In this document: positions 1-64,000 of the stretch, piece by piece
Layout: each line of letters opens with the position of its first letter
How positions within the stretch are numbered: position 1 is the first letter of the stretch
From: Phycisphaeraceae bacterium
Lineage (GTDB): Bacteria > Planctomycetota > Phycisphaerae > Phycisphaerales > UBA1924
NCBI GenBank assembly: GCA_019636795.1
Contig: JAHBWW010000002.1
Location: 310,001-374,000, forward strand
Reading direction: 5' to 3'
Length of the DNA stretch: 64,000 bases
Position numbers and translations under genes: made by a program
Notes under the pieces: model-generated
What the model was told of the DNA's origin: nothing
Seen by the model: only the letters and a program-made list of their open reading frames with translations
The model's database searches: none

Positions 1-24
1 CCAGAACATCACGTTGTGGATCAT
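1..24 (-). CDS. 5' end of the next secretion-operon gene (cut by window edge)
   Basis: An ATG at positions 24-22 overlaps the TGA stop of the GspM-like gene (23-21) in an ATGA arrangement, the same coupling used by the other genes of this operon. Only eight codons (M-I-H-N-V-M-F-W) are visible, so the product cannot be named. The reading is inferred from the coupling pattern alone. Confidence 0.35.
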
Positions 25-551
25 CGCTTGATCTCGCTTTCACGCGCGTCGTGCACGGTCATGGTGAGCACTGCCAGCACCGGCAGATCGCCGCCTCGAG
101 CCGCGTCGGATCGCTGCGGCTTCAAATCGATCGCGGTGATGACCCATCGCGGCTCCTCATCGCGCCACAGACTGAGAAAGCGCCCGAGATCTCGCAGAGA
201 CGGTGCCTGGAGCGTCAACGTGGCACGGCGTTGGAGAGCCTGGGTCGTGCCGACTGTCTTGAGCACTCGTTCTGATTCCGGCGATACGCTGATGATGGTG
301 CCGCTGGCCAGACCTGCCCGAGCAACGACCGAGGCGATGCGATTGGCCAGAAGGCGATCGGATATCGGTGCCTGCGCATCAGCCTCGGGCAGTGCGTGCA
401 GCGCTTCGACATGTCTGGCAATGTCCTGCATGCGCTCGCTTGTCGCGCTTGCCTGCTCGTGTGCGCTTCGCCAGCGCGGCATGGCGCTGAGCACCATGGC
501 GGCCGATGCCATGATCGACACGGTCCAGATCAGGACAATGCGGCGGGTCAT
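21..551 (-). CDS. GspM-like inner-membrane component of type II secretion
   Basis: A 176-residue bitopic protein with a short cytoplasmic start (MTRR), one membrane segment at about residues 5-24, then a helical, coiled-coil-prone stretch and a small alpha/beta periplasmic domain. This is the architecture of GspM/PilO proteins, which pair with GspL/PilN to hold the secretion ATPase at the inner membrane. It overlaps the upstream GspL-like gene by 4 bp (548-551) and the next gene by ATGA. Assignment rests on architecture and operon position; sequence identity to named GspM families cannot be judged by eye. Confidence 0.6.
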   Translation of the reverse strand: MTRRIVLIWTVSIMASAAMVLSAMPRWRSAHEQASATSERMQDIARHVEALHALPEADAQAPISDRLLANRIASVVARAGLASGTIISVSPESERVLKTVGTTQALQRRATLTLQAPSLRDLGRFLSLWRDEEPRWVITAIDLKPQRSDAARGGDLPVLAVLTMTVHDARESEIKR

Positions 552-1399
552 GGGCGAGCCTCCGCGCGGCGAGAGCGGGTGTCGTCGGGCCGCAAGCGCA
601 GAGCGATGCGAGACAGGCCGCGGGCGCTGCTCAGGCGCGGCTCTTCAAGACGCCAGCCTGCGGGGGCTGAGATCGATTCGAGCAGAGTCGCCGGATCGAC
701 CGAGGTCGAGACCGCGATCTGGATGTCGGCCTCGGCGACATTGATCGATTCGACAAAGGCATCGGTCGCATCGGGCCAGGCTGAGAGCACCAGCGCCAGC
801 GTCGTCGTAGCATCGGCTGGCAGGGCAAGAGCCGAGGCCAGTTGCTTGCGATCCTGACGCTGAACGAGTTCACGCTCAAGCGCCTTCGCATCGACATTGG
901 CATGCGCGAGCATCTGCTCGATGGCAGCCTGGCCACGGTTGGCGCTGACGTGATGCGCCTGCGCACGCCGCTCGAGCCCGAGTGCCGTCATTGCAGCGCA
1001 CACAAGCAGCGCTGCGGCGTACACAGCGTGCCCGACGGTGCGCCGGCGCGTGAGGCTGCGCGGTGCATACCGACCGACGAGGAAGTTCAGACGCGATGGA
1101 TCGAGGTCGCTGTTAAGCCAGTCGGGCAGCGCTGCAGGATGCAGCGAGATGACGTTTCGAGTGGATGGGTCCGACCAGACGTGCCCGATATCTGACGTCG
1201 GAGCCGCGCACACAATGGTCTGGCCGCGCCCGTCGCACGCCGCCACCGCATGCAGCGTGTCGGCATCGCACGGGATATCGGCTGCGGCCTCGTGAAGCAC
1301 TCCGGCGGGCGCAGAGCCGTCCTTGCACCGCACCGGCCACTCGATGACGGACCAGTAGCAGCGGTCCGTGGGCCACACCACATCTCGCTCGCTGCTCAT
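548..1399 (-). CDS. GspL/PilN-like type II secretion assembly protein
   Basis: A 283-residue protein with a cytoplasmic N-terminal half, a motif near residues 103-118 resembling the GspL signature that precedes the membrane helix (LNFLVGRYAPRS then basic residues), one membrane helix at about 122-145, and a periplasmic helical plus ferredoxin-like part. In the family the cytoplasmic part binds the GspE ATPase and the periplasmic part binds GspM. The N-terminal actin-like region is much shorter than in proteobacterial GspL, suggesting a reduced version. Start and stop overlap both neighbours by 4 bp, so the genes are translationally coupled. Confidence 0.62.
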   Translation of the reverse strand: MSSERDVVWPTDRCYWSVIEWPVRCKDGSAPAGVLHEAAADIPCDADTLHAVAACDGRGQTIVCAAPTSDIGHVWSDPSTRNVISLHPAALPDWLNSDLDPSRLNFLVGRYAPRSLTRRRTVGHAVYAAALLVCAAMTALGLERRAQAHHVSANRGQAAIEQMLAHANVDAKALERELVQRQDRKQLASALALPADATTTLALVLSAWPDATDAFVESINVAEADIQIAVSTSVDPATLLESISAPAGWRLEEPRLSSARGLSRIALRLRPDDTRSRRAEARP

Positions 1400-1860
1400 G
1401 ACCCGCCTCCGAGCAGTGACAAGGCCACCGTGCGCTCAGCGTCGCGCACGACCACCGTGGACGGATCGATCGACTCGATGACGCGGCCTCGCGCCACCTC
1501 CTGCCCCACGCCCACCGAAATCATCGCATCGCGGTCAGGGTCATAGAGCACCGCGCGCGGCGAGCCGCCTTCGTAGATGATGGCGATCAGTTGCAGTTTG
1601 AGTGGCGGGGGTGGAGGCGGCGGCTTGGGCGCGGCTACCGCGACCGGCGGCGGAGCGACATACCAGATCGGCGCGGCAAAGGCCGCCTGATCGAGTGCTT
1701 CGCGCGCTGCGGCGGCGGGCGGCTCGGTCGCCTGCTGCGCGAGCATCTCAAACTCGACGGCTGCAAGTGGCCACAGCGACCAGATCGACACCGCCACGAG
1801 CACAACGCCGCACACCGCGACATGTCTCTTCCACCCAGGCGCGATCTCGTGCCGGCTCAT
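1396..1860 (-). CDS. GspC/PilP-like periplasmic linker of type II secretion
   Basis: A 154-residue protein: short basic start, membrane anchor at about residues 13-34, an Ala/Pro-rich linker with a run of prolines (about 80-87), then a small beta domain (LQLIAIIYEGGSPRAVLYD...). This matches the homology-region domain of GspC/PilP, which connects the inner-membrane platform to the secretin. It sits between gspE and gspL-like genes with 4-bp overlaps on both sides. No PDZ domain is visible, so it is PilP-like in size. Confidence 0.6.
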   Translation of the reverse strand: MSRHEIAPGWKRHVAVCGVVLVAVSIWSLWPLAAVEFEMLAQQATEPPAAAAREALDQAAFAAPIWYVAPPPVAVAAPKPPPPPPPLKLQLIAIIYEGGSPRAVLYDPDRDAMISVGVGQEVARGRVIESIDPSTVVVRDAERTVALSLLGGGS

Positions 1861-3446
1861 GTCGCAAGCTCCTCGCCAGCGTCAATGACACGCGAGAGTT
1901 CGGCGGCAGTGGTGAGGCCCGCAGAGACCAGCGACAGGCCGTGCTCGTGCAGCGTGCGCATGCCGCGCGAGCGGGCCAGCGCCAGGATCTCATTGGCCGG
2001 GGCACGCTCGCTGATCATCGAACGCAGGGACGCATCGAGCACCAGCAGTTCAAATAATCCGGTTCTGCCCTCAAAGCCTGTTGACAGACAGGCTTCGCAG
2101 CCGCGGCCGCCACACGCGCCGTGCACCGTGCGCACCAGACGCTGGGCCAGCACCGCACTGAGCGACGACGAGACCAGAAACGGCTCGACGCCGAGATCGA
2201 GCAATCGCGCGATCGCGCTGGCCGAATCACTGGTATGCAGGGTCGAGAGCACCAGATGCCCGGTCAGACTCGCCTGCACCGCAATCCTGGCTGTCTCTTC
2301 GTCGCGAATCTCGCCGACCATGATGACATCGGGATCCTGCCGGAGAATGTGACGCAGACCTGTGGCAAACGTAACATTCTTCTTCGGATCGACCTGCGTC
2401 TGGCTGATCGCAAGCCCGGCACCCGACAGGTCGTATTCGACAGGGTCTTCGACCGTGACCATGTTGAGTTCGCAGCCGCGCAGCGAGCCGCCGGCGTTGG
2501 TCGCGCTGATCCACGCCAGACTCGCATAGAGCGTCGTGGTCTTGCCGCTGCCCGTCGGGCCCGTCGAGAGCACGATGCCGCTGGTGCGCGCGATCTGCGC
2601 CAGATACGCACGCTCAAGCGCATCGGGCATGCCCAGCGCAGTAAAACTCGACAAATGCGGCGAGCGCGCCGGATCAAGCAGACGCAGCACCACACGCTCG
2701 CCATACACGCTCGGCAAGGTGCTGATGCGCAGGTCCGCCTGCCGACCCGTGGCCGCAGCGTGCCGCCCGCCCGCGCGACCGATCGAGACCGACGCGCGTC
2801 CATCCTGCGGCGCCCGGCGCTCGGCCACATCAAGGCCCGCCATCACCTTGATCCGGCTGACCACGCTGGCCGCGACGGATGATGGAAGCTCACGCATCGT
2901 GTGCAATGAACCATTGAGCCGGTAGCGCACCAAGGTGCGTTCACGCAGCGGCTGCAGATGCACATCGCTCGCGCCCCGCACCAGCGCTTCAAACAGCACC
3001 AGATCGACCAGCCTCACCGCTGGAGCCTTGCCGTGCGTGCTCAGGAGATCGCGCTCGGCCTCACGCACGGCGGCATCAAGATCGCTTGTCACATCGTCGC
3101 TGGCCTCGAGGATAATCGCCCGTTCGGCAGCCTGTTCTTCATCGCGCTCCGAGGCGTACGCGCGGTCAATCGCAATGGCGAGATCCTCGACGCCGCACTC
3201 GCGCGTGCAGACCTTGCATCCGAGTCTGACGCCGACATTGTGCAGCACGGCCTGTCGCGTACTGCCGGCGAAGAGCAAAAGTTCGACATCGTCCGCCCTG
3301 CCCGCACTGAGCACCAGGTGCCGGCGTGCAAACTCGTGATCGATCAAGCGAAGAAACTCATCGCTTGGCCGCGCCGACAAGGCATCGCTGCCGGGTCCAC
3401 CACCACCCGCCGAAGCCGGCGCGTCGCTGGTCGCTGCCACGCTCAC
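1857..3446 (-). CDS. gspE: Type II secretion ATPase GspE
   Basis: A 529-residue secretion ATPase of the GspE/PilB family, which powers pseudopilus assembly. Visible motifs: Walker A GPTGSGKT at residues 296-303, an Asp-box-like VTVEDPVEY at about 330-338, the Walker B region IMVGEIRDEET at about 375-385, and a His-box TGHLVLSTLHT at about 395-405. The zinc-binding segment near the C-terminus (C445, C450, C453) keeps three cysteines close together rather than the usual two CxxC pairs. The N-terminal 130 residues (N1E-like) are divergent. Coupled to gspD upstream and the gspC-like gene downstream by 4-bp overlaps. Confidence 0.93.
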   Translation of the reverse strand: MSVAATSDAPASAGGGGPGSDALSARPSDEFLRLIDHEFARRHLVLSAGRADDVELLLFAGSTRQAVLHNVGVRLGCKVCTRECGVEDLAIAIDRAYASERDEEQAAERAIILEASDDVTSDLDAAVREAERDLLSTHGKAPAVRLVDLVLFEALVRGASDVHLQPLRERTLVRYRLNGSLHTMRELPSSVAASVVSRIKVMAGLDVAERRAPQDGRASVSIGRAGGRHAAATGRQADLRISTLPSVYGERVVLRLLDPARSPHLSSFTALGMPDALERAYLAQIARTSGIVLSTGPTGSGKTTTLYASLAWISATNAGGSLRGCELNMVTVEDPVEYDLSGAGLAISQTQVDPKKNVTFATGLRHILRQDPDVIMVGEIRDEETARIAVQASLTGHLVLSTLHTSDSASAIARLLDLGVEPFLVSSSLSAVLAQRLVRTVHGACGGRGCEACLSTGFEGRTGLFELLVLDASLRSMISERAPANEILALARSRGMRTLHEHGLSLVSAGLTTAAELSRVIDAGEELAT

Positions 3447-5830
3447 CGGATCACCCTGGGCTCAACCACCGGCCAGCCCGTCTGGAGGTCGAGTTCGTCG
3501 GCCCGCCGATCCGACAGATGCCGCAGACTCTCAAGATCGTGTTCACGCATCACGCTCGCGCGGATGAACACATAAAACTTCGATCGGCTGCTCGCACGGC
3601 TCCTGCTCTTGAAGGCCTCGCCCACGACCGGGATCCGGCCCAGCAGCGGCACCTGCGTCACGCTCTGCGACTCATCTTCGATCTCGATCCCGCCCACCAC
3701 CACGGTGTATCCATCGGGGATCGTCGCCACGCTGCTCACCCGGTTCTGCTGTCGCGCCGGAGGCAGCGTCGGCGAAGACGCCGGACCAAGAAAGGCGCTG
3801 AGCGACACCGAGTACTCGAGCAGCAGATGATCGCCCTCGGCGATCTGCGGCACAATCGTCACCGTCGTGCCCGCGTCCTGCGTGCCGCCAAACGACGTCG
3901 TCGAGACCGTGTTCGACGCATTGACGCTCGCAAACGGCTGTTGCACCACCGAATCGAGCCGCGCCACCTGGTTGTTGCCCACCAGCAGCGTCGGCATACT
4001 CACCGAACGCCCGTCCGAGATGCTCTCGATCGCGCGCAGCACAATCGAGAAATCGCCCGGATTCAGAACCACTCCCGTCAAGCCCGTGGCGGACACCGGG
4101 CCGTCGAGTTGACCGTTCGTGCGTGTGCCCAGGCCAAACAGCGACGACAGCCGGATGCTCGTCTGGCCTGACATCGCCAGTTGCTCGAGTTCCACGCCAA
4201 GATCGCGCGACTGACTTTCGGTCAATGTCACCAGCAGCACATCGAGCATCACCTGCGACTGGCGGACATCTAAGGTGCGCAGCAACATCTCGATCTGAGC
4301 GAGCAATCGCGGCTCACCGGCTGCGATGAGGGTGTTGGTATGTTCGTCGGCCGACAACATCACCGCGCTGCCCGCACCTTGCTGCATTGTTCGCCCACTC
4401 GAACCTGACGCTGCTCGTGTCGGCGAGACGCCTGCCTCGCCGCCCATCGGCGGAGGCGCGAGCGTCACGCCGTCATCGCGCATCGACGCTTCACGCACGC
4501 CGCTTGAGCTTCGTTCTGATTCGGCCGCCGCCGCTTCCAGGATGCCACTGGTCAGCAAGTGCTCCAGAATCGAACGCATCTCCAGCACCGAACGGTTGCG
4601 GATGACAAACGTCCGCACCGGGCGACGGGCGGCTGACGGTGCCGAGTCCAGCCGCTCGATCAACGCCGCGATCTGTTCGTGCGATGCCGGTGTGGTTGTT
4701 ATAACCAGGCTGCCTGTGATCTCATTGATCACCATCCGCCAGCGGTCATCCGTCGGCTGACGTACCGTCTGCTCGATCAGCGATGCAATATCACGCGGCG
4801 CGAAATGCAAAGGTGTATAACCCACCGTATCGAGCCGCTCACGAGAATCAAGATCGGTCACGAGCAAGCGAAGAGAATTAAGATCGTCTTCGGTCGCGAT
4901 CAGCAGCACCGAACGAGGATCGGCCGCCGCCACCACCTCGCCTTTCATCTTCTGGCCGGTTGCAAGTTCCCGCTTGGCCGCCACCTGCATTACAATCGCC
5001 GCCATCTGCACGCCCGAGAGGTTGGAGAGCGCCACTTCCTCGACCCGCGCCGACGCAAACGGAACATCCGCCCTCGCCGCAATTTCTAACATCTGCACCA
5101 GCCGCGACGAGAGATCGCTCACCACCACCATGCTCTCGCCCACCGCCTGCACGCTGCCGCCGGGCTTGGAACTCAGACGAGTCAATGTCTCAACAACCTC
5201 GCGCGCCGGACGATGCCGCAGCCCGAACCCGATCGAGCGAAACCCCGGCTCGGGGCTGAACGCCGAGCGCGGGGAAGTCTGAGCACCCGCAGGAACATCT
5301 GGCTGCCCATCGAGCAGAACTCCAGCTCCTTCGTTTTCCTTCGCGTTCCGTTCCCTTGCGTGGTCATCGTTCGCGTCGCGGCCCCCTGCAAGCCCCTCGC
5401 CCACAGGCAAAAACGCGGCCGCAGCATGGGCCGACGCCATCGCTGCACGCACATCATCAAAAGTCTCAAGCGGCGCAAAGCCCGCCGCATCCGCAAGCCG
5501 CACCACGCTGTACGTCCTCTCACCCGTCAGACGCACCGTGGTCAAACCCCGCGATGTAAGAACGCGATTCATCAGCGCCCAGAGTTCGCGATCGTCAACC
5601 CCAGTTTCAAAACGTAACGTCGCCGACCCACGCACCACCGACGCATCATACTCAATATTCACCCCCGCCCGAGCACCCGCAAGATCCACCAGCCGAGCAA
5701 CATCCACCTGACCGGCAGGAAGAGTCTGAGTAGGCTGGGCAAAAGCAGGGCCCGTCGCCAACAGGCAGACCAAGCTCCACCTGAGCCATGATCGGATGCG
5801 ATGCCGAGGAGAATGGCTGACCGTGCTCAT
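3443..5830 (-). CDS. gspD: Type II secretion secretin GspD
   Basis: A 795-residue outer-membrane secretin. Order: signal peptide (about 1-31, ending PAFA-Q), an N0-type domain (about 40-115), a low-complexity charged insert (about 150-185), repeated secretin N domains (about 190-420), a Gly/Ser-rich loop (about 430-500) and the C-terminal secretin beta-barrel domain (about 520-775) with the hallmark VGGIEIEDESQSVTQVPLLG segment near the end. It forms the exit channel of the type II system. First gene of the operon; start chosen at the ATG giving a clean signal peptide, 124 bp from the divergent ArsR-type gene. Confidence 0.93.
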   Translation of the reverse strand: MSTVSHSPRHRIRSWLRWSLVCLLATGPAFAQPTQTLPAGQVDVARLVDLAGARAGVNIEYDASVVRGSATLRFETGVDDRELWALMNRVLTSRGLTTVRLTGERTYSVVRLADAAGFAPLETFDDVRAAMASAHAAAAFLPVGEGLAGGRDANDDHARERNAKENEGAGVLLDGQPDVPAGAQTSPRSAFSPEPGFRSIGFGLRHRPAREVVETLTRLSSKPGGSVQAVGESMVVVSDLSSRLVQMLEIAARADVPFASARVEEVALSNLSGVQMAAIVMQVAAKRELATGQKMKGEVVAAADPRSVLLIATEDDLNSLRLLVTDLDSRERLDTVGYTPLHFAPRDIASLIEQTVRQPTDDRWRMVINEITGSLVITTTPASHEQIAALIERLDSAPSAARRPVRTFVIRNRSVLEMRSILEHLLTSGILEAAAAESERSSSGVREASMRDDGVTLAPPPMGGEAGVSPTRAASGSSGRTMQQGAGSAVMLSADEHTNTLIAAGEPRLLAQIEMLLRTLDVRQSQVMLDVLLVTLTESQSRDLGVELEQLAMSGQTSIRLSSLFGLGTRTNGQLDGPVSATGLTGVVLNPGDFSIVLRAIESISDGRSVSMPTLLVGNNQVARLDSVVQQPFASVNASNTVSTTSFGGTQDAGTTVTIVPQIAEGDHLLLEYSVSLSAFLGPASSPTLPPARQQNRVSSVATIPDGYTVVVGGIEIEDESQSVTQVPLLGRIPVVGEAFKSRSRASSRSKFYVFIRASVMREHDLESLRHLSDRRADELDLQTGWPVVEPRVIR

Positions 5831-5954
5831 ACAGCATCTTTCTTAGGCCAACTGGCCATACATCCCCATATGTGGTGGCCAAGGCGACGAATTACTGGGT
5901 GGGAAAGGAATAATACTTGCATCTTTCCTCCAATCACGGGTATAACCGAAGATC
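5831..5954. promoter_or_regulatory. Divergent intergenic region with an imperfect dyad
   Basis: This 124-bp region separates gspD (minus) from an ArsR-type regulator (plus) and must carry both promoters. An imperfect inverted repeat at 5854-5880 has GGCC ends and an ACAT/ATGT core around a CCCC centre. Such dyads are typical of winged-helix regulator operators, so it is a candidate site for the adjacent regulator. This is inference. Confidence 0.3.
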
Positions 5955-6341
5955 ATGCAACCGGTTGAAGATCCAATGCAGCTTCGTGCAATCCAGTATA
6001 GATCCATTGCCAAGCTGCACATGTGCGTCGGATGTGAGTCCAAGATCGAAATTCTTCGAGTCCTCGCCCTCGAGCCCTGTAATGTCAAGAGTCTTTCGGA
6101 TACTCTTGCCCTGAGCCAGTCTTCCATCAGCCATCATCTCGCTGCCATGCGCAACTGCCATCTGGTTCTCTCCGTGCGCCGAAGTCAGATCAGTGTGTAC
6201 CGGCTGAGTCCTCTGGTCTCTGTTGTGGAACACCCAGACTGCGTGAGTGTGGAAGTGCGCTGCGAAATCGATGATTCATCGGTTCGGGTCACTGTCCCGG
6301 TTCGACACACGCTTGTGCATGCTCAGGGTTCAGTATTGTGA
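5955..6341 (+). CDS. ArsR-type winged-helix transcriptional regulator
   Basis: A 128-residue protein with an ArsR-like winged helix at about residues 25-85: a helix-turn-helix with the recognition-helix pattern LSQSSISHHLAAM, followed by a wing (LVLSVRRSQISVYRL). Family members repress neighbouring operons and often sense metals or redox state. Cysteines at about residues 24, 27 and 42 (C..C..., LEPCN) could bind a metal, although they are not in the classic ELCVCDL position. The C-terminal 35 residues are a short beta-like extension. It points away from gspD and its end overlaps the converging RyR-like gene by 12 bp. Confidence 0.78.
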   Translation: MQPVEDPMQLRAIQYRSIAKLHMCVGCESKIEILRVLALEPCNVKSLSDTLALSQSSISHHLAAMRNCHLVLSVRRSQISVYRLSPLVSVVEHPDCVSVEVRCEIDDSSVRVTVPVRHTLVHAQGSVL

Positions 6342-6797
6342 TTCCTCCAGAGCCAGATCGTTGTCTCCCGGTGCGTGCTCTGTGAGATCACCACTGGGCC
6401 ACCGGACGCGTACCAGCGTGCGTTGCCCAGCAGAATCGGTGATGATCGATTCGATCATGCCGAGATCGTGCTTCTCGATGCGGCAACCTTCAACCAGATC
6501 GGCATTGATCAGCCGCACTCGCTGGCCTTCGACCAGATCGAGCCACACGGTCGCTGCGTGCGGACCTCTGGGATAATCCAGACACTGCTCAAGGATGGCA
6601 ACCGCTCCGCTGGCCTCGACAGATTGGCGTGCGTGCCGCTGATCCCGTTCACCGAGCGTCAGGAACGATTGAATTGCATCATGGGTGCGTGCAGCTGCGT
6701 CGTAGTGATCACCAAATCTCCAGCCGCCTGAGCGCATGCGTAACACCCAAAGTTCGTGAGCCGCGAGTGCGATGTGGTCGAGCACGATGGAGTTCAT
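6330..6797 (-). CDS. Protein with an N-terminal RyR-like domain
   Basis: A 155-residue protein. Residues about 7-60 match the pattern of the RyR domain: His and Trp after a helix (AAHELW), then GWRFGD, an Asp-rich turn, a His in THD and a second helix with conserved charged residues. The remaining part (about 85-155) is a small beta-rich domain ending in acidic residues. RyR domains occur in animal ryanodine receptors and as ligand-sensing modules in bacterial nucleotide-signal and conflict systems. Gene order (70 bp behind the coiled-coil gene, same strand) suggests co-transcription. The domain call is by eye and needs a profile search. Confidence 0.5.
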   Translation of the reverse strand: MNSIVLDHIALAAHELWVLRMRSGGWRFGDHYDAAARTHDAIQSFLTLGERDQRHARQSVEASGAVAILEQCLDYPRGPHAATVWLDLVEGQRVRLINADLVEGCRIEKHDLGMIESIITDSAGQRTLVRVRWPSGDLTEHAPGDNDLALEESQY

Positions 6798-6867
6798 GAT
6801 AAGGCCTGTTTCGTTGCTCCACGGTACGGGAGGCGCCGTTGATCGGGCCGCGGGCGTGCCAGCCGCA

Positions 6868-7617
6868 TTACGGAGCGAGCGCGGTATGGAATGCAGCCTT
6901 CACTCCATCGAGGTGGGCATTGAGAAACGCCGCAGCCTGCGCGACCTCGGTGCGGCTGTTTTCCGAAGCAATCAGGTTCGTGCACGCTGAATCCGGTTCC
7001 AACTCACGCTGAGCGCAGGCACGGACCTGCGACAACGCATCGCGGAGTGCTACCCATGCCGATTCCGATCGTTCTGCGGCCGAGTACTGAACTGGCAGGC
7101 CCCAGCGGCGAGCAGACGTAATCCGCTGGATGCTGTTGACGACCGGCGACGAAAGATGCGACGTTGCCGCGGAGAAAATCCCGGCATGCGCGGCGGCGAT
7201 CTGGGATTCGAGGGCTGCTGCCGATGTCCGGGCCTGTGACAGCGCGCTGGCCGCTCCTTCGGGCGCGGTCCCTGACCGCAGCGCACGCTCGAGCGCCGCG
7301 ATCTGCCTGCGAGCGGCTGCGAACTCCACCTGGGCGAGCAGCAGTTCATCATGCACTTCTGCCAGCGCTTCACCGGCCTCCTGCATCAGGGTGGCGACCT
7401 GATTTGGCTGCACACCGGCAGCTGCCAAGTTTTCAGGTTCCAGTCCCAGGCGATGGAGCAGCACGCCCAGGTCTGATGTCGAAGGCTCGGACGAGGCCAT
7501 CCCTCGCGGAATCGCCAGTGCCGAAAGGATGACCAGCAGCGACAGCGTCAGCGAGCCGATAGTCAATGAGAGAATGTTGCCGGGCTTGGACAGAGCCGAT
7601 CGAATCAATGGTGCCAT
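6868..7617 (-). CDS. Membrane-anchored coiled-coil protein, unknown function
   Basis: A 249-residue protein I do not recognise. One membrane segment at about residues 15-38 is followed by an Ala/Glu/Arg-rich, heptad-like stretch (about 75-140, EVHDELLLAQVEFAAARRQI) that should form a coiled coil, and then a mixed helical C-terminus with two cysteines. It is probably an inner-membrane protein with an extracytoplasmic helical domain. It lies upstream of the RyR-like gene on the same strand and diverges from the RHS gene 146 bp away. Confidence 0.6.
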   Translation of the reverse strand: MAPLIRSALSKPGNILSLTIGSLTLSLLVILSALAIPRGMASSEPSTSDLGVLLHRLGLEPENLAAAGVQPNQVATLMQEAGEALAEVHDELLLAQVEFAAARRQIAALERALRSGTAPEGAASALSQARTSAAALESQIAAAHAGIFSAATSHLSSPVVNSIQRITSARRWGLPVQYSAAERSESAWVALRDALSQVRACAQRELEPDSACTNLIASENSRTEVAQAAAFLNAHLDGVKAAFHTALAP

Positions 7618-7763
7618 GGTGGCGGCCTCCAGATGGGTTCATTGAACGAAGTAGACCAGATCGAAGACTGCTTGTCCAATGTATGAACCATGATTCATCA
7701 TTCATATGCTTGCGTCGGGGCACTCGAATCGTCAGGATGGGCAAGCCGAATGGCTGGAGGTCC

Positions 7764-10700
7764 ATGATGTCCATGATTCTTCGAGTGCTCTCCGCGTCCT
7801 GTATTGCCATCGCTGTTCCGACTTCGCTTGCCGAGGACATCCTCCACATTCACGACGACAGCCTGACGGCGTATCTCGCAGGCCCCACTGCGGTGCAGGG
7901 CTTCCAGCCGACCGCTCTCCAGAGGGCTGTCAACATTGATGGAACGCAGAGGCGACCGGTGCCGTTTGGCCTGATGCTGGCCGCCAACCCCTCGGATCCG
8001 GGCACGATGTCAACGCAGGTTGCAGGCGTTGAAGCCGCGACAGGTGAAGTCTTCCTGTACGACACGCACATCGCCTTGCCGAGCCATGGAGTAACGTGGA
8101 CCGTCGGGATCACGCTCAACCAGATGCAGGGCGCGGACGTAGAAGGCTATCAGGGCAGGAACTGGTTCCAGATCAGCCAGCCGGAACTGGTCTTCGTCGG
8201 GGACCCGAATGATCCTGAGCCGGACGATATGGTGTACATCGTCTTCGGCAGCAGCTATGTCGAGTACAGTCGGTTTGACTCGTCGGACGTTTTTCGAGGC
8301 GTGAACGGAGTGGCGGGTGCCGTCGAGCATGTCGCCGACGGAACAAGTGAGCCGGACCTGTACATCCTGCGTGACGCCCGCGGGACCAAGGCGGTGTTCT
8401 TCGGCTTTGACGGCGATGCTGGCAACGCCGAAGGCCAGCTGTGGTTCATCGAAGATCCGGCAGGCAACAAGGCCTATGTGGGCGACGCCACGACGGCTTC
8501 GACGGCGATCACGAACGGCTACGACGCCGAAGGTCGAATGGTCTACGCCTATGACGCAAGTGGAAGGCGATACCACTATGAATACGACTTCGTTGACAGG
8601 CTCGAAAGCGTGACCGCAGCCGTCAAGTCGGGCAGTAATTGGCTAGATCCAACTACCGTTGCCCGCGTCGACTACAACTACTACGAAGAGGGCGATCCGG
8701 TCGAGGAACTCGTCCATGGCAACCCCGGGAGCCTGCAGGAAGTCACGATCACGACGCCCCTGAGCGGCCCGGACATCGTGGTCACGAAGCACTATCGCTA
8801 CTGGCTTAACACCGAATCGGCTGTTGATGATGCCCTCAAGTACATCGTTGACGCCGAGGGGGTCCGCACACTCGAGATCATTCAGACCGATCCGTTTACC
8901 GGCGAGTACCTCGCAGCCCCAGACGATTTAACGTTTACCAAGCACGTCTCTCATTCATACAACTACGACACCGGCCGCCGGGTGACCTCGACATGGCAGA
9001 ACGGCGAATGCGGCTGCTCAGGTCCCGCCAACGGCATCCATGCCATTGCGTACTCGACCAACGGCGGCTGGTCGGCCAGCACCGGCTATACCTCGGGCTG
9101 GAAACACCGCACGACCGTGGCACGCCCCGACGGTTCGTATGAGATTGTCTACACCGACGAACTCGGCCAAGTGATTGCACGGGTCATCAGTGATGCGGAT
9201 CCGGGCACCGCGAGCAACTTCTGGGTGACCGGTGTCGAGCGTGACGCCGCGGGCCGGGTCATCGAGATCCGTCCTCCAGCTTCGAGCACGGGCTATACCT
9301 ATTCGACGAACACATTCACATGGAGCACATCGGCCGGCTTGATCCGAGTGTTCGGGCGCGAGACGTCGGGCAACCTGACGGGCCTTGTCCGGCAGACCGG
9401 CTGGAAGATCGGCACGTCGGGCACGACCTCCCTCGTGTCTTCGCAGGGGTACATGTACACGCACTCCTCGATCGACTATGGCCCGCCCGTTCTGAGTGTG
9501 GGGGATTACGACATTCTGCGGCCGATGGTCCGCTGGAACTGGACCTACGCCGACTCGAATGTGACCACGGCCAAGGCCTGGAATGACGCCACCACCACGA
9601 CCGCTTCGCGCACGCTGATGGAATACACATTCCACTCGGGCGATGCCGCACTGATGCCCGAGACTCTGACCACCACCATGCCTCCGGTCAGCACCGGCAA
9701 CAACGGGTCGAACTCGAGCAACGTGGTCAGTGAGTTTCGTGATGAAGCCGGCCGGCGCGTCTGGCAGAAAACCGCGTCCGGGAAGATCAACTACTGGAAG
9801 TACGTCGATGGTCGTCTGGCAACGCAGGTGCAGGATGCCGATACCGGAAAGCCACTCTTTAGCGGCATGACCATACCTTCCGGCTTTGACAGTGACGGCA
9901 GCGACGACGAGTTCCACCGCGTCACGTCCTACGCCGGCAGCGATACGCCCGGCGGCTCATCGACCGGCCCCGACGGCCACACCTCCGAGACCTTCGTCAC
10001 CGTGCTGGCCGACCGCCGCATCGTCCGGCTGGGCATCCCCAAGAAGGTCGCCGGCTCGCCTGATACCTACCACGGCCCCGTCTCCTATACCGTCACCAAC
10101 CACGCCGGCCAGACCGAGTTCTCGGGCTCGATCGTCTTCTCCGGCGGCTCGACGACCGGCGCACCGGACACATGGATCGACGATGAGGAAGATGAGCCCT
10201 TCGACGCCGTCTTGGTCGGCACGCTCTTCGCCGTCTCGACCAACCTCTACAACGAGACCGGCGGCACGCTGCTCGAGTCGCACACCTACCACGATCTCTC
10301 GACGCCGCCCGCCTACGACTCCACGTTCTACCTCTACGACACCATGGGCCGTCGCGTCGCGGTCAAGGACCCGACCGGCACTATTTCCCACACCACTTAC
10401 GACGCCATCGGACGCCCGAGCGCCTCCTTCATCGGCACCAACGACCATGACCACCCGGGGGTGCCTTTCGCGGTCGAGTTTGAGACCGAGGGCGACTCGG
10501 ACATGGTCATGACCTCCGAGACCATCTACGACGCGGGTGCCGCGGGCGGCAACAGCCTCGTCACCAAAACCACAGCCTTCGTCCAGGATTCGGGCACCGA
10601 CAAGCGTGAAACCACGTACGCCTACGACGCGCGCCATCGCCGCATCCTCACCGTCAACCCACAGGCTCCGCACTCGGTCGTCAAGCTCGACAACCTCGGC

Positions 10701-13700
10701 CGCACGCTCGCCGTCGGTCTCTACACCTCTTCCTCGGGCCTCTCGGCTGCGACGGATCCGACCTCGCACACGACCAGCCGCACGGCCCTGTCCGAGACCT
10801 TCCACGACGAGCTCGGCCGCACCTGGCGCAGCCGCCAGCACAAGATCACGCAGTCGGGCGAGTACACCGGCGACAGCGCCGACACGCTCGATGCCGACAC
10901 CTGGTACGACGCCGAGGGCCGCACCGCCAAGCATCAGGGCCACCAGCTGACCAAGACCGCCTACGACCGCATCGGCCGCGCGACGCACTCGTTCGTCCTC
11001 GCCGCCGTCAACGATTCGTCCTACGCCGACGCCCTCACCATCACCGGCGACATCGTGGTCGAGCAGTCGCAGACCGCGTACGCAAGCGACATATCCGATC
11101 TCGTGCTCATGAGCGTCGCTGTCAGCCGTCTGCACGACGACTACGGCTCGGGCGAGACCACCGGCTCGCTCAACACCACCGCCGAGGCGCTCGAGGTCGA
11201 AGCGGCCAGTCTCGAAGGCCGCGCCTCCATCACCGCCTACTGGTACGACGACCGCGACCGCCTCGTCACCACCGCCCACTACGGCGACAACGGCGGCAAC
11301 GACTTTGACCGCGACGCACTCTCCGAACCCGCCTACTCCGACGCTTCGCGCATCGTCACCAAGGTCGTCTACGCCGACAACGGCCTCCAGTTCGAATCCA
11401 TCGACCCCGCGGGCATCGTCACGCGCACGCTCTACGACGACGCCGGCCGCACCATCGCATCCATCGCCAACTACACCGGCGGCTCGACCACAAGCCCTGT
11501 GCGCGACCACGACCTCTACACCCGCTACACCTACCAGAACGGCCTGCAATCCACCATCTGGGTCGATCTCAACGGCGACGGTGACAACGACATCGGCGAC
11601 GACCAGGTCACCCGCTACATCTACGGCGTGCGCAAGGGCACCGACCCGCACGAGTCACGCCTCAGCCACAACGGCCTGCTCCGCGCCGTCATCTACCCCG
11701 ATTCGACCAACGAGGCCGAAGACGCGACCGACATCGACACCGACGATGACGACGTGGTGACGTATTCGTACAACGCGCAGGGCCAGCCGATCCGCACACG
11801 CGACCAGGCCGGCAACGTCATCGAAACCGACTACGACACCGCGGGTCGCGAGACGCACCGGCGCGCCACCGATGTCGCGGACGATTTCGACGAGATCGTG
11901 CTCCGCATCAGCACCACCTACCTCCCCCGCGGCCTTGTGGAAAAAGTCACGCAGTACAACGACGCCTCCCCAGGATCGGGGAGTGTCCTCGATGAAGTTC
12001 TGTATGACTACGATGATTGGGGCATGGTCGGGTCAATCACCCAGGATCACGACAGCGCCGTCGCCAGCGGCGGGACGCAGTACACCGTGTCCTATACCTA
12101 CACCAAGCTCGCCCAGTCCGGCGGGCGGCGGGCCGTCAATCTCCTCTCGATGACCCTGCCCGATTCGACGGTCGTGCTGTACGAATGCCTGAGCAATGCC
12201 TTCGGCCTCGGCGGCGACAGCAAGCTCGGCCGCGTCACGCGCGTCAAGGTCGGCGCCACCTACGTCGCCGAATATGAATACCTCGGCCTGAACCGCGTCG
12301 TGCGGACCGAACTGCTCCAGCCCGAGTATTACAAGACGCTCGCCGCGAGCAGCGCCTACGACCGGCTCGACCGCTTCGGCCGCGTCACGCGCGATGTCTG
12401 GACAGCCGATCGCACCACCGACATCGACCTGGTCGATTTCGCCATCACCTACGACGAGCGCAGCAACATTACCTCGGTGCAGGACCACGTCCATCCGACG
12501 ATGGGCCACGCCTACCAGATGGACGACCTCTCTCGGTTGGTTGACGCCCAGCGCGGCGTGGTGGCGTCGGGCAGCATCACGACGCCGAACTGGATCGAGC
12601 AGTGGGACCTGGGCGTGACCGGCACCTGGAACGGGCACCGCCTCGACCTCGACGGCGACAGCGACTACTCCGAACCTGACGAGATCGACGCGAGCAACAC
12701 CTTCACGCTGGCCAACGCCTGGCTCGAGCGCGACATCGCGGGCAAGAGCAAGATCGACCTCGCCCACGACCCCGTCGGTAACCTAACAAACGACGGCCAG
12801 CACTACAAGTATGTCTACGACCCCTTCGGCAGGCTGCGGATGGTGCTCGATCAGAGCGATGACCTCGTGGCTGAGTACCGCTACAACGGCCTCAACCAGC
12901 GGATCACCGCCCACTTCGATACGAATGGCGTGGATGGTGTCACCGGTGCCGACGTGGTGAGCCATTTCGCCTACGACTCCCGCTGGCGGATCGTCGCGCG
13001 CTACGAAGACACGAACAGCGACCCAACGGAGCAGTTTGTGTTTCACAACGCGGGCCTTGCTTCGACCGGCTCGGGCAGTTATATTGATGCGGTGATGCTC
13101 CGCGACCGCGACACGACGGCCAACGGCACGCTCGACGAGCGCGTCTACTACCTCCACAACTGGCGCAGCGATATCGTCGCCCTGATTTCGCACGCGGGCA
13201 GCCAGATCGAGCAGGTGCGGTATGAGCCGTATGGCACGCCGTTCGGCATCCCGGCGGGTGATATTGATGCTGATGGCAAGGTGACACAGGATGATATCGA
13301 TCAGGCGACAGCATGGTACTCCGGCTCGGCGTACGATGTCCGCGCCGACCTGGACATGAACGGCTCGGTGAACCTCTCTGATATTACATATATTGCCGGC
13401 AACAAGGTCCTCAATCACGAGACCGGCCGCGGCGTGCTGAGCCTTGAACACATCGCCAGCCGCAAGGGCTACGCAGGCTACGAAAGCCTGGCAGAACTCG
13501 AAGCCAGCGGGGTGAAGTGGGATGTGAGGAACAGAGTCCTGCTGTCGGAGATCGGAAGTTGGAATCGAAGGGATCCGCTGGGGTATGTCGATGGGATGAA
13601 TCTGTATGAATATGTAATGTTGATGCCGATTGTTCACGTCGATTCGGACGGCCAGAAGTGTGGAACAGTTTGGCAGAGGCTGGCATGCACTGGCCTCGTC

Positions 13701-14087
13701 ATTGCGGCATCGGCCGAGCTGACGGCCTGCATGTTGCTGGTCGCCAGTTGTGTGTCGGGCAATCTCGCAGCATGCCCAGCGGCAGTTCCGGTCTGCTGCT
13801 CTGCCGTTGCATCCCTATTGGAAGCCCTCAACTACTGTCGAGCCAAATGCAGTCCCAATGGCCCTCTTTTTAGTCCGTCAGCCAACTCCATCATTCTCAC
13901 CGTTCTCGGAATTTGCTCAAAACTTAGTGGATGGAGGAGCATTGTGGATCTCATTCGCCGGGGGATCCCCGGTGTCGCTGTCGCAATGTTTTATCTTGAT
14001 GAGGAGGATGATCAGCATGCATTCGGCGGAACATTTGTCACACATGTGTTTGCCCCCCGTCCGCTGGGCCCATTGCATGAAAATTGA
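7764..14087 (+). CDS. Giant exported RHS/YD-repeat protein with EF-hand inserts
   Basis: A 2107-residue protein. Start placed at ATG 7764 (or 7767), directly behind a GGAGG at 7756-7760 and giving a signal peptide (MILRVLSASCIAIAVPTSLA); an upstream in-frame ATG has no such support. An N-terminal beta domain is followed by many YD repeats (YDAxGR..., RYTYQNG...) that build the RHS cocoon shell, and a conserved RHS core end (RDPLGYVDGMNLYEYV) at about 13570-13615. After the core comes a unique 155-residue tip rich in Cys and hydrophobic residues with membrane-like helices. Asp-rich EF-hand/dockerin-like loops interrupt the shell, notably at 13258-13400. RHS proteins are polymorphic toxins or cell-surface proteins whose tip determines activity; this tip is not one I recognise. 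An exported single-gene form without VgrG or PAAR fits planctomycetal YD proteins. Confidence 0.9.
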   Translation: MMSMILRVLSASCIAIAVPTSLAEDILHIHDDSLTAYLAGPTAVQGFQPTALQRAVNIDGTQRRPVPFGLMLAANPSDPGTMSTQVAGVEAATGEVFLYDTHIALPSHGVTWTVGITLNQMQGADVEGYQGRNWFQISQPELVFVGDPNDPEPDDMVYIVFGSSYVEYSRFDSSDVFRGVNGVAGAVEHVADGTSEPDLYILRDARGTKAVFFGFDGDAGNAEGQLWFIEDPAGNKAYVGDATTASTAITNGYDAEGRMVYAYDASGRRYHYEYDFVDRLESVTAAVKSGSNWLDPTTVARVDYNYYEEGDPVEELVHGNPGSLQEVTITTPLSGPDIVVTKHYRYWLNTESAVDDALKYIVDAEGVRTLEIIQTDPFTGEYLAAPDDLTFTKHVSHSYNYDTGRRVTSTWQNGECGCSGPANGIHAIAYSTNGGWSASTGYTSGWKHRTTVARPDGSYEIVYTDELGQVIARVISDADPGTASNFWVTGVERDAAGRVIEIRPPASSTGYTYSTNTFTWSTSAGLIRVFGRETSGNLTGLVRQTGWKIGTSGTTSLVSSQGYMYTHSSIDYGPPVLSVGDYDILRPMVRWNWTYADSNVTTAKAWNDATTTTASRTLMEYTFHSGDAALMPETLTTTMPPVSTGNNGSNSSNVVSEFRDEAGRRVWQKTASGKINYWKYVDGRLATQVQDADTGKPLFSGMTIPSGFDSDGSDDEFHRVTSYAGSDTPGGSSTGPDGHTSETFVTVLADRRIVRLGIPKKVAGSPDTYHGPVSYTVTNHAGQTEFSGSIVFSGGSTTGAPDTWIDDEEDEPFDAVLVGTLFAVSTNLYNETGGTLLESHTYHDLSTPPAYDSTFYLYDTMGRRVAVKDPTGTISHTTYDAIGRPSASFIGTNDHDHPGVPFAVEFETEGDSDMVMTSETIYDAGAAGGNSLVTKTTAFVQDSGTDKRETTYAYDARHRRILTVNPQAPHSVVKLDNLGRTLAVGLYTSSSGLSAATDPTSHTTSRTALSETFHDELGRTWRSRQHKITQSGEYTGDSADTLDADTWYDAEGRTAKHQGHQLTKTAYDRIGRATHSFVLAAVNDSSYADALTITGDIVVEQSQTAYASDISDLVLMSVAVSRLHDDYGSGETTGSLNTTAEALEVEAASLEGRASITAYWYDDRDRLVTTAHYGDNGGNDFDRDALSEPAYSDASRIVTKVVYADNGLQFESIDPAGIVTRTLYDDAGRTIASIANYTGGSTTSPVRDHDLYTRYTYQNGLQSTIWVDLNGDGDNDIGDDQVTRYIYGVRKGTDPHESRLSHNGLLRAVIYPDSTNEAEDATDIDTDDDDVVTYSYNAQGQPIRTRDQAGNVIETDYDTAGRETHRRATDVADDFDEIVLRISTTYLPRGLVEKVTQYNDASPGSGSVLDEVLYDYDDWGMVGSITQDHDSAVASGGTQYTVSYTYTKLAQSGGRRAVNLLSMTLPDSTVVLYECLSNAFGLGGDSKLGRVTRVKVGATYVAEYEYLGLNRVVRTELLQPEYYKTLAASSAYDRLDRFGRVTRDVWTADRTTDIDLVDFAITYDERSNITSVQDHVHPTMGHAYQMDDLSRLVDAQRGVVASGSITTPNWIEQWDLGVTGTWNGHRLDLDGDSDYSEPDEIDASNTFTLANAWLERDIAGKSKIDLAHDPVGNLTNDGQHYKYVYDPFGRLRMVLDQSDDLVAEYRYNGLNQRITAHFDTNGVDGVTGADVVSHFAYDSRWRIVARYEDTNSDPTEQFVFHNAGLASTGSGSYIDAVMLRDRDTTANGTLDERVYYLHNWRSDIVALISHAGSQIEQVRYEPYGTPFGIPAGDIDADGKVTQDDIDQATAWYSGSAYDVRADLDMNGSVNLSDITYIAGNKVLNHETGRGVLSLEHIASRKGYAGYESLAELEASGVKWDVRNRVLLSEIGSWNRRDPLGYVDGMNLYEYVMLMPIVHVDSDGQKCGTVWQRLACTGLVIAASAELTACMLLVASCVSGNLAACPAAVPVCCSAVASLLEALNYCRAKCSPNGPLFSPSANSIILTVLGICSKLSGWRSIVDLIRRGIPGVAVAMFYLDEEDDQHAFGGTFVTHVFAPRPLGPLHEN
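12543..13244 (+). repeat. 702-bp direct repeat, copy 1 (RHS core)
   Basis: Encodes the C-terminal RHS shell from DAQRGVV to RYEPYGTPF. It aligns without net gaps to 14474-15175 (constant offset 1931). The only strongly diverged patch is an EF-hand-like loop near 12920-12960. The identity is far higher than selection on protein would give, so duplication or gene conversion is recent. Confidence 0.9.
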
Positions 14088-14120
14088 GGATTTGTCATCA
14101 AATTAGGTCGTGAGGTGACT

Positions 14121-14237
14121 ATGCATTATCTGCATCAGATTGCTGCAGTGATTGTTTTTCTTATCGGGTTATCGTTTACGATAGAAGTGATATCTGATGC
14201 ACTCAGCATTGGCCGCCATCGCCACCGGGAGCGATAG
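14121..14237 (+). CDS. 38-residue single-membrane-segment peptide
   Basis: A short ORF 33 bp behind the RHS stop, with a GAGGTG ribosome site at 14112-14117 and an ATG start. The product has a hydrophobic stretch at about residues 7-25 (IAAVIVFLIGLSFTIEVI) and a basic His/Arg tail. Polymorphic-toxin genes are typically followed by small immunity genes, and those facing membrane-active toxins are often small membrane proteins. That role is inferred from position only. Confidence 0.4.
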   Translation: MHYLHQIAAVIVFLIGLSFTIEVISDALSIGRHRHRER

Positions 14238-14324
14238 CATTTCTCACCAAAACGATGTTATGCAGGATTATTGGTTCGCAGGATGGTGCCATTCTTTTCA
14301 TGTCTTATTCGTTGCGAGAGTGTT

Positions 14325-14462
14325 ATGATTTGGGACGTTCTACTAGTCTTGGGTCTTGTTCAGATATTCGTCGGTAAGATATATTTGTTTTGTGTCGGAG
14401 CTTCCGGTCGCAAACTTGCACTTCGCGATGGCAACCCAAAGCGTGACAGTCGTGAGCATTGA
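14325..14462 (+). CDS. 45-residue hydrophobic peptide
   Basis: ORF starting at ATG 14325 (longer in-frame start at 14271 without a clear ribosome site). The product has a membrane segment at about residues 4-25 (VLLVLGLVQIFVGKIYLF) and a basic tail. It ends exactly where the second RHS cassette begins and overlaps its TTG codon. It could be a small immunity-type membrane protein or the degraded end of a lost tip. Low-GC composition differs from the flanking RHS genes. Confidence 0.35.
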   Translation: MIWDVLLVLGLVQIFVGKIYLFCVGASGRKLALRDGNPKRDSREH

Positions 14463-16129
14463 GCCGCCTCACGGACGCCCAGCGTGGCGTGGTGGCGTCG
14501 GGCAGCATCACGACGCCGAACTGGATCGAGCAGTGGGACCTGGGCGTGACCGGCACCTGGAACGGGCACCGCCTCGACCTCGACGGCGACAGCGACTACT
14601 CCGAACCTGACGAGATCGACGCGAGCAACACCTTCACGCTGGCCAACGCCTGGCTCCAGCGCGACATCGCGGGCAAGAGCAAGATCGACCTCGCCCACGA
14701 CCCCGTCGGTAACCTAACAAACGACGGCCAGCACTACAAGTATGTCTACGACCCCTTCGGCAGGCTGCGGATGGTGCTCGATCAGAGCGATGACCTCGTG
14801 GCCGAATACCGCTACAACGGCCTGAATCAACGCATCACCGCCCACTTCGACACCAACCTCGACACCGTCGTGGACGGCGACGATGTGGTGAGTCACTTCG
14901 CCTACGACGCCCGCTGGCGGATCGTCGCGCGGTACGAAGATGCGAACAGCGACCCAACGGAGCAGTTTGTGTTTCACAACGCGGGCCTTGCTTCGACCGG
15001 GTCGGGCAGTTATATTGATGCGGTGATGCTCCGCGACCGCGACACGACCGCCAACGGCACGCTCGACGAGCGCGTCTACTACCTCCACAACTGGCGCAGC
15101 GACATCGTCGCCCTCATCTCGCACGCGGGGAGCCAGATCGAGCAGGTCCGGTATGAGCCGTATGGCACGCCGTTCTGTCTGCCTGCGGGTGATATTGATT
15201 CCAACGGCGACTTCGACGCGAGCGACGTGGCGGCGATGACCGGAAGTTATGATGTCCGCAAGGATGTTACAATGGACGGCACGATCGACTACGACGACGT
15301 GTACGCCGCGGCTAGCATCGCGGGCAGCTACCAATACCTCGGCCGGGGCGTGCTGTCGTCGCCAGCGATTCAAAGCCGTAAGGGGTATGCGGGGTATGAG
15401 AACCTGGCTGAACTCGAAGGCAGCGGGGTGAAGTGGGATGTCAGGAATCGGGTGTTGTTAAGCGACATCGGCTCGTGGAACCGGCGCGACCCGCTGGGGT
15501 ACGGGCATCAGGGGCGCTTCCACCGGGGGTCCGGTGCTCCACTCTCGCTCGGCAGCGCTTGGCCCCAGACAGCCGAGTGCACGGGCGGAACGGGTGTGCA
15601 GTCCAGTTCGCCAACTACCCATTGCGATGTGTTGTGCACAGTGATGTGTGACAGCCGCCCAATAAGTGGCGGTGTCACCATGTGCTACGGGCCCCACAGT
15701 TTGAGATGCCTATGCAGAGAGAACCTTGGGCGCCTCGAAGAGCCTTTGGATCAAGGTGGCTGTTTTCAACAGCAGTTTGAATCGTGCATAGAGTCTCATG
15801 AAGACATTCACATAGGCGACATAGACTGCTCTCACAATCCGCCGGGTAACATTCTTGGTCCAGGTCATCTCCCGTGGCGGGATGCCGCTTGTGGTCGCTC
15901 TTGTTCAGAGTGCGATGCCTACACCTCGCATGAGACCTGCATGGAGAACATTGACTGCAGCGTCGCACGCTGCGGCTCCGAGGACCAGTCGCAAAACTGC
16001 GTTCGCCTCAAGGATGGCTATATTTGGGGTGTCAGAAGGGCCCGTGAACACTGGTGCGACAGGTGCGACCTCTGTCGTAGCCAAGTTCAACCGAAGGATG
16101 CGGAGGGGGGTATTAAAAGTGGGTCATGA
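14459..16129 (+). CDS. Orphan RHS 3' cassette with Cys-rich HExxH tip
   Basis: A 556-residue reading frame that lacks the N-terminal thousand-plus residues of an RHS protein; the only available start is TTG 14459, so it may be silent. Residues about 6-240 duplicate the RHS core of the upstream gene (702-bp repeat), followed by a different dockerin-like insert (about 244-285) and the shared core end (RKGYAGYE, GSWNRRDPLGY at about 339-348). The tip (349-556) has about 26 cysteines and an H447-E448-x-x-H451 motif bracketed by C443 and C457, as in zinc metallopeptidase-type tips. The arrangement matches orphan tip cassettes that can be joined to the full-length gene by recombination in the shared core. 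Confidence 0.65.
   Translation: MSRLTDAQRGVVASGSITTPNWIEQWDLGVTGTWNGHRLDLDGDSDYSEPDEIDASNTFTLANAWLQRDIAGKSKIDLAHDPVGNLTNDGQHYKYVYDPFGRLRMVLDQSDDLVAEYRYNGLNQRITAHFDTNLDTVVDGDDVVSHFAYDARWRIVARYEDANSDPTEQFVFHNAGLASTGSGSYIDAVMLRDRDTTANGTLDERVYYLHNWRSDIVALISHAGSQIEQVRYEPYGTPFCLPAGDIDSNGDFDASDVAAMTGSYDVRKDVTMDGTIDYDDVYAAASIAGSYQYLGRGVLSSPAIQSRKGYAGYENLAELEGSGVKWDVRNRVLLSDIGSWNRRDPLGYGHQGRFHRGSGAPLSLGSAWPQTAECTGGTGVQSSSPTTHCDVLCTVMCDSRPISGGVTMCYGPHSLRCLCRENLGRLEEPLDQGGCFQQQFESCIESHEDIHIGDIDCSHNPPGNILGPGHLPWRDAACGRSCSECDAYTSHETCMENIDCSVARCGSEDQSQNCVRLKDGYIWGVRRAREHWCDRCDLCRSQVQPKDAEGGIKSGS
14474..15175 (+). repeat. 702-bp direct repeat, copy 2 (RHS core)
   Basis: Second copy of the RHS-core repeat (see 12543-13244). 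Homology begins at a GACGCCCAGCG block just after the TTG start and stops at the GTTC before the EF-hand insert. Recombination between the copies would delete the first tip with the two small membrane-peptide ORFs and place the Cys-rich tip on the full-length RHS protein. Confidence 0.9.
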
Positions 16130-16245
16130 CCCTTAAAAGTTATCATCACGCATGATGATGCGACAGGCCAATCCTTATCCTCCTGTATAAGTTGTCAGTC
16201 GAATTGTACCAATTCATTAAGAACTTATGGCGTAACGGAGGCCTA

Positions 16246-16998
16246 GTGATCCTAAGAGCGCGAAGTCTTCTGGCAATCATCGTCCTCGCCAACCTACTTG
16301 CGATTGGAGCCAGCCTACTTGCTTCCATTCTGCGTTCTACTGAGCCTCCAGCGGTATCACGATCTCAGCAATTTCTCTTGCCGCTGACGGAGTGGCCGTG
16401 GCAGGAAGATCGTAGCCTGGGTCGGCATCAGGTCCACGTCAACAGTTGGGCGAGCCATGTCCATTGGGCTTCTCCGGGAGATCACTTTTTAATTGTCGCA
16501 CTTAGCTATATGCGCTCACCTACGCATGCGACTCCAGCCGACGCTCGGGAACTGCCTAGGTGGGTTCGTCATCGCAACCTACAGTCATCACTATTTTCAG
16601 ACGATCGAGGGCCGCTCTATTGGCGAGAAGACGGATTTGGCTTCCCTTTTGTATCACTGTCATGCACCTGGGTTGGGTTCGCACATCAAGGGGAGTTACA
16701 GTTGATTGACGGCCAGAAGATCCGCGTGGGGGAACAATTTGCTGTCATTCCTACGCGCATCATCTGGACTGGGGTAATTTGCAACGGACTTTCCTATGTG
16801 GCATTGTGTTGCGGTCCGCCTGTATTGTGCATGTTCGGCAGGCAATGGCTGCGCCGTCGTCAGTCACGGTGTTTGCATTGTGGCTACAACTTGCGAACTG
16901 CTTCGAACAAGTTGAATCAATGTCCAGAATGTGGTATGTTGACCCGGGATGATGTGACGGATAGTAGAGGCAATGATTCTGCGTCAGAGGAGTGGTAA
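16246..16998 (+). CDS. Membrane protein with C-terminal zinc ribbon
   Basis: A 250-residue protein. Start set at GTG 16246, which has GGAGG at 16237-16241; a TTG at 16192 would add 18 residues without a ribosome site. One membrane segment lies near the N-terminus (about 8-30) and a second at about 192-212, followed by a basic stretch and a C-terminal zinc ribbon (C..CGYNLR...CPECG, four cysteines). This two-membrane plus GYNLR-ribbon layout is widespread in planctomycetes and has no assigned function. It follows the orphan RHS cassette by 116 bp, so an immunity or accessory role is possible but unproven. Base composition is less GC-rich than the core genes. Confidence 0.65.
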   Translation: MILRARSLLAIIVLANLLAIGASLLASILRSTEPPAVSRSQQFLLPLTEWPWQEDRSLGRHQVHVNSWASHVHWASPGDHFLIVALSYMRSPTHATPADARELPRWVRHRNLQSSLFSDDRGPLYWREDGFGFPFVSLSCTWVGFAHQGELQLIDGQKIRVGEQFAVIPTRIIWTGVICNGLSYVALCCGPPVLCMFGRQWLRRRQSRCLHCGYNLRTASNKLNQCPECGMLTRDDVTDSRGNDSASEEW

Positions 16999-17152
16999 CA
17001 TTGATATGAAGTGGTGGGGTGGCATCTGTGAGCAGGCCGTTGTCAAGCCCCAGTGGTTGATTTTCTTCACTGATCCATGCCGTCTTTCCCCCTCGCGAAG
17101 CAAGGTGTTCTTGTGGAGTTCGATCTTGCCGGGCCCAGCCCTTCCGCTTTTC

Positions 17153-17534
17153 CCCGTCGGCAACATGACCGACGACGGCCAGCACTATGAATATGTCTAC
17201 GACCCCTTCGGCCGGCTGCGCAAGGTCGTCGAGCGCGGCAGCAGTCCGGCGGTGCTCGTGGCCGAGTACCGCTACAACGGCCTGAACTTCCGCATCGGCC
17301 AGCACACCGACCTCACCGACGACGGCACCAACGATCTGCCCGACGGCGTGGTCGATGCCGATGACCCGTGGTTCTGGTTCTGTTATGACGAACACTGGCG
17401 GATCGTTGCGACCTTCCGATCAGACGACGAACATCCGAAGGAAGTGTTCATCCATCACAACGCGGGCCTTGACGGGGTTGGTGGAAGTTCGTATATTGAC
17501 AGCATCATCATGCGTGATCGCGACGCCAACACGG
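17153..17534 (+). pseudogene. RHS core fragment (relic)
   Basis: An open stretch encoding a piece of RHS shell, from GNMTDDGQHYEYVYDPFGRL to DSIIMRDRDAN. It resembles residues about 85-195 of the orphan cassette but is clearly diverged and carries a longer Asp-rich loop, so it comes from a different RHS gene. No start, core end or tip remains; similarity stops abruptly at about 17534. It is a third relic in this RHS array. Confidence 0.75.
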
Positions 17535-18008
17535 TGTGGTTCGAGGAGGCGGATTCGACCCGCGAAGAACGCTCCGCCTCCAGGTACAGGCCGTCAACCC
17601 GCCCCGACCAGCCGAGAGGGCCCTCCAGACCCCACCAAGGCCTTTTCGGCCTTGCCCAGCGTTTCGAAGAGGGTTCCTCTCGGAGACGCAAGCCGAGAGC
17701 GCGGCCGCCAACGCCATCCCGCGTTTGACCCCGGAATCTCCGTCGTTTCCGCCACCCAGCCCCGACGCTGGAAACCGGCCGGGCCGTAAAGCAAAACCGG
17801 CCCACTTTCGCGAGCCGGTCAGAAGCTCGGCCTGATCGGGCTGTGACGAGAACCCCGGGGGTTCGCGTCGCCCTCTCGGTTGAACCTCTCGAACTCTCTC
17901 CGACACTCGGTTAGCGCCTCCGCCGATTTGACGCGAGGTGCCGATCAGGGGTGAACAGGGATCGGGACCCTCCCGAAACGGAGAACATTCCGAGGTTGGG
18001 ATGCTCCG
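17535..18008. other. Gene-free junction between RHS relic and TIR cluster
   Basis: No credible gene is seen in 474 bp; the open frames here are arginine/proline-rich shadows. A perfect 9-bp inverted repeat GGAGGCGGA/TCCGCCTCC (17545-17553 and 17573-17581) sits exactly at the end of RHS similarity. Its minus-strand loop contains GGGTCGAATCC, close to a tRNA T-loop, but no complete tRNA can be folded. A further hairpin is listed separately. This looks like a recombination junction. Confidence 0.5.
17791..17820 (-). terminator. Possible terminator of the minus-strand TIR gene
   Basis: A 6-bp stem ACCGGC/GCCGGT (17796-17801 and 17814-17819) with a 12-nt loop is followed on the minus strand by TTTT. 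It lies 190 bp downstream of the stop of the minus-strand TIR gene. The stem is short and the T-run weak. Confidence 0.35.
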
Positions 18009-18419
18009 TCATTGAACAGCGGCATCCGCTGGCGGGGTGCCCCCTGCGAGCAGCGTCTGCACCGAGGGCCAGCGATAGGTCCAGATCTTGTCATCCGCAC
18101 GGGAGTGCTTCGGGCGAGTTGGCGTTCCGATCCGAGTGCCCGAGAGAAGGAAGTACCGCCGCCCGAGCCTCTGTGCCGCTTGTACCTCCGTCGCAACCCC
18201 GGTCGCCTGATGCGTTTGTTCACCACACAGTACGATCACGAAGTCCGATTCCCTGATCAGTCGCTCAGCCTCCAGCACCCAACGCTCCGGAACAGCTCGG
18301 CTGATGGAGTTATCGATGAACTCCCAGGGGCAGTCGGGGCGCCGTGACTCGGCGACCAGGTTCTGCTTGACTCCGAGGTCGTCGTAGTCGAACGCGATGT
18401 ACACCTTCTTCTTGGCCAT
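18009..18419 (-). CDS. ThsB-like TIR-domain protein A (divergent)
   Basis: A 136-residue protein, essentially one TIR-like (ThsB/DUF1863-type) domain: strand A VYIAFDYDD at 6-14, strand with FVIVLCG at 60-66, helix with the putative catalytic Glu78 (GVATEVQAA), and strand RRYFLL. Start at 18419, with GGAG seven bases upstream; the longer frame is unsupported. TIR proteins of Thoeris systems use NAD+ to make cyclic-ADP-ribose-type signals on phage infection. It is a paralogue of the TIR protein at 18962-19351 (shared MAKK start, FDYD, VIVLCG, GVA-E, YFLL) and is divergently oriented, 100 bp from the rest of the cluster. A DTC? or other sensor part is not visible; the protein is a bare domain. 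Confidence 0.75.
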   Translation of the reverse strand: MAKKKVYIAFDYDDLGVKQNLVAESRRPDCPWEFIDNSISRAVPERWVLEAERLIRESDFVIVLCGEQTHQATGVATEVQAAQRLGRRYFLLSGTRIGTPTRPKHSRADDKIWTYRWPSVQTLLAGGTPPADAAVQ

Positions 18420-18519
18420 TGGGACACTCCGTGAAAACACGTTCTCCGCATGTATAGTAGTGCGAGTTCTGTCCGCCCAGCGCCCAATTGGGCTCACGTC
18501 TCGATTTTGTCGAGGGTCC
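18420..18519. promoter_or_regulatory. Divergent promoter region of the TIR-caspase cluster
   Basis: This 100-bp region lies between two divergent TIR genes. It contains a perfect 12-bp palindrome GCCCAATTGGGC at 18482-18493, a small hairpin CTCGA-TTTTG-TCGAG at 18500-18514 just before the ribosome site of the plus-strand gene, and TATA-like sequences near 18450-18458 readable as -10 elements on either strand. The palindrome is a candidate operator for joint control of both arms. Confidence 0.45.
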
Positions 18520-18933
18520 ATGCCCACGTTTTGCACCTATTGCGTGTTCGTCTCTCACTGTTGGGAGTTCAACGCCAACTGCCACACCCTGGTTGACTGG
18601 TTCGACGACGAGCCTCGCTTCGACTGGAAGAACTTCAGTGTGTCGGATGAAGCCCCGATGTGTGAGGGCAAGAACTTCGAGAAGCGGCTCCGCAAGCGCC
18701 TCGGCGCTGCCGACATCATGGTCGTGATCGTCGGCATGGAGATCGCCCATCGACGCTGGATGGCATGGGAGATCAAGTGGTCTCGCATCCGAAGCATCCC
18801 GATCTTGGACGTCATGCCTAATGGTGCAGAGCGTGTGCCCAAGGTCGTGCTTGACTCCGGCTGCCCGATTGTCCGGTGGCGGCGTGATTCGGTGATCACC
18901 GCCATCCGCCAATTTGCACGCGACCAGCGATAG
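18520..18933 (+). CDS. ThsB-like TIR-domain protein B
   Basis: A 137-residue TIR-like protein of the DUF1863/ThsB type. It has strand A CVFVSHCWEFN (8-18), the KNFSVSDEAP loop, a central strand MVVIVGM (67-73) followed by a helix with the putative catalytic Glu84 (RRWMAWEIKW), strand PILDV, and a late RVPKVVLDSG segment with a short C-terminal helix (IRQF). It belongs to a different ThsB branch from proteins A and C. Start at ATG 18520 behind GAGGG; the longer frame is unsupported. First gene of the plus-strand operon; 28 bp to the next TIR gene. Predicted role: NAD+-derived signal production on phage sensing. Confidence 0.78.
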   Translation: MPTFCTYCVFVSHCWEFNANCHTLVDWFDDEPRFDWKNFSVSDEAPMCEGKNFEKRLRKRLGAADIMVVIVGMEIAHRRWMAWEIKWSRIRSIPILDVMPNGAERVPKVVLDSGCPIVRWRRDSVITAIRQFARDQR

Positions 18934-18961
18934 AATCGCCCCACAGACTTCGGAGGCTCGC

Positions 18962-19351
18962 ATGGCCAAGAAACGCGCGTTCATCAGCTTCGACTACGAC
19001 CACGATGAGGGGGCGAAACTCATGCTCGCCGGGCAAGCCAAGCATCCGGACACGCCGTTTGACTTCACGGATGGTTCCGTCAAAGACCATCTCACCGGCG
19101 ACTGGAAGGAGAAGGTCCGTCGCCGCATGGACTACATCGATGTCGTGATCGTCTTGTGTGGCCAGTACACGCATCTCGCCAACGGCGTCGCGGCCGAGTT
19201 GAGTATCGCACGCGAGAAAGGCAAACCCTACTTCCTGCTTGCGGCCTACTCGAACAAGAACTGCACCAAGCCGACCACGGCGCAGCCCGGCGACAAGGTG
19301 TACAACTGGACATGGGACAACCTCAAAGCCCTCATAGGCGGGGCGAGGTAA
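18962..19351 (+). CDS. ThsB-like TIR-domain protein C
   Basis: A 129-residue TIR-like protein: AFISFDYDHD (6-14), KVRRRMDYIDVVIVLCG (51-67), helix GVAAELSIA with the putative catalytic Glu79, strand KPYFLLAAY, and C-terminal NWTWDNLKALI. Start at ATG 18962 with GGAGG at 18952-18956, five bases away. The stop is 6 bp before the caspase start, so the two are probably translationally coupled, making this the TIR most tightly linked to the effector. Paralogue of protein A on the other strand. Confidence 0.8.
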   Translation: MAKKRAFISFDYDHDEGAKLMLAGQAKHPDTPFDFTDGSVKDHLTGDWKEKVRRRMDYIDVVIVLCGQYTHLANGVAAELSIAREKGKPYFLLAAYSNKNCTKPTTAQPGDKVYNWTWDNLKALIGGAR

Positions 19352-19357
19352 TCCGCC

Positions 19358-20317
19358 ATGCGACGTGCGTTGTGCGTGGGCATCGATTTGTACTCGGTCG
19401 GCGCGCTCAAGGGGTGCGTAGCCGACGCCGAGTCGATGGCCAATGTGCTGCGCAAACACGATGATGGTTCCCCGAACTTCGAATGCCGCCTGTTGGTAGC
19501 CCCGAACAGCGGTAAGGGAGACGCTGTCACGAGATCAACACTCAAACAGGCGATCGATGAGTTGTTTCAGGGATCACCGGATGTTGCGATGCTGCACTTC
19601 TCGGGGCATGGAACGTACAACAACCTCGACGGCTATTTGGTCACGCAGGACAACAAGCAGTATGACGAGGGCGTAGCAATGAGCGACGTCCTCAAGCTCG
19701 CGAATGACTCGAAAGCCGGTGAAGTCGTCATCTTCCTCGATTGCTGCTTCAGCGGGAGCCTTGGGAGCGTCCCCGCAATCGACAACGCCAAGGCGCTGCT
19801 CCGCGAGGGAGTCTCGATCCTGACCGCGAGCCGCAGCGATCAGGTTTCGGTCGAGTCGGCGGGAAACGGTCTGTTCACGTCCCTCGTGGTCGATGCGCTG
19901 TCGGGTGGCGCGATGGACCTGTTGGGTGAAGTCACCGCCCCGAACATCTACAACTTTGTCGAAACGGCGCTCGGTGCGTGGGATCAGCGTCCGCTGTTCA
20001 AATCGCACGTCGCAAAACTCTTGCCGCTGCGCCGGTGCAAGCCGCCGATCGATACGGCGATTCTCAGAGAGTTGCCCGCGCTGTTTCCCGTACCCGCCGA
20101 GGATCTGCCGCTCTGCCCTGAGTGCGAGGCGACTTGCGAGAAGAAGGATGACGAGAAGCACAAAATGTTCTGCAAGCTGCAGGCCCTCAACCGGGTCCAT
20201 CTGGTCGTCCCCGTCGGTGTGGACCACATGTACGACGCCGCGATGCAGTCAAAGGCGTGTCGATTGACCGCCGCAGGGCGCTACTACTGGCGGCTCGCCC
20301 GCGACAACCGTCTGTGA
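19358..20317 (+). CDS. Caspase-like protease, predicted Thoeris effector
   Basis: A 319-residue peptidase C14 (caspase/metacaspase fold) protein. Catalytic dyad: His84 in FSGHG and Cys130 in DCCFSG; fold start RRALCVGIDLYSVGALKGCVADA and the substrate-side segment TASRSDQVSVES are also typical. After the protease domain (about 1-225) comes a linker with a CX2CX11HX3C pattern (C253, C256, H268, C272) that looks like a zinc finger, and a C-terminal domain (about 275-319) ending CRLTAAGRYYWRLA. Thoeris variants in which a TIR-made cyclic nucleotide activates a caspase-like protease (called type IV Thoeris) are known; this operon has the same gene content. The C-terminal part is the likely signal-binding or regulatory region (inference). 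Confidence 0.88.
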   Translation: MRRALCVGIDLYSVGALKGCVADAESMANVLRKHDDGSPNFECRLLVAPNSGKGDAVTRSTLKQAIDELFQGSPDVAMLHFSGHGTYNNLDGYLVTQDNKQYDEGVAMSDVLKLANDSKAGEVVIFLDCCFSGSLGSVPAIDNAKALLREGVSILTASRSDQVSVESAGNGLFTSLVVDALSGGAMDLLGEVTAPNIYNFVETALGAWDQRPLFKSHVAKLLPLRRCKPPIDTAILRELPALFPVPAEDLPLCPECEATCEKKDDEKHKMFCKLQALNRVHLVVPVGVDHMYDAAMQSKACRLTAAGRYYWRLARDNRL

Positions 20318-20890
20318 TGGTGAAGCCCGTCTCTGGTTGAAGCACGGTTCCGATCGCCTGGCCCCCGCACCCCCCGGCTCGGCGGGCCTGCGCGGGCGAG
20401 ACCCTCGCGCTCTCTGGGTCTGGGTTAACAGGTTTGCGGGCAATGGGTGCTCTTGTCTGCAGCTTCGATTTTGGATGTGTTTGGAGCAGATCGGCCCATG
20501 CCAGTGGCGGTGAGGCCAATCGCAGCGAGATCGCAGAGTGCGGGCTGCTGGACAGATGAGCGTCGGCGATGCCTCGTTCCCTTTGCGTCTTCGCGGCGAT
20601 GATAGATCCGAATCAGATGTGATGGCCTATTCATCGTGGGTCTCAGGACTTCGCGGCATCCAGATTCACGCGAAGCCTGCCATCGCCGCTTGACTCATTC
20701 AGAACCGTTGCTGCAAGGATGTTTCAGCCATGAGCATCTGAATCCGGACGGACGTGACATCGGTCAACCTCAGGCAGCAGCCCACCACAATCTGCCGACA
20801 CGCAGGCCTCTCCCCTCTCATTCAAGCGATTGTTACTCTCAGGCAGAAAAACCAACTTTAACCAGCAAATTCTCAGCATTTTTCGCGCAT
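20318..20890. other. Gene-free stretch after the caspase gene
   Basis: About 570 bp without a credible gene. GC-rich inverted segments at about 20360-20405 could fold into a hairpin after the caspase stop. Small open frames on both strands lack ribosome sites and recognisable content. The last 100 bp become AT-rich toward the promoter of the next gene. Confidence 0.5.
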
Positions 20891-20930
20891 TTGCAAACAC
20901 TGCATCTTATGCAGCCTTTATAATACACAT
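20891..20930 (+). promoter_or_regulatory. Promoter giving a possibly leaderless transcript
   Basis: A perfect -10 box TATAAT lies at 20919-20924, only 6 bp before the ATG at 20931. A TTGCAA resembling a -35 box is at 20891-20896, although the 22-bp spacing is too long. Initiation at the usual distance from the -10 box would start the RNA at or next to the ATG. There is no Shine-Dalgarno sequence. Confidence 0.45.
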
Positions 20931-21899
20931 ATGAACCTCACAGCCTCGAAATCCAACTCACCTGATAACGTCCACTATCTCCGATCCGCCATCACGCAAT
21001 TCGAAAATGAAGCCGCGATCTGCGACAAAGCCGCATCGAGTATCGAACCGCAGAATGCACTTCTTTCTTCTGCCCGATCAGCAGCACAGTCTGACCGCGG
21101 TGAGTATCTGTTTGCAACGATTCGTGAACTCTACACGCGAGATTTGCTGCCTGGGTCTGTAGTCACACACCTGACGTGCCAGACGTTCCAAGACATGATT
21201 GATCGCAATGAGCGACAACGGCCATGCCGGCGATGGGGCGGGACAGAGTTTAATTTCACCTTCAACATGCCCGAAGATTCAGCCTGCTGGGCGTTGTTTG
21301 AGGCAGGTGTGGCAGCGTCTCGTTCGTTGATGCTCGATCACTCAGATTGCAGTCTGGGTATTGTCGAGTATGAGCCAGATGTCGATGGGTACTGGTTGTG
21401 CGACGGAGAAAGGATGCCCGATGGCTGGGATCCGACTCTCCTCTTGATCGAAATAAGTGAGACCTTGCCCGCCGAAACACTTCCCCCTGAAGAGCAACCG
21501 AAAGTGGATTTCCGATTCAAACGCTCGTCGCGAATCACCACAGGCCGCGGATTCAGTGCAGAAAAATGGCGCATACGCGAGGCTCGGCGATGCCAAGTCC
21601 GAGCGGCTGTGTGCAGATGGGTCGCCCAAGAGTTGAAGCAGTTTCAGATATTGCTGGGTGATGAAGGAGTCACCACACACTGGCACTCAGTGTGCCAAGC
21701 CGCCAGCCTCCTCAGGAGAGACATTCCGTCTCTCTCCGAGAAAAAGGCCAGAGCTCGTGTATCGATCAATGCTCAGCGCCGCAAGTTTTTCACCAATGGA
21801 AAGCACCGTCAGAAGCTACGGATTGAACCATTCTCCTTTGATTCATGGCGGCTCGCTCAACGAGACAAAGAACTAGATAAGGAAGACTCGAACCTCTGA
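20931..21899 (+). CDS. Unknown protein next to the attachment scar
   Basis: A 322-residue soluble protein that I do not recognise. No signal peptide or membrane segment. It is mixed alpha/beta with cysteines scattered, Trp-rich segments (WGGTEFNFTFN, WHSVCQAASLL) and a basic C-terminal region (about 270-300) rich in Arg/Lys that could touch nucleic acid. Codon use and GC (about half) are lower than in flanking core genes, as expected for cargo of a mobile element. It is the last gene before the tRNA fragment; no integrase motif (R..HxxR..Y) is visible. Confidence 0.65.
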   Translation: MNLTASKSNSPDNVHYLRSAITQFENEAAICDKAASSIEPQNALLSSARSAAQSDRGEYLFATIRELYTRDLLPGSVVTHLTCQTFQDMIDRNERQRPCRRWGGTEFNFTFNMPEDSACWALFEAGVAASRSLMLDHSDCSLGIVEYEPDVDGYWLCDGERMPDGWDPTLLLIEISETLPAETLPPEEQPKVDFRFKRSSRITTGRGFSAEKWRIREARRCQVRAAVCRWVAQELKQFQILLGDEGVTTHWHSVCQAASLLRRDIPSLSEKKARARVSINAQRRKFFTNGKHRQKLRIEPFSFDSWRLAQRDKELDKEDSNL

Positions 21900-21921
21900 C
21901 CGCGCGGTGTTCTTGCGCGGT
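21899..21921 (+). terminator. Hairpin directly after the stop codon
   Basis: A 7-bp perfect stem ACCGCGC/GCGCGGT (21899-21905, 21915-21921) with a 9-nt loop begins at the last base of the stop codon. There is no T-run, so it may be a rho-independent-like stabiliser or simply a structured end. Confidence 0.3.
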
Positions 21922-22048
21922 GCAGACCGCGCCCACACCGCGCTTCGCCCGCAAATTGGCCTTAGCAGACGCAAAGCCCGCATCACTTGCAATCCGCAAG
22001 TAGCGTCCATATCGTCGATTACGCGTTTCGAGGTTGAAGCCTGGGGCG

Positions 22049-22090
22049 TTCCCAAGCTGAATGTCGTCGGTTCGATTCCGATCACCCGCT
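22049..22090 (+). other. tRNA-Gly 3' fragment, predicted attachment-site scar
   Basis: These 42 bp read as the anticodon-loop-to-end part of a bacterial tRNA-Gly: TTCC(C)AAGC, variable loop AATGTCG, T-arm with GGTTCGATTCC, and the 3' acceptor strand CACCCGCT. The matching 5' half (GCGGGTG..., D-arm, left anticodon stem) is missing: the bases before it cannot pair with the acceptor or the anticodon stem. Tyrosine-recombinase elements integrate at exactly such 3' halves and leave a copy at the far end, so this marks the right boundary of the accessory region. The stop codon of the neighbouring minus-strand gene lies inside it. Confidence 0.7.
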
Positions 22091-23011
22091 TTCGAGTTCG
22101 CTCAAGACACCCACTACGTCCCCCGCTGCAACGTCCAGCACTCGATCTCGCGATGCGCGCTTGAGCAACCTCTCCATCGGCTCCGACGCCGGCTCATCCG
22201 ACAACTCAAACGTCGAGTGATGAATCGGCAGCAACCGCCTGGCCCCCATGCCCATCGCCATATCCCACACTTCCTCAGGCGTCGCGTGCATGTGATTCCA
22301 AGGCTCATACGCCCCGATGCCGAACGCCGCCACATCGACCGCACCAAGCGTCTCGAAGATATCCGTCGCTGCTGTATCGCCCGCAAACAGCAGCCGAAGA
22401 TCGCCCGATTCAATCAAGTAACTGCTCACGCCGCGCCGACGGTCCAGCACCGTGCGCGCGCCCCAGTGCCGCGGCTCGACCGCCGTGATCGTCGCATCCT
22501 GCACACGAAACGACCGCCCCGGTGCCAGCGTCACCACGCGAGCAAACCCCGGCGGCACCAGCCCTTCGCACCCCGGCGGCACAATCACCAGCGTCGTCGA
22601 ACACGCAATCTGCATCAGCGTCGGCTTGTCGAGATGATCAAAATGCGCATGTGTCAGCAGCACCAGATCAAGCCCTCGCAGCGATGCTGCGTCCGCTGGC
22701 GCAGGCTGCAACCGCGCCGGGCCCACAATGCGCGACCCGATCTTCATCCCGATCCGCCGACTCAGCACCGGATCGACCGCCAGCGTCAGCCCCTCAAGAT
22801 GCGCCGCAACCCCCGCGTGCCCGAGCCACGCAAGCCCGAGCGCGTGCGAGCGCATCGCCAGCAGATCCAGATCACCCGCTGCATGTTCGCCCCGCGAGCC
22901 CTCAAGAAACGATGACACCAGAACCGACGGATACCGCCTCAGACCCGAGCGAACCGCCCGAACCGATCGCCGAAGCCTCGCCACCGCCGATTGCTGGGGA
23001 TCTGAAGTCAT
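22082..23011 (-). CDS. Metallo-beta-lactamase-fold hydrolase (UlaG/NAPE-PLD-like)
   Basis: A 309-residue MBL-fold protein of the UlaG/NAPE-PLD type. Metal motif THAHFDHLDKPT, a later GDTAATDIFET with the bridging Asp, a final HHSTFEL His, and the early ALGLAWLGHAGV strand typical of this branch. Substrate is unknown; relatives act on phospholipids or sugar lactones. Start taken at 23011 because upstream codons run into the promoter of the divergent cls gene. The stop codon TGA overlaps the tRNA fragment, so the very C-terminus may have been fixed by the integration event or simply overlaps the original tRNA end. Confidence 0.85.
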   Translation of the reverse strand: MTSDPQQSAVARLRRSVRAVRSGLRRYPSVLVSSFLEGSRGEHAAGDLDLLAMRSHALGLAWLGHAGVAAHLEGLTLAVDPVLSRRIGMKIGSRIVGPARLQPAPADAASLRGLDLVLLTHAHFDHLDKPTLMQIACSTTLVIVPPGCEGLVPPGFARVVTLAPGRSFRVQDATITAVEPRHWGARTVLDRRRGVSSYLIESGDLRLLFAGDTAATDIFETLGAVDVAAFGIGAYEPWNHMHATPEEVWDMAMGMGARRLLPIHHSTFELSDEPASEPMERLLKRASRDRVLDVAAGDVVGVLSELESG

Positions 23012-23114
23012 CAAGTGTGAATTACCATGTATCGCGACTGCACGGCGCAGCCCGCGGCGTCCTTGAATCGTATCCTGTGGCATGCACGATGCGAACACCT
23101 GACCAGGAGAGTGC

Positions 23115-24572
23115 ATGGATTGGTTGAAATTCATCTTCGCAGCACTACCCGTCATCCTGCACTGGAGCATCGTCCTAGGCCTCGGAACCCGGATCATTCT
23201 CTCGCGACGAGATATCGGCACCTCCCTCGCATGGCTTACGCTGGTCGCCATCTTTCCGTTCATCGGCGCCGGGCTTTATCTCCTCATCGGCGAACTCTGG
23301 CTCGCGCGATCGCGCGTTCGCCGCACCATCATCGCCGGCCAGCAATTCGACACGCAAGTAAAGGATCTTCTCCCCCATGAGACCGAACTCTGGTCCCACG
23401 AACTCGATGTCGATCGAACCCTCAACGCCTACGCCACCCGCGGCTTGGGCATTCCGACTCTCCAAGGCAACCGCATCACGCTCTTCTCTAAAGCCCACGC
23501 AACCTTCGACGCTATGGTCCGCGATATCGACAATGCCACACACACCTGCCACCTGCTTTTCTACATCTGGTGCCCCGGCGGCAAAGCCGACCACATCATC
23601 GAGGCTCTCATCCGCGCTCGCTCGCGCGGCGTGACGTGCATCGTCCTGCTCGACGCTGTTGGCAGTCGTCCATTTCTAAACAGCCCGCACGCGCAGACCC
23701 TCCGCAACGCCGGAGTCGAAGTCGCCGCCGCACTGCCCGTCGGAAGGTTGCGATCGATCCTCGAACGCATCGACCTGCGCAATCACCGCAAGATCGTCGC
23801 CATTGACGGCCGAGTGGCCTACTGCGGCAGCCTCAACCTCGCCGACCCCGCATTTTTCAAGCAAAACGCCAAAGTCGGTGAATGGATCGACATCATGGCC
23901 CGCGTCGAAGGACCGGCCGCTCGCATGCTCGATCTCACCATCCTCCACGACTGGTACGTCGAAACGGGCCGACTCGAACTGCCACGCGATGAACCTATTG
24001 ACTGGAAGGAAATTGAAGGCAAAGGATCTCCACTTTCTGTTATCTCCTCAGGCCCCGGACAGTGGCCACGGGCAACGCAGGACATGATCCTCGCAATGCT
24101 CTACGGCGCACGCAAGGAAATCATCATCACCACGCCGTACTTCGTCCCCGGCGACATCATGATGAACGCTCTCATCACCGCCGCACGCTGTGGCGTGAAT
24201 GTCCGCATCGTGCTCCCCGCCAAAGTCGATTCAAAACTGGTCCGATACGCCAGCCGAGCCTACTTCGACGATCTGCTCCAGGAAGGTATCGAAGTCCTGC
24301 TCTTTCGCAGCGGTCTCCTGCACGCCAAGACCGTCACGGTCGATCGATCCGTAGCCCTGCTTGGTTCGGCCAACATGGACCGCCGAAGTTTCTCGGTCAA
24401 CTTCGAGACCAGCATGTTTATCTACGACGACGCCGTCACCGAGCGCATCCGCGATCTCCAACTCGAGTACATCGCCGATGCCGATTCCATCGATGCTGCC
24501 ATCTGGTCCCGTCGACACACAGGCGTGCGCCTCGTCGAGAATGCTGCTCAGCTGCTTTCCCCGTTGCTCTAG
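23115..24572 (+). CDS. cls: Cardiolipin synthase
   Basis: A 485-residue phospholipase-D-superfamily enzyme. Two N-terminal membrane helices (about 4-24 and 37-58), then two HKD motifs: HRKIVAIDGRVAYCGSLN at about residue 218 and HAKTVTVDRSVALLGSANMD at about 402, each with the usual GS(L/A)N. It joins two phosphatidylglycerol molecules to cardiolipin at the membrane. Normal length for ClsA-type enzymes. Divergent from the MBL-fold gene; its end overlaps the converging DoxX-like gene by 4 bp. Confidence 0.93.
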   Translation: MDWLKFIFAALPVILHWSIVLGLGTRIILSRRDIGTSLAWLTLVAIFPFIGAGLYLLIGELWLARSRVRRTIIAGQQFDTQVKDLLPHETELWSHELDVDRTLNAYATRGLGIPTLQGNRITLFSKAHATFDAMVRDIDNATHTCHLLFYIWCPGGKADHIIEALIRARSRGVTCIVLLDAVGSRPFLNSPHAQTLRNAGVEVAAALPVGRLRSILERIDLRNHRKIVAIDGRVAYCGSLNLADPAFFKQNAKVGEWIDIMARVEGPAARMLDLTILHDWYVETGRLELPRDEPIDWKEIEGKGSPLSVISSGPGQWPRATQDMILAMLYGARKEIIITTPYFVPGDIMMNALITAARCGVNVRIVLPAKVDSKLVRYASRAYFDDLLQEGIEVLLFRSGLLHAKTVTVDRSVALLGSANMDRRSFSVNFETSMFIYDDAVTERIRDLQLEYIADADSIDAAIWSRRHTGVRLVENAAQLLSPLL

Positions 24573-25015
24573 CCCCGCCCGCCGCGTTCATGCCTGACCG
24601 TCCCGCCGATCACCATCACCGCCCCGAACAGCATCAGATCCTTAATCAGATACTGCCCCTCCGGCGTCGGGACCAGCGGCACACGCTCAAAGCACACATC
24701 GCTCTTGAGCACCAACGCCAGCAACGTCCCAGGCAACCGAATCGCCAGCAGCAGAATCGAAACACGCACTGTCCGTTCCCACACCAGCGTCAGCCCGATC
24801 GCAACCTCCCACCACCCCAGAATCGGAACCATCACCTCCGGCGACCCGAAGTACACCGTGTGCGCCAGCAGCGACGAACCCGTTGAATACCCAAACTGCT
24901 TCAGCAGACCAAGCCAGATAAAAAACAACGCCAGCGTGTACCGATGCAGCGGATGCCCAAGATGGTGCATCTTCGCGCTGATAGAGCGGTCGAGAGAATC
25001 AAGCTTCGGGTGCAT
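24569..25015 (-). CDS. DoxX/DUF417-like membrane protein
   Basis: A 148-residue protein with four hydrophobic segments (about 28-45, 60-80, 83-103 and 124-140) in the DoxX-like arrangement, with the FGSPEV-PILGWWEVAIGL pattern seen in the family between the second and third segments. Function in the family is poorly defined (redox or small-molecule transport-related proteins). Ends converge with cls by 4 bp. Confidence 0.7.
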   Translation of the reverse strand: MHPKLDSLDRSISAKMHHLGHPLHRYTLALFFIWLGLLKQFGYSTGSSLLAHTVYFGSPEVMVPILGWWEVAIGLTLVWERTVRVSILLLAIRLPGTLLALVLKSDVCFERVPLVPTPEGQYLIKDLMLFGAVMVIGGTVRHERGGRG

Positions 25016-25054
25016 GAGCGCAGCATATCGCCCCGCCCCACGCCACGCCCCCGC

Positions 25055-25825
25055 TCACCCGAACAAGTTGTACCGCGCAATGCACCACAACGCCCGCACG
25101 CCGTCACGCCACCCGATCTTCTTTCCTTCCGCATACGTCCGCCCAGCATAACTCACCGGCACTTCATACAACCTGATCGCAGCCGTCGCCCCGCGCCCCT
25201 CACCTGCCGCACCCGTCCCAACCGGCAGCCGCATTCGCGCCAGCCTCGCGACCATCTCAGGCTCAATCCCGAAGCGATCCTCCTGCAACTCCAGCCGCTC
25301 AAGCACCGCGCGCCGAAACACTTTCGTCCCGCACTCGATATCCGAAAGGTTCAGATTGCTGAGCATGTTGCTCGCCAGCGTGATCACCCGATTGGCAACC
25401 GAGTGCCAGAAATACAGCACCCGATGCGTCTGCCCCAGAAACCGCGTCCCGATCACCGCATCCGCACGCCCATCGAAAATTGGACTCAGCACCGCCTGAT
25501 GATCGGCCGGGTCATATTCCAGATCCGCATCCTGCACCAGCACCACATCCGCGCCCATCTCCAGCGCCGCCTTGAACCCACGCCGCAACGCCGAACCCTT
25601 CCCCCGGTTCTCCCGGCTCGAAAGACTCGTGATGTCCTCGCGCATGCCCAGTTCGGCAATCACCGTCTCCGTCCCATCCGTCGAACCATCATCAACCAGA
25701 ATCACATGCCGCGTCGCCAGCATGCCATCAGGCAGCATCGGCCTTTGCGTCCGGTCGAGCCGCTCGATAAGCCTCGGCAGGAACTCCCGCTCGTTGTACA
25801 CCGGAATGACCACCGCCACAAGCAT
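25055..25825 (-). CDS. Family-2 glycosyltransferase
   Basis: A 256-residue GT-A enzyme resembling polyprenyl-phosphate sugar synthases (DPM1-like). N-terminal VVIPVYNE, a nucleotide-sugar binding VDDGSTDGT at about 44-52, NRGKGSALRRGF, and the metal-binding QDADLEYDP at about 97-105. No membrane helices, so it works at the cytoplasmic face. It probably transfers a hexose to a lipid carrier; the donor cannot be told from sequence. Three bp separate it from mutY upstream on the same strand. Confidence 0.88.
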   Translation of the reverse strand: MLVAVVIPVYNEREFLPRLIERLDRTQRPMLPDGMLATRHVILVDDGSTDGTETVIAELGMREDITSLSSRENRGKGSALRRGFKAALEMGADVVLVQDADLEYDPADHQAVLSPIFDGRADAVIGTRFLGQTHRVLYFWHSVANRVITLASNMLSNLNLSDIECGTKVFRRAVLERLELQEDRFGIEPEMVARLARMRLPVGTGAAGEGRGATAAIRLYEVPVSYAGRTYAEGKKIGWRDGVRALWCIARYNLFG

Positions 25826-25828
25826 GCC

Positions 25829-26881
25829 TCAGCACTGTACCGCGCCCGCACGCCCCATGCCTATCAACACGATACGGCTCTGCACATTCCCCATCGCCAA
25901 CTCCGCCCTCTCAGATGCCGCCACCCACCTGCGCCCCTCCGTCGCCCGCAGCCCCACCGCTCGATACACACGCACCTCGATCGCCCGGTGTGTCGTCTGA
26001 TGGCTCACACGCCCCGCCGCCTCAATCGCTCGACACGGCACCAGCCCCCGCACCTCGGCCGCCCTGGGCATCCGATCCTCGCGCTCCACCGTCGGCACCT
26101 GCCACATCGACGCAAACAATCCCTTCGCAGGCCTCTGTTCAAGCATCACCCGCCCGCGCCCATCAACCCCCACCACAGCCGCCCAATATAGCGGCCTCCT
26201 TTCCGCCCTCACCCGCGCTATGGGAATCTGACTCGTCGTCCCCTGCGCCCGCGACACACACAACTCGCGCAGCGGACACTCACCGCACCTCGGCCCACGC
26301 GGCACACACACCGTCGCCCCCAGTTCCATCAGCCCCTCATTGAACACGCCCGGCTTCCGCGCCACCGCCACCAGCTCGCCCGCCCGCGCCCAATCCTCCT
26401 TGCCCTCGCGCGCAACGCCATCGACTCGCTGCAGCACACGCGACACATTCCCATCCACAATCGCCTCGCGCCCGCCAAAGACAATCGAAGCCACCGCCCC
26501 CGCCGTGTACCGCCCAACCCCAGGCAACGTGCGCAGAACCACCGCCTCCCGCGGCACAACCCCGCCGAACCGAGCCACGATCTCTTTCGCCGCCTCGTGC
26601 AGCCTACGCGCACGCGAGTAATACCCCAGCCCCGACCACACCGCACGCACGTCATCCTCCCGAGCCCGCGCCAACGCCTCGACCGTCGGAAACCGCTCCA
26701 GAAACGGCTCAAAATGCTCCAACACCCGCGACACCTGCGTCTGCTGAAGCATGAACTCGCTCACCAGCGACCGATACGCATCACGCACCCCAGCGCTCGA
26801 TTCCTCACGCCAAGGCAGCACACGGCCATTGGCCCCGAACCACACCTCGACCGCACGCACTATCGCCGCATCACGCTCCAC
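25829..26881 (-). CDS. mutY: A/G-specific adenine DNA glycosylase MutY
   Basis: A 350-residue enzyme that removes adenine opposite 8-oxoguanine. Features: catalytic Glu in SEFMLQQTQV, helix-hairpin-helix LPGVGRYTAGAV, catalytic Asp in VDGNVSRVLQR, the [4Fe-4S] loop C-X6-C-X2-C-X5-C (CVPRGPRCGECPLRELC), and a C-terminal NUDIX-like domain recognising 8-oxoG. Full length and intact. Confidence 0.95.
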   Translation of the reverse strand: MERDAAIVRAVEVWFGANGRVLPWREESSAGVRDAYRSLVSEFMLQQTQVSRVLEHFEPFLERFPTVEALARAREDDVRAVWSGLGYYSRARRLHEAAKEIVARFGGVVPREAVVLRTLPGVGRYTAGAVASIVFGGREAIVDGNVSRVLQRVDGVAREGKEDWARAGELVAVARKPGVFNEGLMELGATVCVPRGPRCGECPLRELCVSRAQGTTSQIPIARVRAERRPLYWAAVVGVDGRGRVMLEQRPAKGLFASMWQVPTVEREDRMPRAAEVRGLVPCRAIEAAGRVSHQTTHRAIEVRVYRAVGLRATEGRRWVAASERAELAMGNVQSRIVLIGMGRAGAVQC

Positions 26882-26950
26882 ACCCCAGCGTAGTCCCCCG
26901 CATCCGGTGGCGAGCCGGCGCTAAACCGGCCGATAGACTCTTGTGCGCGA

Positions 26951-27907
26951 ATGTCCGACGCCTCGGCGTCGGTGCGCCTCGATCTTCCGCTCTGTAGGCC
27001 CCAAGGACCCCTCAGCGTGCTCACCCGTCTCACAGACCTGCTCGACCGCCTCGAGAGTTACCCCATCTGGGAGGTGCTCGCCGAACTCATCGTCATTTGG
27101 CTCGTCGTCTACGCCATCGTCCGCTTCCTCCGCGGAACCCGCGCCGTCGGAGCCCTCAAGGGCATGTTCATGGTCCTGCTCATCGGGACTCTCGTCACCC
27201 GCATCCTCGGCGGAGGTGGCGACACTTTCTCACGCCTCACATACCTCTACGACCGCGCCATCGCATTCGCCGCCATCGCGCTCATCGTCATCTTCCAACC
27301 CGAACTTCGCCGAGGTCTCATGCGCCTCGGCGAAGCTCCACTCTTCCGCACCGCACGCAATCAGAAATCTCACGTCGTCGAATCCGTCGCCTCGGCCTGC
27401 GAATACCTCGCCAAAGCCCGATTCGGTGCCATCATCGTCATCGAACGACATGTGGGACTGCGCGGCTTGACCGAAGGCGGTACCCCGCTCGACGCCGAAC
27501 TCTCTGATCGCCTCCTCCGCACCATCTTCTTCCCAGGCTCAGCGCTCCACGATCTGGCCGTCGTCATTCGTGGCGGACGCGTCGCAGCCGCAGGCGTCCA
27601 GCTCCCGCTCGCCGAACCCAACGAAATGCCCGACCCTCAACTCGGTTCGCGACACCGCGCCGCCGTCGGCGTCAGCAAAGAAACCGACTCCATCGTCGTC
27701 ATCGTCAGCGAAGAATCCGGCCAGATTCGCATCGCCGAACGTGGCACCCTCTCCCCACCCATCGCCGCCGCCGCTCTGCCCGCCGATCTCACCGCACGCC
27801 TCGGCCGCACGCCCCAGATCGTCGAACACACCGACGACACGCACGCCGACGATGCCTCGTCCGCCGGCGTCGCACGCTCTACACGCCGTAAGGAGGCCGA
27901 AGCATGA
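26951..27907 (+). CDS. cdaA: Diadenylate cyclase CdaA (altered DGA motif)
   Basis: A 318-residue membrane diadenylate cyclase that makes c-di-AMP from two ATP. Three membrane helices at about residues 38-60, 68-87 and 100-116, then the DAC domain: FGAIIVIER at about 158, the LHD-x-A loop at 199-203 and the SRHRAAVGVS motif at 233-242. The normally invariant DGA triplet reads Asp201-Leu202-Ala203 (codons GAT CTG GCC at 27551-27559). An acidic C-terminal tail follows. It overlaps cdaR by 4 bp (ATGA), the common cdaA-cdaR operon. Confidence 0.92.
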   Translation: MSDASASVRLDLPLCRPQGPLSVLTRLTDLLDRLESYPIWEVLAELIVIWLVVYAIVRFLRGTRAVGALKGMFMVLLIGTLVTRILGGGGDTFSRLTYLYDRAIAFAAIALIVIFQPELRRGLMRLGEAPLFRTARNQKSHVVESVASACEYLAKARFGAIIVIERHVGLRGLTEGGTPLDAELSDRLLRTIFFPGSALHDLAVVIRGGRVAAAGVQLPLAEPNEMPDPQLGSRHRAAVGVSKETDSIVVIVSEESGQIRIAERGTLSPPIAAAALPADLTARLGRTPQIVEHTDDTHADDASSAGVARSTRRKEAEA

Positions 27908-28935
27908 TCGCCCAGGCACGAACCGCAATCATCGTCACAATCGTGACACTCCTCGTATGGGTCCTCGCCGAAGGACAGACGCTCCGCGTCACTGTCGCAG
28001 CTGCCGAACTCACTCTCGACGCCGGTTCGGCAAGTCGCGTCGTGCGATGGGATCCCGCCGAACGTTTCTCAGGCCGCGTCGAACTTCGCTTCAGCGGCTC
28101 GGCACGCCGAATCGACGAAATCTCCCGACGCATCCGCAGCCCCATCGCGCTCGCCGCCGGCACCGAGTTCGCCGCTGGCTCAGGCGTTCAGGTCGTCGAC
28201 CTGCGCGAAGCGCTGCGCCGCACAGACATCTTCCAGGCCGCCGGCGCTGCGCTGCTCGATGTCGAGCCTCGCCTCGTCCGCATCGAAGTTGACGAGCTCG
28301 TCCCGATCGACATCCCCGTACGCATCACCATCGAAGGCGCAGCTGTCGAAGGCGAACCTCGCGCCGAGCCTGAACTCATCCGATACGAAGTCCCCGCCGC
28401 CGCCCTCGCCGCAATCAACCGCGACGATCTCTTTGCCACTGTCCGCCTGACCGAAGCCGAAGTCTCGGGCCTCCCCGCCGGCACTCAGTCACGCCTTCCA
28501 AACTTGCGTATCACGCTCAGCCCGGCAATGAACAATTTCTGGTCTCGCACCGGAGGCCGCAACACCGTCGATGTCACACTCACCCTCCGTTCACGTCTGA
28601 CCACCCTCGTCCTCCCCACAGTGCCCGTCCACGTTCAGGCAGCCCCCGCCGAAATGCTGCGCTTCGACGTCATGATCGCAGAGGATGATCTCTTCATCGC
28701 CGATGTCACTCTGCGCGGACCGGCCGCACTCATCGAACGCATCAACAACGATCCCGCCCTGCGCCCCGTGGCCGTCGTCTCGCTCGGATTCGAAGAACTC
28801 GAACGTGGCATCGACTCCAAAGCCGCCGTCCTGCGCATGCCCCCAGGATTCGAAGCCGTCGAAGCCCGCGCCGAAAACCTCATCGTCGGCCTGACCATCA
28901 CCCGCCGCGAACGCCCAACTCCCACTGACGAATAG
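27904..28935 (+). CDS. cdaR: YbbR-domain protein CdaR, regulator of CdaA
   Basis: A 343-residue protein with one N-terminal membrane helix (about 8-25, IIVTIVTLLVWVLAEG) and about three YbbR-like beta domains outside the membrane. In other bacteria YbbR/CdaR binds and modulates the adjacent diadenylate cyclase. Start ATG overlaps the cdaA stop. The repeats are divergent, but the gene order makes the call firm. Confidence 0.82.
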   Translation: MIAQARTAIIVTIVTLLVWVLAEGQTLRVTVAAAELTLDAGSASRVVRWDPAERFSGRVELRFSGSARRIDEISRRIRSPIALAAGTEFAAGSGVQVVDLREALRRTDIFQAAGAALLDVEPRLVRIEVDELVPIDIPVRITIEGAAVEGEPRAEPELIRYEVPAAALAAINRDDLFATVRLTEAEVSGLPAGTQSRLPNLRITLSPAMNNFWSRTGGRNTVDVTLTLRSRLTTLVLPTVPVHVQAAPAEMLRFDVMIAEDDLFIADVTLRGPAALIERINNDPALRPVAVVSLGFEELERGIDSKAAVLRMPPGFEAVEARAENLIVGLTITRRERPTPTDE

Positions 28936-28952
28936 CCCCCAACTCCAGATGC

Positions 28953-28989
28953 AAAACCCGGCACCCAGCGATAGTCGCCGAGTACCGGG
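28953..28989 (-). terminator. Likely terminator after the uracil-DNA glycosylase gene
   Basis: Two nested stems, CCCGG/CCGGG (28957-28961, 28985-28989) and GCGA/TCGC around TAG, are followed on the minus strand by TTTT. It lies between convergent cdaR and the glycosylase gene. Confidence 0.4.
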
Positions 28990-29102
28990 CCTCGTGGGGT
29001 CAAACTGTGCAGCACAATCCGCAGGCAAGAAATGCCGCGGCTCTCAGATGAATCCTGTTCGTCGCCACTCGCTCCACGGATCCACTCCAATTCACCCGAT
29101 TC

Positions 29103-29861
29103 TCACCCCTCGCGCACAAGCCCAAGCCTCGCCATCACCATCTTCAGGTCCGACCACACCTTCCCACGATTCTCAGGCGTCGGCGAACGCAGCAAGTACG
29201 CCGGGTGGTACGTCGGCATCACAGGAATCGCCGAGCACGCGCCCGCATCCTCCAGCACCCAAAGCCGCGGCACAAACTCGGACCACCGCCCACGCAGGTC
29301 ACGCATCGCATCCGTCACGCCCAGCAGAAGGTGCGTAGCCGGCAGTCCCAGAGTCACAATGGCCTCGGGCGAAACAATCCTGATCTGCTCGTGCAAATAC
29401 GGCGCCGACCGCAGCGCCTGCTCCGGCGTCGGCGTCGCGTTGTTGCGAGGCCGCACCTTCAGCACGTTCGCAATGTACACCTCTTCACGCGCCAGCCCCA
29501 TCGCCACAATCATCTTGTCGAGCAGCTGCCCCGCAGGCCCCACAAAAGGCCTGCCAAGCCGGTCCTCCTCAGCCCCCGGTGCCTCACCCACAAACATCAC
29601 CCGCGCACACGGATTCCCCTCGCCAAACACCACGCAATGATGGTCGGTGTCGAAATCCCGGTGAGGCTCATCCGCAATGTACCGCTCGCGCAGCAACGCA
29701 AGCCTGCGTTCACGCTCGCCCGCCTCAGAATCCGCAACCACATTCTTCGTAACCTGCAGGCCGTTCGATCTGGACACACCCCGACGCACCGACTCCACAC
29801 CAAGAAGGGACAGGACCAACGCGTCCTGACGTGTCAAGCGTTGAGCAGCATTCGGATCCAT
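29103..29861 (-). CDS. Family-4-like uracil-DNA glycosylase lacking Fe-S cysteines
   Basis: A 252-residue member of the UDG family 4 branch. Motif GEAPGAEEDRLGRPFVGPAG at 92-111, the YIANVLKVRP strand at 129-138, and the late HPAYLLR motif are all present, indicating removal of uracil from DNA. The four cysteines that hold the [4Fe-4S] cluster in classical family-4 enzymes are absent: no CxxC precedes the VVFGEGNP strand, and the KCRP and C before the PYL helix are Val136 and Ser152. An N-terminal extension of about 55 residues is unusual. Confidence 0.85.
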   Translation of the reverse strand: MDPNAAQRLTRQDALVLSLLGVESVRRGVSRSNGLQVTKNVVADSEAGERERRLALLRERYIADEPHRDFDTDHHCVVFGEGNPCARVMFVGEAPGAEEDRLGRPFVGPAGQLLDKMIVAMGLAREEVYIANVLKVRPRNNATPTPEQALRSAPYLHEQIRIVSPEAIVTLGLPATHLLLGVTDAMRDLRGRWSEFVPRLWVLEDAGACSAIPVMPTYHPAYLLRSPTPENRGKVWSDLKMVMARLGLVREG

Positions 29862-29873
29862 CGCTCCGACAGG

Positions 29874-30167
29874 TTAGCCCGCCGAATCGCCATCCGCCGC
29901 ACCGGGTGAGTCCGGGTCGCCCCCGTCGCCATTGCCCCGGTCGTCGATCATCTCGCCCGGCCGCTCTTCCCATTCCCGACCAAGCCCGTTCGACGCATCC
30001 GAATTGCGAGGAGTCATCCCAGAGGTATGACCCGCGTGGCCCGTCGCAACACTCGGACGATTCAGCGTCTCGGGCAGGAACACCGCCGCGCTGGCACCGA
30101 TGATCGTCCCGATCACCAAACCGGGAACAAACGACTTCAAAAATGACCCATCTGTCTTTGCCATCAT
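29874..30167 (-). CDS. Small membrane-anchored protein
   Basis: A 97-residue protein with a YtxH-like start (MMAKTDGSFLKSFVPGLVIGTIIGASAAVF): one membrane helix at about 12-30 followed by a polar, Gly/Asp-rich disordered tail. Start placed at the MM pair because GAGGT lies five bases upstream. Function unknown. Confidence 0.6.
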   Translation of the reverse strand: MMAKTDGSFLKSFVPGLVIGTIIGASAAVFLPETLNRPSVATGHAGHTSGMTPRNSDASNGLGREWEERPGEMIDDRGNGDGGDPDSPGAADGDSAG

Positions 30168-30184
30168 GTCTACCTCGTTGCCGC

Positions 30185-30376
30185 TCAGAATCGACGCATG
30201 TGGGCCACCCATCGGCAGTACTCGCCCAGAACCTTCAGCATTCGCCCCTTGGAAATCGCTGGCCCATGCCCGAACGCCGTCTCACGCCGCCACGCCCAAT
30301 ACGGCGACTTCCGCCCCCGCCTCGTCCCAAGCGTCATCATACAAACCACCTGCAGCATGCCGAGTGCAGTTTTCAT
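30185..30376 (-). CDS. Small basic protein, unknown
   Basis: A 63-residue Arg/Lys/Trp-rich ORF starting at an ATG with an AGGT-like ribosome site. The SPYWAWRRETAFG segment looks selected (aromatic/basic pattern), and the gene fits neatly between its same-strand neighbours (16 and 17 bp gaps). No domain is recognised. Confidence 0.45.
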   Translation of the reverse strand: MKTALGMLQVVCMMTLGTRRGRKSPYWAWRRETAFGHGPAISKGRMLKVLGEYCRWVAHMRRF

Positions 30377-30392
30377 GAAACCTGCATCCTCA

Positions 30393-31418
30393 TCAATCCG
30401 CACGCCCCATACCCGAGTACGCGCCGCGGAACCAATCCAGAGTTTCGCCAATCCCCTGTTCAAGGGTCGTGACCGGCGAATAATCCAGCAATGTGCGCGC
30501 CTTCGTGATGTCGGCCTGGGAATGCAACACATCCCCGTGACGCGCAGGCTCAAACGTCGGCGTCAGGTGTGGCACGTCCGCCGCCGCCGCCATCAACTTC
30601 GCCAGATCCGCAACCGACACGCGCCGACCTGTCCCGATATTGATCGACGCGCCTCTCAACTTCCGCGAACTCGTGGCCGCGAGCAAATTCGCCAGCACCG
30701 CGTTCGAGACATATGTGAAATCGCGCGTCTGGGTGCCATCTCCATAGATCAGTGGCTTATTGCCAGCCAGCAGCGCGTGCGCAAACGCCGCAACAACTCC
30801 CGCATACGCACTATCGGCCGACTGCCTCGGCCCAAACACGTTGAAGTACCGCAAGTTCACCGTCTCAAGATCATACGAGCGCGCCCACGACGCCACCAGC
30901 GCCTCAGCCGCTGCTTTCGACGCCCCATACGGTGACGACGGATCGGCAGGCATGCTCTCAACCTTCGGCAGCCCCTCGCCCTCGCCATAAATCGACGACG
31001 ACGCCGAGAACACCACACGCCCCACTCCGCACGCCCGCGCGCGCTCAAGCACGCGCAACGTCCCCGTCGCGTTCACGTCCCATGTCCGCGCCGGCTGCTC
31101 GATCGACCGGGGCACCGACCCGATCGCTGCCAGATGAAACACCGCATGCACGCCGGGCGACAACGCGTCGGCCAATGCCTTGTCATCCAGAATCGACCCA
31201 TGCACAAATCGCACACGGTCCGGTTCGAGTTCGATCAACTCTGCCAGCGCATCGAGTGACGAGTTCGACAAGTCGTCAATCACGCTCACCGTCGCCCCGA
31301 CCGACACCAGCGCATCGACCAGATGACTCCCGATGAACCCCGCCCCCCCCGTCACGCAAACCTCGCGCCCCTCAAAAGCAGCACGGCAACGGTCAACCTG
31401 ATTCGAGGGCAGTTTCAT
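30393..31418 (-). CDS. NAD-dependent nucleotide-sugar epimerase
   Basis: A 341-residue extended short-chain dehydrogenase. NAD-binding TGGAGFIGS near residue 20, the HLAAIGSVPRS segment, the catalytic Ser region (SASSSIYGE) and YGASK with Tyr and Lys near residue 150. The late NIGTGRRVSVADL matches UDP-glucose/GlcNAc 4-epimerases of the WbpP/GalE type. Start at 31418 (MKLPSNQ), chosen because the longer frame has no ribosome site. Probably supplies sugars for surface polysaccharide. Confidence 0.88.
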   Translation of the reverse strand: MKLPSNQVDRCRAAFEGREVCVTGGAGFIGSHLVDALVSVGATVSVIDDLSNSSLDALAELIELEPDRVRFVHGSILDDKALADALSPGVHAVFHLAAIGSVPRSIEQPARTWDVNATGTLRVLERARACGVGRVVFSASSSIYGEGEGLPKVESMPADPSSPYGASKAAAEALVASWARSYDLETVNLRYFNVFGPRQSADSAYAGVVAAFAHALLAGNKPLIYGDGTQTRDFTYVSNAVLANLLAATSSRKLRGASINIGTGRRVSVADLAKLMAAAADVPHLTPTFEPARHGDVLHSQADITKARTLLDYSPVTTLEQGIGETLDWFRGAYSGMGRAD

Positions 31419-31549
31419 GGGCAAGGATCCTAGTCGACGCCTCGGCAGGACGCAGGACGCTGCCGAATCAGCCTCAAGCAACCGGGCCTCCGGGCGGCAT
31501 GCGCCCCGAGGCCCGGCAGTGTGCAAAACTCATTCCGCTCGTACAGACT

Positions 31550-34123
31550 TCAGCAGCCCTGGCTGACCAGCGCCAGATAAATCTGAATGTCGAAGAAGTC
31601 GAACACGCCATCGCCATTCAGGTCCGTCTGCGGGTCCTCTGCCGAGAACATGCCCAGGAACACCTGAACATCGAAGAAGTCGAGCACGCCGAACGGCGGC
31701 ATCAGATCGATTGGGCACGGATTGACGCGCCGCAGCACCCCGGCCGGAATCACCTGCCGCGTTACGCCCGGCCCGCCGTACTCGACGATCAGACCCGCGC
31801 CGCCCCCGGCTTCAAAGAACTCGACACGGATCTCGTGCAGGCCCGGCTGAAGCGGCACAGTGCCCCAACGCTCCTGCATCCCATGCAGCCCGTCATTGTC
31901 CACGACCTGCACCCCGTCGATATACAGCGCCGATCCATCGTCCGAAGTTGTGTAGAACGTGTACACCCCGAGTTGTGGAACCTGAACAAACCCGCGATAC
32001 AACGCGCCGACATTGTCCGCACGCCCCGAGCCCGCGAAGTTGCCATTCGTCGATGCATAGTTGATATTCGGCACAACTTCCGACGCATACGCAGTCAGAG
32101 CATCAAAGTTGGGAAGCACGCTCGGATTGCTCAGCACGTAGTACCCGGCATCAAGCCCCGCAAGTGGATTGAGCGGATGCACCGCAGGCAGGAAGATAGT
32201 CGGATCAAACACTGCAGCCGACACCACCGCATCCGCTGTGCGATTCTGCGAGTCGCGGATGGTGTATTCAAAAGAATCCGGCCCGGTGTATCCAGTCGGC
32301 GCGGTATACCGCAGCACATCACGACCACCCGGTCCGACGCCCACAAGCCGCTCGACTGTCCCGCCCTGGGCGGACACCGCATCGAACGTATCGATCAGAA
32401 TCGTGTCGCCGTCGGTATGCCCGTCGTTGGCAAGAACATCGACGTCCGCTGCCGAACCGCCGAGGATGAAGTCGATCGCGTCGGGCTCGGTGTAAGGCCC
32501 ATCCACTTCCGAAACCCGGAAACTTGCAATCCAGTTGTTCCACCCGCCCGCAGCCCCGTACTGCCCGATGACCCAGAACGTGCGATCATCGTTCGGATCC
32601 GTGCAGATGTCGTAGTAGTCGCCCCAGCGACCACCCGTATTGACCGAAGAAATGTGCAGTTGCGTCAACGCTCCCATCGTGCCCAGCGGATCGTTGGCCC
32701 TGCGCCCCGTCACATTCACCGAAATGCGAGTGCTCGAACTGCTCGCGCCCATCACCATGGCGACCTCGTTGAGGTTGTTCGAGAAAATCGCCGGGAAAAA
32801 CGTGTGTACATCCCCGCCGGCGTTGACATTGCCCGACTGCACCAACGACACATTCCCGCTCGTGGGCCAGTTGTTCGTATTGACGTGATACCAGCGCGCC
32901 ACAGTCTTCCCGCCCGAGCCGATGTTGTGCGTCGCGTACAAGTTCCCATTGCGCCACTGCGCATTGAAAATTCGTGAGTCGATCGTTTGCACGGCACTGG
33001 CCCCGACCGCTGGCGAATCCACCGGCCCCGAATACGACGGCACCGTCACCGTCGTTGACACCAGTTGGGGGTTCGTGAGCGGATTGGTGATCGCATGCAC
33101 CCGCAGACTCGAACTGTTGTTGCCCGAGATGAAGAACGGTGCCGCGTTGCTTCCAAAGTGATGTGCTACCTGCACTGACGCTGCGTTTCCGTCTCGCATC
33201 GTGCTGAACACCACAGGCTGACCCGAAAGCATCGCCGTCTTGTCAAACACGCGGAAACCCACGCCGCCCCAACCGCCCTGGTTGAGCCCGAACAGGTTGC
33301 TCGTGACGTAGTACCCATCTTCGTCATATCCGAACCCCGGATAGTCCCACCAGTACGTCGTGCCTCCGACCTGAATCACCGCATTGGTCCGGTACTTGTA
33401 CCACGTTCCCAGCGGGTTGTCGTCGTCTGACACCGCGATCGAGATCCACGCCTGCGTCGAGCCATACACCTCCGGCGCCACCACCACGAACCGCTGTGCG
33501 TAATGGTCGAAAAATACCTTCGGATCAAACGTAAAGCCACCCGCGCCCACCGGCTCAAAGAACCCCGGATTCCCCGTGTCATTCAGGGGCTGCTGAAACA
33601 GAAGCGTCCCCGTCTTCGAGTAGAACGCAATGTCCTGATTCACGGTCGTCACGATGTGGTGCGGCCCCACCGCGAGGTTCGGGTCTGGCGGCACCCACCC
33701 GGTCTGGCTGATGCCGGGCCAGTTCTGATCGACCACCGCGCGCCGCTCGCCATGCACCTCGCCAACCGGCAGCATGTTGGGGGCTTCATTGAGCGCGATC
33801 GAATGCCGCGAATGTTCCGGCAGCATCTCCCGGACACGCCGACCCGTACGCCCTTCGCCAGACTTGACGATCTGCTGGACGAACTTCGTCGTGTCGATGA
33901 TCGATACCTCACCCACCCCGAACGCAACCGACGCTGTCGTCAGGTCCGCGATCTGATCGTCCAGAGGCGTCGGTGGCGGCACCGCTTCGACCGACTGAAA
34001 CGGGCGAAGCATGGCTGGAACCAGCCCCCCGTCGCGTTCGGCGACCTGTTGCCGTTCGCAGGCTGTCAGTGTGACAAGACCAACCGTCAGGGCAAGCATG
34101 CCCGCACGAGACACATTCATCAT
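31550..34123 (-). CDS. Large lipoprotein with PA14 domain and dockerin-like end
   Basis: An 857-residue exported protein. It starts with a lipoprotein signal (LVTLTAC, Cys22). A beta-rich, propeller-like region (about 110-540) contains repeated Trp/Tyr and NxxS motifs; an Ig/cadherin-like domain with FEYTIRDSQNRTADAVV follows (about 545-635), then a PA14-type carbohydrate-binding domain (about 680-800, with YTFYTTSDDGSALYIDG). It ends in a dockerin-like pair (LDFFDVQVFLGMF, DLNGDGVFDFFDIQIYLALV). Likely a cell-surface or secreted binding protein; catalytic residues are not apparent. Confidence 0.8.
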   Translation of the reverse strand: MMNVSRAGMLALTVGLVTLTACERQQVAERDGGLVPAMLRPFQSVEAVPPPTPLDDQIADLTTASVAFGVGEVSIIDTTKFVQQIVKSGEGRTGRRVREMLPEHSRHSIALNEAPNMLPVGEVHGERRAVVDQNWPGISQTGWVPPDPNLAVGPHHIVTTVNQDIAFYSKTGTLLFQQPLNDTGNPGFFEPVGAGGFTFDPKVFFDHYAQRFVVVAPEVYGSTQAWISIAVSDDDNPLGTWYKYRTNAVIQVGGTTYWWDYPGFGYDEDGYYVTSNLFGLNQGGWGGVGFRVFDKTAMLSGQPVVFSTMRDGNAASVQVAHHFGSNAAPFFISGNNSSSLRVHAITNPLTNPQLVSTTVTVPSYSGPVDSPAVGASAVQTIDSRIFNAQWRNGNLYATHNIGSGGKTVARWYHVNTNNWPTSGNVSLVQSGNVNAGGDVHTFFPAIFSNNLNEVAMVMGASSSSTRISVNVTGRRANDPLGTMGALTQLHISSVNTGGRWGDYYDICTDPNDDRTFWVIGQYGAAGGWNNWIASFRVSEVDGPYTEPDAIDFILGGSAADVDVLANDGHTDGDTILIDTFDAVSAQGGTVERLVGVGPGGRDVLRYTAPTGYTGPDSFEYTIRDSQNRTADAVVSAAVFDPTIFLPAVHPLNPLAGLDAGYYVLSNPSVLPNFDALTAYASEVVPNINYASTNGNFAGSGRADNVGALYRGFVQVPQLGVYTFYTTSDDGSALYIDGVQVVDNDGLHGMQERWGTVPLQPGLHEIRVEFFEAGGGAGLIVEYGGPGVTRQVIPAGVLRRVNPCPIDLMPPFGVLDFFDVQVFLGMFSAEDPQTDLNGDGVFDFFDIQIYLALVSQGC

Positions 34124-34458
34124 GGACTCCCCTCAACGCGACTGTGCCCACACCATGCGGGCAGACTCTCAGACCAGCGACCTATCCGACACCCCCGGGC
34201 GTTTGGATCCCTGCTGGGCCTCATCCGGTGTGACTCTGGTCGTAGTATCGGTTCCGGCGGCGGTTTCTGCAAGTCGAAAACGGGAGAGAAACGGGTTTTG
34301 GCGCTCAAACGTGGTCGATCGAGCGTGATTGTGGGCCCGAACCCGGCACGAGCCGCCAGTTTTACCCAGTCGAGAGGATCGGCTAAGCCCATCAGTTCGG
34401 GTGCTGGTCTCTCGCAAGGCCGTCCTCTGCCGCGCGTCGGGTGATGGGCCCGGCGTGC
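34124..34458. other. Intergenic region, no gene seen
   Basis: 335 bp between two minus-strand genes. It must hold the promoter of the PA14 lipoprotein gene; its ribosome site GAGGGGAG is just before 34123. No RNA gene, riboswitch or strong hairpin was recognised. Confidence 0.5.
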
Positions 34459-35628
34459 TCAGTCGAACTTCACCCACGCTCCTCCCGCCCGGCCGCTCTC
34501 GATCACGCGCTCGATGAACCGCACGCCCCGGGCGCCATCGTGGACGCTCGGGAATTCGGTCGCGAGGCCCGTGGGGGTCTGGCTGGCACGCCGGGCGCGG
34601 ATGGCCTCGATCGCACCGCGATAGATATTCGCGAATGCTTCGATAAAGGCTTCGGGGTGCCCGGGCGGCAACCGCGTCGCGTGTGCTGAAGCCGAGGTTT
34701 CGGGCCCGCCCGGCCTGATGATCTGCTTTGGCCCGCCGACGGGCGTGAGGATCAATGTGTTTGGCTCTTCCTGCCGCCACGCGATCGCGCCGTGCGAGCC
34801 ATAGACGCGGATCGACAGGTTGTTCTCTTCGCCGAAGCAGACCTGCGAGCAGGTGAGGGTGCCTTTGGCGCCGCCCTTGAAGCGAAGGAGCACCGCGGCG
34901 TCATCGTCGAGTGCCCGGCCTTCGACGAAGGTCGAGACATCGGCGCAGAGCGATTCGATCTCGAGGCCGGTGATGGTGTGCGCGAGGTTCTCGGCGTGCG
35001 TGCCGATGTCGCCGACGCAGCCCGCGATGCCGGAGCGCGCGGGGTCGGTGCGCCACTCGGCCTGCTTCTGGCCGGAATCCTCGAGTTTGGCAGACAACCA
35101 GCCCTGGTGATACTCGACGAAGACCTTGCGTACATCGCCGATCGCGCCCGAGCGCACCAGGCTTGCTGCCTGCTTGACCATCGGGTAGCCGGAGTAGTTG
35201 TAGGTGACGGCGAAAACGACGTTGGACTTTTCGACCGCTGCGACAAGTGCCCCGGCTTCATCGCTCGACAGCACCATGGGTTTATCGAGCACGACGTGGA
35301 TGCCGGCCTCGACAAACGCTCGCGCGACCGGGAAATGCACGTGATTGGGCGTGACGATCGAGACGAAGTCGATGCGCTGGTCGGGAGGCAGGGCCAGTTC
35401 GGCTTCGAGCATGGCCTGCCAGGTCGGGTAGACGCGCTCGAGGCCGAGATCGCGGCCCGACGCGATGGACTTGTCGGGCGTCGAGGAGAGAGCGCCCGCG
35501 ACGAGAACAGCCTGGCCGTCGAGCGCGGCGGCCATGCGATGGACCGCGCCGATGAAGGCGTCGCGCCCACCGCCGACCATGGCGTAACGGAGGGGTTTGA
35601 ACGTGGGGAGAGAAGATGATGTGACCAT
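34459..35628 (-). CDS. Gfo/Idh/MocA-family oxidoreductase
   Basis: A 389-residue NAD(P)-dependent oxidoreductase acting on sugars or cyclitols. N-terminal Rossmann strand [17 protein letters not shown], the [11 protein letters not shown] motif and the DKPM catalytic-lysine motif (usual EKP), followed by the alpha/beta C-terminal domain with [12 protein letters not shown]. It shares strand and likely pathway with the isomerase/epimerase at 36876-37877; such pairs are common in inositol/sugar catabolism. Exact substrate unknown. Confidence 0.9.
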
Positions 35629-35920
35629 GACGCAGCCTCCGGTGTCGGGTCACGATATGCGCGACGGGGAGAGGGGGGCGAAGAATGGCGAGGCATCGAC
35701 AGAACACGCGGAGTGCGATTTGATTGCAGTGGACTGCGACGCGCTGAAATGAACCCGTCCCCGCGTGACATGAGCACGCATGTTTCAACCTAAGATGATC
35801 GCCGCTGTAGCGGTCAGTATTGCCCTTCTTACGCGGACGAACCGAACGAGACGCACGCGAGCCGGAGAGCATCGTTAGGAGCAACGGGGGCACGGCAGGA
35901 TTTGCTGATCAGGAGGTCAT

Positions 35921-36580
35921 GTGTCAAAGTCGAAAGATCCACACCCCCATGTGTCGCCTTTCAACCGCGACGAAGATCCGCCTCAATCTGGCGAGTTGAT
36001 CTTCAGAACGCCGAGGGGCTCCGAGATTCGCATGGGCGAAGTTTTCAACTTTGGCCCATCGGATTTTTCTGTTCCAGCGGGCACAGAGGACCCGGATGGT
36101 TGCTTCAAGGAAGTGCTGCATCGGACGCATGCTGTGCTCAAGCCTCGCGGCTTTCGAAAGACAGGGCAGAACTTCTATCGCACCAAGGGCCAGTCCACCC
36201 AGGTCGCCAACTTTCAGCGCAGTCAATGGCGACTGTCTCGCGAGCATCCGATCTCGTTTACGATCAATGTGCGTCTGATGCTGCCCGGGTTGTCAGCACC
36301 TGCGGGCACTGAGCGCCCTCAGTTTTCGCGTTGTGACCTCGACTTGCGTATCGGGCGACTTGACCCGGAACACGCTCGAGATATCTGGTGGGATCTGGGC
36401 AACAGAAGCGATGTCGAGGTGGTTTGGAAGGATGTGGAGCACCGCATATCCCGTGATGTGCTGCCGGTCTTCGATTCGGCGACCACGATCGAGGGCCTCG
36501 CACAGATTGCTCGCAACCACAGGCAGTATGTGTTCGTCGAGACTCGAAAGTGGTTCAGTCAGCGCGGGATCGAAGTCTGA
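35921..36580 (+). CDS. DUF4304-like protein
   Basis: A 219-residue soluble protein starting at GTG 35921 with AGGAGG at 35911-35916. The central part (about 65-210) has the DUF4304 look: a helix then KPRGFRKTGQNFYR, QRSQWRL, FTINVRL, and a C-terminal helix ending VFVETRKWF. Function of the family is unknown. A short polar N-terminal region precedes it. Isolated gene, oriented against its neighbours. Confidence 0.65.
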   Translation: MSKSKDPHPHVSPFNRDEDPPQSGELIFRTPRGSEIRMGEVFNFGPSDFSVPAGTEDPDGCFKEVLHRTHAVLKPRGFRKTGQNFYRTKGQSTQVANFQRSQWRLSREHPISFTINVRLMLPGLSAPAGTERPQFSRCDLDLRIGRLDPEHARDIWWDLGNRSDVEVVWKDVEHRISRDVLPVFDSATTIEGLAQIARNHRQYVFVETRKWFSQRGIEV

Positions 36581-36875
36581 CGCCAGATGTTCGTAAACGC
36601 GCCATATTTGCGCGACAAGCCGGTGTCTGTTCGTATTTTTGCCCCGGCGCAGCGCTTCCCGATCATTGGGAAGCGCTCGCAACGTGCGCGGAAGTGCACC
36701 GGCATCAGCGGGAATGGCACACGAGGAAGCGGCACGCGCTGCCGCCCGCGCGGGATCGGCTCCCGGCGCGGCGGTGCTCGCTTGCGGGCTGCTGGTCTGG
36801 CCTTCCGCAGCGCGCGTGAGACATCTCCGAGGGCGGGTCGGGGGCATCGCGCAGGTGAAGTCGCCCGCGACGGGC

Positions 36876-37877
<1,002 letters not shown>

Positions 37878-37919
37878 GTCTCCGAATCTGGACTCAGAGC
37901 ATACCCGATTCGCAGGCGT

Positions 37920-40900
37920 TCAGTGCGCGACCGCGTGCTCGGCGATCTGGTTGTAGTCCTGGAGCGCGGCGACATCCCAGAACCCTGCGCGCAAGGCCTC
38001 GATCGCGCGCACCGCTGCCCGCGCCGCTGTCGCTGTGGTGAGCATCGGAATCCCGAGCCTGACCGCAGTCGAACGAATCCGTCCTTCGTCGGTCTGCCAG
38101 CCGGTGCGTGTGGGCGTGTTGATGACGAGGGCGATCTGGCCGTCCTGCATCATGTCGATGACGTTTGGCCTCGCGCCCGCGCCGATTTTCTGGAGGATCG
38201 TGGGCCGAAGCCCGTGACGCGCGAGCGTATCGCCCGTGCCCGGCGTGGTGAAAACCGTAAAGCCCATCGCCAGCAGCGACCGCGCGACGTCGACAATCGA
38301 ACTTTTGTCCTCGCGCCTGACCGACAGAAACACCCCGCCCTCGCGCGGCAGCGAAACCCCCGACGCCAGCAACGCTTTGAGATACGCGATCGGCAGCGAC
38401 ACATCCATGCCCATCACTTCGCCCGTCGAACGCATCTCGGGCCCCAGCACGAAATCCACGCCCGGGAACTTCTGGAACGGGAACACCGGGCCTTTGACCG
38501 CGTACGCGCCGGTCTCGGGAATCTCGCGGGCCTGCTGGGCTTCGAGCGATTGCCCGAGCATTGCCTTGGCAGCCATCGACACCCACGACACGCCCTTGGC
38601 CTTGCCCACGAAGGGCACCGTGCGGCTGGCGCGCGGGTTGACCTCGATGATGTAGATCTCATCGTCCTTGACCGCGAGTTGCACGTTCATCAAGCCGCAC
38701 ACGCCAAGTTCGGCTGCAAGTCGCCGCGCCGTTTCGCGAATCTGCTTGACCAGCCCCGGCCCCAGCGAATACGGCGGGATCGTGCACGTCGAATCGCCCG
38801 AGTGCACGCCCGCGTGTTCAATGTGTTCCATCACGCCACAGACCAGCGCACGCCCGTTGTCATTCCATGGCGCGAAGTCCGCCACCACATCGACATCAAC
38901 CTCGATCGCGCCGTCAAGAAACTTGTCGATCAGGATCGGGGCATCGTCGAGGCCCGAGACATCCACAGCCGTTGCCATGTAGTGACGCAACGCTCTCTCG
39001 TCCGGGCAGATTTCCATCCCGCGCCCGCCGAGCACATACGAAGGACGCACCAGCACCGGATACCCGATCCGCCCCGCGATCTCGACCGACTGCTCGAACG
39101 ACCGCGCAATCCCGCTCGCCGGCTTGCGCAATGACAAACTATCAAGCATCGCATCAAACCGATCGCGGTCCTCAGCCCGATCAATCGAGTCCAGCGGCGT
39201 ACCAAGCAGCGGCACCCCCGCCGACGCAAGCCCATGCGCCAGATTCAAAGGCGTCTGCCCTCCGAACTGCACAATCAGCCCCTTGACCGATCCGCTGGCC
39301 TGCGCATCGCCACCAAGCCTCTCCACCACGTTGAGCACATCCTCAAGCGTCAGAGGCTCAAAGAACAGCAGATCGCTCGTGTCATAATCCGTCGAAACCG
39401 TCTCCGGGTTCGAGTTGATCATGACGCTTTCAAACCCAAGTTCGCGGGCTGCAAACGCCGCGTGAACGCAGCAGTAATCAAACTCGATGCCCTGCCCGAT
39501 GCGATTGGGGCCCCCGCCAAGAATGACGACCTTCTCGCGATCTTTCACGCCGAGTCGATCTCGCAATTCGCACTCGGCCGCGACATGCGTCATGCTTCCA
39601 TCGGGCGCGATGCGATCAAACCCCGGCTGATACGTCGAGTAGTAGTACGGCGTAACCGCTTCAAACTCCGCAGCGCACGTATCCACCAGCTTGTACACGC
39701 ATTCGATGCCCAGCGATTGTCTGTGCCGTCGCACTTTCAGAATCGTCTGGCTGGAAATCGAACCCAGATACAGATTCGCAAGCTGCGCGTCCGAATACCC
39801 AAGTCGCTTGGCCTCGAACAGCGTCTCAGTGGGCACCTCTTCAAGCTTGCGATACCGGCATAACTCATCCTCGAACGCCACCAACTGCGCCATCTGATCG
39901 ACAAAGAACGGATCGATGTGCGTCATCGCGCAGATCCGCTCGATCGGCCAACCCATCTTCAGCGCGTAGCGCACGTAATACAACCGCCCCTGGCTCGGGA
40001 CCGACAACTTGCGCGTCAGCTTGTCAACGTCGATCGGCCACTCGATCGGCGCGCCGTCGGCTGTCCGAAGCCCCGTTCCCTCGTGCACATTGGGCACCCG
40101 CGACGACCCCGAATCGAGCACCAGCTGCTCATGCTCCACCGCACGCACGGCCGCCAGCCACTTGTCATTGCGATCAAGCCCAAGCCCGAAGCGCTTGACC
40201 TCCATCGAACGAATGACCTTTTGCAGACTTTCCTTGAACGTCCGCCCGATCGCCATCCCCTCACCAACGCTCTTCATCTGCGTCGTCAGCGTCTCGTCAG
40301 CCTCGGGGAACTTCTCGAACGTCCATCGCGGCATCTTCGTCACGACATAATCAATGCTCGGCTCAAAACACGCGCTCGTCGAACCCGTGATGTCGTTGCG
40401 CAACTCATCGAGCGTGTACCCGATCGCCAGTTTGGCTGCAATTTTCGCAATCGGGAACCCCGTCGCCTTGCTCGCCAGTGCGCTGGATCGACTCACCCGC
40501 GGATTCATCTCCACCACCACGAACTCGAAGCGTCCGCTTTCGGGCTTCGGGTTCACCGCGAACTGCACGTTCGACCCCCCGGTCTCCACGCCCACCGCCC
40601 GCATGATCTTGATCGCCGCATCACGCAGCGCCTGATATTCCTTGTCCGTGAGCGTGAGAATCGGCGCCACCGTAATCGAATCGCCGGTATGCACGCCCAT
40701 GGCGTCAATGTTCTCGATCCCGCACACGATCACGCAATTGTCGTTGCGATCGCGGACAACTTCGAGTTCGTACTCCTTCCAACCGATCAGCGAGCGGTCG
40801 ATCTGCACCTGCCCGATCATGCTTGCCCGCAGGCCTCGAGTGACCAGTTCCTGAAACTCTTCAGTGTTGTACGCGATGCCACCGCCCCACCCGCCGAGCG

Positions 40901-41432
40901 TGAACGCCGGACGGATGATCGCAGGCAATCCGATCACCTCCAGAAAGGCCTCACCCTCGGCGAGCGTTGTCACCGTCTGCGACTGCGGCGTGCGCAGCCC
41001 TATCTCCCGACATACCTCGCTGAACGCGTTGCGATCCTCCGCCCGATGGATCACCTCCCGGCTTGCGCCGATCAGGTGTACGCCGAAACGCTCCAGAATC
41101 CCCTGGTCATACAGAGCGCACGCGCAGTTCAGCGCCGTCTGCCCGCCCAGTGTCGGCAGCACCGCGTCCACCGGCGTGCCCGAACTGCGCTCTTTCTCCA
41201 GGATCTTGGCCACAGCTTCGGGTGTGATCGGCTCGACATAGGTCCGATCCGAAAACGCCGGGTCCGTCATGATCGTCGCCGGATTCGAGTTGACCAGCAC
41301 AACCCGATACCCCTCGTCTCGCAGTGCCTTGCACGCCTGCGCGCCCGAATAGTCGAATTCGCAGCCCTGCCCGATCACAATTGGGCCTGAACCGATAATC
41401 AAGATCGTGTGGATGTCGTCGCGTCTGGGCAT
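37920..41432 (-). CDS. carB: Carbamoyl-phosphate synthase large subunit
   Basis: A 1170-residue large subunit making carbamoyl phosphate for arginine and pyrimidine synthesis. Two homologous ATP-grasp halves are visible ([19 protein letters not shown] near the start, and [19 protein letters not shown] in the second half), each with EVNPR/EMNPR and PSYVLGG or PAFTLGG motifs, followed by a C-terminal MGS-like allosteric domain. It is about 90 residues longer than the E. coli enzyme, mainly in linkers. Start at 41432 ([14 protein letters not shown]). Confidence 0.96.
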
Positions 41433-41540
41433 GAATCCCTCGTCGTCTCGCCAAAACTTGTGGGGGGACGCCAAAGTGATCGGCCCAAACATTATGGTAC
41501 GCTCGGGCTTCGGTCCGGGCGAGCGAATACACTCGATTCC

Positions 41541-42209
41541 ATGCGCGTCATCGGCATCGATCCAGGCCTCCGCATCACCGGCTACGCCTGCATCGACGCC
41601 GACTCACGCCGCCCCACTCTCGTCGAAGCCGGAGTCATTCGCCTTGTCTCAGGTTCTGCCCTGCCCAGCATCTCGCACCGCCTCGAAGAACTCAGCCGCG
41701 ACCTGGGCGCCCTCCTCGACCGTCTCCAGCCTCATGCCGTCGCTGTCGAAGGACTCTTTGCCCACTACAAACACCCCGCCACTGCCGTCGTTATGGCCCA
41801 CGCTCGAGGCGTCGCCCTCCTTGCCATCCACGCTCGTAGTTTGACTCTTCTCGAACTCAAGCCCGCAGAGATCAAAAAAGCCGTCACCGGCACCGGACGA
41901 GCAACCAAATTGCAAGTCCAACGTGCAGTTCAGAACGTCTTTTCGCTCCCCACGCTCCCCGAACCTCCCGACGTCGCCGACGCCTTGGCCATCGCCCTGT
42001 GCGCGCGCGAAAGGCTCTCGAACTCCGCTTCACGCGCCTTCGCCCCATCGATGCTTAGCGATCAACCACGGCGCTTCCCTGCACCGAAACGCTCGGCCTC
42101 CTCAGCCTCGCGTCAAACAGCACCTCTGCAAGTGCCCCCGGTTCAAGGTACAAAACTTGCCCCCGCAGTGAAACCTGCTTCCCGCTCACGTCAAGCCCGC
42201 TCCCCTTGA
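41541..42209 (+). CDS. ruvC: Holliday-junction resolvase RuvC (with C-terminal extension)
   Basis: A 222-residue RuvC. Catalytic acids: Asp in [15 protein letters not shown], Glu in [13 protein letters not shown], and the paired acids in [14 protein letters not shown]. Family members are usually 160-180 residues; about 50 extra Ser/Arg/Pro-rich residues follow, and their codons are antisense to the converging lipoprotein gene (42055-42209). The core domain is intact. Divergent from carB, 108 bp apart. Confidence 0.93.
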
Positions 42210-42513
42210 GCGCAACCGGCAGCGTCATCGTCACGCGTCCATACCGCGGAAGCGTCACTTCAGGCGATCGCGCACTGCGAAACGTACCTGCCCCCTCAAC
42301 CTCCACCGCGTACCGCGCCTCACGCAGCAACACCACCTGGTCCGTCGGGTTCTCGCCCAATACAGAAAGCTCGACCAGTACGCCTTCATTGGTCGTCTCG
42401 ATCGTGCGCGCCGACACCAGTTCAAACCGAGGAGACTGCCCGGCCCGGCACCCGCAAAGCACCACCGCCAACCCCACGCCAATCCACAGTTTCAAAAAGT
42501 CTGAGTGTCTCAC
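42055..42513 (-). CDS. Small lipoprotein, LEA14-like
   Basis: A 152-residue lipoprotein: signal with GVGLAVVLCGC lipobox (Cys22), then a beta-sandwich-like domain (about 30-140) resembling the LEA14/WHy fold (VSARTIETTNEGVLVELSVLGENPTDQ). Function unknown. Its last 155 bp overlap the 3' end of ruvC on the opposite strand. Confidence 0.65.
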   Translation of the reverse strand: MRHSDFLKLWIGVGLAVVLCGCRAGQSPRFELVSARTIETTNEGVLVELSVLGENPTDQVVLLREARYAVEVEGAGTFRSARSPEVTLPRYGRVTMTLPVALKGSGLDVSGKQVSLRGQVLYLEPGALAEVLFDARLRRPSVSVQGSAVVDR

Positions 42514-42561
42514 GCCCCCAAGCGTACCCGATCCGCACCCGCTTGCCCACCCCGGGGTGTA

Positions 42562-42999
42562 TCACTCGACCGAAGTCAGCGACACCCAGTGCGGGTCCAG
42601 ATACCCATACTCAGCCAGCAACCCGTTGCCGATCGGTTCTTCCTGCACATATTCAAGCCACTGAAACGTCAGCCATCCAAGCACGCAGCAACACACTATC
42701 GCCCCCAGTTCGGCCGATCGGGTCTTGCGAATCGCATACAGGATGGAAACCGTCACCGCCACGGTCGCCAGTTTCCATGCCACCAGCAATCCGACCGAAT
42801 TCGCAGCCATGACCGCCCGCGCCACCGGATTGGCCTCCGGAAACCCCCCCTCACGCAGGAACATCACCGTCAGATACAGATCTGCCAGACTCAGCAGCAC
42901 CACCGTCAGGAGCATGTACTGCACTCGCCTCGAGCGGCTTTGTTCGAGGATCGCTCCAGACGCCTTCGCAAACACCCCAGGAACACGCAAGTGAATCAT
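42562..42999 (-). CDS. DUF5658-like membrane protein
   Basis: A 145-residue protein with three hydrophobic helices (about 28-48, 62-85 and 95-113) and the signature ADLYLTVMFLREGGFPEANPVA between helices one and two, as in the DUF5658 family. Start at 42999 rather than the far upstream ATG. Function unknown. Confidence 0.62.
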   Translation of the reverse strand: MIHLRVPGVFAKASGAILEQSRSRRVQYMLLTVVLLSLADLYLTVMFLREGGFPEANPVARAVMAANSVGLLVAWKLATVAVTVSILYAIRKTRSAELGAIVCCCVLGWLTFQWLEYVQEEPIGNGLLAEYGYLDPHWVSLTSVE

Positions 43000-43156
43000 G
43001 ATCTGCTTGGTTCGGCATAGCCGAAGATCCACTTGAGAAAACACCCGTGTGTATTGTCCCGTACAGTGTTCAGGGGGTCCGGCTGTATGACCAGAACCCC
43101 TGACTCGACCGAGAACTCGAAGAAAACTCGAATTGTGAAGATCCTGAGCGACCACT

Positions 43157-46100
43157 GTGCGACATCTATTCTTCATCCTCTTAATACTCTTACTGCTGGC
43201 TTCGACCGCTCCTGCTCAGGTTTCGTCGCCCGAGAACCCCGTCTTCCTTGACGACTCGGCCGAAGCCAGCGACGTCCTCGCCGGACTTGCCGGACTCACC
43301 TCCCGAGGAAGCAGCGCCGAGGCCCTCCGAACCCTCCAGACCCTGCTCGACCATCAACCTTTCCGCCTGCTTGCCTCGACCACCGATCCGGATCTCTTTG
43401 TCTCGGTCCGCCAGGTCGTGCACGACCGACTCATGGCCGACCCTGCCCTCCTGGGTTCCTATCGCCAGACGGAACAACCACAAGCCCGCGCCCTGCTCGA
43501 AGCCGGTCGCCTCGCCGCTGCCTTCGACTCACGCTTCCTCACGCCCTCGGGCTTCGAAGCCGGCTTGCGCCTGGCCCAACTCCAACTCGAACGCGCCCAG
43601 TTCGAATCTTCGCTCCGCACTCTCACCCAACTCACAACCCACCCCGACTTCAACTCGCGCAAGCGCGACCTCGCTGCTGTCCTGACCGTCCTTGCTCGCT
43701 ATCTTCAGCACGACGGAGCGCGAGCCCTCCTCGAACTGCTCGAACTCGATCTCCCTCAACATCCGATCAATCCGCCAGCCTCACTGCGCATACCAATCGT
43801 CGGCCCATTCGGACCCGGACCACAATCCGACCTCACCGGCGTCGTCCCGCGCCCGCTCTCGAGCGCCCCCCTCGCTCCTCCTATCGCTGCTGTCGATGAA
43901 GACATGCCCGAAGCATTCCGAGATCGCTTCGTCAGCACCCAGAGCCCCTTTGGCTGGACCCTCCCAACCGCGGCCAGCGACATCATCTATTCAAGCGATG
44001 GCGATTTCATCACCGCCTGGGACCGCTTCACCCTCCGCCAGATCTGGCGCGTCGAACGCACCCAACCCACCGGCGATGGCCTCTTCCAGCAACGCGACCC
44101 CAGACGCCGACAGTCTCGCCGCATCGAAGACTCCACCGAAGTCTCCGTCGCGGGCAATCGGCTCGTCGCAGTCACCGGCATCGCAATCAATGGCTTCCGT
44201 CAGGGCGACAGCCGTATTCACTGCCTCGACCGCCACACCGGACGCCCCATCTGGGCTGTCGATCCTGCTGCCCTCGATCCGCAACTCATCGATGGCAGCG
44301 TGCGCGGCGCACCCATCATCGTCGAACAGACTGTCGTCGTGGCAGTGCGCAAAAGCGCGCGCGACCGACGCATCATCAGCCTCTATCTCGTCGGGCTCGA
44401 TCTGGCCGATGGATCTCTGCAATGGACCCGACTGCTCGGCTCGGCCGGCGCACTCCCGTTCCAGCAAGGCTCGCGCTTTCCCGAGCGCCTTGCCGCACAT
44501 CGCGGTGTCATCTATCGGGCCGATGAGATCGGGTTGATCGCAGCTGTCGAAGCCGCAACCGGCAACACCATCTGGGTCAGGCGCTCACCGTCATTCCGCC
44601 TCTACGACAGCGACGTGCGCCCCGCGTGGTCCTCTTCGGGCCCGATCATCGACCGCGACCGCATCATTTCACTTTCGCCAAACCGCGAGTTCATCCTTGC
44701 CATCGACCCCGACTCGGGCGCGATCCTTGGTTCGCAATCGGCTGCCTTCTATTCAAATCCCGTCTATCTCCTTCATAGCGCCGAACACCTTGTCGCGCTG
44801 TCTGACAATCGAGTCGCGTGGACACGCCTTGCCGACTTCCCGAGCAACACTGTTCAACTCAGCGCCGGACTCGGCAACCCCAGCATCGTCGGGCGATCGG
44901 TTGTCGCAGGCCAGACCCTCATCATTCCGCGCTCCGATCGCATCACCACCATCAACCTGCACACCGGCCAGCAGCAGGAAACAGTCATCGACGCGCCCGG
45001 CAACCTGCTTGCCCTCAATGGCCAGCTCATCGCCACCGACGCCTCCAATGTGCACAGCTACATGGTCTGGGACGTCGCATCGCGTCTGCTTCAGGATCGC
45101 ATCGACGCAGATCCATCCAGCCCCGCTGCTGCTGCAACGCTTGCCGAACTCGCATTTCGTGCCGGGCGCTCAAGCCGCATCATTCCCGCGGTCGATCGCG
45201 CCATCACCGCGATTGATCGCAATCGCCTCGAACACGAACAGGTTCGCTCTGCGCTCTACGCCGCCGTCCTGGGCATGCTCGATCGTGCAGGCCAGCCTGC
45301 ACCCGACGCATCCGCCGAAGCCAGACTCGATGACCTCGAACTCTTGCGCGCGCTCTCGCTCCGCCTCGAAACCCTCGCCGACACCCCACGCGAACAGGTC
45401 GCCCATCGGCTCGTTGACGCATGGATCGCCGAAGCCAGCGGCAGCGCTCCGCAAGCCGTCGAATCGCTCCAGATGATTCTCGCCGAACCTTCTCTCGCAT
45501 CCTCCTTCTGGCTCGGAGGCCTGCTCACCATCCGCGCCGACCTCGAAGCCACGCGGCGCCTGCGCGAACTCCTCACACGCCGGGGCTGGGCTGCATATGC
45601 CGGCTTCGAACGCGAAGCTCGCGCCCAACTCGAACTCGCAGGCCCCGACCCCGATCACTCTCTCCTCGAACGCTTTGCCCGCCAATACCCCTTCTCCACT
45701 CTCGCCCCTTCTCTCTATCTCGAAGCCGCACGAAAGTCGCAAAGCGTCAATCAACTCTCGCTCCTTCAGCGAGGCCTGCGCGCTGCCGCCGCAATTCATC
45801 AACTCGGTGCCCCGCTCGACGAATCTGTCGCTCGCGAACTCGTCGGCCGAAGCATGACCCTGCTTCACACACAAGGCCGATTCGAAGACGCACGCACCGC
45901 TCTCAACTCACTTGACCTCTGGTTCCCCAGTGCAACACCGACATTCGATACCATCCCGCTATCTCCAGATCGTCTGGCTTCGCTCACGCATCGCGAATCA
46001 CGCGAACAACGCCGCCCGATGATCGGCTCACGCATCGCGCCCGACACCACGCCCACGCTCGAACAAGGTCGCGTGCTCCAGCCGACGCTCCTGCCCGCCC

Positions 46101-47299
46101 GCCCCACACCAGCCAATCTGGCGGTGCTCGTCTCACAGACTTCGCAAACCGTCCGCCTTGTTCAATCCACCGGTACCGAACTGCGCACGCTCTGGAACAT
46201 CCCCGCCCCCCTCGAGCCCCTGCTGCTCGAAATCTCTCCCACCACCGTCACGCTCGCCTGGCTCGATCCGCAGGGCATCATCATCGAAGCCCTCAACCTG
46301 AACACCGGCCAAAGCCAGTGGCGACACAAACCTTTCGACCTCAGCGAGCGCCGCGCAGACCGCAGACCGATGGAGTTCAGCGCCTTCATCACCCCACTCG
46401 AAGGCCGCGTCTTTGGCGATCAGATCCTCATCGCCGGCGACGATCACGTTCTGGCCATCGCCGAGCGTTCCGGCCGCATCGTCACCCTCGATCGCACTAC
46501 AGGCGAGCCACTCTGGAGCGGCAGCACCGATGTCCGCCGCGTCTACGACATCGCCATCAACGCCGGAATGCTCGTCGTCGGAGGCTCGGTTCCACAACCC
46601 AACGAGCAGTGGGCGCTCTCGATCATCTCCGTCGATGCCCGCACCGGAAACGTCGTCAATCGACTCAACGATCCGCCCGGCAACATCCGATGGATGCGCG
46701 TCACGCCTCAACGCCTGCTCGTCGCAGGCCTCGACCGTGGCGTCCTCTGCGTTGACCTCGAAGAAACCGATGTCCGATGGATGCTCGCTGAAGAACCCGT
46801 CACCGCTTCACTCGACGCATGGATCTTCGACGATCGCCTTTACGTCCTCGACCAGAACCGCTCACTCTGGCAGGTCAGCATCGCCACGGGCCGACTCGTG
46901 CGCCCCGAACTCGACACCAGGGGCCGACTCGTCGATCGCATCGGCATTCAGGCCTACGACCTCGGCGACACGATCACATTCCTCTCAGGTTCAGGCATGC
47001 TCGTCTACGACGCCAGCGGAACTCTGCAAGGCATCGACGTCTTCGAAACCGTCGGCTCGCTGATCGTCTCCGACCCCGCGACCGACCATGTCGTCCTGCT
47101 GGAATCCTCTCCGGTCGAAGACCCCGAAGGTTTCGGCAGCTTCCCGCTCTACATCATGGCTCTCGATTCGGCGCACCTTATCAGCAGCCAGCCAGTCAGA
47201 CTCCACGCCCCGCCCGAATCGATCACAGTCCTCGACGGGCTGATCCTGATCTCCGCCGGCGAAGCCACGTTGGTCTTGCAGGCACCTCGCCAACCGTGA
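43157..47299 (+). CDS. Large exported PQQ-type beta-propeller protein
   Basis: A 1380-residue protein starting at GTG 43157 with a signal peptide (about 1-20, FFILLILLLLASTAPAQ). A helical segment (about 40-170) precedes the first PQQ/WD-like propeller (about 200-620; DRHTGRPIWAVDP, EAATGNTIWVRR, DPDSGAILGS). A helical TPR-like part follows (about 640-930), then a second propeller (about 960-1370; DRTTGEPLWSG, DARTGNVVNRL). No quinoprotein dehydrogenase residues are evident; such giant propellers in planctomycetes are secreted or periplasmic proteins of unknown role. Confidence 0.8.
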   Translation: MRHLFFILLILLLLASTAPAQVSSPENPVFLDDSAEASDVLAGLAGLTSRGSSAEALRTLQTLLDHQPFRLLASTTDPDLFVSVRQVVHDRLMADPALLGSYRQTEQPQARALLEAGRLAAAFDSRFLTPSGFEAGLRLAQLQLERAQFESSLRTLTQLTTHPDFNSRKRDLAAVLTVLARYLQHDGARALLELLELDLPQHPINPPASLRIPIVGPFGPGPQSDLTGVVPRPLSSAPLAPPIAAVDEDMPEAFRDRFVSTQSPFGWTLPTAASDIIYSSDGDFITAWDRFTLRQIWRVERTQPTGDGLFQQRDPRRRQSRRIEDSTEVSVAGNRLVAVTGIAINGFRQGDSRIHCLDRHTGRPIWAVDPAALDPQLIDGSVRGAPIIVEQTVVVAVRKSARDRRIISLYLVGLDLADGSLQWTRLLGSAGALPFQQGSRFPERLAAHRGVIYRADEIGLIAAVEAATGNTIWVRRSPSFRLYDSDVRPAWSSSGPIIDRDRIISLSPNREFILAIDPDSGAILGSQSAAFYSNPVYLLHSAEHLVALSDNRVAWTRLADFPSNTVQLSAGLGNPSIVGRSVVAGQTLIIPRSDRITTINLHTGQQQETVIDAPGNLLALNGQLIATDASNVHSYMVWDVASRLLQDRIDADPSSPAAAATLAELAFRAGRSSRIIPAVDRAITAIDRNRLEHEQVRSALYAAVLGMLDRAGQPAPDASAEARLDDLELLRALSLRLETLADTPREQVAHRLVDAWIAEASGSAPQAVESLQMILAEPSLASSFWLGGLLTIRADLEATRRLRELLTRRGWAAYAGFEREARAQLELAGPDPDHSLLERFARQYPFSTLAPSLYLEAARKSQSVNQLSLLQRGLRAAAAIHQLGAPLDESVARELVGRSMTLLHTQGRFEDARTALNSLDLWFPSATPTFDTIPLSPDRLASLTHRESREQRRPMIGSRIAPDTTPTLEQGRVLQPTLLPARPTPANLAVLVSQTSQTVRLVQSTGTELRTLWNIPAPLEPLLLEISPTTVTLAWLDPQGIIIEALNLNTGQSQWRHKPFDLSERRADRRPMEFSAFITPLEGRVFGDQILIAGDDHVLAIAERSGRIVTLDRTTGEPLWSGSTDVRRVYDIAINAGMLVVGGSVPQPNEQWALSIISVDARTGNVVNRLNDPPGNIRWMRVTPQRLLVAGLDRGVLCVDLEETDVRWMLAEEPVTASLDAWIFDDRLYVLDQNRSLWQVSIATGRLVRPELDTRGRLVDRIGIQAYDLGDTITFLSGSGMLVYDASGTLQGIDVFETVGSLIVSDPATDHVVLLESSPVEDPEGFGSFPLYIMALDSAHLISSQPVRLHAPPESITVLDGLILISAGEATLVLQAPRQP

Positions 47300-47314
47300 G
47301 CATGCCCTCAGCGA

Positions 47315-48328
47315 TCACTCCGCGCTGCCGAGCCCCAGGGCACGAATCGCCCCGATGATCAGCCCATGCACCCGAGGCGGCGCACACACGATCCCCCGAT
47401 TCTTCTCCAGCCCCCGCCCGTGAGAAAAATCGAGCTCGCGCCCGTCAATATCCGTCACCGCAGCACCCGCCTCAGCCGCGATCATCGCGCCCGCTGCATG
47501 GTCCCAGATCCGCTCGACATACCCCTTGCGTGTCGGCATGCGGATGTAGGCGTCCGCCTGCCCGCGCGCGACCACCGCGTACTTCGCCTGGCTGTCAAGC
47601 CTCACCATGTCCGACTCTTCGCCGATGTGCGCCAAGATCCGGTCCGTGTCGTCAACGTTTGTGTGCGCCTTCTCCACCGACGCGCACACCAGAATCGGCT
47701 GGCCCCGCGCATGGTCGAGTCTCGTAATGCGGATCGGTTTGGCCAGCGCATCGTCGCACGGCGCCTCATACACCCCCTCGCCACGAATCCCGTAATACAA
47801 ACACCCCGTCGCATCCGCTTCATCCAGCGGCTCAGACAAATCCATCGGCAGATTCGGGCACCCCATCACCCCAATCGTCGGCACGCCGCTCTCGATGTAC
47901 CCAAGCGCAATCGCATACTGCTGATTGCGCAAAAAACCCTTCGTCCCGTCAATCGGATCCAGCGTCCAGAATGACCGATGCGAAGTGTCCCCCGCCCCGA
48001 CATCAATCGCAGCCAGCACATCATCCACCGACGCATCCGTCCACACCTCGCGCACCGCTGTCAGCGTCGCATCGAGGTGCGCCGCATGATCCGCCTCACG
48101 CAAAAACTGGCTCGCCTCTTCGCCCACCAGCACAATCTCGCCAAGCCGCTCGCGCAGCACATACGCCACGATCGCCTGGCTCGCAAAATCCGCAACCGTC
48201 ACCGGGCTCTTGTCGTCTTTCGTGATCGCACGCACCTGCTCAAGCGACGCCTGCACCTGACGGCAGACCACACTCGCAAGCGTCACGGCTTCACGACTGG
48301 CTTCAATCATTCGCGCATAATCAGGCAT
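47315..48328 (-). CDS. 3'(2'),5'-bisphosphate nucleotidase (CysQ/HAL2-like)
   Basis: A 337-residue enzyme of the inositol monophosphatase superfamily. The metal-binding core DPIDGTKGFLRNQQYAIALG and the late WDHAAGAMIAAEAGA motif are present. It probably hydrolyses PAP/PAPS to AMP/APS, fitting its place 137 bp behind cysC. Start set at 48328 (MPDYARM), which has GGAG seven bases upstream; Met codons at 48334 and 48352 are alternatives. Confidence 0.85.
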   Translation of the reverse strand: MPDYARMIEASREAVTLASVVCRQVQASLEQVRAITKDDKSPVTVADFASQAIVAYVLRERLGEIVLVGEEASQFLREADHAAHLDATLTAVREVWTDASVDDVLAAIDVGAGDTSHRSFWTLDPIDGTKGFLRNQQYAIALGYIESGVPTIGVMGCPNLPMDLSEPLDEADATGCLYYGIRGEGVYEAPCDDALAKPIRITRLDHARGQPILVCASVEKAHTNVDDTDRILAHIGEESDMVRLDSQAKYAVVARGQADAYIRMPTRKGYVERIWDHAAGAMIAAEAGAAVTDIDGRELDFSHGRGLEKNRGIVCAPPRVHGLIIGAIRALGLGSAE

Positions 48329-48405
48329 CAACATTCTCCATGCTTCATCCATCCTGACAATAGCCCCCAAAGGCCCCGGCTGAACCAACGCCCCTCGACG
48401 CCAAT

Positions 48406-48435
48406 AAAAAACGGGCGACCGCTGCCGGCCGCCCG
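48406..48435 (-). terminator. Rho-independent terminator after cysC
   Basis: A 6-bp outer stem CGGGCG/CGCCCG (48412-48417, 48430-48435) with further internal pairing is followed by six Ts on the minus strand. It lies 30 bp after the cysC stop and separates it from the CysQ-like gene. Confidence 0.8.
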
Positions 48436-48464
48436 AGTGCATGTTTCACCATTCAAAAACCGAT

Positions 48465-49085
48465 TCACGCCATCGAAATCAGCCCGCGATCGGCCAGCGC
48501 CTTGAGGCACTGCTTCACGCACGCCGCCACATCGTGCTCGGCCGTCTTGAGCACCAGCTCGGGCTTGACCGGAGCCTCATATGGATCATCGATCCCCGTG
48601 AAGCCCTTGATCTCGCCCGCCCGGGCCTTCTTGTACAGCCCCTTCGGGTCGCGCTGCTCGCACACCTCGATCGGGGTATCGACAAAGACCTCGATAAACG
48701 CCAGCCCGGCGTCCTCGTGCGCCTTGCGGGCTGCGTCGCGGTCCTTGATGTACGGGCTGATGAAGCTCGACAGCGTCACGATCCCCGCATCCGCAAACAA
48801 CTTCGACACCTCGCCGATGCGACGGATGTTCTCCTCGCGGTCGGCTGCGCTGAACCCCAGGTTCTTGTTGAGCCCGAAGCGGATGTTGTCGCCATCGAGC
48901 CTGTAACACGACACCTTTTCATTGACCAGTGCCTGCTCAAGAGCGCACGCGATCGTGCTCTTGCCGCACGCGCTGAGCCCCGTGAACCACATCGTCGCGC
49001 CCTTGCACCCGAGTGCCTTCCAACGCTCCTCGCGGGAGATATCGCCGTCGTGCCAGTGAATATTCGTCGCCTTGACTTGACTCAT
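48465..49085 (-). CDS. cysC: Adenylylsulfate kinase CysC
   Basis: A 206-residue APS kinase that phosphorylates adenylylsulfate to PAPS. P-loop GLSACGKST (usual GLSGSGKST), [12 protein letters not shown], and the APS-binding [10 protein letters not shown] and [22 protein letters not shown] segments are visible. Start at 49085 (MSQVKATN); an upstream in-frame ATG would add seven residues. Works with the sat product at 51458-52636. Confidence 0.94.
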
Positions 49086-49622
49086 GTTCGCCTTTCCCTT
49101 CATCAACGTGCTTGTGGAACGAGCACTGTAGTCGCGCCCCGCAGGGGATCAAGCACCGCACGCCTCAAGTGCGCCTCAACCCCTCGCTCTCGCACGACTT
49201 GCCCGCCCGCCCGGCATCAGAACCGCCCCAGGCCGCCCCGTTCTCGGACCTCACGCCGCAGCGGAGTGGCACCGATGTTTCGCGCCCGTGCCACCGTTCG
49301 CCGGTTCCTCCGGCGAGCGGTGCGAAGGACTCACGCACCGTCGTACACCGCCAGCATAGGTTCGCCTTTCCACCGCCGCGATCGGCAAGCGGATGGTTTG
49401 CGCAGCCATCTCAGACGATGTTCCTGGCATGCTCACGCGAACCGCAATCGCCGCTCACGTCCATCGCTGGCCAACGGCCAGTTCTTCCCTCGCGCAATGG
49501 TCGGCTCGACATACGGGCGACAGAGGCCCCGACCCGCTGATCGAGTACGACCCCGCCACAGGGTGAAGTATGGGACCGGGTTGAAAGGATGGAAATGAAT
49601 GGCGAACACGATGGCAAAAGGC
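49086..49622. other. Non-coding stretch with REP-like palindromes
   Basis: About 540 bp without a credible gene, bounded by cysC and the truncated exported gene. Two near-identical hairpins lie in or at the edge of it (49292-49322 and 49630-49660), and related half-sites (ACCGCTCGCC) occur near 55390. Open frames here read as Arg/Ser-rich noise. Confidence 0.55.
49292..49322. repeat. REP-like hairpin, copy 1
   Basis: 13-bp stem CACCGTTCGCCGG/CCGGCGAGCGGTG with a TTCCT loop and one wobble pair. It is the same palindrome as at 49630-49660, in the opposite loop orientation. Confidence 0.7.
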
Positions 49623-50093
49623 TCATCGGCACCGCTCGCCGGAGGAACCGGCGAGCGGTGGCACGGCCAGAGTCATGCGCGCGATCGGTGCCACCAGCCC
49701 CCCGACAAAGAGTTCCTCCAGCACCAGATACCCTTCATTGTCCTCGTCGAGAGTGACAGAAACAAGGCCTGCCAGCGCATATTGGTCTGAAATCGAACCG
49801 ACAATACTTAGATTGATCTGGCGAATCAAATTATTATCTCGGTTGATCTTGACCACCAGATTGCGCAGGATCGGGCTCTCGTTCTCATTGACCACAATGC
49901 GCACGTCCGCCATGGCCGTAGAGTGTTCGATCTCCAGGTAGAGATCCCATGTGTCACCCGACACATGCGTACACGAAGACGTGACCGAATCGGCATTCAC
50001 ATTGTCGATCGTGAACGGGCAGGATTGTGCAGCGGCAATCGACACAACTTGAAACAGAAGAGCCGACAGGGACAGCAGGATGGCCAATTTCAT
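49623..50093 (-). CDS. Truncated secreted protein, module copy 1
   Basis: A 156-residue exported protein with a signal peptide (about 1-22) and a QSCPF start of the mature part. Residues 20-100 match the start of the 672-residue protein at 56611-58629 (QSCPF, TSCTHVSGDTWDLYLEIEHS versus TCTPVTGLTDTWDLHVEVVHS, then ADVRIVVNE versus ADVEIIVNK). The frame ends inside a REP-like hairpin whose bases supply the last residues, so it is a shortened gene. Co-transcribed with the SUMF1-like gene 15 bp upstream. Confidence 0.65.
   Translation of the reverse strand: MKLAILLSLSALLFQVVSIAAAQSCPFTIDNVNADSVTSSCTHVSGDTWDLYLEIEHSTAMADVRIVVNENESPILRNLVVKINRDNNLIRQINLSIVGSISDQYALAGLVSVTLDEDNEGYLVLEELFVGGLVAPIARMTLAVPPLAGSSGERCR
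49630..49660. repeat. REP-like hairpin, copy 2
   Basis: A perfect 13-bp stem CACCGCTCGCCGG/CCGGCGAGCGGTG with loop AGGAA, lying inside the 3' end of the truncated exported gene. It could also terminate minus-strand transcription, although no T-run follows. Confidence 0.75.
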
Positions 50094-50108
50094 TCGATGT
50101 TCTCCTTG

Positions 50109-51167
50109 TCACCGATTGCCAAATTGACGACGTCGCTGCCGCGCAACTATCGTCATCAATGTTCCAAGCAGCAAAGCACCTCCCGGCGCGGGGATCACCA
50201 TGGCGAGTCGGAGCCCGTTTCCCGACGAACGAGGGAATAGCGTGCCGACGGAATCAATCTCGTCTGCAAATGCGGAAAGCGACCATGACGAACCTCGGGA
50301 ATACAGCCAGTTCTGCCCGCCATTTTGGAGCATTTCACTGACGCCGCCTGACCCGTCGAGCAATCCCCACGGGCTCATGTGCCCATACGCACCAACGTTG
50401 TACGTCAATCCTGTGCCCGCATTGGTATCCCCCTCCCCTGGCGGCCCCGCCACCGGCCGCGTGTCGCTTGAGGTCGGATAGCGCCAGTACCCACCTTCGC
50501 CATCGTTCTTATCCGGATCCCAGTGCATGGCCTTGGTCCACTCGTCGAGATTCGGGATCCAGAACTTGGCATCGGCGCTGCGCGTGCGATCGTCGGTGTA
50601 GTTGCCGTTGGCATCCTGGCCGAAGGTGCTCGCGTCATACACGCCGCCCTCGAAGGCCCACTGCTCGCCGACCTTGCCGTTGTGCAGCCAGTTGCAGAAG
50701 CGGGCCGCATAGCGCCAGCCCATGTTGGCCGCGAAGTTCTCGCTACCGGCGATCGCGCGATAGCGACCGAGGCTGTTGTCATAGACGATCCAGTCGCTCG
50801 TAAACTCGCTGGCAAAGACAACGCCCTGGTAGTAAGGCCGATAGGCGTTGACGAACTCGAGCCACTGCCCGACGGTGATCTCGGTGCGCGACATGCGGTA
50901 CTTATAATTGACCGTGCCGACGGTAAAGCCTTCGTGCGCGTACGGCGGATAGAACCGTCGGCCCTCGTCGAAGTTCACATGCCGATTGCCGGGGTCGCCG
51001 ATGATGGCGAAGTCGATCCCGTAATCCGGCGTCGGGCCCGCTGCTGCGGGTGAGGCCGACAGCGCGAGCACACCGATAACCGCGACCGATGCTGTGATCG
51101 CGCCAGCCACCGCAACCGCGACGCGCCCGAAGAAGCCTCTGTTTCGCTCAAACCCAAATCGCATAGC
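50109..51167 (-). CDS. Exported SUMF1/FGE-like protein with PEP-CTERM-like tail, copy 1
   Basis: A 352-residue protein. Signal peptide about 1-43 ([12 protein letters not shown]), then a formylglycine-generating-enzyme (SUMF1) type domain: [63 protein letters not shown] and GLRLAMVIP. Conserved cysteines of true FGE at the active site are not evident, so it is probably a non-catalytic or differently acting relative. The C-terminus VIPAPGGALLLG...RRRQ resembles a PEP-CTERM sorting tail. Start at 51167 behind GGGAGGTGG. Near-identical N-terminal half with the gene at 55493-56545. Confidence 0.8.
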   Translation of the reverse strand, partial: AMRFGFERNRGFFGRVAVAVAGAITASVAVIGVLALSASPAAAGPTPDYGIDFAIIGDPGNRHVNFDEGRRFYPPYAHEGFTVGTVNYKYRMSRTEITVGQWLEFVNAYRPYYQGVVFASEFTSDWIVYDNSLGRYRAIAGSENFAANMGWRYAARFCNWLHNGKVGEQWAFEGGVYDASTFGQDANGNYTDDRTRSADAKFWIPNLDEWTKAMHWDPDKNDGEGGYWRYPTSSDTRPVAGPPGEGDTNAGTGLTYNVGAYGHMSPWGLLDGSGGVSEMLQNGGQNWLYSRGSSWSLSAFADEIDSVGTLFPRSSGNGLRLAMVIPAPGGALLLGTLMTIVARQRRRQFGNR

Positions 51168-51215
51168 CACCTCCCGAATGCCGAACGAGCCACTCGTCAA
51201 CGTGAAGGTACACCA
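50420..51215 (-). repeat. Inverted repeat arm, left
   Basis: From about 50 bp upstream of the SUMF1-like start (shared GTGGCTCGTTCGGCATTCGG) to about residue 245, this arm matches the right arm at about 55445-56250 in opposite orientation. Ends are approximate because similarity fades into the diverged C-termini. Confidence 0.75.
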
Positions 51216-51457
51216 CGATGGGCAAACTGCCCAACGAACTGGCGGAATAACCGCCCAGGCCACCGCCAGGCCCGCGGCATCAACGCACACCACCCTTCAC
51301 CTCGCCCCTTTGAACTCTGCCCGCTGCCCTCCTATCCTCTGGCCCCGAGGAGGTCTCACCGCAGACCCCGGCTGTCCAAAAACCGAAACAGAAGCGCGTG
51401 ATCCGTCGCCGTGCGTCGGCCGCTGATGTTCACCAGTCTTTGCAAGGGAGATCGACT

Positions 51458-52636
51458 ATGTCCGGGCTGATCGAGCCGCATGGCGGCAAACTCGTCAATC
51501 AAGTCGCCAGCGCCGACCGCGCCAAGGCCCTCACCGCCGAAGCCGCCGGCCTCAAGCGCATCAACCTCTCCGCCAAGCAATCCTGCGACGTCGAGATGAT
51601 CGGCATCGGTGCTTTCAGCCCGCTGACCGGATTCATGGGCAAGGCCGACTTCGACTCGGTCGTCTCATCCATGAAGCTCGCCTCGGGCGACATCTGGCCG
51701 ATCCCCATCACCCTCGCGGTCAACGCTGCCGACGCCCCCAAGGTTGGCGAGCGCGTCGCTCTCTACTCCCCCAATGGCGTCCTTCAGGCTGTCATGACCA
51801 TCTCCGAGACCTACGCCCACGATCGCGCCAAAGAAGCAACCATCTTCTTCAGCAAGCCCGGCGACGATGACGGCCAGCACCCCGGTGCCGAAGCCGTCAA
51901 GAAAGAAGGCGACACCTGCCTCGCCGGACCCATCGAAGTCATCACCGTCTGCGTCGATCCCGACGGGCCCGAAGCCTTCCTCGACTACCGCCTCACCCCG
52001 GCCCAGACTCGCGCCGAGTTCGCTCGCCGCGGCTGGAAGACCGTCGGCGCGTTCCAGACGCGCAACCCCATCCACCGCGCACACGAATACCTCTGCAAGT
52101 GCACCCAGGAAATCTGCGACGGCCTGCTCATCCACCCGCTCGTCGGCGAGACCAAGCCCGGCGACATCCCCGCCGACGTCCGCATGGACTGCTACAAAGT
52201 TCTCATCGAGAACTACTTCGTCCCCGAGCGCACGCTCCTGACCGTCATGCCCGCTGCCATGCGCTACGCCGGGCCGCGTGAAGCAATCCTCCACGCCCTG
52301 GTCCGCAAGAACTACGGCTGCACGCACTTCATCGTCGGCCGCGACCACGCCGGCGTGGGCAACTACTACGGCACCTACGACGCCCAGACGATCTTTGATA
52401 ACCTCGACAAGAACAACCTCAAGATCGAGCCGCTCAAGTACGAGCACGCCGCCTACAGCCGCAAGGCACAAGGCATGGTCTCGGGCAAGACCTTCCCCAA
52501 GATCGAAGGCGATCAGGTCTTCCTCTCGGGCACCAAAGTCCGCGACATGCTCGCCGCCGGCGAGCGCCCGCCGATGGAGTTCAGCCGCCCCGAAGTGGCC
52601 GACCGCCTCATCGCCTGGGCGACCAAGAACAAGTAA
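51458..52636 (+). CDS. sat: Sulfate adenylyltransferase (ATP sulfurylase)
   Basis: A 392-residue homo-oligomeric ATP sulfurylase converting sulfate and ATP to APS. Motif QTRNPIHRAHE at residues 200-210, GRDHAGVGNYYGTYDAQ and FLSGTKVRDML are present. Start at 51458 (MSGLIEPHGGKLVNQ), with GGGAGA upstream; the longer frame is unsupported. It supplies APS to CysC. Followed by a strong terminator. Confidence 0.95.
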   Translation: MSGLIEPHGGKLVNQVASADRAKALTAEAAGLKRINLSAKQSCDVEMIGIGAFSPLTGFMGKADFDSVVSSMKLASGDIWPIPITLAVNAADAPKVGERVALYSPNGVLQAVMTISETYAHDRAKEATIFFSKPGDDDGQHPGAEAVKKEGDTCLAGPIEVITVCVDPDGPEAFLDYRLTPAQTRAEFARRGWKTVGAFQTRNPIHRAHEYLCKCTQEICDGLLIHPLVGETKPGDIPADVRMDCYKVLIENYFVPERTLLTVMPAAMRYAGPREAILHALVRKNYGCTHFIVGRDHAGVGNYYGTYDAQTIFDNLDKNNLKIEPLKYEHAAYSRKAQGMVSGKTFPKIEGDQVFLSGTKVRDMLAAGERPPMEFSRPEVADRLIAWATKNK

Positions 52637-52662
52637 TCATCAAGCACATCAGACTTGCCGCT

Positions 52663-52694
52663 GGGCGATGGACAACCTCCATCGCCCTTTTTTT
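52663..52694 (+). terminator. Rho-independent terminator of sat
   Basis: Perfect 9-bp stem GGGCGATGG/CCATCGCCC (52663-52671, 52679-52687) with a 7-nt loop and seven Ts. It reaches into the stop codon of the converging flagellin gene. Confidence 0.92.
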
Positions 52695-53496
52695 ATGCGC
52701 CGATCAGCCCCAGCGCTCGCCCGGCCGACTCGCGATGAATCATCAGCGAACGCATCCCCACTTCCCGCAATACCTGCGCACGCACAAGTTTCGAGATTTC
52801 TTCAGCGTAATCCGCATCCTCGATGCGGCTGACCTCGCTTGACAGCGATTCCAACTGATTCATGCTCAGTCGAATATTGCTTTCGTTCCGCTGGATCATG
52901 GCTCCGATCCCGGCTCGCGTGAGGTTCACGCCGCTGCTCGCACTGTCCACTGCTTTCTGAATCGCCTCAAGATCACCCCATTGAAGATCCATGAACCAGC
53001 GCGGATGCGACTCTCCTTCGTCGTCATCGTCACTGGCCACCAGCCTGCGAAGCCCCAGGTCCTTCGCGTTCAACCGCTCGAGCAGCAGTTCGCCGTTGAA
53101 ACGCGCCGTCGCCGCGATGAAGTCGATCCCATCGAGTATTCCGTTCGCCTGCTGCTGGAGCGCCTCGAGCTCTCCCTGCCCCAGCGCCCCACGATTGGAC
53201 GCCTGCACCGTAATCCCCTGCAACTCGATCATCATGTCGGCGATGACGCTCAATGATCCTTCCTTGGCTGCGAGATAGTGGTTATGCCGTTCTGCCGCTT
53301 CGATGCTTTTCTCGATCTCCTTGATTTCGGTCTTGAAGTTCGTCGCAACGATCATTCCCGCCGGATCATCAGACGCGCGATTGATGCGCTTGCCCGTCGA
53401 AAGCCGCTCGATCGCCTGCTTCATCGCCCGGTCCGATGCAGCGATTCGTCCCTGCAGGAACAGATCCATCATGCTTGTCATCCCGATCGACTGCAC
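52693..53496 (-). CDS. Flagellin (short form)
   Basis: A 267-residue flagellin-type protein. The N-terminal D0/D1 helix has the usual RLSTGKRINRASDDPAGM pattern, and the C-terminal helix SRIEDADYAEEISKLVRAQVLREVGMRSL is also typical. The central part is only a short acidic loop (DDDDEGESHPRW), so the variable outer domain is missing. Starts at GTG 53496 with GGAGG eleven bases away. No other flagellar gene is in the window; it may be a minor flagellin or a homologue. Confidence 0.88.
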   Translation of the reverse strand: MQSIGMTSMMDLFLQGRIAASDRAMKQAIERLSTGKRINRASDDPAGMIVATNFKTEIKEIEKSIEAAERHNHYLAAKEGSLSVIADMMIELQGITVQASNRGALGQGELEALQQQANGILDGIDFIAATARFNGELLLERLNAKDLGLRRLVASDDDDEGESHPRWFMDLQWGDLEAIQKAVDSASSGVNLTRAGIGAMIQRNESNIRLSMNQLESLSSEVSRIEDADYAEEISKLVRAQVLREVGMRSLMIHRESAGRALGLIGA

Positions 53497-53646
53497 GCGC
53501 GCGGTAGCCTCCTATCGAGGCTATCGACCCGAACGGGCGGCGATTCCTCCAGCGCCCGCGCGTCCCCCATGCCACGGTCGCATCGTGCAGCCGACACCCT
53601 CGATTCGGGCATCAAGCCGCAGCACCCGCACAAGCCGCAAAGTCGC

Positions 53647-55209
53647 TCACTCCCACTCGATCGTCGCCGGCGGCTTCGACGAAATGTCATACACCACGCG
53701 GTTTACCCCGTGCACCTCGTTGATAATCCGGTTCGAGATCGTCGCCAGCACGTCATAGGGCAACCTCGCCCAATCCGCCGTCATGAAGTCCTGCGTCTCG
53801 ACCGCACGAATCGCGACGACCTTCTCATACGTCCGCCCGTCGCCCATCACCCCCACGCTCGAAATCGGCAGCAGCACCGCGAACACCTGGCTCGTCCGCC
53901 GATACAACTGATTCGCCACGATCTCTTCGAGCAATATTTCATCGCACTCGCGCAGCACATCCAGTTTCTCGCGCGTCACATCGCCCACGATGCGCACCGC
54001 AAGCCCCGGCCCCGGGAACGGATGCCGCCAGATGATCTGATCGGGCAGGCCCAGCACCTCGCCGAGCTTGCGCACCTCGTCCTTGAACAACTCCCGCAGC
54101 GGCTCGATCAACTCGAACCCAAGATCCTCGGGCAGCCCGCCCACATTGTGATGCAACTTGATGTTCGCGCTGTGCCCCGCGTGCCCGTGCCCGCTCTCGA
54201 TCACATCCGGATACAGCGTCCCCTGCGCCAGGAACTTGGCATCGCGAATATCCGCAGCCGCCGTCTTGAACACATCGATGAACCGATGCCCGATCCGCCG
54301 CCGCTTTTCCTGCGGGTCGGTCACGCCTGCAAGATCGCCCAGAAACTCTTTCTCGGCATCCACCACGCGCAGATCAACCGAGAAGTGATCGCGAAACGTC
54401 GTCTCGACCAGGTGCCGCTCGCTCTTGCGCAGCAGCCCGTTGTCCACAAACACGCACGTCAGTTGATCGCCGATCGCCTTGTGCAGCAGCACCGCCGCCA
54501 CCGATGAATCTACCCCGCCCGAGAGCCCGCAGATCACGCGGCTCTGCCCCACACGCTCGCGCGCCCGCTTGATCGCTGTGTTCGCAAAATCGGCCATGCG
54601 CCACGAGCCTTCGCACTTGCACACTTCATACAGAAAATTCTGCAGAATCTCGATCCCGTGCGGCGTGTGGGTCACTTCCGGGTGAAACTGCACCCCGTAA
54701 AACCGCAGCCCCTCATGCTCATACACCACCGCTGCGTGCTGGCACGTCGCGGTGCTCGCGATCGTCCTGAAGCGCTGTGAATCCAGATTCCGCACCTGAT
54801 CGCCGTGCGACATCCACACCGCTGTCCGCTCAGGAATCGCCGCCAGCAACCCCGAGCGCTCCGCGATGTTCAGGTTCGCACGCCCGAACTCGCGCGACCG
54901 GGCCTTCTCGATCTCGGCCCCCAGCACCCGGCACACCAGCTGCATGCCGTAGCAGATCCCGAAGATCGGCACGCCCAACTTCAGAATCTCCGGGTCCATC
55001 GTCGGCGAACCCGCATCGAGCACACTCGCAGGCCCGCCCGACAGAATGATCCCGCGCGGGTTCATCGCCGCCAGTTCCGCCGCCGAAATCGACGGCCGCA
55101 CCAGCACGCTGAACGCGCCCGCCTCGCGCACCCGCCGCGCGATCAACTGGGCCGTCTGCGACCCGAAATCCAGAATCGGAACAATCTCCCGCGATGGAAA
55201 CTCATCCAT
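53647..55209 (-). CDS. guaA: GMP synthase (glutamine-hydrolysing)
   Basis: A 520-residue enzyme converting XMP to GMP. N-terminal glutamine amidotransferase with nucleophile Cys86 (IFGICYGMQ) and [13 protein letters not shown]-pyrophosphatase domain with the PP-loop [13 protein letters not shown]-terminal dimerisation domain ending [10 protein letters not shown]. Start at 55209 ([18 protein letters not shown]); the open frame upstream runs through the inverted repeat of the neighbouring gene and is not coding. Confidence 0.96.
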
Positions 55210-55444
55210 GGGCGTCTCATCTCGAAGCAAGGGGAAACGCCAGTGTAGGCCCAACCCCTTTCCATCGCGACCAACCCAAGGTTCTGACCCGCAGCGATCC
55301 CGCCGAGGCTTTGTCGGGGTGTACCACCGATCCATGCATGTCAACGTGCCAGGCTGGTGGCAGCGATGGCGCGCATGTTTTTTTGGCGTGTCACCGCTCG
55401 CCAATGGATATTCCAGAAATCCGCTTGACAGACTTCCATCGTGA

Positions 55445-56250
55445 GGTACCTTCACCGTGACAAGTGGCTCGTTCGGCATTCGGGAGGTGGATATGCGGTT
55501 TAGGTTTGTTGAGCGAAACAGAGGTTTTTTCGGGCGAGTCGCGGTTGCGGTGGCTGGCGCGGTCAAGGCATCGGTCGCAGCTATCGGTGTGCTCGCGCTG
55601 TCGGCCTCACCCGCAGCAGCGGGCCCGACGCCGGATTACGGGATCGACTTCGCCATCATCGGCGACCCGGGCAATCGGCATGTGAACTTCGACGAGGGCC
55701 GACGGTTCTATCCGCCTTATGCCCACGAAGGCTTCACCGTCGGCACGGTCAATTATAAGTACCGCATGTCGCGCACCGAGATCACCGTCGGGCAGTGGCT
55801 CGAGTTCGTCAACGCCTATCGGCCGTATTACGACGGACCTACCAACGCCGGGCAGTTCACGAGCGACTGGATCGTGTACGACAACAGCCTCGGCCGATAC
55901 CGCGCGATTTCCGGCAGCGAAAACTTCGCGGCCAACATGGGCTGGCGTTTTGCAGCCCGCTTCTGCAACTGGCTGCACAATGGCAAAGTGATGGAACAGT
56001 GGGCGTTCGAGAATGGTGCCTACGACACGAGCACCTTCGGCCGCGACGACAACGGCAATTACACCGATCAGCCTGTACGCCATGCAGACGCGAAGTTCTG
56101 GATCCCGAATCTCGACGAGTGGATCAAGGCCATGCACTGGGATCCGAACAAGAACGACGGCGAAGGTGGGTACTGGCGCTATCCGACATCGAGTGATGAG
56201 GCTCCGATTTCCGGGCCTCCGGGAACAGGAGAAACCAACGCCGGTACATG
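55445..56250 (+). repeat. Inverted repeat arm, right
   Basis: Right arm matching about 50420-51215 in opposite orientation (upstream leader, ribosome site, signal peptide and about 240 codons). Recombination between the arms would invert sat, the flagellin gene and guaA. Confidence 0.75.
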
Positions 56251-56545
56251 GAACTTCTATGACGTCGGTTCATATCCGCACACGACAAGCCCGTGGGGGC
56301 TGCTTGATGGGTCAGGGGGGCGAAGTGAGCATCTGGAAACTCTCGCGTCATCAAGCGGTGTGCGACTGACCAACGGGTCCGATTGGGGGGGGTTGGTGAG
56401 TTTCGATGAAATAGATCGGACTGCATCCGAGCTGCCTATCAGTTCACGTTCCGGACTCAGGCTGGGATCGATCGTGCCGTCTCCTCCTGCATTTGTGGCT
56501 CTCCTTGTCGTCGGAGCAGTAGTCGCCCAGGCAAGGCGGAGGTAA
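55493..56545 (+). CDS. Exported SUMF1/FGE-like protein with PEP-CTERM-like tail, copy 2
   Basis: A 350-residue paralogue of the protein at 50109-51167. Signal peptide about 1-44, SUMF1-like domain about 55-320 ([45 protein letters not shown]), and a tail [16 protein letters not shown]...RRR that resembles a PEP-CTERM signal. Start at 55493 behind GGGAGGTGG. The C-terminal third differs from copy 1. Followed after 65 bp by the large secreted protein, giving the same two-gene order as copy 1. Confidence 0.8.
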
Positions 56546-56610
56546 GGCAATCAGGTACCGGGCGAGTAGTTCGCCGCAGAACATTGATCTTCGTTCCTTG
56601 GAGCAATTGA

Positions 56611-58629
56611 ATGTACAAGTTCCTATGCTTTGTTGTTGCTGCCTCACTTTTTCTTCATCAGATTTGTTACGGACAATCCTGCCCGTTTGATGTCATGAGC
56701 GATGCAGACCAGTTGACGGTGACTTGCACTCCGGTCACAGGACTGACTGATACATGGGATCTTCATGTTGAGGTTGTTCACAGCGCCGCATCTGCTGATG
56801 TTGAAATCATTGTCAACAAAACATCATCCGGGAATCGGCCTTCAATCAGCAACTTGACGTTTGCCCTAGAACGACAGGGCGGAGGTTCACAAAGTTTGAG
56901 TATCAATCTTTCTGTTCTGGGGCCGCAGGGAGATCTGGATAATTTGCACCATCTTGGAAGCTTGAGACTCTTTTCCTGTAGCGGCTTTCTCACCTGTCCA
57001 ATATTTATAACTGAGCTTTACACCCACGGCAATGTCGGATACATTCAGTGTCATGGTATGGATTTCGGCTATATTGGCGGAAATTTGGAAGAACTTTATT
57101 TCGATATTTATCAGTTTCAACAAGGCACCTCTCTTGGCAGTTTGGAGGTTGGAGGAAATATCACGGGCGCTATTCGTACGACACCATGGCAAACATTGCA
57201 TCATATTGTGGTTGCGGGCGATATCGGTTCGGAGACCCATCATGCCCTCATTGGAGATGATGCGGCCAATCCTTGGCCTGATATTAATATAGGGACTATC
57301 GAATGCCAAAACATGTACGCCAAAATCCTGATTGGTGGTACATTGCGTCGTGTAGATATCGCGGGAGAATTCGGAGGCATTGTTCGTGCAGGCAAAATGC
57401 TAGCGGTACAGGGCCTTGGCGTCGGCGATCCTGGTTTTTTCATCGACTCAGTGAACGTCAGCGCGGATGTCGCTGTTATTACCTCGTTCGATGCAGTGAT
57501 CGAGATCAATGGAGACCTCTTGCCTGTCTCCCAACTGTTGCTCCCAGAGATCCCTACTGAAGCAGGGGTTCGCGTCGAAGGGGATCTCGCATGCACATTT
57601 GAAATAGCGAGCGACGTTGCCGGATTTATCGAGGTCTCCGGCACAATTGAGGACACCTCCGTGATGGTTGGAAGAGATATTACTTCGAGCGGAAGTGCCA
57701 TCGTAGGAAATCTCGATTGTCCGATTGATATTGTACGTGATCTTGCAGGAACCGTTGAGGTTGAGAACAGGTTCATCCGCCCCCTTATTGTTGGTGAAGA
57801 GTTCTCCGGTGATATAATCGTGCGCGATGAGAGCGGTCTTGTCGGGCAGATCGTTATCAACGGCGCGGCGACATCTACTCCAAACTTGTGGAGCGGCGAA
57901 GTTTCATTTGGCCCAAGCACGCCCGTCATTGTTCTCGGCCCCGGCGAGTCCCAGCCCTACAAGGCTCCCTACTACCACATCCTGAGCAGCGAGCTCGGCG
58001 GCGGGGCGATCGGGCTGGTGCCGTATCAGTTCCATGAAAAGGAAAGTTCGCCCGAGCACGACTCGGTCGTTTCGTCGGCCGTGCCGACGAGCGTGACGAT
58101 TCACCACTACGGTCCGCTGCTCGACGATGGCAACGGCGGGACCACGCCGGTCCGCATTTTCCGCGCCGGCATGGCGCTGCCGCTCGGGTTCACACATCAT
58201 CGCGAGGTGCCGCTGTGTTACGGCTCGGTCTGGACGGAAGTAACATCCGGATTTGATATTTCAATCAGCGGCCGCGAAGTTCATATTGCAAACGATGCGG
58301 CTTCGTTCCAAAAGGGCTACGCCTACCAGTTCATCGCCGAGGGGATTCTCTGCGGCCTGGCCGCGGGCACGCCCAGCACGTTCTACCGCGAAGACTGGGC
58401 GTGGGAAGGCGCGTGGGACGAAGGGGAGGACGACTGGTGTTGCGGCCTGCCCAAATCGCGCGGCTACGGCTTCATCATCCCGACCGGCATGGACCTGAAC
58501 TTCAACCTGATGCACGACACCGGCGATCTCGAACTCTGGCTGCTCGATCCGGTTGATGTCAACGACGATGACGTGATCGACTTCCTCGACGCAGCCGCCA
58601 TCATCGACGCGATCGCAGAGCAGGAGTAG
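56611..58629 (+). CDS. Secreted protein of unknown function, mosaic base composition
   Basis: A 672-residue exported protein: signal peptide about 1-21 (SLFLHQICYG), then repeated beta-helix-like strands with GGNITGAIR, AGDIGSET and GGTLRRVDIAG patterns (about 30-430), and a second part (about 435-672) with a different style. It ends with a dockerin-like loop (DVNDDDVIDFLDAAAIIDAI). The first about 1300 bp are AT-richer than the rest; the switch is at about 57900. The 5' part is the full-length relative of the truncated protein at 49623-50093. No enzyme motif recognised. Confidence 0.75.
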   Translation: MYKFLCFVVAASLFLHQICYGQSCPFDVMSDADQLTVTCTPVTGLTDTWDLHVEVVHSAASADVEIIVNKTSSGNRPSISNLTFALERQGGGSQSLSINLSVLGPQGDLDNLHHLGSLRLFSCSGFLTCPIFITELYTHGNVGYIQCHGMDFGYIGGNLEELYFDIYQFQQGTSLGSLEVGGNITGAIRTTPWQTLHHIVVAGDIGSETHHALIGDDAANPWPDINIGTIECQNMYAKILIGGTLRRVDIAGEFGGIVRAGKMLAVQGLGVGDPGFFIDSVNVSADVAVITSFDAVIEINGDLLPVSQLLLPEIPTEAGVRVEGDLACTFEIASDVAGFIEVSGTIEDTSVMVGRDITSSGSAIVGNLDCPIDIVRDLAGTVEVENRFIRPLIVGEEFSGDIIVRDESGLVGQIVINGAATSTPNLWSGEVSFGPSTPVIVLGPGESQPYKAPYYHILSSELGGGAIGLVPYQFHEKESSPEHDSVVSSAVPTSVTIHHYGPLLDDGNGGTTPVRIFRAGMALPLGFTHHREVPLCYGSVWTEVTSGFDISISGREVHIANDAASFQKGYAYQFIAEGILCGLAAGTPSTFYREDWAWEGAWDEGEDDWCCGLPKSRGYGFIIPTGMDLNFNLMHDTGDLELWLLDPVDVNDDDVIDFLDAAAIIDAIAEQE

Positions 58630-58849
58630 GCGGGCGAAACGACACCGACCCCGGCCATCGAACAATGCCCTCACCATGCCGCCGAGCGCGGCTTAGTGTC
58701 GCGATTGAGGACAGGCAAGACGGGTACGGTCTCGGGTCGGTTCGTGAAGGCCTCGCGCAGCCTCAGGTCCGCTGTAAAAACCGGCCTGCGGAACGCGGAG
58801 CAGGGTTCGCAGCGTAAGTTGCCGTCTGTTCGGGGCGTCCCGATGCTCT

Positions 58850-59029
58850 GGAGGATGCTCCTTCCGGTCCGCAGGATGCTCCCTCCGCTCTGGAGGACAC
58901 TCCTTCCAGGCTGGAGGATGCTCCTTTTACTCCGCAGGATGCTCCTTCCGCTCCGGAGGACGCTCCCTCCGCTCTGGAGGATGCTCCTTTTACTCCGCAG
59001 GATGCTCCCTCCGCTCCGCAGGATGTCCC
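58850..59029. repeat. 21-bp minisatellite, about 8.6 units
   Basis: Eight 21-bp units of the type G(G/C)AGGATGCTCC(T/C)TCCGCTCC plus a 12-bp remnant, without gaps, in the otherwise gene-free 58630-59135 interval. Units come in ordered variants (for example the unit ending TTTTACTCC recurs every third position), indicating duplication of multi-unit blocks. All three plus frames stay open because 21 is a multiple of three; one reads EDAPSAP/QDAPFTP heptads but has an in-frame stop just upstream and no start, so it may be a relic of a repeat protein. Confidence 0.88.
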
Positions 59030-59135
59030 TTCGGGCGTGCTCGCTGGCCACCTCTGAACGCCGCCCCGCCAGTCGGCCAGACCCCGCCTACGGCTCATAC
59101 CCGGCGTCCGGGGTTGTGTTCTCGGGTGTCTTGTT

Positions 59136-59576
59136 CTAAGGCGCCTTGTTCTCGAACGAGATCTCCGTCTCGGGCGGCAGCTTGCTCAGCCTCGTCACCG
59201 AGTACTCAATCCGCGGCTCGTACGCCACCGACAACTCGAACTCCACCTTGTCGCCCACCGCCAACCCATCGAGCGTCACGCCAGCACCCAGCGACGGAAA
59301 CGGCATGTCCATCGCCTTCATCCCCAGCACGCCGTCGGCGTTGACGTGCACCTGCCCGCCCTTGCCCCGAAACGTCGGGATGTGCTCGTGATAGATGCGC
59401 AGTTCCGCACGAAAGTCGCCCGCCGAGGGCATCGCCGTGATGACGCCGCGCGCCACATACACATGCGTCTGGCCCTGCACGACCGGCTCGACCGGTTGAG
59501 CCGCCGCAGGCGTGCGATCGCAACCCAGGCCGCACAGCGCCAGCACCACAACGCAAAGAAGTCTTGAAAGAATCAT
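59136..59576 (-). CDS. CusF-like copper-binding lipoprotein
   Basis: A 146-residue lipoprotein: signal with LCVVVLALCGLGC lipobox, followed by a domain (about 35-140) with the CusF_Ec/copper-binding pattern: HVYVARGVITAM, HEHIPTF, MKAMDMPFP and VGDKVEFELSV. CusF-type domains bind Cu(I) through Met/His in the periplasm. The HEHIPTF and MDMPF positions hold His and Met residues. Start at 59576 rather than the upstream ATG. Confidence 0.72.
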   Translation of the reverse strand: MILSRLLCVVVLALCGLGCDRTPAAAQPVEPVVQGQTHVYVARGVITAMPSAGDFRAELRIYHEHIPTFRGKGGQVHVNADGVLGMKAMDMPFPSLGAGVTLDGLAVGDKVEFELSVAYEPRIEYSVTRLSKLPPETEISFENKAP

Positions 59577-59639
59577 CGCGCACGCGCCGGGCATCTGCAA
59601 CCCCCCGACTCCTTCACGCTGACCACTCACACCGACCAC

Positions 59640-59951
59640 TCAGGCCGCTTCGATCGCAAGATACGACGACACCGACGCCAGATCCTTGCCGAGATCCGGT
59701 GTGTACGGCATGGTCCACGACCGGCCCGTCTCGACGCGCACAATCCTGGCCGGATGCTCGCGGTCATACCACATGCGCCCGCCACGAATGTAAGCGTGCA
59801 TCCGCCGGCGACGCAGTTCCTGCGCCCGCTTGAGCCCGCGCACCACATCCGGGTCACGCCGCATCAATCTTTCGATTGTCTTGCGCGGCGCCTCGGCACG
59901 CGGCTCGGACTTGACTGTGCACTTGATCGTCTGACCTGCTGAGAAAGACAT
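59640..59951 (-). CDS. Conserved-looking small basic protein
   Basis: A 103-residue soluble protein, Arg-rich in the centre (RRDPDVVRGLKRAQELRRRRMHA) with a C-terminal RVETGRSWTMPYTPDLGKDL. Start at 59951 (MSFSAGQTIK). Possibly nucleic-acid binding by charge, but no known domain is recognised. Confidence 0.6.
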   Translation of the reverse strand: MSFSAGQTIKCTVKSEPRAEAPRKTIERLMRRDPDVVRGLKRAQELRRRRMHAYIRGGRMWYDREHPARIVRVETGRSWTMPYTPDLGKDLASVSSYLAIEAA

Positions 59952-60113
59952 AGCACCCGCTCCATCTGGCGATTGATGAGATCTACCCATTCCATGCGCA
60001 CGTCCGCAAGCCTCCCGCGTCCGGCACAGCCGACAAGTGTAGGCAACCACCGTCCTCCAGCCCACGCCGCGCTACACTCCAACCACATCAACCGTATCCC
60101 AGGAAACGCCCAC

Positions 60114-61484
60114 ATGACCGATCAGAATGACCAGGCGCCGCAAGTCGCCTTCGACCCCGCCCTCCCGCACCACCACAAGCCCCGCCTCCGCAAAGTCCGA
60201 GGCTTTCCCCTCCAGGCCCAGGGCCCCGATGGCAAGACTCAACCCCTCCTCGGCCTCGCCGACGCCCAGCAGATCTCCGATCGCATGATCGCCACCCTCC
60301 CGGCCGCCCAATTCATCCTCCCCCTCATGGACGGCACACGCACCACCGCCCAGATCATCACCGAGGTCGGACGAGGCCTCAACGACGAGTTCCTCCACAA
60401 CCTCGTCGCACAACTCGACGGGGCAGGCCTCCTCTTCGGCCCAACCTTCGACGCCCTCCTCGTTCGCATGAAACAGGACTTCGACAGCGTCGATCACCTC
60501 CCGCCTGGCGCTTCGGCCCAGTTCGCTGAAGCCCTTGCCGCACAAGAACTTGGAGAAGATTCCACCGAAGAAGCCCGCATCGCCGCCTCGACCGACAAAC
60601 TCCGCGAAGCCATGGACCAATGGATCGATCAGGCCCTCGCCAAAGCTCCAAACCCCAGCCTCGACCGCCTCCCCCGCGCCATCGTCGCGCCCCACATCGA
60701 CTACCCCAGGGGGTGGATCAACTATGGCTCCGTCTGGGGACGCCTCCGCGTCACCGACCGCCCCGACCGCGTCATCATCCTTGGCACCAACCACTTCGGC
60801 CAGTCCACCGGCGTCTGCGGCTGCGACAAAGGCTTTGCAAGTCCCCTCGGAACCTGCGAAGTCGATCAGCAACTCATCGCCGCCCTCCGCAGCGCCCTCG
60901 GCCCTTCAGACACCGAAAAACTCTTCGAAAACCGCTTCGACCACGAACGCGAGCACTCCATCGAACTCCAGATTCCCTGGATCCAGCACTGCCTCGGCAA
61001 AGACGACCAGGGCAACTTCTGCACAGTCTTCGGAGCCCTTATTCACGACCCCGCAGTCAACAATGGTGACTCTTACGACGGCCAGGGCCTCGCCCTCGAC
61101 CCCTTCATCGCCGCCATGAAGAACGCTCTCGCCACACTTCCCGGCAAAACCCTCATCGTCGCCTCTGCCGACCTCAGCCATGTCGGGCCCGCGTTTGGAG
61201 ATCGTCAGGTGCTCGCCGGTGACGAGGGTGAACCCGTCGAGTTTCGCAACCGTGTGGCCCAGCACGATCAGGAAATGCTCTCACTGATCAAACAAGGTAA
61301 GGCCGACGACCTCATAGCCTCAATGGCGTGGCAGCAAAACCCCACCCGCTGGTGCTCCACAGGCTGCATCGTCGCTGCCATAAAGATCATCGAGCCCCAA
61401 ACCATCGAAGTTCTCAGCTACGCCGCCGCCATGGACCAGCAAGGCGCAAGTCTGGTCAGCCACGCTGCCCTCACAATGGAGTAG
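60114..61484 (+). CDS. MEMO1-family protein (AmmeMemoRadiSam system B) with N-terminal PqqD-like domain
   Basis: A 456-residue protein. N-terminal 110 residues look like a PqqD-type winged helix (FPLQAQG, DAQQISDRMIATL, DGTRTTAQII, LVAQLDGAGLL), followed by a MEMO domain of the non-haem iron dioxygenase-like fold. Conserved metal-type residues: His in APHIDYPRG, His in GTNHFGQ, SADLSHVG and Cys in RWCSTGC. MEMO proteins often occur with an AMMECR1 protein and a radical-SAM enzyme; neither is in this window. Start at 60114 (MTDQNDQ). Confidence 0.85.
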   Translation: MTDQNDQAPQVAFDPALPHHHKPRLRKVRGFPLQAQGPDGKTQPLLGLADAQQISDRMIATLPAAQFILPLMDGTRTTAQIITEVGRGLNDEFLHNLVAQLDGAGLLFGPTFDALLVRMKQDFDSVDHLPPGASAQFAEALAAQELGEDSTEEARIAASTDKLREAMDQWIDQALAKAPNPSLDRLPRAIVAPHIDYPRGWINYGSVWGRLRVTDRPDRVIILGTNHFGQSTGVCGCDKGFASPLGTCEVDQQLIAALRSALGPSDTEKLFENRFDHEREHSIELQIPWIQHCLGKDDQGNFCTVFGALIHDPAVNNGDSYDGQGLALDPFIAAMKNALATLPGKTLIVASADLSHVGPAFGDRQVLAGDEGEPVEFRNRVAQHDQEMLSLIKQGKADDLIASMAWQQNPTRWCSTGCIVAAIKIIEPQTIEVLSYAAAMDQQGASLVSHAALTME

Positions 61485-61488
61485 TCGC

Positions 61489-61818
61489 GTGCTCGACCTC
61501 TGGCAGATCGCCGGTGCGGCACTGGGAATCTTCATCATCGGCTTGGGCATGTACCTCTTGCGATGTGGCCGAACCCGTGGGGTCTCCGACGACGAAACCT
61601 CGAACGCGCCTGCACCGTCAATCTTGGGACTCTCCGTTCCCACTCGCCTCGCATTAGGCTTCAGTCTGATGCTCCTGGGGTACCACGCCTGCGCCTACAG
61701 CCTGCCGCCGCACTGGATCGCGCTGAAAGTACCCGCCAATCTCCTCTGGGTCCTGGCTCTGTTCTCAGGCGTCCTGGTCGGCGGGTCCCTGCTGGCCGAT
61801 CGCGTTGCACGTCCATGA
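61489..61818 (+). CDS. Small membrane protein
   Basis: A 109-residue protein starting at GTG 61489, four bp after the MEMO stop. Three hydrophobic segments (about 7-21, 46-62 and 74-100). The cysteine and arginine pattern of the first loop does not match a known family. Probably co-transcribed with the MEMO gene; function unknown. Confidence 0.65.
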   Translation: MLDLWQIAGAALGIFIIGLGMYLLRCGRTRGVSDDETSNAPAPSILGLSVPTRLALGFSLMLLGYHACAYSLPPHWIALKVPANLLWVLALFSGVLVGGSLLADRVARP

Positions 61819-61998
61819 TGCTTGGCCATCACCGGCATGTCACGTCTCTGTCACAGGCGCATCCGCCCCCGGAACTGACCCGATACCTTCTCGTATCCTC
61901 TTAGGGTCCAGGCGTGCGAGAAGCCCGAAACCCGGGTACGATCGCCCCTGCATCAGCACGGTCAGGGATTCGGTGCACACAGCAATTCGAGGATTCAC

Positions 61999-64000
61999 AT
62001 GGCAACGTCAAACACCAGTTGGGGCATCGAGGTCGGATCAGGCGGCATCCGCGCCATCAAGTTGCAGGCTGACGGCGACTCGATCAAGGTTCTCGACTTC
62101 CTTTCCTACGACCACGCCAAAGTTCTCACCACGCCCGAACTCGACCTCGACGACGCCCTGCGCGTCGCCGTCGGAACGCTCGTCAGCCGCCACGATCTCT
62201 CCAACTCGCGCATCGCCGTCTCGCTCCCCGGGCATCAGAGTTTCGCACGCTTTGCCAAACTCCCTCCAGTCGAAGCCAAGAAAGTTCCTGACATTGTCAA
62301 GTTCGAAGCCGTTCAGCAGATCCCGTTCCCCCTTGCCGATGTCGAGTGGGACTACCAGACATTCGTCAGCCCCGACTCGCCCGAAGTCGAAGTCGGCATC
62401 TTCGCCATCACACGCCAACGCATGATGGAACGCCTCAATCTCCTGGCCGACGTCGGCATCACCCCAGATGTCGCCACACTCAGCCCCATCGCCGCGTACA
62501 ACTCGTTCGCCTACGACCTCGAGTTCACCGAGAACACCGTCGGCACCATCCTCCTCGACATCGGAACCCAAGCCACCGACCTCGTCATTGCCCACTCAGG
62601 CCGCGTCTGGGTCCGCACCTTCCCCATCGGCGGGCATCAGTTCACCGAAGCCCTCGTCGAGCAGTTCAAACTCCCCTATTCCAAAGCCGAAAAACTCAAA
62701 CGCGACGCCGAGCAGACCAAGCACGCACGCCACGTCTTCCAGGCCATGCGCCCCGTCTTTACCGACCTCGTGCAGGAAGTCCAGCGATCCATCGGCTACT
62801 ACCAGTCCCTTCATCCTCAGGCCGATCTCAAGCGACTCATCGGCATCGGCGCCACCTTCCGCCTCCCAGGACTGCGCAAGTTCCTCAAGCAGCAACTCCA
62901 GATCGATGTCTACCGCCTCGAACAGTTCAAACGCATCAATGTCGATGGCCCACGCGCCGGTGAGTTCCAGACCGCTTCACTCAACCTCGCAACCGCCTAT
63001 GGCCTGGCGCTTCAAGGACTCGGAATCGCCACCCTCGAAGCCAACCTCATGCCCGTCAAGATGATCCGCAACGCCATGTGGAAGCGCAAGGTCGCATGGT
63101 TCGGCGCGGCCGCAGCCGTCGCCGCCGCTGCAAGCGCCGCGATGTTCATCCGTCCCGTCATGGACAACAACGCCATCACCGCCGCAGGAACCCCAACCCA
63201 GTTCGATGCCGCGATTCGCGAAGCCGATGGAGCAAAAAGCCGCGCTATGAACGCCGGAGTTCTAACCTCCGAAGGAGAGGCAGCCGCTGCTGAGCAGATG
63301 ATCGGGCTTTTCGATGCCAGCGAGGTCTACGGCCACATCGTCTCCGATGTCGGTCAGATCATCGCTCGCGCACACGAAGCCGCCCGCGCCGAACTCCCCG
63401 CAGGTCAACTTCTCTTCCACCTCGATCGCATCACCACCGATTACCGCGCCCCAGAAGGCGCAGCCGGCTCTTCCGACATGGGCGGCGGATGGAACGAACC
63501 GGGCATGGACTACATGGGAGGCGACGAATGGAGCATCATGCCGCAAGCCATTCCCGGCCGCTCCGCAGCTCCAAGCCAGACCGCCCAATCCGACGAACCC
63601 GACGAGGTCAAATCACTTCGCCGCGTACGTGTTCAGGTTGTCTTGAACACCACACACCCGGCTCCACAGGACTTCGAAATCGAAGTCATCGAGCAATGGC
63701 TCGCCGCAAACAAGACCCGCAATGGCGTGCCATACACCATCGTCGCCGTCGAAGAACCAGGCCGGTTTGATCGCATCACAACCGCCCCTCAGACCGGGTT
63801 CCAGCCAGGACCGCGTTCACCGTTCCCCGGCAGTCAGGGCATCCCGACCGAAATGATCCCCGACGCTCGCAGGCCGGTCAATGCGCCCGATCAGTTCATG
63901 ATCGACGACCGCGGCAACCCAGACCCAGGCCAGAGGACGGACATCGACCTCGAGCGCGTCGCCCCCATCGCTCCGCAACCCAATGAAATTCCCAGATACA
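61999..64000 (+). CDS. pilM: Type IV pilus assembly protein PilM (3' end beyond window)
   Basis: At least 667 codons are open from ATG 61999 to the window edge. Residues 1-355 form a PilM-type actin-like ATPase: WGIEVGSGGIRAIKLQ, an SHS2-like insert with VAVSLPGHQSFARFAKLP, TILLDIGTQATDLVIAHSG and LIGIGATFRLPGL. A membrane helix follows at about 362-382 and a long polar extracytoplasmic part with Pro/Asp-rich linkers. This fused tail is not part of classical PilM, which binds PilN; here anchor and linker seem joined in one chain. No stop codon before the edge. Confidence 0.9.
   Translation, partial: MATSNTSWGIEVGSGGIRAIKLQADGDSIKVLDFLSYDHAKVLTTPELDLDDALRVAVGTLVSRHDLSNSRIAVSLPGHQSFARFAKLPPVEAKKVPDIVKFEAVQQIPFPLADVEWDYQTFVSPDSPEVEVGIFAITRQRMMERLNLLADVGITPDVATLSPIAAYNSFAYDLEFTENTVGTILLDIGTQATDLVIAHSGRVWVRTFPIGGHQFTEALVEQFKLPYSKAEKLKRDAEQTKHARHVFQAMRPVFTDLVQEVQRSIGYYQSLHPQADLKRLIGIGATFRLPGLRKFLKQQLQIDVYRLEQFKRINVDGPRAGEFQTASLNLATAYGLALQGLGIATLEANLMPVKMIRNAMWKRKVAWFGAAAAVAAAASAAMFIRPVMDNNAITAAGTPTQFDAAIREADGAKSRAMNAGVLTSEGEAAAAEQMIGLFDASEVYGHIVSDVGQIIARAHEAARAELPAGQLLFHLDRITTDYRAPEGAAGSSDMGGGWNEPGMDYMGGDEWSIMPQAIPGRSAAPSQTAQSDEPDEVKSLRRVRVQVVLNTTHPAPQDFEIEVIEQWLAANKTRNGVPYTIVAVEEPGRFDRITTAPQTGFQPGPRSPFPGSQGIPTEMIPDARRPVNAPDQFMIDDRGNPDPGQRTDIDLERVAPIAPQPNEIPRY

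What the first reader, a model, noticed from the sequence alone, without database searches (positions are those of the whole stretch)
22049..22090. tRNA-Gly 3' half marks the end of an integrated element
The 42-bp fragment matches a bacterial tRNA-Gly from the anticodon loop to the acceptor end but has no matching 5' half. It borders the RHS/Thoeris region on one side and core genes on the other. Tyrosine recombinases integrate at tRNA 3' halves and leave such scars. With the fragment on the plus strand, the element should lie to its left and the intact tRNA at the far left end. I found no second copy or integrase within the window, so the left boundary is probably outside it or was lost.
Basis: partly seen in the sequence, partly recalled or inferred. 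Interest (0 to 1): 0.65.

Follow-up and report, generated by a model that had tools for sequence, protein, structure and literature searches.

The report
Mobile element parked in tRNA-Gly gene
A 44-base leftover of a glycine tRNA gene marks the right end of a 36-kb piece of mobile DNA that a recombinase inserted into that tRNA gene in a planctomycete; the mechanism is well known, but the cargo, a giant RHS protein gene beside an outer-membrane export gate plus likely phage-defence genes, is unusual.

Summary
Confirmed and sharpened. Window 22049-22092 (44 bp, not 42) is identical to the 3' 44 bp of an intact tRNA-Gly(CCC) 35,861 bp to the left, outside the window (C2:296158-296229), same orientation; E = 2.3e-16 in the 3.49-Mb genome. 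A tyrosine recombinase gene starts 118 bp after that tRNA. The repeat starts exactly at the anticodon loop (TTCCCAA); elements with related integrases show the same 44-bp layout in 3 other genomes, each with its own tRNA sequence. The element is about 35.9 kb: a satellite-like backbone (integrase, primase, small terminase, methyltransferase), likely defence genes (IetAS; TIR plus caspase), and a giant RHS gene divergent from a partial type II secretion operon. RHS lies in front of that operon's secretin in 26 of 31 testable loci (22 of 27 without loci that supplied references) against 0 of 59 short and 0 of 17 long control stretches. The integration is a known kind. The cargo pairing turned up in none of six paper searches and is the most interesting part. 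No same-genus genome was among those searched, and no empty site was seen.

The parts
22049..22092 (+). attR: displaced host 3' half of tRNA-Gly(CCC); first 7 bases (22049-22055, TTCCCAA) = anticodon loop, the inferred crossover region
   Evidence: 100% over 44 bp to C2:296188-296231; identity with a related element at C2:580 kb ends exactly at 22055
21844..22055 (+). right inner end of the element (arm), conserved with another element's right end in the same genome
   Evidence: 76.5% over 213 bp to C2:580118-580329
1..22048 (.). part of the element that lies in the window (whole element C2:296188-332092, 35,905 bp between outer repeat ends; the left 13.8 kb are outside the window)
20931..21899 (+). 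322-aa gene next to the right end, no Pfam or PADLOC match, lower G+C (0.534)
19358..20317 (+). caspase-domain protein (PF00656), likely effector of a type IV Thoeris-like pair
   Evidence: E 4e-17; PADLOC caspase E 2.5e-21
18962..19351 (+). ThsB-like TIR protein, 6 bp upstream of the caspase gene
   Evidence: PF08937 E 1.2e-8
18520..18933 (+). second ThsB-like TIR protein
   Evidence: PF08937 E 2.8e-11
18009..18419 (-). third, weak TIR-like protein
   Evidence: PF08937 E 6.4e-4, 20.5 bits against cut-off 21.2
16973..17728 (+). orphan RHS fragment
   Evidence: 51% over 140 aa to the RHS protein
14459..16129 (+). orphan RHS core and C-terminal cassette with a different tail
   Evidence: 71% over 441 aa to RHS residues 1586-2017
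7773..14087 (+). giant RHS protein (2104 aa) with an N-terminal signal-peptide-like stretch
   Evidence: PF05593 E 1e-5; signal peptide judged by eye; RHS homologues beside the operon in relatives
6868..7617 (-). 249-aa protein between secretin and RHS; similar genes lie in the same place in G006, G029 and G020
6330..6797 (-). RyR-domain protein
   Evidence: PF02026 27.5 bits, cut-off 27.4
3443..5773 (-). secretin (GspD-like)
   Evidence: PF00263 E 1.1e-28, PF03958 E 6.7e-25
1857..3446 (-). secretion ATPase (GspE-like)
   Evidence: PF00437 E 2.8e-110
1396..1860 (-). GspC-like protein
   Evidence: PF11356 E 1.9e-4, below cut-off; same place in complete T2SS operons of relatives
548..1399 (-). 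GspL-like protein
   Evidence: model pLDDT 79, pTM 0.46; best PDB fold matches are GspL/EpsL domains but weak (E 0.026-0.037); operon position
21..551 (-). GspM-like protein
   Evidence: model pLDDT 75.5, pTM 0.56; PDB fold matches: a chain of the type IVa pilus machine model E 9.7e-5, PilO E 2.7e-4, PulL-PulM domains E 0.015
1..24 (-). first codons of the TPR lipoprotein gene that ends the secretin operon (rest outside, C2:309440-310024)
   Evidence: TPR matches seen for the homologue in a second element

Best explanation
The fragment is attR of a 35.9-kb tRNA-integrated mobile element (C2:296188-332092). Its own tyrosine recombinase recombined a copy of the tRNA-Gly(CCC) 3' half carried on the circular element (attP) with the host tRNA gene (attB), crossing over in the 7-bp anticodon loop. 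Shown: exact repeats, orientation, integrase, the same layout in relatives, and two limits that pin the crossover to TTCCCAA. Inferred: the circular form, the direction of transfer, present-day mobility. The element has a phage-satellite-like backbone and carries likely defence genes and an RHS-secretin module as cargo.
For: 44/44 identity to the intact tRNA in the right place and orientation. Recombinase (PF00589 E 3.7e-11; PHROG integrase E 3.4e-29) starting 118 bp from the tRNA, with H-x-x-R, GH and Y residues visible in the sequence (motif recalled). Integrase relatives have a tRNA within 1.5 kb in 25 of 30 loci returned, own locus included (20 of 23, 5 of 7), against 0 of 29 loci of an unrelated gene. 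Exact 44-bp direct repeats starting at the first anticodon-loop base at 3 further elements: G017 and G004 tRNA-Gly(CCC), G012 tRNA-Met. The right-end homology with a related element in this genome stops at the last base of TTCCCAA. No other match to the tRNA better than 12 exact bases (one 17-bp match with 2 mismatches) in the 102-kb stretch. Backbone: primase (PHROG E 1.1e-150), small terminase (PF05119 E 5.6e-22; PHROG E 1.1e-29), DNA methyltransferase.
Against: No empty site was found: no same-genus genome was among the 61 searched, and the flanking genes are not syntenic around the tRNA in the relatives looked at. G+C of the element (0.619) does not differ from its flanks (0.605, 0.617). 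Of 12 relatives' loci searched for a repeat, only 3 showed one; of the other 9, 7 run off their contig, 1 (G046) has no copy in 78 kb, and 1 (G033) has no tRNA.
Confidence: 0.94

Rival explanations
1. Accretion: the 36 kb are two or more elements inserted one after another in the same tRNA gene, with the internal attachment sites lost, so the fragment belongs to an older element than the integrase next to the tRNA.
For: Mosaic content: the T2SS operon is 99.5% identical over 6,290 bp to the one in a second element (C4/C3) that uses another integrase and another tRNA-Gly, while neighbouring DNA differs. G+C varies along the element (0.574-0.662 per 3 kb). The element is longer than the three relatives with mapped ends (6.0-9.8 kb).
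Against: No internal copy of the tRNA end. The right end has the same GGGCG|TTCCCAA junction as the element of a related integrase in G017, though G004 differs there. Another element in the genome shares five collinear blocks from methyltransferase to right end.
Confidence: 0.15
2. The fragment arose by an ordinary partial duplication of the tRNA, unrelated to an integrase.
For: Partial tRNA sequences of other origin exist in the literature (a CRISPR spacer case; PMC9897764, passages).
Against: The repeat starts at the first base of the anticodon loop and ends 2 bases after the gene in 4 of 4 elements with a 44-bp repeat; the integrase is adjacent; the orientation is right.
Confidence: 0.02
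3. A functional unusual tRNA or half-tRNA gene.
For: T arm and acceptor 3' strand are intact; a permissive covariance-model hit spans 22030-22090 (16.6 bits, E 0.99).
Against: Below the gathering score of 29; ARAGORN negative; the 5' half in that alignment is the element's arm.
Confidence: 0.01

Closest known systems
tDNA genomic islands of the Islander database, anticodon-centred (A) subsite
   Same: Intact tDNA, displaced 3' fragment downstream, same orientation, integrase inside, length 2-200 kb, crossover at the anticodon loop (criteria read in PMC4383910, passages).
   Different: Nothing that I found in the integration itself.
Phage satellites (PICI, capsid-forming PICI, P4-like; named from recall)
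   Same: Integrase, primase-helicase and small terminase without a recognised large terminase or tail gene; two elements with related integrases carry a major head protein or a head protease.
   Different: No capsid or interference gene recognised in this element; it is longer than the three related elements with mapped ends (6.0-9.8 kb) and has heavy cargo; no helper phage is known.
RHS polymorphic toxins of the T2SS/Sec-dependent export class (Zhang et al. 2012)
   Same: Giant RHS protein with signal-peptide-like start, different tails, orphan C-terminal cassettes downstream.
   Different: Their Table 1 gives a dash for signature neighbour genes of this class (PMC3482391, passages); here RHS is divergent from a secretin operon in 26 of 31 testable loci.
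Type II secretion system
   Same: D, E, C, L, M homologues, in the order of complete operons of relatives.
   Different: No F or pseudopilin among the element's called genes; the same reduced form occurs in relatives, and some loci keep only secretin and TPR lipoprotein.
Type IV Thoeris
   Same: TIR gene(s) followed by a caspase-domain gene; a passage of PMC12847820 describes TIR and caspase-like effector genes in one operon.
   Different: Two to three TIR-like genes; activity untested.

Membership tests
tDNA-integrated genomic island (Islander criteria) | Intact tDNA and cognate fragment on one replicon | tested here: met
   same contig C2, 44/44 bp
tDNA-integrated genomic island (Islander criteria) | Tyrosine integrase gene inside | tested here: met
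   459 aa, PF00589 43.5 bits, cut-off 27.1
tDNA-integrated genomic island (Islander criteria) | 3' fragment downstream and in the same orientation as the tDNA | tested here: met
   both on +
tDNA-integrated genomic island (Islander criteria) | Length 2-200 kb; fragment reaches the tDNA end; no overlap with a conserved protein domain | tested here: met
   35.9 kb; fragment runs past the tRNA end; it overlaps the last 11 bp of the ORF that ends at 22082, outside that protein's Pfam matches (residues up to 234 of 278)
tDNA-integrated genomic island | Empty site in a close relative | tested here: inconclusive
   no same-genus genome among those searched; flanks not syntenic
Phage satellite | Integrase, replication module, packaging gene(s), no full virion gene set | tested here: met
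   no large terminase, portal or tail family among the Pfam matches of the element's called genes
Phage satellite | Mobilisation by a helper phage | not testable with these tools
   needs infection or induction experiments
Type II secretion system | Secretin, ATPase, F, pseudopilins G-K, C, L, M | tested here: not met
   no F or pseudopilin family among the element's called genes; all 12 T2SSF matches (6 gene-sized places) in the genome are outside the three elements. Host pseudopilins and peptidase were not searched. It may still work with host parts.
Type IV Thoeris | TIR gene in operon with caspase-like effector | tested here: met
   18520-20317, matches to PF08937 and PF00656 on one strand with gaps of 28 and 6 bp
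Type IV Thoeris | N7-cADPR made by the TIR and activating the protease | not testable with these tools
   biochemistry needed

The most novel reading that the evidence does not exclude
tRNA-integrating satellites of Planctomycetota spread a mobile exit gate: a secretin, its TPR lipoprotein (pilotin-like) and, in the commonest form seen, D-E-C-L-M without F or pseudopilins, usually divergent from a giant Sec-signal RHS polymorphic toxin. The cassette would borrow the host's GspF, pseudopilins and peptidase to move the RHS protein across the outer membrane; the secretin-plus-lipoprotein-only form would be the minimal version.
Probability: 0.35. Interest if true: 0.8.

Novelty: new member of a known kind. 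Interest (0 to 1): 0.5.

Why it matters
It turns a 44-bp scar into a precisely bounded 36-kb mobile element, with exact ends, crossover site and integrase, in a phylum whose mobile elements are little described (my judgement; the one search made on them, listed no paper devoted to them). It also shows that the RHS and TIR/caspase genes of the window are cargo. The cargo offers a testable answer to how Sec-secreted RHS toxins might leave a diderm cell: a co-inherited secretin gate.

Tried and rejected
Empty site: the right-flank gene's homologues in relatives (29 loci) have no tRNA within 1.5 kb. Around tRNA-Gly(CCC)-type anticodon arms (49 places matched, 30 with loci, own included), the flank proteins gave, apart from the own locus, only short matches of 33-64 aa (L161, L142) and a 30% match of a more distant right-side gene (L140). 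G006 has a 30%-identical left-gene homologue convergent with the right-flank gene about 0.8 kb apart, but no tRNA between and no wider synteny. G024 has a 26%-identical left-gene homologue about 3.8 kb from its tRNA-Gly(CCC), on the other strand. Too weak to call an empty site.

Arm-type repeats: a 9-bp inverted repeat ACTTGCGGA near both ends is not conserved in the related right end; not used.

Other tRNA-like matches: C2:225418-225458 (80%, E 0.008) and C1:161859-161879 (3 mismatches) show no tRNA and look like chance. C4:430053 is real (see noticed).

Composition as evidence of foreignness: rejected, G+C equals the flanks.

RHS: only PF05593 matches, weakly; the toxin tail was not identified. 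tRNA detection inside the scripts returned nothing because of how the program was fed, and is not used. In the count, 49 of 80 loci were not testable (28 with no secretin found before the TPR gene, 21 with 1.5 kb or less in front of it); 5 of 31 testable loci had no RHS match (L195, L220, L231, L232, L235). Four of the 31 are stretches that had supplied reference proteins (L196, L203, L228, L251); without them the count is 22 of 27. The first control stretches are short (59 loci, 190 kb in all), so a second control of 17 stretches (325 kb) was added: 0 with RHS. The simple RHS count (13 of 80 loci) used closed ORFs only and was replaced. Only the best 80 of 97 relatives were kept. In G030 the RHS assignment rests on a motif count only.

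Papers: PMC4383910, PMC9897764, PMC12847820, PMC3482391, PMC12419801 and PMC13018210 were seen as passages; PMC13232231 as abstract and outline; all others as search listings or as citations. That the RHS-secretin pairing is not in print rests on the searches, in a library without most subscription journals.

Full report
Observation. The 44 bp at 22049-22092 are a perfect copy of the 3' part of tRNA-Gly(CCC), from the first base of the anticodon loop to 2 bases after the gene. The E-value in this 3.49-Mb genome is 2.3e-16. It is no tRNA by itself. An ORF on the other strand ends at 22082, inside the fragment by 11 bp, so by this model the host tRNA and that gene met tail to tail before integration.

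The other end. The window is C2:310001-374000 of the assembly. An intact tRNA-Gly(CCC) lies at C2:296158-296229 on the same strand; copy to copy the distance is 35,861 bp. Its anticodon-arm sequence occurs once in the assembly. A 459-aa tyrosine recombinase starts 118 bp behind it.

Where the crossover is. attL and attR agree from the first T of TTCCCAA rightwards; to the left they differ. A related element in the same genome (C2:~554-580 kb) shares this element's right end (76.5% over 213 bp), and that similarity stops after the last A of TTCCCAA. So the change-over lies within the 7-base anticodon loop, the A subsite of the Islander scheme (PMC4383910, passages). In three other species, elements with relatives of this integrase show exact 44-bp repeats beginning at the same loop base: G017 (9.2 kb apart) and G004 (5.9 kb) at tRNA-Gly(CCC), G012 (9.7 kb) at tRNA-Met; the repeat follows each host's own tRNA sequence. 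Of 12 relatives' loci looked at, these 3 had a repeat; 7 ran off their contig, one (G046) had none within 78 kb, one (G033) had no tRNA. Integrase relatives had a tRNA within 1.5 kb (Gly, Asp, Ala, Pro, Met, Ile, Arg, His, Val) in 25 of 30 loci, own included, against 0 of 29 loci of the right-flank gene.

What the element carries, left to right: integrase; IetA and IetS (PADLOC E 3.4e-71 and 3.3e-33); a DUF1580 protein; a primase-helicase; a methyltransferase with a ParB-like part; small terminase; HARE-HTH and small proteins; a TPR lipoprotein; M-, L-, C-like proteins, ATPase and secretin; a RyR-domain protein; the 2104-aa RHS protein; orphan RHS pieces; TIR-like proteins and a caspase; a 322-aa protein at the right end. 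No large terminase, portal or tail family was matched. Elements with related integrases carry a head protein (G012) or a head protease (G017). I read the backbone as satellite-like; helper dependence is not shown.

The RHS-secretin module. The eight relatives with the best ATPase matches all have the operon, complete or cut by a contig end; in seven a large RHS-type gene lies divergent in front of the secretin, with up to two genes between; in G030 only a motif-based RHS-like ORF lies behind the operon. A scan of a genome collection with the TPR protein gave 80 loci (best of 97), 77 of them titled as planctomycetes and 3 otherwise (L204, L208, L255). In 31 of the 80 more than 1.5 kb are held in front of the secretin; 26 of these 31 have RHS similarity there, all 26 on the opposite strand; without the four loci that had supplied references it is 22 of 27. 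Controls: 0 of 59 short loci (190 kb) and 0 of 17 longer stretches (325 kb). In this genome's second element (C4) RHS is also divergent; in the third (C2:~554-580 kb) it is on the operon's strand. Three forms occur: complete (with F; 15), reduced (D, E without F; 26), secretin with TPR but neither E nor F (11); 28 not assignable. A complete operon of a relative holds T2SSF and T2SSG, which supports the naming of the reduced ones. The M-like model resembles PilO; the L-like model only weakly resembles GspL. All 12 T2SSF matches of the genome lie outside the three elements. From this I infer, but cannot show, that the cassette is an export gate for its RHS partner that borrows host F and pseudopilins. 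That GspC and GspD set substrate choice in known systems, and that TPR lipoproteins can be pilotins, is recalled knowledge. In a phylum-wide sample the TPR protein was found in 27 of 392 genomes at E <= 1e-25 and in 3 viral contigs.

Literature. Zhang et al. 2012 list the T2SS/Sec-dependent toxin class, with RHS among its repeats, with no signature neighbour gene (PMC3482391, passages). Six searches listed no paper that I could recognise as describing an RHS-secretin pairing (listings, and passages of PMC3482391, PMC12419801 and PMC13018210). [quoted passage not shown]

Verdict. Observation confirmed; interpretation supported and completed. The integration itself is of a known kind; the cargo deserves the interest. 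Missing: an empty site, proof of excision, any functional test.

Noticed in passing
L039:5207-5252 (C4:430053-430098) and L040:8155-8226 (C3): A second tRNA-Gly element: a 46-bp exact repeat links the tRNA-Gly(TCC) near the start of contig C3 with a 3' fragment near the end of C4; a different integrase (C3:7077-8201) overlaps the tRNA, and the T2SS operon on the C4 side is 99.5% identical to that of the window's element. The contigs are probably neighbours broken at the RHS repeat (inferred).
   Followed up: partly
L036/L037/L038 (C2:554776-580329): A third related element with methyltransferase, small terminase, T2SS operon and RHS, without recognised left end; its right end stops at TTCCCAA but runs into other DNA instead of a tRNA 3' half; another integrase follows at C2:587392-588720.
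   Followed up: partly
G000:C5:44869-44961 (in L015): A 31-aa remnant (71% identical) of the same integrase family beside tRNA-Pro(CGG), likely a decayed older insertion.
   Followed up: no
window 18009-20317: Two or three ThsB-like TIR genes with a caspase gene, resembling type IV Thoeris.
   Followed up: partly
window 6330-6797: RyR-domain protein on the same element as TIR genes; a 2026 preprint abstract describes phage RyR-domain proteins that degrade TIR-made signals (PMC13232231). Possible self-control or counter-defence.
   Followed up: no
L238, L240, L241, L244, L245, L249: Secretin directly followed by the TPR lipoprotein gene, with a divergent RHS gene and no E, C, L, M between: the smallest form of the module.
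   Followed up: partly
L268: A viral-collection contig holding the secretin operon beside genes in the same order as a stretch of genome G002: the module may also ride on prophages.
   Followed up: no
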